22,040 bases of DNA from a virus, in the IMG/VR virus record IMGVR_UViG_3300009786_000862, positions 1 through 22,040 of that record; one strand, given 5' to 3'. This document shows, piece by piece, positions 1 through 22,040 of the stretch. Positions within the stretch are counted from its first letter, which is position 1; every line of letters starts with the position of its first letter. The position numbers and the translations under genes were made by a program. The notes under the pieces were generated by a model. The model was not told where the DNA came from. It saw only the letters and a list, made by a program, of their open reading frames with translations, and did no database searches.

Positions 1-13
1 AAGGTGTATTTCG

Positions 14-1255
14 GTGAACCCTCAAACTATTGAGCGTTTGACGCTCTCCTCTATTCGTAACACCTCCGACCTTCTTTTTCTTCAGCAAGAACATGGTCTC
101 TCTGAGTCGGCCTTTGTCTTTTGTCAAGACGAGGCCGAATATATTTTTAAGTATACGAGAGAGTATGGAGAGGCCCCACCAGCGGTTATTCTTGAAGCTG
201 AGTTTCCTGATTTTAAGTATGAGAAGGCTGAGAATTTTGAAGTCTTAGCCGAGGAACTCCTTAAAACCTATCAGTCACGTATAATAACTGTCGCCTATTC
301 TTCGGCACGGCAGTATATAGATATAAATCCCAAAGAGGCTGCATCTAATATGATGCAACAGCTTGCGAATCTCATAAAACCCTCTTCCATAGAAGTAGTT
401 CGGCTTTCTGATAACCCTCTTCAGTGGTATGACTCATATGAGGAAAGAGTACGTCAGAGGAACGCTGGGGAGTTCCTTCGTATAGGTATCCCTACTATAG
501 ATGATAAATTAGCTATTGTAGGTGGTCAGCTAATTGGACTCATAGCTGATTGGGGGGTGGGGAAAAGTTACCTTGCAGTTAAGATAGCCTCTGAATTCTT
601 TCAACAAAATAAAAAAATATTATTTATTAGTCCAGAGCTATCAAGGGCAGAACTCATGGTTCGTTTCCACTCTGTCTTAGGAAGAAGCTGGGGGTATGAT
701 TTTAATCCAACTGCATTAATGTGGGGATTGCCTACTCAGAAGGCTGGTTATCTTAAATTCTTAAAAGAGTTGGAAGTTAGAACGGGTGATGCAGAGATTA
801 TTGTTTATGACAGTGACCTAGATTCTAATCTAACTATTGACTATATTAGGGGTCTTTTGAAGGTACATGACCCTGATGTTGTGTTTATAGACTCTGTTCA
901 ATTTATAAAAGACTCAAGTGGCTCTAAGCAAGGGTGGGAGCAGTTAGGCTCTATCATGCGTGGACTGAAAGGAATGGCCTCTACCAATGACAAGATTATC
1001 TTTACAACAAATCAAACTAATGTTCAGGGCGACTCAGCGTATTCTCGTGAATTCCCCAGGTATGTTGATGTACTACTTAGGTTATCTAAAGTGGAAAATG
1101 AACCTACCAGACGAAATATTAACGTCGATAAAGTCCGTAATGGCCCTTCTATTGTTGAGACCATTGAAGTCGGTTTTGACCCTAGTTCTGGGGTCATCGG
1201 TGACAGCGTTTGGTCAGCGACTGATGCTCCTATCATCACTGATTTTGTATCTTAG
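14..1255 (+). CDS. DnaB-like replicative DNA helicase
   Basis: This is probably the replicative helicase that unwinds DNA ahead of the phage polymerase. The RecA-fold ATPase core fills the second half of the protein. Walker A is ADWGVGKS at residues 178-185. The catalytic-Glu segment ISPELSR is near residue 208, Walker B DVVFID ends at Asp293, and a TTNQ sensor-like motif follows at about 331. The N-terminal 140 residues are not a recognisable DnaB primase-binding domain. The 413-residue length is close to phage DnaB/gp41-type helicases. The GTG start has AAGGTG at positions 1-6 as a plausible ribosome binding site, but the frame is open to the left edge, so a longer N-terminus is possible. 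The primase gene follows, as in many phages. The family is clear; the DnaB versus RadA/KaiC-like subfamily rests mainly on the neighbours. Confidence 0.85.
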   Translation: MNPQTIERLTLSSIRNTSDLLFLQQEHGLSESAFVFCQDEAEYIFKYTREYGEAPPAVILEAEFPDFKYEKAENFEVLAEELLKTYQSRIITVAYSSARQYIDINPKEAASNMMQQLANLIKPSSIEVVRLSDNPLQWYDSYEERVRQRNAGEFLRIGIPTIDDKLAIVGGQLIGLIADWGVGKSYLAVKIASEFFQQNKKILFISPELSRAELMVRFHSVLGRSWGYDFNPTALMWGLPTQKAGYLKFLKELEVRTGDAEIIVYDSDLDSNLTIDYIRGLLKVHDPDVVFIDSVQFIKDSSGSKQGWEQLGSIMRGLKGMASTNDKIIFTTNQTNVQGDSAYSREFPRYVDVLLRLSKVENEPTRRNINVDKVRNGPSIVETIEVGFDPSSGVIGDSVWSATDAPIITDFVS

Positions 1256-1418
1256 TTTTATTTACTTGGCAGTAATTACTGGAGGGTACATTATAGACCA
1301 GTATGGGTTTCATATAGGACTGTGGTCGGGAATAGCATTTGGGTCCTTAGTAAGTTTAATTTTTGGTTATTTGGTGGTAAGTATGTCTATTAGAATACGT
1401 AATAATGTTACCCAGTGA
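1224..1418 (+). CDS. possible small membrane protein with two transmembrane helices
   Basis: This is a candidate 64-residue protein in the +1 frame that bridges the helicase and primase genes. It overlaps the helicase end by 32 bases and the primase start by 14. The predicted product has two strongly hydrophobic stretches: LILYLSFIYLAVITGGYII at about residues 6-24, and IGLWSGIAFGSLVSLIFGYL at about 34-53. A short polar linker separates them, and a basic tail (RIRNN) follows. This layout is typical of small phage inner-membrane proteins, including some holins. It would otherwise be an unexplained 149-base gap in a gene-dense region. The ATG at 1224 was chosen because it precedes the first helix. 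Its ribosome binding site is weak, and GTG at 1200 or TTG at 1245 are alternatives. I do not assign a function. Confidence 0.45.
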   Translation: MLLSSLILYLSFIYLAVITGGYIIDQYGFHIGLWSGIAFGSLVSLIFGYLVVSMSIRIRNNVTQ

Positions 1419-2304
1419 GTTAGAAAACTTTTTTAATAAGGCTGGGTTGAAGGTAGCACGTTATAGTCGTGGAGAGTTTAGTATCTACTGTCCTTTCCAT
1501 GATGACTCAACGGCTAGTCTGTTTGTTAATCCAGTTAAAGGTTTCTTTCACTGTTTCGCAGGATGCGTTAAAGGGTCTAATGGCATAGCTTCACTACTTA
1601 AAAAAGTAGAAACAGGTCTCGATGTTCAATTTATGATGCGGTTTCCTGACTTGGTTATGGTTGAAGAGGAGGAGGAAGAAGAGACTAAGATTGATATCAA
1701 CATGGATAAGTTGCCCTTAGCAACTATTAATGATTATTTACGACGTAGACATATAACAGAAGAAACTATTAAAGAATTCGGTGTCAAGTATCACTTGGGT
1801 TATGACGCACTTATTGTACCCATTAACGATAGACAAGGAAATTTAGTTTCTTATTTACGTAGAAATCTAAACTCTAATCCTCGTTACATGAATGCTAAGG
1901 GCACTCAAGTTAGTCAATTGCTTTTTCCTTATGATAGGTTTGAGGCAATAGAGGGGCAGTTAGTCGTTGTAGAAGGGGTTTTTGATGCGATTAGAGCGCA
2001 CCAAGAGGGATTTATTAATGTTGTATCAACTTTAGGGGGACAAATTAGACGGGGTCAACTAAAGATTTTGATGGAGTATGCAAGAGAGATTGTGTTATGT
2101 CCAGATAGAGATAAGGAAGGAGTGACTATAGCAGAGAGAAACGTACAGTTACTGGAGCGATACGGTATTCCTTATGGGTTCACAAAACCATTGGGGGCAT
2201 CAAAAGATTTGGCTGAGTCTACTAAGGTGGACTTGGCTGTAACACCTAGTTTTATTCTAGATTTCGGACAAAAAAGCATAAAAAATTTCTTAGGAGTGAG
2301 ATAA
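1405..2304 (+). CDS. DnaG-type DNA primase with CHC2 zinc finger and Toprim domain
   Basis: This enzyme makes the RNA primers for DNA synthesis. A CHC2-type zinc finger lies at the N-terminus: Cys29-Pro-Phe-His32, then Cys50 and Cys54 in HCFAGC. The last pair is spaced Cx3C rather than the usual Cx2C. A run of nine consecutive Glu residues from about 87 (VEEEEEEE) forms an acidic linker. The Toprim catalytic fold follows, with VVVEGVFDA around Glu190 and LCPDRDKEG with Asp234 and Asp236, the expected metal-binding acidic motifs. At 299 residues it lacks the long C-terminal helicase-binding domain of cellular DnaG, as is usual for phage primases. The ATG at 1405 has no strong Shine-Dalgarno site, which suggests coupling to translation of the upstream frame. 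Confidence 0.93.
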   Translation: MLPSELENFFNKAGLKVARYSRGEFSIYCPFHDDSTASLFVNPVKGFFHCFAGCVKGSNGIASLLKKVETGLDVQFMMRFPDLVMVEEEEEEETKIDINMDKLPLATINDYLRRRHITEETIKEFGVKYHLGYDALIVPINDRQGNLVSYLRRNLNSNPRYMNAKGTQVSQLLFPYDRFEAIEGQLVVVEGVFDAIRAHQEGFINVVSTLGGQIRRGQLKILMEYAREIVLCPDRDKEGVTIAERNVQLLERYGIPYGFTKPLGASKDLAESTKVDLAVTPSFILDFGQKSIKNFLGVR

Positions 2305-3108
2305 ATGCCTAGACTAGACAGACCAAGCACAAACGAAAGCGGTAGTGGGATGAGAGGGAAATATAATCCTAATACGATTATCCCTTGGAACTGTGTGAGG
2401 ATGGAGAGTGAGTCCTTTGCAGTTCTCAACATGATGTTGCCCATGGATAACAGTCCCATCATTGATGTAGCTCAGTACCATTCTCATCGTTCAATAACCG
2501 ATGGTAAGCAGCAGTTTAGGTATGTGTACTGTTCAACGAAAAATGTGTACACAGATGATGATGGTAGGCAGCGACAGATAACCCCTGGAGAGTGCGACCT
2601 TTGTAAGAGTCAAGATGAAGATACGAAAACCACTAGACCTCGTTTCAACTTGTGGGCGTTTTGTTATGCAATTTACCATGCCAATCAAAACCCACGAGCA
2701 GGACGCTATGATGACGCTGAGGAGTGGGACCAAAGACGGGTTGGTAACAGACACTATTACCAAGAAAAGGTAATGAAGCCTCAGATTCTTCAAGCCCCAC
2801 AGACTGTTATAAATATATTCAGGGGGTATGAAGAGAGGCTTGGTGCAGAGAAATTTGTTAGCTCTAACTTTGACTTAGCTAAACGGGGGATTGCTCCTGC
2901 TGTGCAATACACTGGCTATGAGAGTCAGGTGCAGTTGCCTTCAATAACAGACGATATACGAGGCATCGTTGAGAGTCTTCCTGATATCGAGAAGGTTTCA
3001 GCCGAACTGATTACTGAGTGGGAGTTCCCACAGTTGATGCCTGATAGTGGTGATGCTGAGTCAGGTAAGGCTAAGGATGCGTTTGAGGCTGCGGGTGGAG
3101 AGTTCTAG
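2305..3108 (+). CDS. gp32-like single-stranded DNA-binding protein
   Basis: This is probably the ssDNA-binding protein that coats the lagging strand and recombination intermediates. The call rests on layout rather than an unmistakable motif. A candidate zinc site is formed by His59/His61, Cys76, Cys97 and Cys100 (ECDLC), which resembles the His-Cys-Cys-x2-Cys zinc site inside the OB fold of phage T4 gp32. An aromatic stretch RFNLWAFCYAIYH follows. The C-terminus is Asp/Glu-containing and ends in Gly-Gly-Glu-Phe, like the acidic tip with which SSB proteins contact partners. The gene begins directly after the primase stop, with AGGAG at 2292-2296 as ribosome binding site. Its place between primase and clamp fits the role. 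A different nucleic-acid-binding protein cannot be excluded. Confidence 0.6.
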   Translation: MPRLDRPSTNESGSGMRGKYNPNTIIPWNCVRMESESFAVLNMMLPMDNSPIIDVAQYHSHRSITDGKQQFRYVYCSTKNVYTDDDGRQRQITPGECDLCKSQDEDTKTTRPRFNLWAFCYAIYHANQNPRAGRYDDAEEWDQRRVGNRHYYQEKVMKPQILQAPQTVINIFRGYEERLGAEKFVSSNFDLAKRGIAPAVQYTGYESQVQLPSITDDIRGIVESLPDIEKVSAELITEWEFPQLMPDSGDAESGKAKDAFEAAGGEF

Positions 3109-3423
3109 ATGGTGGACGACAAGGATACACGATTTGAGTCTTTGGAGAATGATGTTTGGGTAGGAGAAGGTAATCAGAATTCTCTTCCAGAGAAGTTTGC
3201 CCTAGGAAACTTGGTGAAATTGAATGAGTCTTATAAACAGTTTGACCACGGTATCATTGTGGAACACATTGGGTATAACGCAGGAAGAATACCTCATGTC
3301 AGTCTGCACCTCTGGAACCAAGAAGGGGAGTTACATGTAATGAAAGAGGGTTCTCAAACTCCGCATTACGTGGACTTCCTAGCAACAGAGTTTGAAGTGA
3401 TTAGAATAGCGAAAACAAGATAG
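3109..3423 (+). CDS. small protein of unknown function, possible SH3/KOW-like fold
   Basis: I do not recognise this 104-residue protein. The N-terminal 25 residues are acidic and polar. The rest looks like a small beta-barrel: ALGNLVKLNESYKQFDHGII followed by alternating hydrophobic strands and a conserved-looking Gly/His region. That pattern is common in KOW or SH3-like nucleic-acid or protein-binding modules. There are no cysteines, membrane segments or catalytic motifs. The ATG follows GGTGGAG (3094-3100) and abuts the preceding SSB-like stop codon, so it is probably co-translated with it. Its position in the replication operon suggests an accessory replication role, but this is inference. 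Confidence 0.7.
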   Translation: MVDDKDTRFESLENDVWVGEGNQNSLPEKFALGNLVKLNESYKQFDHGIIVEHIGYNAGRIPHVSLHLWNQEGELHVMKEGSQTPHYVDFLATEFEVIRIAKTR

Positions 3424-3431
3424 GAGAGAAG

Positions 3432-3743
3432 ATGAGTAAAGCAAGAGCAACATTAGGTTACACAATAAACATTGGTGATTATCAGAGTGTACGTCTAGAT
3501 GCTGATATTGAAGTAGATACTGAAGGTGATGTAGACGAGCAACTAGAGGTGTCTTTACAGGCTATACGAAAGGCTTGGGTAGCGGAGGAGTCTCAAATAG
3601 GAGAGGCTCTAACTCAGTTAGAAATGTCCTCTATTAAAACCAACACTATTGAGAATATGGTAAAGAGACTCGATAAGGTAGAGAAGGACTCGGCTAGTAT
3701 CAGAGATAAGTTGGGTAAGGTGGCTGCAAAGGAAGGGTGGTAA
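3432..3743 (+). CDS. small hypothetical protein
   Basis: This is a 103-residue protein of unknown function. The N-terminal half reads as beta strands (TLGYTINIGDYQSVRLDADI) followed by an acidic loop. The C-terminal half is a charged helix (about residues 55-98) likely to form a coiled coil. There are no cysteines or hydrophobic membrane stretches. Translation is well supported by AGGAGAG at 3422-3428, placed just before the ATG. Small proteins with a similar GYTINxGxYxSxR opening occur beside replication genes in other phages, as I recall, but no function is established. It sits immediately upstream of the sliding clamp. Confidence 0.7.
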   Translation: MSKARATLGYTINIGDYQSVRLDADIEVDTEGDVDEQLEVSLQAIRKAWVAEESQIGEALTQLEMSSIKTNTIENMVKRLDKVEKDSASIRDKLGKVAAKEGW

Positions 3744-3747
3744 ACAT

Positions 3748-4848
3748 ATGCCCTTCGTGGTTGATAGAAAAAAGTTATTAAAAGTACTGACTAATATTTC
3801 TCATGCCAGTCGTGGAGTCCAATACAAAGCCGTTTTTGGTAGAAGCAAAGGCACTACGTTAACTCTTTGGTTTGATTCTCTTGAGGGACATCTTTGGCAG
3901 TTCTTAGAGAATGAAGAGTCTACTGTTGAAGAACTAGCTTTCAGTGTGAACGTAAAGAATTTTCACAAGCTAATTTCAGCTTGGAAATCCAAAACCATTT
4001 CCATTGTTCAAGGTGAGAATCAGAGTCTTGTTGTTTCTTCGGGTAACAGTACGGTGAACATACCTTACTACGATGATGGGGTGGGTTTGGACATTCCGAG
4101 TGAGCCTGTGGGTACGTATATTGGAATTCTACCAGAGACTTTTATTTCTGACTTAATGGAATCTGTGGCTTTTGTTGGACAGATGTCAAACAAACCCGAA
4201 CTTGCCTGTGTAGAGTTAAAGGTGGCTGATAAGGGTCTAATAATAAATGCTACGGACTCTTTCTCCGCGTACCATTCTTCATATCCAGACATACAAGTAC
4301 CAATGGATTCTGTACGGTTTAATGAGCGGGTTATAAAGACCTTGACTTCAGTGTTCAGTCAAGAGAGTCTGCAGCTTTATAAGATGGAAGATGAATCAGT
4401 AATTCTAAAAGGAGAGAACGCTATTCTCCAGATGGTTTCTATTAGATTGGCATATCCTGATGTCAGTAAGTTGCTTCTTGAAACAGAACTTTCACCTTTT
4501 ATGGTATTAAACACCAAGAACACAATGGAGACTATTAGGGTGATAGAAGCTGTTTCTACAAATAACTTCATCAATTTAAGACCGCCTCCAGTTACCGATG
4601 AAAATGGTGGGATAACGGTAGGATTGCAGGATGTGATTATGGAAGCTGACTTACGTATTGAAGACAGTAAGTTTACTGCTACAGAAATAGATTATCTGTC
4701 ACTAGATGCTAGGAAGTTCAAACAATGCATAGCAGTGTTTGACAAAAACGAGTATGTGAAATTGGAGAAAATGAACAATGGCTTCATCCGTATTACGGGG
4801 GACAGAGGCGACAGCCAACTTACCTCCCTCTCACCTCTATCATCCTAA
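3748..4848 (+). CDS. DnaN-like sliding clamp (beta clamp)
   Basis: This is probably a processivity clamp that encircles DNA and tethers the phage polymerase. The 366-residue length equals that of the E. coli beta clamp. Three successive domains of similar beta-alpha-beta layout can be followed. The first opens with FVVDRKKLLKVLTNIS, the second covers GILPETFISDLMESVAFVGQ, and the third contains FMVLNTKNTMETIRVIEAVS. INATDSFSAYHSSYP occupies the position of the ATDGHRL region of DnaN, and RLAYPDVSKLL that of the FPDY segment. No clamp-loader genes are present in the window, so host loader subunits may be used or the loader may lie upstream. The C-terminal 71 bases overlap the polymerase gene. 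AAGGGTGG at 3732-3739 is the likely ribosome binding site. Confidence 0.8.
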   Translation: MPFVVDRKKLLKVLTNISHASRGVQYKAVFGRSKGTTLTLWFDSLEGHLWQFLENEESTVEELAFSVNVKNFHKLISAWKSKTISIVQGENQSLVVSSGNSTVNIPYYDDGVGLDIPSEPVGTYIGILPETFISDLMESVAFVGQMSNKPELACVELKVADKGLIINATDSFSAYHSSYPDIQVPMDSVRFNERVIKTLTSVFSQESLQLYKMEDESVILKGENAILQMVSIRLAYPDVSKLLLETELSPFMVLNTKNTMETIRVIEAVSTNNFINLRPPPVTDENGGITVGLQDVIMEADLRIEDSKFTATEIDYLSLDARKFKQCIAVFDKNEYVKLEKMNNGFIRITGDRGDSQLTSLSPLSS

Positions 4849-6628
4849 TTCGATAGAAGACCTTAGAACCAGAATACTATCTGCTACGGATGACTACGTT
4901 GCGGTAGATACCGAGACCAACGGACTTCGTTGGTTGGAAGACCGTGCTTTCGGAGTTGCCTTCGCATGGGACGACCAGCAGACCTTTATCCGAAACACTG
5001 AGTTCGGTGCAGAGAATATCGGTAAGTTTGTTTCGGAATTGTATAAATCTGAAAAAACTATTATTTTTCACAATGCCGAGTTTGATTTACATATGATTAG
5101 AGAGACATATGGTGTAGAGGAGTTTCCCAATCAGATAATAGACACTCTTCGTGTTTCTCATTTATTAGATACTGCGGCTGACCATACACTCAAAGGTTGG
5201 GGTGAGAAGGTATATGGGAAAGGAGCTTCGTACTGGGAGTCGTTAATAGATGAATATAAGACTAAGTATAAAATTAAAAACTATGAGATGTTACCACCCG
5301 ATATCCTAGACCCTTACGCAGGGCATGATGCTCATTTAACAAAGTCATTAGCGTATAAATTTGTACCACAGGTAATGGTTACCTGTGGTCGTTTATTTGA
5401 ATTGGAACATGCTCTTATTCCAGTGATTCTGGACATGGAACGTCAGGGCATAAAATTGAATCTTGATTATATTGGAGAGCAGCGTCAGCAACTGGGACTT
5501 AAGAAGCGTGAGTTGGAACGAAGGCTTTTCAGTACCGTTGGTAAGGTAATTAACCCCGCAAGTCCGAAACAACTTGCTGATTATTTATATGGAGAGTTGG
5601 GACTAGAGATTCCTTTTAGAAATTTAGGTAAAAACGTTACTAAAAAAGATGCAAATGGTAATGAAATAAAAGATGCAGATGGTAAGGAAGTAGTGGTCTG
5701 GAAAGAGGGAAGTCCTAAAACTGACGATAAAGCACTCTCCACCCTTGACCACCCTGTGGTCGAAATTATTAAGGAGTGGAGAACCAATAATAAACTTGAT
5801 TCTACCTATTTTGCTCCCTATCAAAAATTACAACATAACGGACGTATCCATCCTCATTGGAATGCCTGTGGTACTGTTACTGGGCGGTTAAGTTCCAGTA
5901 ATCCGAATGCACAGAATGTTCCTAAAGAGGCATACGTTAGACGTATGTTCGTACCTGATTCAGAGTTTATAGCAATAGACTGGAGTCAGATTGAACTCAG
6001 AATGTTAGCTCATGTCTCCAATGAGACTGTGATGAAAGAAGCTATTTTTAATGAAGTGGACTTACATTCTCTTACCGCTAGTAAAATTTTCCAAAAAGGT
6101 ATTAACGATATAAATGAGAAACAGAGAGCAGTTGCTAAGACTGTTAACTTTGCAATCGTTTATGGTGCGGGACAGGACAAACTGGCTGACCAGATTGGTG
6201 GAGATACTACTTCTGAAGAAGCTCGTAAGTATATCGATGAGTATTGGGCAGGGTATCCCACAGCCAATACCTATAAGTTTAGATTAAAGAATAAAGGTGA
6301 AGACCGAGGATACATAGAGACTATTTTTGGAAGACGCATAACTCTAGGAGAAAAGCCTCATGCAGCCCTCAATTATATGGTACAAGGGTCTAGTGGGGAT
6401 TTATTAAAGATAGCATTGGTGCGATGTTGGAAATATGCTAAAGCCAATGGTGGAAGTATCAGAAATACAATCCATGATGAAATTGTGTTTGATAATCTTG
6501 ACCCCCAGGAACATGTTCCTAAACTAGCTGAGTTAATGGAAGATTTTAAGTTGTCTGTATCTGTAGTGGCTAATCCATCTGTTTCTAAAAAATCATGGGG
6601 GGATGTTGAAAAATGGCAATCAGCTTAG
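4778..6628 (+). CDS. polA-like: family A DNA polymerase with 3'-5' exonuclease domain
   Basis: This is the phage replicative DNA polymerase, 616 residues long. It lacks the 5'-nuclease domain of bacterial Pol I. The proofreading domain is intact: Exo I VAVDTETNGL (Asp44, Glu46), Exo II HNAEFDLHM (Asp103) and Exo III YAGHD (Tyr180, Asp184). The polymerase domain has TGRLSSSNPNAQN at about 368, motif A DWSQIELR (Asp401), motif B RAVAKTVNFAIVYG (Lys454, Phe458, Tyr462) and motif C IHDE (565-568). Phe458 matches E. coli Phe762, the residue that discriminates against dideoxynucleotides. Motif A has Trp where Tyr is usual. A Lys/Asp-rich insertion lies at about 289-315. The ATG at 4778 lies within the clamp gene and is the only good start; GGAG is at 4764-4767. 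Confidence 0.97.
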   Translation: MASSVLRGTEATANLPPSHLYHPNSIEDLRTRILSATDDYVAVDTETNGLRWLEDRAFGVAFAWDDQQTFIRNTEFGAENIGKFVSELYKSEKTIIFHNAEFDLHMIRETYGVEEFPNQIIDTLRVSHLLDTAADHTLKGWGEKVYGKGASYWESLIDEYKTKYKIKNYEMLPPDILDPYAGHDAHLTKSLAYKFVPQVMVTCGRLFELEHALIPVILDMERQGIKLNLDYIGEQRQQLGLKKRELERRLFSTVGKVINPASPKQLADYLYGELGLEIPFRNLGKNVTKKDANGNEIKDADGKEVVVWKEGSPKTDDKALSTLDHPVVEIIKEWRTNNKLDSTYFAPYQKLQHNGRIHPHWNACGTVTGRLSSSNPNAQNVPKEAYVRRMFVPDSEFIAIDWSQIELRMLAHVSNETVMKEAIFNEVDLHSLTASKIFQKGINDINEKQRAVAKTVNFAIVYGAGQDKLADQIGGDTTSEEARKYIDEYWAGYPTANTYKFRLKNKGEDRGYIETIFGRRITLGEKPHAALNYMVQGSSGDLLKIALVRCWKYAKANGGSIRNTIHDEIVFDNLDPQEHVPKLAELMEDFKLSVSVVANPSVSKKSWGDVEKWQSA

Positions 6629-7572
6629 AAAAAAGACTAACGGAGATAAACAAGGGTCTGCAAACAAAATTTACGTTGGCTGATGAAGAGTCGTTAGATA
6701 TACAACGTATTTCTACTGGTTTACCTAATTTGGATGCAATGTTAGGTGGAGGTTTACCTCGTAAATCATCCACTATTATTTATGGTCAAGAGTCTTCTGG
6801 TAAGACTTTTATTGCTTTGAAAGCGATTGCTCATGCTCAGTCAGAAGGACTGGAATGTGGTTTTGTTGACGCTGAGTTTAGTTACGACCCTGTGTGGGCA
6901 GAGAAAGTGGGTATACAAAAGAAGAAGCTGTATATCATTCAACCTGAGACAGGTGAACAAGCATTGGATGCCACCCTTGCTCTATGTAAGGCAGGGATAG
7001 ATTTAGTTATAGTGGATAGTATTGCGGCCCTCCTTCCTACAAAGGAGATGGAGGGTACAATGGAAGATAATACAATAGGACAACAGGCAAGGTTATTGAA
7101 TCAGTTTTTTAGGAAGCATGGACCTGTTAATTTTAAAACAGCGTTAGTGATGATTAATCAGGTACGGGCAGGAATTGGGGGTTACTACACCTCTGACGCG
7201 CTTCCTGCAGGAAAGGGTCAGCAATTTTTCTCTCGTATCATTGTTCAATGTAGAAGAGGTAAACCAATCCAAGAGAAAGGTAATTCTTTTCCTCTTGGTT
7301 TTATGATGGAGTTAAAGACTAAGAAGAACAAAACTGCCCCACCTTTAGGCGAGTGTACTCTTCCTTTTTATTATAGTGGAAAGATTGAGATGGCTACGTT
7401 GTTGTTTCAACTGGGTGTAGATTTTGGACACATAGAGCGTTCAGGTGCTTATTATAATTATGATGGGATACGAGAGTTAGGTAGAGAAAATTTTATTAAA
7501 GCATTGAAAGAAGAGAATAAGATGGATAAGCTAAGTAAAGACTTAGAGAAAGCAGAGGTAGTAAATGGCTGA
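6613..7572 (+). CDS. recA: RecA-type recombinase
   Basis: This protein forms filaments on ssDNA and catalyses strand exchange in repair and recombination-dependent replication. The core motifs are clear. Walker A is GQESSGKT at residues 58-65. VDAEFSYDP carries the catalytic Glu88. Walker B is LVIVDS, with Asp135 near its end. IGQQARLLNQFFRK and MINQVRAGIG (about 180-189) match the RecA L1 and sensor region. The 319 residues are fewer than the roughly 350 of bacterial RecA, and the C-terminal domain is short. This is usual for phage RecA/UvsX-like proteins. The start overlaps the polymerase end by 16 bases, and GGGGGGA (6597-6603) serves as ribosome binding site. The motifs are closer to bacterial RecA than to T4 UvsX. 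Confidence 0.95.
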   Translation: MAISLEKRLTEINKGLQTKFTLADEESLDIQRISTGLPNLDAMLGGGLPRKSSTIIYGQESSGKTFIALKAIAHAQSEGLECGFVDAEFSYDPVWAEKVGIQKKKLYIIQPETGEQALDATLALCKAGIDLVIVDSIAALLPTKEMEGTMEDNTIGQQARLLNQFFRKHGPVNFKTALVMINQVRAGIGGYYTSDALPAGKGQQFFSRIIVQCRRGKPIQEKGNSFPLGFMMELKTKKNKTAPPLGECTLPFYYSGKIEMATLLFQLGVDFGHIERSGAYYNYDGIRELGRENFIKALKEENKMDKLSKDLEKAEVVNG

Positions 7573-8056
7573 TTTAGGACAGGAATTTAGGGCGTTAGCT
7601 GAATCTTTTGCTCACATGATTGAGGGACTGGCTTACCTAGACGAAGACGAAGCAGGTCGTTTGGCTACTAAATATAGTGATGAGTTGGTAATAGCAGTGC
7701 GGTCAGTGTACAAAGACTTAGCTAATGATATGTCCGCTGTACTAGCAAAACCCCCTAAGAAACGTAGGGTACGTAGGAAAACAGTTACCATTAACTCGGT
7801 TCCTGCCGTGTCTGGGAATATACCTGCGCCCACACCTGCCCAGGTAGCAAATATACGAGCCGAAGCTAATATCGGAGTAGAGGAATTTCCTCCTCAGGAA
7901 GAAACTATTCGCTCCCAACAGGTAGACCCTGAGGATATGGGTATGGCTCTTGATAATATGCAACAAAGCCTCCATAGTAAACAGGTGACCAAACGGACTA
8001 ATAAAGGGGGATACCAAGAATCAAGAAACCCTCCCCAGACACGTCTAGATGAGTGA
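7565..8056 (+). CDS. hypothetical protein with basic patch
   Basis: This is a 163-residue protein I do not recognise. Residues 1-60 are acidic and helical. A strongly basic segment (PPKKRRVRRK, about residues 63-72) could bind nucleic acid. The remaining C-terminal half is polar, rich in Pro, Gln, Glu and Ser, and probably disordered. The gene overlaps the end of recA by 8 bases, with AGAGG at 7554-7558 ahead of the ATG. It is likely translationally coupled to RecA and to the following nuclease. An accessory role in recombination is possible from position only. Confidence 0.65.
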   Translation: MADLGQEFRALAESFAHMIEGLAYLDEDEAGRLATKYSDELVIAVRSVYKDLANDMSAVLAKPPKKRRVRRKTVTINSVPAVSGNIPAPTPAQVANIRAEANIGVEEFPPQEETIRSQQVDPEDMGMALDNMQQSLHSKQVTKRTNKGGYQESRNPPQTRLDE

Positions 8057-8376
8057 TGTTAAATGAACTCAGTAAGACAGATACCAAGGAACAATTACTG
8101 GTATCTAAATGGTTAACTGAAATCGGTTTAGAACATTCTCTGGAAGAAGAGTTTTCTCCTTACAGGGCTGATATATACATACACGACATTAGGTTGGTTA
8201 TTGAATTAGACGGTGCCTTTCATTTGAAGAAACGAGATGCTAAGAGAGATGCGTACCTCTTAGAGAAGTACGGGGTTTATACTTGGAGAGTCCCAAACTC
8301 AATGGTTACAGTGGGAAATAAAGAGAACTTAATAAAAGATTTAATGATTCTAGTGGAGGAATATAGTAATGCCTAA
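8056..8376 (+). CDS. DUF559/Vsr-like PD-(D/E)XK endonuclease
   Basis: This is a small, probable endonuclease of 106 residues. The catalytic core is compact: YRADIYIHDIRLVIELDGAF contains Asp39, then Glu50 and Asp52, followed by His56 and the basic helix KKRDAKRDAYLL. This matches the DUF559 and Vsr (very short patch repair) branch of the PD-(D/E)XK superfamily, in which strand Asp and Glu-x-Asp-Gly bind metal. The ATG at 8056 is preferred over GTG at 8053 because it shares its A with the TGA stop of the previous gene (TGATG), a classic coupling arrangement. The target is unknown. Candidates are mismatch or nick processing in recombination, or Holliday-type structures. Confidence 0.75.
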   Translation: MLNELSKTDTKEQLLVSKWLTEIGLEHSLEEEFSPYRADIYIHDIRLVIELDGAFHLKKRDAKRDAYLLEKYGVYTWRVPNSMVTVGNKENLIKDLMILVEEYSNA

Positions 8377-9073
8377 AGTAAGTCAGATGCTGAGAGCAAA
8401 AACTAAGTCTGCTAACAAGCACTGGATAGAGTCTGCTCTGGATATTGTACTTCTAGAAGAGAATAAACGAGAGTATAAGAAGCGTACTTACTTCAGACCT
8501 TCTTCTGCTCACTGGTGCCAACGATGTTTGTGGTACCAGATGATGGGGTATCCGCAGCCCCCTGATGAACCTTTGGGTTTGCGAAGAATGGGTATTGGAA
8601 CCTCTTACCATGAATTCATTCAAGAACGATTGAAGAAGACCAGCCTTGTAGATAGTATAGAATTAGAGGTTTTTAATGATGACCCTCCTATGAGGGGGTT
8701 TATTGACGGTATACTTATTCATCCTGATACAGGTGAAAAGCATGTTCTAGAGTTGAAGAGTAGGAACGAGAATACCCAGTACGCTCAAAAGACTATTCTT
8801 CCATCTAGTTCTCACTTGATACAGTGGAATCTCTATAGTCATATGGCAAATATAGAGAAGGGTATGATTTTCTATGTCAATAAAGGAAACAACCAGTATC
8901 AGATATACGAAGTGGAGCAAAACGAGTCTATCTTAGAAAACACTTTAGATAAGTTCCGTTTGGTCTGGGATGCTATCCAAAAGGACGAAAGAGTGCCTTA
9001 TGTGAAGTGTGAAGACAGATTTGACCCTCATAGAGAAGTGAGTGAGAGAGACTGGTTCATTAGTGGGGAGTAG
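8369..9073 (+). CDS. Cas4/RecB-like PD-(D/E)XK nuclease
   Basis: This is a probable DNA exonuclease that processes ends for recombination. The order of motifs is that of the Cas4/RecB nuclease family: RPSSAHWCQRCLWYQMMGYP (residues 43-62), the helix His81 in GTSYHEFIQERL, Asp113 in RGFIDGILI, Glu128-Leu-Lys130 in VLELKSR, and the QxxxY motif Gln152-Tyr156. Cys50 and Cys53, with Cys214 near the C-terminus, recall the iron-sulfur Cas4 proteins. Only three cysteines of the usual four occupy such places, so a cluster is uncertain. The start follows GGAGG (8355-8359) and overlaps the previous gene by 8 bases. Genes of this type often stand next to RecA and RuvC in phages. There are no cas genes here and no reason to link it to CRISPR. 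Confidence 0.8.
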   Translation: MPKVSQMLRAKTKSANKHWIESALDIVLLEENKREYKKRTYFRPSSAHWCQRCLWYQMMGYPQPPDEPLGLRRMGIGTSYHEFIQERLKKTSLVDSIELEVFNDDPPMRGFIDGILIHPDTGEKHVLELKSRNENTQYAQKTILPSSSHLIQWNLYSHMANIEKGMIFYVNKGNNQYQIYEVEQNESILENTLDKFRLVWDAIQKDERVPYVKCEDRFDPHREVSERDWFISGE

Positions 9074-9075
9074 TG

Positions 9076-9546
9076 ATGGTAAGCATATTAGAGTTAGCAA
9101 GTTCTATATCGAATAAGTACAAAGAGTTTCCTGCGCCCTTAGAACCTGAATGGGGAGAGAGTTTTAGGTTTCCTGTAGATGCGGATACTCTTAATGATGC
9201 CGAGTTAGATACTTGGATGTTGAAATTAGGAGCATGGAGAGGGTATGTTTCTGCTTTAGCTTCTACTCTTGAAGGACAGTTAGCTGTGATTGAACCTGCT
9301 TTTGAGATGAAAGTAGGTGCCGCAATGTCTACTGTAGACCTTCCTTCAGATAGGAGAACAGTTAAAGAGATTGTACGTAGTCTAGCTATTATTGGAAGTA
9401 TAGAGTTGACAGAAATTTGGAATGAGCTTCTTAGATTAAAGGGAGAGGTAAAAATTCTTCAAAAGAAGTATGAGTACTATACTCAGCAATTTGAGACTAT
9501 TTCCCGTGTGGTCTCTAGACGCGGTCAAGAAAAAATGAGGCTCTAA
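9076..9546 (+). CDS. possible UvsY-like recombination mediator
   Basis: This is a 156-residue, mostly helical protein with no catalytic motifs. It has an acidic N-terminal section (DADTLNDAELDTWMLKLGAW), a central helix with alternating Glu and Lys, and a C-terminal helix ending ISRVVSRRGQ. This pattern (acidic start, long helices, final Ser-Arg-rich helix) resembles T4 UvsY and related phage mediators that load the recombinase onto SSB-coated DNA. Such genes usually sit near the recombinase. The call is tentative and rests on pattern and position; it may simply be a coiled-coil protein. ATG 9076 is preferred over GTG 9073 because GGGGAG (9065-9070) is then 5 bases upstream rather than 2. Confidence 0.4.
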   Translation: MVSILELASSISNKYKEFPAPLEPEWGESFRFPVDADTLNDAELDTWMLKLGAWRGYVSALASTLEGQLAVIEPAFEMKVGAAMSTVDLPSDRRTVKEIVRSLAIIGSIELTEIWNELLRLKGEVKILQKKYEYYTQQFETISRVVSRRGQEKMRL

Positions 9547-9551
9547 GTGCC

Positions 9552-10082
9552 GTGACACGAGTTATAGGGATTGATGTATCTACTAAAAAACTAGCCTGTG
9601 TACTGCTTGATGGAAGTACATGGAGAGATGTAGAATTCTCTGCAAAGGCAAAGACATGGGATTTGAGGTTAGATGATTTACAAGAGCAGTTTTGGATATT
9701 TCTCCGTGACTCTGTAACAGATGATGATTTTCTCTTTATAGAAGAAGTCCCTTACGTTCAAAACGTCCAGGCTTTAATTAGACTGGTCCACACAGTGGCT
9801 ATGTGTAGGACTCTTTCTACTTTTTTTCATCGAAAATATAGGTACGTAAACAATTTAACATGGAAAAAAAGAGTGGTAGGTACAGGGAAAGTGTCTAAAG
9901 AAGATATAGTACTCAAAGCTCAAAAAATTTATGGAGTAGAGGAAACACAACACTTGAGTCAGGATTCATTTGATGCGCTTTTGATAGCTACTTACGGACA
10001 GAATATTTTAAGGTATGAAAAATGGCAAAATTACGATAGTGTAGAGGAACACTACAGAGGAGGTTCACATGGTCTCGTCTAA
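9552..10082 (+). CDS. RuvC-like Holliday junction resolvase
   Basis: This is a probable resolvase that cuts four-way junctions made by RecA, and branched DNA before packaging. It has the RNase H-like fold with all four acidic residues in place: Asp8 in VIGIDVSTKKLA, Glu64 in FLFIEEVP, and Asp138/Asp141 in SQDSFDALLIATYG. The basic segment WKKRVVGTGKVSKEDIV, about residues 104-120, matches the RuvC region between the third and fourth acidic sites. The 176-residue length is typical. The start is a GTG with only a distant GAGG (9536-9539). The gene overlaps the ribonucleotide reductase start by 14 bases. Confidence 0.88.
   Translation: MTRVIGIDVSTKKLACVLLDGSTWRDVEFSAKAKTWDLRLDDLQEQFWIFLRDSVTDDDFLFIEEVPYVQNVQALIRLVHTVAMCRTLSTFFHRKYRYVNNLTWKKRVVGTGKVSKEDIVLKAQKIYGVEETQHLSQDSFDALLIATYGQNILRYEKWQNYDSVEEHYRGGSHGLV
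10056..10063 (+). promoter_or_regulatory. strong Shine-Dalgarno site for the ribonucleotide reductase
   Basis: AGAGGAGG lies five bases before the ATG at 10069, inside the end of the RuvC-like gene. It is among the best matches to the anti-Shine-Dalgarno sequence in the window. This suggests that the reductase is translated at a high rate independently of its upstream neighbour. Confidence 0.75.
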
Positions 10083-12378
10083 ATTGACGGATAATGCAGT
10101 GCGAATTCTAAATGGAAGGTACCTAAAGAAGGACGAGAAAACAGGTGAGGTGACTGAAACTCCTTCAGATATGTTTAGACGGGTAGCAAAAACTATTTCT
10201 TCTACTGAACTTCATGAAGAAAATAAAGACAAATACGAAAATATTTATTATGAGATGATGTGGGATTTGGATTTTGTTCCTAATTCTCCTACTCTCATGA
10301 ATGCAGGACTAGGGGTTGGTACCCTTAGTGCTTGTTACGTTCTTCCCATAGAAGACTCTATGGACAGTATTATGACTGCTGCCTATGACCAAGCAATGGT
10401 TGAGAAGTTTGGTGGTGGGGTAGGGTTTCCTTTGTCTAATATCCGTCCTGAAGGCACGTATATTAAGACTACTCAGGGAAAAGCCTGTGGACCTATTAAT
10501 GTATTAAAGACCCTTTCTCAAGTAGGCACCATGATTACCCAAGGGGGTAAACGAGACGGGGCGCACATGGCAATAATGTCTGTTTATCATCCTGATATAG
10601 AAAAGTTCATTACCTGTAAGACCGTTGAGGGTGAGATTCATAATTTCAATATTTCTGTTGGTGCTGATAGTGGTTTTATGAACGCCGTTAACGAGGATTC
10701 TTATTTACATTTAACATGGCCTATAGATAAGAATTCCTATGACAAACCTTATTCTGATGAAGGAAAATGGATTAAAGCCAGAGACTTGTTTTCCAAGATA
10801 GTTCATGGCGCATGGCAAAACGGAGAGCCAGGAATGGTGTGGTTGGATAAGATAAATGAAGATAATGCCAGTCCTCATTTGGGTGATATAGAAGCCACTA
10901 ACCCGTGTGGGGAACAACCCCTCCTTGGAAATGAAAGTTGTAACTTAGGTTCTATAAATTTAGCAAATTTTGTGATTCGGTCTCCGAGTGGCAAACCTAA
11001 GTTTGACTCTTCTAGATTTGTAGATATTATAAATTTTGCGGTCAGATTTCTTGATTCAGTAGTAAACGCTAACGAACACCCAACCGCAGCAACTACTGAT
11101 ATGAATAACAGAACTCGTAAAATAGGGTTAGGTTTGATGGGTTGGGCAGACCTTTTATATCAACTGGAGATTCCTTATCAAAGTAAAGAGGCTCTAACAT
11201 TAGCCAATACTGTCGGTAAGGTGTTAAAGGATACCGCTGATAAGACCTCTGCCGTTCTTGGAGAGCAGCTAGGGGATTTTAAGGAGTTTGACCAAAGTCC
11301 ACTTAATAAAAAGAACGGTGGGAAATGGGATTTCATGCGAAATGCATGGAGACTTTCCATTGCTCCTACTGGAACGATTGCAATGATTGCAGACACTTCT
11401 TCCAGTATAGAACCTCAGTTTGCTCTTGCTTATACCAAGAAGAACCTCAGTGCTTCTCTAGAAGATGAGGAATTTATTTACATAAATAAATATTTTCTAA
11501 TAGCTATGGATAATACCCAGTTAACCAATTCCGAGAAGGAAGAGATTATTAATGGGTTGAAGAACAAAAAGAGTCTTCAATCTATGGATTACGAAGCCAA
11601 AGGATTCAATAAACTCAAAGAAGTGTTCTTAGTAACTGAGGATATACGTCCCAAGGACCATGTAGGAGTACAAGCTGTTTTTCAAAAGTATGTGGATAGT
11701 GGCATAAGTAAAACCATTAATCTCGCTAATGAAGCCACTGAAGAGGATGTATCGGAAGCGTATACTCTGGCATGGGAGTTGGGGTGTAAAGGAATTACTG
11801 TTTATAGGTCAGGGAGTAGAGAGAAAGAGGTTTTGGTAGCAGGAACATCTGAGAATGGGTCAAAGCCTGTAGCATCAGAATATTTTGTTGATGATTGGAC
11901 ACGTCCTAATGAGATGTCTGGTATTACTTCTAAGATTCAGACAGGGCACGGTAGTCTTTACGTTACTATGAACAAGGATGCTAGTGAACAAATAAAAGAG
12001 GTTGTTGCTTGGACAGGCAAGTCAGGAGCCTGTGAACATGCGGCATCCGAGGCTTTTGGTAGACTCATTTCCACTGCTATACAGTTTGGTGTTCCTATGC
12101 CAATAATAATTAAACAATTAAAAGGTATAGAGTGTTGTCCCCAATTCTGGAACGGTAAGAGAGTATCTTCGCCCCCCGATGGTATTGCTCAGATTCTGGA
12201 GAATACTTTTTATACTGCAACTGAATCTACTATGGACACTAAGACGTTACCACAGCTTTCTTCCGATACTATCAAGGTAAATACTTCTAAGAATCTATGT
12301 AAAGATTGTTCTACTCAATTAATAGAACAAAGTGGATGTATCACATGTCCTTCATGTGGATGGAGTAAATGTGGGTAA
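10069..12378 (+). CDS. nrdJ: class II (adenosylcobalamin-dependent) ribonucleotide reductase
   Basis: This enzyme reduces ribonucleotides to deoxyribonucleotides using coenzyme B12, without oxygen or a second subunit. The active site is complete. Cys89 (LSACYVLP) and Cys291 form the redox pair. Asn278, Cys280 (thiyl radical) and Glu282 lie in NPCGEQPL. The 11-residue spacing from Cys280 to Cys291 equals that of Thermotoga NrdJ. APTGTIAMIADTSSSIEPQF (about 433-452) is the phosphate-binding loop region. The C-terminus carries six cysteines (744-768, CKDC, CITC, CPSCGW), the zinc-ribbon/swinging-arm feature typical of NrdJ. At 769 residues it is shorter than many bacterial NrdJ. No large N-terminal ATP-cone was seen, and there is no intein interruption. 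It presumably feeds the phage polymerase; the host must supply B12 and a reductant. Confidence 0.95.
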   Translation: MVSSKLTDNAVRILNGRYLKKDEKTGEVTETPSDMFRRVAKTISSTELHEENKDKYENIYYEMMWDLDFVPNSPTLMNAGLGVGTLSACYVLPIEDSMDSIMTAAYDQAMVEKFGGGVGFPLSNIRPEGTYIKTTQGKACGPINVLKTLSQVGTMITQGGKRDGAHMAIMSVYHPDIEKFITCKTVEGEIHNFNISVGADSGFMNAVNEDSYLHLTWPIDKNSYDKPYSDEGKWIKARDLFSKIVHGAWQNGEPGMVWLDKINEDNASPHLGDIEATNPCGEQPLLGNESCNLGSINLANFVIRSPSGKPKFDSSRFVDIINFAVRFLDSVVNANEHPTAATTDMNNRTRKIGLGLMGWADLLYQLEIPYQSKEALTLANTVGKVLKDTADKTSAVLGEQLGDFKEFDQSPLNKKNGGKWDFMRNAWRLSIAPTGTIAMIADTSSSIEPQFALAYTKKNLSASLEDEEFIYINKYFLIAMDNTQLTNSEKEEIINGLKNKKSLQSMDYEAKGFNKLKEVFLVTEDIRPKDHVGVQAVFQKYVDSGISKTINLANEATEEDVSEAYTLAWELGCKGITVYRSGSREKEVLVAGTSENGSKPVASEYFVDDWTRPNEMSGITSKIQTGHGSLYVTMNKDASEQIKEVVAWTGKSGACEHAASEAFGRLISTAIQFGVPMPIIIKQLKGIECCPQFWNGKRVSSPPDGIAQILENTFYTATESTMDTKTLPQLSSDTIKVNTSKNLCKDCSTQLIEQSGCITCPSCGWSKCG

Positions 12379-12748
12379 ACGTTTTGTAATTGAACTAGCA
12401 CGTACCCCAAAAGAATGGGCTAAAGGTCTTTCAGGAAGAACCGAACTTTCTGAGGGACATGGTTTATTTTTTGTGTACCAGACTGAGGAACCACGTTCTT
12501 TTTGGATGAAGGGCATGTTATTTCCAATAGATATCATCCATATAGATGAATCTAGTAGGGTAGTGCGTGTGGAGAGAACTGTTTCTCCTATAAAACCAAA
12601 TGATGAGCTAAAACTCTATCCTAGTAGGGTTCCCATTAAATATGCTCTAGAAGTTAATGCAGGAGAATCTTCCGACATAACAACTGGAAATTCTTGTAAA
12701 CTTAATTTTAATAATGATATAAGTAGGTATATTCTGACTTTTACATAA
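12371..12748 (+). CDS. DUF192 family protein
   Basis: This is a 125-residue protein of the DUF192 family, whose biochemical role is not established. The hallmark segments are present: RTPKEWAKGLSGR near the N-terminus, GLFFVYQTEEPRSFWMKGM, then PIDIIHID and YALEVNAG. There is no signal peptide, unlike many bacterial members, so a cytoplasmic role is likely. An upstream ATG at 12332 would add 13 residues. The GTG at 12371 is preferred because GGAG (12362-12365) stands five bases before it, and the product then starts right at the domain. It overlaps nrdJ by 8 bases. Pairing with a ribonucleotide reductase suggests co-expression, but no functional link can be shown. Confidence 0.85.
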   Translation: MGKRFVIELARTPKEWAKGLSGRTELSEGHGLFFVYQTEEPRSFWMKGMLFPIDIIHIDESSRVVRVERTVSPIKPNDELKLYPSRVPIKYALEVNAGESSDITTGNSCKLNFNNDISRYILTFT

Positions 12749-12771
12749 AATAAAAAGAAAGGGGATTTGTA

Positions 12772-13095
12772 GTGGGTGCTTCAGGAATTACTTTATTTCC
12801 TGTTTCCAAGAGTGACTGCAAATCTCTACTCAGTAGTCTTAAATACACTTTGGAACAAATTGATTATCCCAATACTGGGATATTTTCTGAGTGTTTAAAG
12901 CTTCTTACACAAGGCTATCTAAGGGGTAGAGGGATACGTCTTGATGGGTTTAGTCAGCAAAAGGAAAAGGAACAGTATGTGCTTTTTTTAGCTGATGTGA
13001 TGTGGGAGATGTCTTTGGAAGAAGACTCTTATAGATGGTTTGTGGAGTGGGTCAAGAAACTAGAAAGTGCTGTGAAAGAAAAAGAGGTGCTGTAG
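12772..13095 (+). CDS. hypothetical helical protein
   Basis: This is a 107-residue protein I do not recognise. It appears all-helical, with two cysteines (about residues 16 and 41) and a Trp/Glu-rich C-terminal helix (ADVMWEMSLEEDSYRWFVEW) ending in a Lys/Glu tail. There are no membrane segments or known motifs. GTG is the start, and AGAAAGGGG at 12756-12764 is a good ribosome binding site. It is separated from the DUF192 gene by 23 AT-rich bases with no visible hairpin, and it shares one base with the next gene. Confidence 0.65.
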   Translation: MGASGITLFPVSKSDCKSLLSSLKYTLEQIDYPNTGIFSECLKLLTQGYLRGRGIRLDGFSQQKEKEQYVLFLADVMWEMSLEEDSYRWFVEWVKKLESAVKEKEVL

Positions 13096-13565
13096 TGACA
13101 GTTTACTGCGATATTAGTGAGTGTGTTTTTAATAAAGAGTTACCAGAACCCCATCAACGTAGTTACGGATATAATTACACACCAATAGGTGCTATGGGTC
13201 AATATTCTGGTAAATGTGGTTTATCCACGTTCAAAGTAGAGTCCAAAACCGTACACACGAGTCAGACTATTCATATTATTCCAGAGTGTACTAATTTCTC
13301 TACTTCTACTGATGCATTTTCTTCTTCTAATACAGCTACTACTTTTGAGAAACCATCGAATGATGATGTTCAAATTGTGTGTGATGAGAAGAGATGTTTA
13401 CATTATAGTTACGAAACACAAGGATGTGTGTCGCCAATAGACTGGTATGTGTCTTGGACCACTATTAACAACCTTGGAGACGTAACCAAGTATGCTAAGT
13501 GCGAGTCCTTCTCAAATAGGGGATTCAAAGGACATATTGACTGGAGTAGAAGTGGTAAGCCCTAA
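13095..13565 (+). CDS. Cys-rich protein with two DUF1540-like modules
   Basis: This 156-residue protein starts at a GTG overlapping the previous TAG by one base, with GAGG at 13084-13087 upstream. It contains two copies of a Cys pattern. The first runs VYCDISECVFNK, then GKCGLSTF, then PECTNF. The second runs IVCDEKRCLHYS, then QGCVSPIDW, then AKCESF. The C-x4-C, C, C-x2-F layout resembles the small DUF1540 cysteine domain, probably a metal-binding or disulfide-stabilised fold. The domains are joined by a Ser/Thr-rich linker. There is no signal peptide or membrane helix. No function is established. It is the last gene before the late promoter. Confidence 0.65.
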   Translation: MTVYCDISECVFNKELPEPHQRSYGYNYTPIGAMGQYSGKCGLSTFKVESKTVHTSQTIHIIPECTNFSTSTDAFSSSNTATTFEKPSNDDVQIVCDEKRCLHYSYETQGCVSPIDWYVSWTTINNLGDVTKYAKCESFSNRGFKGHIDWSRSGKP

Positions 13566-13569
13566 GTAA

Positions 13570-13598
13570 TTTACATACAAATAATTTATTGTTATAAT
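13570..13598 (+). promoter_or_regulatory. sigma70-type extended -10 promoter for the packaging module
   Basis: This is a near-consensus bacterial promoter in the 106-base gap before the terminase genes. It has -35 TTTACA (13570-13575), a 17-base spacer, and -10 TATAAT (13593-13598) preceded by TG in the extended -10 position (13590-13591). Transcription would start near 13605. It leaves a leader of about 65 bases that contains a short inverted repeat, CGTAC (13630-13634) and GTACG (13640-13644). No obvious terminator for the upstream operon was seen. Confidence 0.65.
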
Positions 13599-13671
13599 TT
13601 CTATATTGGAAATCCACTTATAGGTTCCTCGTACCCAACGTACGTCCAAAGCAAGCTTAAAAGTAGACAAC

Positions 13672-13932
13672 ATGTTTGGTAAATTCTCAATAATAAGAGA
13701 TGAAGAAGGATTAGAAGTAGCTATCGTATCGCCTTCTCCTATAATTGTGTTTGATTCCTTACAGGCATTAAAGGTATGGGTAGAGGAGTTACAAAAACTT
13801 ATTATCGGTATGGAAGATGAGGATTTGAAAAAATCTTCTATTCCATTGACCAATACTTATGCATCGCAGGTGATAAAAGAATGGCAGACACTACTACAAA
13901 AGAGCCAAGGAAGCAGTGGGACCGAGACGTAA
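13672..13932 (+). CDS. small hypothetical protein preceding terminase
   Basis: This is an 86-residue protein of unknown function, the first gene after the late promoter. The N-terminal half reads as short beta strands (FSIIRDEEGLEVAIVSPSPI). It is followed by a helix (SLQALKVWVEELQKLI) and a polar tail. There are no cysteines or membrane segments. The ribosome binding site ahead of ATG 13672 is weak. Its last 52 bases overlap the small terminase gene in another frame. Its position suggests a packaging accessory, which is inference only. Confidence 0.6.
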   Translation: MFGKFSIIRDEEGLEVAIVSPSPIIVFDSLQALKVWVEELQKLIIGMEDEDLKKSSIPLTNTYASQVIKEWQTLLQKSQGSSGTET

Positions 13933-14393
13933 GAGATGCCGCTAGGGACCTGTATCTTACAGGTGATACTGTTACAAGTATTGCTTCGGAACTAGATGTC
14001 CCTGTCCCAACTGTCAGGTATTGGCAGAATAAAGATAATTGGACTAATTCTAAGAGAAGTCTTGAGTTATCTACTAACGACAATACCTTAGAAGAAATAT
14101 CAGTAACCCTCACTAGGTCACGTAGTGAGGCTATGAAAGACTATATTCGTATACAGGATACAGCTAAAGATGGTCTTTACGATGATGAACTTAGGTTTCG
14201 GGACAAGAAACAAGCTGTAGATGCTCTTGCTGTAGGGTTGAAAGGTGAAAGAGACTTACTTAATCAGAATGTGTCTATGCAGTTAATACTGGAGATAGCT
14301 AAGGTACTTGATGCAGAAATCACAGACCCCTTCCTCAGACAACGAATCGGTAATAAGCTTGTTGCAATCGGGCAACTCTACGCCTCAGACTGA
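13881..14393 (+). CDS. terS: terminase small subunit
   Basis: This is the DNA-recognition subunit of the packaging motor. The N-terminal 60 residues form a helix-turn-helix of the terminase/transposase type: ARDLYLTGDTVTSIASELDV, then PVPTVRYWQNKDNW. A long helical oligomerisation region follows (RSRSEAMKDYIRIQD and on). The C-terminal helices probably contact TerL. The 170-residue length and the place directly upstream of TerL support the call. The ATG has a poor ribosome binding site and lies inside the preceding gene, so coupling is likely. The TerL gene begins 83 bases before this gene ends. Confidence 0.8.
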   Translation: MADTTTKEPRKQWDRDVRDAARDLYLTGDTVTSIASELDVPVPTVRYWQNKDNWTNSKRSLELSTNDNTLEEISVTLTRSRSEAMKDYIRIQDTAKDGLYDDELRFRDKKQAVDALAVGLKGERDLLNQNVSMQLILEIAKVLDAEITDPFLRQRIGNKLVAIGQLYASD

Positions 14394-16320
14394 CAACAGT
14401 GTAAAAACCGCTTTAGATACTTTATCTAGTGTTCTTTTAGGGAACACCAATATTGCTACGGTTGAAGAACGGTTTCAGGGAAAAGTAAAAGAAAAGAAGG
14501 ATTCTCTATTTCAGGAAGACCCTGTAGATATAGAAACCTTTCTATATCATCCAGACTACCTTGGTCTCAACATAACTCTTTCTAAACCCCAGATAGAGTT
14601 TGTGGATAGTATGTCCCGTATCTTTGAGGCTCCCTTGTTTACCGAGGGGGTTCTTCAAAGTGGTCAGGGTTCAGGTAAAGATACTTGTTCTATTTTCATC
14701 AATCTGAGAATTGTTTATCTTTTATGGTGTCTTAACTCTCCTCAAACCTTTTTTAAGATGGCTACTAATTCCTTTATTGACCTTATAAATGTAGCTCCCA
14801 CTTCTGATATAGCTAGAAATATTTACTTTGCTACTCTAACTAATATAGTTAAGGACTCTCCACTCTTTCAAAATAGGATAGAAGCCAGTGTTACGTCCAG
14901 TCTAATTAATTTTCCCAAGAATATAAGGCTTATAAGTGGTAACTCTGAGAACGAGTCGTGGCAGGGATACACTCCTATTCTTGTTATTTTGGATGAGATT
15001 GATGCTTTTAAGAGTGAAATGGAGCTTAACCGAAGCAAGAGTTTACGTTCTGAGGGTGCTGAAGGCGTTTACAACACTGCCAAGGCTCTAGTTCAGTCTC
15101 GTTTTCCTGGGGTAGGCAAGATTGTTTCTTTGTCTTGGCCCCGTTTCAAAGGGTCTTTTATACAAAGAAGATTTGCTGCTGGAAAATTAGAAGAGAAAAC
15201 CTATGTAGCTGCAAAATCAGACGGTAATCCTTACACTACTTGGGAGTTTAATCCTACTAAGAGTAAGGATGATTTTGCAGATTTCTATCTGACTGACCCA
15301 GTATTAGCTCAAGCTAGGTTTGAATGTAATCCTCCTTATGCAAGAGATGCTTTTATAAAAGACCCTGTACCTGTTTTAAGGGCTTTTGATGCTGATATTG
15401 ATGAATCTGATGTCATAGTTCATGCAGCCTTAAAACCTATACGAAGTGAATACAACCTAACCTCTGGTATTAAATACTATATTCACGTAGACCTAGGTCA
15501 AAAACACTCTAATGCTGCTTTAGCTGTAGCTCATAAAGATAAAGACATTGTGGTGGTAGACCTATTAAAGGTATGGGAACCTGAACCAGACCATGACATT
15601 GAATTAAGAGACATTCAAAACTTTATTGTTAAATTAAAAGACCGTGGTTTCAAGTTAATGGAAGTTACTTATGACAAGTTCCAGTCTTTAGATTCTATCC
15701 AACAATTACAAAATCTAAATATAAATGCCAAGTATAAAAGCGTAACTCGTACTGCCGAGGCTTATGACACTTTTAAAGATTTGGTTTATCAAGAAAAGGT
15801 AGATGGTTATTTTGATGCTGCTCTTATAGCGGAGATTTTGGGTTTGGAACGAGTACTTGGGGATAGAATAGATGCCAGACCTGGATTTAAGAAAGATAGG
15901 GCTGACGCTGTGGTTGGTGCCATACATGGTGCTGTTCAGGGTCAGGGTATTACCAGAATAATGAAAAATATGGGAAATATTCAGGATGTTTTTGGTAATT
16001 CCAGTCCTACTAAAAGTGATAGACTGAGCGGTAATGCTCAAGAACACAAAGAATTTGAACAGAAAAAAGAAGCCATAATGTCTCAATTAGAGCCAACTTC
16101 TTCAAATTCTTCTCTTAATTACGTTGATAGGTGTGACAACTGTGGTCGTACTGGAGGAGTTGAATTTAGTTATCAACAGCTAAGAGTTGCTCTAGAGGAA
16201 GACTCTGATAGAAAAATATGTTTGATTTGTACTTCTTCATGGACAAAAATAGACAATCGTTGGATGGTTATTTCAGAACCAGATGAACAAGAACTATCTA
16301 GGTTTGGAGGTACGTGGTAA
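14311..16320 (+). CDS. terL: terminase large subunit with C-terminal zinc ribbon
   Basis: This is the ATP-driven motor and nuclease that packages DNA through the portal. The ATPase has Walker A SGQGSGKD (about residues 117-124) and Walker B ILVILDEIDAF (Asp228, Glu229). The RNase H-like nuclease has IHVDLGQKHSN (Asp394), VTYDKFQS, and KKDRADAVVGA (Asp529, Asp532). After a linker, the last 62 residues carry CDNC (608, 611) and CLIC (637, 640), a zinc ribbon not found in canonical TerL. The total of 669 residues is long for the family. ATG 14311 is preferred over TTG 14308; AAGG at 14301-14304 is the ribosome binding site. It overlaps the small subunit by 83 bases. Confidence 0.93.
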   Translation: MQKSQTPSSDNESVISLLQSGNSTPQTDNSVKTALDTLSSVLLGNTNIATVEERFQGKVKEKKDSLFQEDPVDIETFLYHPDYLGLNITLSKPQIEFVDSMSRIFEAPLFTEGVLQSGQGSGKDTCSIFINLRIVYLLWCLNSPQTFFKMATNSFIDLINVAPTSDIARNIYFATLTNIVKDSPLFQNRIEASVTSSLINFPKNIRLISGNSENESWQGYTPILVILDEIDAFKSEMELNRSKSLRSEGAEGVYNTAKALVQSRFPGVGKIVSLSWPRFKGSFIQRRFAAGKLEEKTYVAAKSDGNPYTTWEFNPTKSKDDFADFYLTDPVLAQARFECNPPYARDAFIKDPVPVLRAFDADIDESDVIVHAALKPIRSEYNLTSGIKYYIHVDLGQKHSNAALAVAHKDKDIVVVDLLKVWEPEPDHDIELRDIQNFIVKLKDRGFKLMEVTYDKFQSLDSIQQLQNLNINAKYKSVTRTAEAYDTFKDLVYQEKVDGYFDAALIAEILGLERVLGDRIDARPGFKKDRADAVVGAIHGAVQGQGITRIMKNMGNIQDVFGNSSPTKSDRLSGNAQEHKEFEQKKEAIMSQLEPTSSNSSLNYVDRCDNCGRTGGVEFSYQQLRVALEEDSDRKICLICTSSWTKIDNRWMVISEPDEQELSRFGGTW

Positions 16321-18107
16321 TGGGATGGATGGATAATATCGCCAACACTTTATCTGGAAGAACGGAGGACGCTGTAGCAAGCACTTCTGTAAACGAACAA
16401 TATGACCAGCGTCTTGCGATGTTGGATAATTTTGTTAAGCAAAATGCTTCAAGCGGCAGTTCTGCTCCTGAAGGTAGTATTAGCGAGAAGATGTCACCTG
16501 TTGGACTGGATGCCATTATTCAGGACTGGGTGCGACAGCAGTTTATTTATCGCAGGTCTATTCTCCAAGACCTGTACATTATGGCTTTTCAGGTTACGGA
16601 GATTAGGTCTGCTCTTCTTTCTATTAAGAGAGAGGTGTTTCGTAAGGGGTTTGGGGAATGGGTACAGAAATTTGTAAGGACATGTCCTAACTGTGAAAAG
16701 AAGTTTGATGAGTCGAATGAAGGTTGTGACGATTGTTTTGATTATGAATATGTGACTGAGTATAGGTACACCGAAACTGGTGACCACTCAGCCTATAGGA
16801 CTAAGAAGTGGAAAAGAGACGATGAGGGCAATAAGATTGTCACACAAACTCGTATGCCCGACCTGACTCAACAGAGTCGTTTTGATGTTTTCTTAACTGA
16901 CGCTAATACGTTTCATCAGCCCCTACTTAATGTACTGATGGAATTCTTTGATGATGTGATGATTGCGGATGATGGGTTCCTTCTCGTTAACAAGGAGTAT
17001 GAACTAGACAGGGACAGTGGTGAAATTTTTGTAAAAGATGTATTTGAGATAACTCGATTACATCCTGCTCTTGTTGAGTTTGATATAGACCGTAAAGACG
17101 GGTTACCTGAGAGAAGCCATTATATTTGTCTTCTTCACAGGAATGAACAGATTAATACGGGTCCAGGTGGATGTGCTGCTGTAGCTGATGATGGTGGTTC
17201 CTGTGGGGCCGAGTTATACCCTGCTCTTTATAGGTACTACTGGAGAGGCAGGTATAGGTATTACACCAAGGATGAGATATTCCACGCCAGCTTCTTTTCT
17301 CCATCTAAGACCTATGGGTATTCTCCTGTACTGACTATTTTTGAGAAGATTCTTACTCTGACTGGATTGGACAGGACGTACTACAGGTATTTCTACGAAA
17401 GACGTATTCCACCTGGAGTTGTAATCTCGTATACGGATGACCCAGAGTCTCTGGAGACCGAGATTGAACGTATCAAGATGCAGATGTTACAAGACCCTAA
17501 TACTTTCCCATGGGTTGCGGCATCTTCTAAGAGTAACAGGGGACGTACTGACCAAATTAGATTGGGGTATACTTTTGAAGAATTAGATATTCTTTCTGTA
17601 AGACAGGAAATTAGAGAAAGAATAGCCATGCTCTGGGGTGTGACTCCAATGTATCAAGGAGATTCCAGCAGCGTTGGTGGTTTGACTCGTGAGACTGCTC
17701 AGACATCTATGTTTGAGAACTTGGTGGAGTCTTATCAAAACATAATTAATAGAGGGGTTCTTCCTTTCATACTCAAGTCTTTGGGAATAACTGATTGGGA
17801 AATCCAGCTTACTCCTCCGTTAGAGCGGACTGAGGAAGATAAGTTGCGACTGGATAAACAACGGATTGAAAATGCACAGGCGATGATTAATCTTGGCTAC
17901 ACTCCCACTAAAACCAAGGGTGTGGATATCAAATTTACATACGAGAAGGCACCACAACCTCCAATGGGAATGCCTGGATTGGAAGGTATGCCGCCTCCTC
18001 CAATGGACCCAGGAATGGCACCTCCTCCTCCAATGGCACCACCTATGGCCCCAGGAATGGCACCTCCTCCAGCAGGACCGATGCCACCGCCGCCACCAGC
18101 AGGATAG
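16320..18107 (+). CDS. portal protein with inserted zinc ribbon and Pro/Met-rich tail
   Basis: The portal forms the ring through which DNA enters the head. The call rests on position directly after TerL, length, and portal-like segments: SALLSIKREVFRKGFGEW, EIFHASFFSPSKTYGYSPV and the clip/stem-like region VRQEIRERIAMLWGVTPMYQ. Two additions stand out. A zinc ribbon CPNC/CDDC (Cys122, 125, 136, 139) is inserted in the N-terminal part, and a second Cys pair lies at 285 and 295. The last 52 residues (17949-18104) are almost entirely Pro, Met, Ala and Gly. ATG 16320 overlaps the TerL stop as TAATG, with GGAGG at 16306-16310. GTG 16314 would add two residues and is less well placed. Confidence 0.85.
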   Translation: MGWMDNIANTLSGRTEDAVASTSVNEQYDQRLAMLDNFVKQNASSGSSAPEGSISEKMSPVGLDAIIQDWVRQQFIYRRSILQDLYIMAFQVTEIRSALLSIKREVFRKGFGEWVQKFVRTCPNCEKKFDESNEGCDDCFDYEYVTEYRYTETGDHSAYRTKKWKRDDEGNKIVTQTRMPDLTQQSRFDVFLTDANTFHQPLLNVLMEFFDDVMIADDGFLLVNKEYELDRDSGEIFVKDVFEITRLHPALVEFDIDRKDGLPERSHYICLLHRNEQINTGPGGCAAVADDGGSCGAELYPALYRYYWRGRYRYYTKDEIFHASFFSPSKTYGYSPVLTIFEKILTLTGLDRTYYRYFYERRIPPGVVISYTDDPESLETEIERIKMQMLQDPNTFPWVAASSKSNRGRTDQIRLGYTFEELDILSVRQEIRERIAMLWGVTPMYQGDSSSVGGLTRETAQTSMFENLVESYQNIINRGVLPFILKSLGITDWEIQLTPPLERTEEDKLRLDKQRIENAQAMINLGYTPTKTKGVDIKFTYEKAPQPPMGMPGLEGMPPPPMDPGMAPPPPMAPPMAPGMAPPPAGPMPPPPPAG

Positions 18108-18116
18108 GAGTTTATT

Positions 18117-18692
18117 ATGTCAATGGGGCCTAGTTACCAATTTCCAGTGGTAATAACAAGAATAGTTGACGGTGACACAGTCGATGCCCGAATAGATATG
18201 GGCTTCAAGATTGTGTATGAGGAACGTATCCGACTCCTAGGGCTAGATACTCCTGAGTCCTTTACGTCTAACAAGAAGGAAAAGGCTTTAGGACTGGCTG
18301 CGAAATACAGAATTAAAGAACTCATAGCTGAGGCCAATCTACTTCCTAAGAAACGTGGCAAGAAAGATATAGTCCTAAAAACATCAAAGCATGGCAAAGG
18401 TAAATTTGGACGAATTCTAGGTGAGATTTGGATTAACGCCAACACTGGTGAAGGAATTAATGTAAACCAAGCTCTTATAGATGAAGGACACGCGAGATGG
18501 TACATGGGCGGTTCTAAAGGTGAGATGGGTGAATGGGCTGTCGAAGAAGGATGCTCATATAGCTGTGGCGGTAAAAAGATTAAGAGCGTAAGAAACCCTG
18601 AGGGTGGTTGGACTAAAAGGTATTGTGACGGTACTTGGACTAAGTGGACACCTGATGGATATGTATCCCACGACGTAGATGTAGGAATCTAA
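18117..18692 (+). CDS. thermonuclease (SNase-like) family protein
   Basis: This is a probable staphylococcal-nuclease-type enzyme that cleaves DNA or RNA with calcium. The OB-fold core shows VVITRIVDGDTVDARID (Asp18/Asp20), RIRLLGLDTPES (Arg39, Asp44, Glu47) and KGKFGRILGEI (Arg99), matching the metal and phosphate ligands of the family. NVNQALIDEGHARWYMGG is the typical C-terminal helix region. Residues 145-191 are an extension with three cysteines (GCSYSCGG and YCDG) and several Trp residues, perhaps a small metal-binding domain. AGGATAGGAG at 18101-18110 is a strong ribosome binding site. There is no signal peptide, so it acts inside the cell or is carried in the particle. Its place between head genes suggests host-DNA breakdown or packaging-related trimming. 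Confidence 0.88.
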   Translation: MSMGPSYQFPVVITRIVDGDTVDARIDMGFKIVYEERIRLLGLDTPESFTSNKKEKALGLAAKYRIKELIAEANLLPKKRGKKDIVLKTSKHGKGKFGRILGEIWINANTGEGINVNQALIDEGHARWYMGGSKGEMGEWAVEEGCSYSCGGKKIKSVRNPEGGWTKRYCDGTWTKWTPDGYVSHDVDVGI

Positions 18693-19138
18693 TGGTTTTT
18701 AGCAAACAACAAGGCTCTAGTAGGGCGTTCATGGTAGAAGATGATGCGCCTAAACGTAGAAAGTTTACTCGTAAGACCACCAATAATAGTGGACGAGATG
18801 CTGGTCACACAGGAGACATTGGTCTTCTTTATGATGACAGTTTGTATCTTCAGGATGAGATAGGTAAGACTCTAGACTCAATCATTAAATCCCTAGAAGG
18901 GGGGAAGGTTGCTCCTTCCGAGGTGCATGATGCATATCATGCGATTAACGATTTTCTAGGAAAAGAAGAGAAGTTTCCAAGGGTTGGGTGTATGCCTGGG
19001 TACCATGACCATCCTGGGACTAAAGGATGTCACCCAATAGATAAACCTCATAGAGGTGAGATAATAACCGCTATGGGCGGGTCAGGAGCTTATGAAAGAG
19101 TTCATCCAAACAACACTCCCGAAAGCTATAGTAGTTAA
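18692..19138 (+). CDS. hypothetical protein with Cys/His motif
   Basis: This is a 148-residue protein of unknown function, translated from an ATG that overlaps the nuclease stop (TAATG). The N-terminal 45 residues are basic and polar (PKRRKFTRKTTNN). A helical middle (LYLQDEIGKTLDSIIKSLEG) follows. Next comes GCMPGYHDHPGTKGCHPIDK, about residues 107-126, where two Cys and three His could bind a metal. I recall similar Pro-Gly-x-His-x-His-Pro-Gly-x-x-Gly-Cys-His segments in other phage head-region proteins, without a known role. The tail is Ser/Gly/Pro-rich. It is the last gene before a 55-base gap. Confidence 0.65.
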   Translation: MVFSKQQGSSRAFMVEDDAPKRRKFTRKTTNNSGRDAGHTGDIGLLYDDSLYLQDEIGKTLDSIIKSLEGGKVAPSEVHDAYHAINDFLGKEEKFPRVGCMPGYHDHPGTKGCHPIDKPHRGEIITAMGGSGAYERVHPNNTPESYSS

Positions 19139-19148
19139 TTATTATTTA

Positions 19149-19157
19149 TGGTAAAAT
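19149..19157 (+). promoter_or_regulatory. possible extended -10 promoter before the Gln-rich giant
   Basis: TGGTAAAAT lies in the 55-base gap 19139-19193. It matches an extended -10 element (TG, one base, TAAAAT). No good -35 hexamer lies 16-18 bases upstream, so it would depend on the TG extension. A start near 19164 would coincide with the adjacent inverted repeat. Confidence 0.35.
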
Positions 19158-19163
19158 TTTTTA

Positions 19164-19175
19164 ACTGTAAACAGT
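19164..19175. promoter_or_regulatory. short inverted repeat, possible operator
   Basis: ACTGT-AA-ACAGT has perfect 5-base arms. It stands just downstream of the candidate -10 element and about 20 bases before the GTG start. The arms are short enough to arise by chance, so an operator role is only suggested. Confidence 0.25.
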
Positions 19176-19193
19176 CAGTATAGGTAGGTTATT

Positions 19194-22040
19194 GTGTCTA
19201 CTAAAGAATTAGACAATATAGCAAAAGCTGTTCGTAATCTTTTAGGTAAACAAGCCGCTAATAACTCTGCTGGTGGTGGAGAAAAGGCTTCGTCTACTGG
19301 AAGAAACCAGTCTACTCCTACTCCTACTCCTCCTCAGCAACAGCCTCAACCGAATACTGCTGCTCAGCAGCAACCCGCTCAGCAGCCTCAGCAAGCGGCA
19401 CCAGCACCACAGCAACAGCCCCAGCAAGCTCAGCAACAGCAACCTGCTCAGCAAGCACAACCACAGCAGCAACCTGCTCAGCAACCTGCTCAGCAACCTG
19501 CTCAGCAGCCTCTGCCACAGGCTCACCAGAGTGCCGCTGCTCAACGCACAAAGACGAGACAGAATGCCGTTGCTCAACGCATAAAGACGAGACAGAATGC
19601 CGTTGCTCAACGCATAAAGACGAGACAGAATAAGCTAACTCAACAACCTGCTCAGCAGCAGCCGCAGCAGCCAGTTCAAGCTAATGCTGCTCAAGAAGCA
19701 GGACAGGTTAATGCTGCTCAGCAGCCAGGACAAGCTAATGCTGCTCAAGTGGCAGGTGCTGCTCAACCCCCTGAGACAGAATGGGTAGGTGGAAGACAGT
19801 ACGATGTAGCCACAGGTATGCATATTCCTCCTAACGCACAGCAAGAACCACAGCCAGTTCAAGCTAATGCTGCTCAAGTGGCAGGACAAGCTAACGCTGC
19901 TCCTCAACAGCAAGACCCTCAGCAAGAGGCTTCTCAATTTGAAGATTTTGGTCAACTTAATGTTCTTAATCCAGAAACTGGAGAAAAAGAAACTCTTCCA
20001 CAAGGGTCAAAAACCAATCCTTATACCCGTGAACCATTAGGTAATGAACTCTGGCGACAGAAGGGTCCACCTGAACCTGCTGACGCACAGCAAGACCCTC
20101 AGCAACAGAGTTACTCAGGGAGTGCTGCTGGAAAACAAGCTGCAGCGAACCAGAACGCTGCTTTAAAGAATATGACTAGGTCTGGTTCATTCACTACAGG
20201 TACTAAGACCGCTATCGGTAATTTTATTACTGGTGCAGAGGATAAAGACGCTGCAAGAACAGAGCTTCAGCAGCGCATAGAGGAGTTTGGAGATAATACC
20301 GAAAAGTGGGATGAATGGTCTGCAGAACAGACTAAGGAGTCAGAAGGAACTGAGCAGCAGCCACAACCGAATGCTGCTCCTGAAGAACCACAGCAACAGA
20401 GTTACTCAGGTAGTGCTGCTGGGAAACAAGCCACAGCAAATCAGAATGCTACTCTAAAGAATTTAACTCAAGCTAATGTATTCACTTCAAGCACTAAAAA
20501 TGCTATTGGTAATTTTATTACTGGTGCGGATGATAAAGATGCCGCAAGAACAGAACTTCAGCAACGTATAGATGAATTTGGAGATAACCCCGAAAAGTGG
20601 AACGAGTGGACTGCAGGACAGGCTAAGGGTGCAGAAGGAACTGAGCAGCCGCCACAAGAGACGGTACAGCAGCCACAACCGAATGCTGCTCAGCCACAGG
20701 CTCCTCAAGAGCCTCAAGTACAACCACAGCCTCAACCTAATGCTGCTGCTGCTGCACCACAGCCACAACCGAATGCTGCTGCACCACAACCGCAAGTACA
20801 ACTAGATATTCAGCAGCCTCAGCAAACGGTACAAAATATCCAACAAGTGCAAAACAAGCTACGCCAGCTTCCTAGTGCAGGTCAACAGCCAAATGCTTCT
20901 CAAGCACCTGCTGCACAACCTACACCTACACCAGTCCCAGAGGAAGAAGCGGCGCAGCCCTCTTCTGCGTCTCAGTATCTGGAAGAACAACAAGCAGCAG
21001 CAAAGGCTACAGGAGCAAACGTTTCTCAAGCACCTGTGACACAACCTACGCCTACACCAGAAGTAGATGATGAAATTGCAGGTATTGCTTCCGAATTAAG
21101 AGCCAGTGGTCAACCAGCGACAATAGTTAATCCTGTGACTGGGGAACAGGAAGAGGTAACTGGACACGTTAATCCTTATACGGGAGAACCGTTAGAAAAC
21201 GTAACAGCGCAACAACAGGCTCCCCAAACACCAGCAGCCTCAGTTAAAAACAAAACATCACAACAGTCACAACCCTCGTCTGCGGCTTCAACGGAAAAAG
21301 GGGCTAAGTACAACTCCCATATGAGTCAGATACGGGAAAAACAAGCAGCGGGAGGAAAGCTAACGCAGGATGATATACAGACTGCGTTTGACCTTACATT
21401 GGATGATGGCTTAGCCGATACAGGGTTTGAAGAATATGGAGATGCTTTAACTCCTGAAGGAAAGAAATCCGAAGAATTAAGAGCGAAGCTATCCAAGAAA
21501 AAAGAAGCAGGGGAAGAAATATCTAGAGACGAAATTAAAGAGTTGCAGAAAAGTCAGACAGCCGGAATGGCTGCACAGAGGAAAGTGAAAGACCCAAAGA
21601 AAGCACAACCACAGCCTAAAAGAATAAAACCGAACCACGATGAAGCCATGAAAAATATGTCTTCTCCAGAGAAGGCTGACTACATGCGAGAACAAATAAA
21701 ACAGAGAACCCAACGAAGCCTACAAGGAAATACGAAGACCGCAGAGAATTATGAGTCTGAATTGGCTAAAGGGAAAGCAAATGCTGCTCAAAATAGAAAA
21801 ACGTCAAAGGCTAATTTGAGAACAAATGCAAATGCAATGATGGCAGAGATGCAACGAAAATCGGAAGAAGCTCAGGCTAAAGCTGGAGCAGGGAATCTTC
21901 GTAAATCATCCGCACAGACAGGGAGTCAAATGGTTAAGAAAAGCAAATCATCTCGGTTTAAAAAGGGTCAAGATTTGATAGAAGCCCTTGATGTGCTTAT
22001 TCAAAAGCAGACTCCTCCTAATTCAAATGTGAATGCTTCG
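19194..22040 (+). CDS. giant Gln/Ala/Pro-rich low-complexity protein (partial, runs off window)
   Basis: This frame stays open for 949 codons to the window edge; no stop was found reading codon by codon. The GTG at 19194 is preceded by TAGGTAGG (19181-19188) and by an in-frame TAG at 19185, so the start is well defined. After a short N-terminal helix (KELDNIAKAVRNLLGK) comes a low-complexity region: 34 of the 66 codons from 19332 to 19529 are Gln. Further on are tandem basic repeats, QANAA motifs, two copies of an 86-residue module and two copies of a NPxTGE block. From about 21290 the sequence turns into charged Lys/Glu/Ala-rich helices. Gln is written with mixed CAG and CAA, so this is not a simple triplet expansion. 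The function is unknown. Being next to portal genes, it may be a head-internal, scaffold-like or tail protein. Confidence 0.85.
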   Translation, partial: MSTKELDNIAKAVRNLLGKQAANNSAGGGEKASSTGRNQSTPTPTPPQQQPQPNTAAQQQPAQQPQQAAPAPQQQPQQAQQQQPAQQAQPQQQPAQQPAQQPAQQPLPQAHQSAAAQRTKTRQNAVAQRIKTRQNAVAQRIKTRQNKLTQQPAQQQPQQPVQANAAQEAGQVNAAQQPGQANAAQVAGAAQPPETEWVGGRQYDVATGMHIPPNAQQEPQPVQANAAQVAGQANAAPQQQDPQQEASQFEDFGQLNVLNPETGEKETLPQGSKTNPYTREPLGNELWRQKGPPEPADAQQDPQQQSYSGSAAGKQAAANQNAALKNMTRSGSFTTGTKTAIGNFITGAEDKDAARTELQQRIEEFGDNTEKWDEWSAEQTKESEGTEQQPQPNAAPEEPQQQSYSGSAAGKQATANQNATLKNLTQANVFTSSTKNAIGNFITGADDKDAARTELQQRIDEFGDNPEKWNEWTAGQAKGAEGTEQPPQETVQQPQPNAAQPQAPQEPQVQPQPQPNAAAAAPQPQPNAAAPQPQVQLDIQQPQQTVQNIQQVQNKLRQLPSAGQQPNASQAPAAQPTPTPVPEEEAAQPSSASQYLEEQQAAAKATGANVSQAPVTQPTPTPEVDDEIAGIASELRASGQPATIVNPVTGEQEEVTGHVNPYTGEPLENVTAQQQAPQTPAASVKNKTSQQSQPSSAASTEKGAKYNSHMSQIREKQAAGGKLTQDDIQTAFDLTLDDGLADTGFEEYGDALTPEGKKSEELRAKLSKKKEAGEEISRDEIKELQKSQTAGMAAQRKVKDPKKAQPQPKRIKPNHDEAMKNMSSPEKADYMREQIKQRTQRSLQGNTKTAENYESELAKGKANAAQNRKTSKANLRTNANAMMAEMQRKSEEAQAKAGAGNLRKSSAQTGSQMVKKSKSSRFKKGQDLIEALDVLIQKQTPPNSNVNAS
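19533..19631 (+). repeat. three tandem 33-bp repeats
   Basis: The units are 19533-19565, 19566-19598 and 19599-19631. The last two are identical; the first differs at two bases (CT for TT, and CAC for CAT). Each encodes 11 residues, AVAQRIKTRQN, in frame with the giant protein, and brings a basic patch into a region otherwise without charge. The near-identity indicates recent duplication. Confidence 0.95.
19677..19901 (+). repeat. five copies of a QANAA-coding motif
   Basis: The 15-base element CAAGCTAATGCTGCT or a close variant starts at 19677, 19704, 19731, 19860 and 19887 within the giant gene. The first three copies are exactly 27 bases apart. The copy at 19860 shares a longer match with that at 19731, through CAAGTGGCAGG. 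It encodes Gln-Ala/Val-Asn-Ala-Ala. Confidence 0.85.
19968..20045 (+). repeat. NPxTGE / NPYTxEPL block, copy 1
   Basis: This block encodes NPETGEKETLP, then NPYTREPLGN. A second copy occurs at 21129-21200 (NPVTGEQEEVT, then NPYTGEPLEN). The shared Asn-Pro-x-Thr-Gly-Glu and Asn-Pro-Tyr-Thr-x-Glu-Pro-Leu-x-Asn residues suggest a short functional motif rather than random low complexity. Confidence 0.7.
20100..20357 (+). repeat. 86-residue module, copy 1
   Basis: This segment of 258 bases encodes an 86-residue unit containing QQSYSGSAAGKQAAANQN, AIGNFITGAEDKDAARTELQ and EEFGDNTEKWDEW. It is matched at equal length by copy 2 at 20391-20648. Its composition is like a folded helical domain, unlike the Gln/Pro-rich flanks. 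Confidence 0.9.
20391..20648 (+). repeat. 86-residue module, copy 2
   Basis: This is the second copy of the 258-base unit, offset by 291 bases from copy 1 with no insertions or deletions. Conserved parts are QQSYSGSAAGKQ, AIGNFITGA-D-KDAARTELQQRI and EFGDN-EKW-EW. The middle (NLTQANVFTSSTKN against NMTRSGSFTTGTKT) has diverged. Many changes are at third codon positions, as expected if the protein sequence is under selection. Confidence 0.9.
21129..21200 (+). repeat. NPxTGE / NPYTxEPL block, copy 2
   Basis: This block encodes NPVTGEQEEVT, then NPYTGEPLEN. It is the counterpart of the block at 19968-20045, about 1.1 kb away within the same protein. Confidence 0.7.

Follow-up and report, generated by a model that had tools for sequence, protein, structure and literature searches.

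Which kind of protein is encoded by a very long, glutamine-, alanine- and proline-rich open reading frame (ORF) that runs off the end of a viral contig downstream of its portal gene? The window, which is the whole stretch of DNA analysed here, is the entire IMG/VR record (22,040 bp), and the giant ORF occupies its last part on the + strand (19194-22040), starting at a GTG codon and continuing for 949 codons without a stop up to the window edge. Because the record itself stops at this edge, the extent of the ORF is a lower bound (at least 949 aa) and the C-terminus of the protein is unseen.

Coding status, repeats and predicted structure of the giant ORF

The frame of at least 949 residues from GTG to the window edge, described in the original prediction, was reproduced, and it exceeds every one of 1,000 dinucleotide-preserving shuffles of the region, in which the open stretch had a median of 104 and a maximum of 246 codons. 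The five remaining frames of the same region contain 31-69 stops each, and the GC3 of the ORF (0.30) lies within the range of the other genes of the virus. Gln, Ala, and Pro account for 17.0%, 15.1%, and 9.1% of the residues, respectively. In the Gln/Ala/Pro-rich stretch at 19332-19529, 34 of 66 codons (51.5%) encode Gln, in agreement with the earlier statement that about half of them do, and CAG and CAA are both used (81 and 80 times in the whole ORF). The description of the protein as PolyQ-like holds as far as Gln richness is concerned, but not in the strict sense; the longest Gln run has four residues and all others have three or fewer, and the label of a homopolymeric polyQ protein was rejected on this ground. 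Hydrophobic residues make up only 13.6% of the giant protein, compared to a mean of 31.5% for the ORFs over 200 aa of a related genome (G006), and the visible part has no cysteine. Averaged over 19 aa, the Kyte-Doolittle hydropathy peaks at only 0.47, so that no membrane-like segment was found and none is expected. Judged from its composition and from low model confidence, the giant protein looks mostly disordered. Its net charge is positive from residue 751 onward and also in residues 101-150, the region of a basic repeat, where it reaches +10.

Repeated modules, which the original prediction had recognized, are present at several scales. An amphipathic-looking N-terminal segment, MSTKELDNIAKAVRNLLGKQ (19194-19253), precedes the Gln-rich stretch, which carries a 12-nt tandem unit, CAGCAACCTGCT (QQPA), and for which TRF additionally lists a 21-nt unit in rows with indels. 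This stretch is followed by a basic tandem repeat of 33 nt (11 aa, QNAVAQRIKTR) in 3.2 copies at 19527-19631 and by a tandem repeat of 27 nt (9 aa) in three copies at 19677-19756. A short module (repeat family D8) occurs at 19959-20051 (NPETGE...NPYTREPL) and again at 21120-21203 (NPVTGE...NPYTGEPL), and a larger helical module of 91 codons is found at 20094-20366 and 20385-20657. The units of 12, 27, 33, and 291 nt are all multiples of three, which fits growth of the protein through in-frame duplication and is as expected if the ORF was lengthened by tandem duplication of this kind. The two copies of the helical module are 77% identical in protein sequence and differ at 15, 7, and 27 sites in codon positions 1, 2, and 3, respectively, with a dN/dS of 0.20, from which selection at the protein level, considered likely beforehand, could be deduced. 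We can conclude that the giant ORF is a real gene constrained at the protein level.

AlphaFold2 predicts four helices for the helical module, with pLDDT values of 80-86 in the core block, a mean pLDDT of 72.6, and a pTM of 0.57. A further Q/A/P linker separates these modules from the C-terminal part, in which two consecutive helical hairpins (residues 701-740 and 754-796; 21294-21581), a 75-residue helix rich in K, R, A, and Q (21666-21890), and a final helix in the FKKGQDLIEALDVLIQKQ region (21951-22010) are predicted. The C-terminal model, with a mean pLDDT of 69.6, a pTM of 0.23, and helix blocks reaching 94, supports the charged helical C-terminal part proposed earlier. Only the presence of helices is taken from these models since the inputs consisted of a single sequence for the C-terminal part and of two copies for the module.

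Gene neighbourhood and searches for relatives

The assignment of the ORF to a head-gene region is borne out by the genes upstream of it, all on the + strand. They comprise a terminase small subunit-like gene (Terminase_5 in Pfam; 13881-14393), the terminase large subunit (14308-16320; PHROG matches that are weak but consistent), a portal protein with a Pro-rich C-terminal tail (16314-18107; phrog_18178, E 1.2e-45), an SNase-like nuclease identified by Pfam (18117-18692), and a gene for a 148-aa protein with the motif HxHxGx4Hx5H (18692-19138). Outside the 148-aa gene of the window, this motif was found only in related viruses, each of which has it in a single small portal-linked gene that follows a tRNA nucleotidyltransferase-like gene (L061 20244-20645 and equivalents in G001, G005, G007, and G008). 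On the basis of the motif, its product is a candidate metal-binding head-region protein. The SNase has counterparts with 93% protein identity in G001 and on a contig of 95.6 kb (L091), although the portals of the window and G001 are only about 58% identical, and its relatives at 75-80% identity lie in unrelated gene contexts. From both observations, the gene looks recently transferred.

Among isolates, the portal has relatives in the haloarchaeal viruses HCTV-5 and HVTV-1 and in a Methanomassiliicoccales-assigned virus (22.9-25.6% identity). HVTV-1-type viruses fall inside a clade mostly of marine sequences in an MCP tree, and a portal tree clusters similarly (PMC8651126). The replication genes of the window are of bacterial type (RecA, DnaG, a DnaN-like clamp, a DnaB-like helicase, and PolA); the bacterial-type RecA, DnaG, DnaN-like clamp, and PolA genes at 1-13000 are combined with a portal closest to those of archaeal tailed viruses. 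A DUF192 protein is encoded at 12332-12748, directly 3′ of a class II ribonucleotide reductase gene.

Searches with the giant protein itself returned no relative. Its visible 949 aa have no match in Pfam or PHROGs, which includes the absence of a protease domain, of the Peptidase S78 type or any other, and no MuF domain was matched in Pfam at E values up to 0.1; the capsid gene lies off the window contig. Within the window, the frame contains no stop, and its product matches no known family of capsid proteins, proteases, or tape measures, all of which the original prediction had named as findings that would speak against it. A tblastn search of 50,697 phage records and IMG/VR scans with the C-terminal third and the repeat module yielded no relative, and Foldseek gave nothing at E ≤ 0.001 for the C-terminal model against PDB and BFVD or for the repeat-module model against BFVD. 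No contig extends the ORF; two close relatives of the window (L002 and L006) stop short of it, and contigs with SNase hits have different gene contexts. Relatives of the window terminase or portal were also sought in genome collections, with none found. Among the terminase homologues at ~32% identity, L010, L013, L017, L018, and Streptomyces phage Wofford were considered and set aside, as they lack a portal-giant arrangement after the terminase.

Giant genes behind the portal in related viruses

A scan with a portal profile added G004 and G005 (a near-identical pair), G006, G007, and G008 to the previously found G001. The portals of these five distinct viruses are 56-58% identical to that of the window, and in each of them two giant genes directly follow the portal (giant-1 and giant-2; 715-1042 and 717-1117 aa). 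Downstream of both giants are two small genes, a tRNA nucleotidyltransferase-like gene, named from Pfam and PHROGs matches in G001, and the HxHxGx4Hx5H gene. Pairwise identities among the five genomes are 66-87% for the portals versus 22-55% for giant-1, and the giants after the portal have changed far more rapidly than the portal itself. The original view that a protein of this size and kind is unusual in phages could therefore be maintained for its Gln content, as among the loci examined only three further ORFs with a length of 150 aa or more exceed 10% Gln (highest, 11.8%), but giant, fast-evolving proteins are the rule at this place in the virus group. Giant-1 contains 21-24% hydrophobic residues, 0-1 Cys, and 5-7% Gln. 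Giant-2 carries a PI3/PI4-kinase-like domain, which clears the Pfam cut-off in G004 and G006 and falls short of it in G007; giant-2 of G001 has no Pfam match at E 0.01.

In more distant contigs resembling L025 (portals 28-31% identical), a single giant of 1155-1936 aa lies between the portal and the protease and capsid genes, the protease being a separate ORF downstream of the giant. One portal-linked giant of 1928 aa (L032 12950-18736) has a DNA/RNA-ligase-like match (PF01068), below the cut-off, at residues ~1471-1598. HVTV-1 has ORFs of 1059, 410, and 1335 aa between portal and capsid gene, and zeta-toxin, ParB-like, and ADP-ribosyltransferase domains are found in the ORFs of this interval in HVTV-1 and HCTV-5. 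In G006, the capsid gene is situated at 100 kb, some 70 kb away from the giants near the portal, and directly 5′ of it are genes for an acidic scaffold-like protein of 338 aa and a maturation-protease protein of 970 aa (L083 15983-18895). The protease domain of the latter is C-terminal (residues 797-939), and its N-terminal ~790 residues have no family match and contain long Gly- and acid-rich stretches. Since the protease and scaffold-like genes adjoin the capsid gene, core assembly functions of G006 are placed away from the portal-linked giants.

Direct comparison did not join the window giant to these proteins. Full-length profiles of giant-1 and giant-2 do not match it, and its global identity to the relatives' giants (19-25%) is the same as that of a shuffled control (19-24%). 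A profile restricted to the C-terminal region, which was picked post hoc, scored 14.2 bits, a value equalled by 17 of 999 shuffles. A helix motif, LLxxLDxL, is suggestive in the relatives and in portal N-termini and is not significant in the window giant; a PSSM built from the relatives' head-region proteins scored 5.7 on it, which 12% of shuffles reached. A similar N-terminal helix, LLxLDYxLAK, in the tRNA nucleotidyltransferase-like protein (L061 18716-20251, which corresponds to 31310-32845 in G006; equivalents in G001, G004, G007, and G008) resembles helices in the neighbouring giants and portal N-termini and is possibly a capsid-targeting signal.

Possible role of the giant protein and comparison with known systems

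From its position and character, the window giant may be an orphan occupant of a slot that follows the portal and is filled by giant genes in the related viruses. We consider the chances about evenly balanced that it is a fast-evolving, portal-associated protein in the interior of a Caudoviricetes virion, probably one that is ejected. The internal-head role, already among those suggested for this ORF, is supported because the relatives keep giant ORFs adjoining the portal; moreover, the domains seen in the relatives (PI3/PI4-kinase-like, zeta toxin, ADP-ribosyltransferase, ParB-like, and ligase-like) fit injected effectors. The protein would consist of small helical modules strung on flexible Q/A/P-rich linkers, whose length would vary by in-frame tandem duplication. 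It would be loaded into the procapsid at assembly, perhaps held via its helical, basic C-terminal part, would lie with the packaged DNA inside the head, and would pass through the tail to enter the cell with the genome. Passage through the tail would be feasible because the protein is mostly unfolded, free of cysteine, and without membrane segments. Virion presence, ejection, DNA contact, and effector activity are what we infer on this reading, and the effector activity may have its seat in the unseen C-terminus. Against it stand the lack of homology with the relatives' giants and of an enzymatic domain in the visible 949 aa, and the assignment to the slot is weakened by the SNase gene and the small gene that intervene between portal and giant in the window, whereas giant-1 and giant-2 directly follow the portal.

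Other explanations are each less probable. The protein could act in assembly only, as a scaffold or as the disordered N-terminal extension of a scaffold-protease precursor, which would be cleaved off and would not stay in the mature head. The ~790-aa extension of the G006 protease demonstrates that giant low-complexity protease extensions occur in this virus group, and the window ORF is truncated upstream of the point where a C-terminal protease domain would show. However, different giants follow the portal in G006, with the protease and acidic scaffold-like genes ~70 kb off, and the L025-like contigs encode the protease separately, after the giant. A core scaffold, one of the roles first suggested, is thus less likely, and we regard the assembly-only explanation as having perhaps one chance in a handful. 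Slightly less weight is given to a non-virion protein, that is, a disordered Q-rich hub or condensate-former of the infected cell whose gene is near the head genes by chance. Low-complexity Q/A/P-rich sequence combined with helical modules would suit such a hub, and the many contexts of the neighbouring SNase gene indicate that genes at this place are not all structural, but portal-adjoining giants recur across several related lineages and the longest Gln run has just four residues. It is more doubtful still that the protein, in a prion-like manner, forms a condensate with DNA or a flexible, copy-number-tuned core in the procapsid and is then ejected.

A tape measure or a fibre would also be long, repetitive, and partly helical, and a tape-measure protein does appear among the Foldseek matches, at rank 49 with a non-significant E value of 3.8. 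The ORF is portal-proximal rather than in a tail-module position, however, and the protein has no membrane-like segment and no tail-family match in Pfam or PHROGs, which makes a tail protein very unlikely. Least probable of all is an artefact of sequencing or assembly. Tandem repeats at a contig end are where assemblies fail, and the copy number is possibly wrong, but an open frame whose repeat copies differ in a codon-position-structured way, with the dN/dS and GC3 values given above, is hardly compatible with an artefactual origin.

Related tailed viruses repeatedly fill the portal-adjoining slot with giant proteins that change rapidly, and toxin-, transferase-, or kinase-like domains are present in several of them. 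If such proteins are packaged in the virion, the slot would be a systematic place to search for injected viral effectors, and the window giant would show that low-complexity, repeat-expanded sequence is also able to fill it.

The closest parallels to the window giant are the giants of the uncultivated viruses G001, G004-G008, and the L025-like contigs, which are likewise near the portal, very long, fast-diverging, and poor in hydrophobic residues. In contrast to the window giant, giant-1 is not Q-rich, and giant-2 carries a kinase-like domain that is not seen in the visible part of the window protein; sequence homology was undetected. HVTV-1 and HCTV-5 (Druskaviridae), whose portal is related to that of the window (about 25%), also have giant ORFs before the capsid gene, but these large ORFs have recognizable enzyme domains and no Q/A/P-rich repeats, and their hosts are archaeal, whereas RecA, DnaG, and DnaN-like genes of the window virus are of bacterial type. 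Polyvalent proteins combine several domains of unrelated activity, are virion-packaged and injected, and typically have their genes close to those for late virion proteins, mostly in portal-terminase phages (PMC5512222); the large phage proteins predicted to be packaged and injected have domains that include zeta-toxin-like kinases and ARTs (PMC5512222). Like polyvalent and MuF-type proteins such as phage P1 DarB and the N4 virion RNA polymerase (PMC5512222), the window giant is very large, plausibly delivered with the DNA, and encoded near portal and terminase genes, with TerS, TerL, and portal upstream as in the typical location. Those proteins have an enzymatic or MuF domain, and the window giant is not classed with the polyvalent proteins because its visible 949 residues contain neither. 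T4-type internal head proteins and the ejection proteins of SPN3US reside inside the head with the DNA and are ejected, which is the course proposed here for the window giant. T4-type internal proteins have an N-terminal capsid-targeting sequence that is cut by the prohead protease; the window giant, which has no homology to them, would resemble them in its place within the head and in its ejection with the genome.
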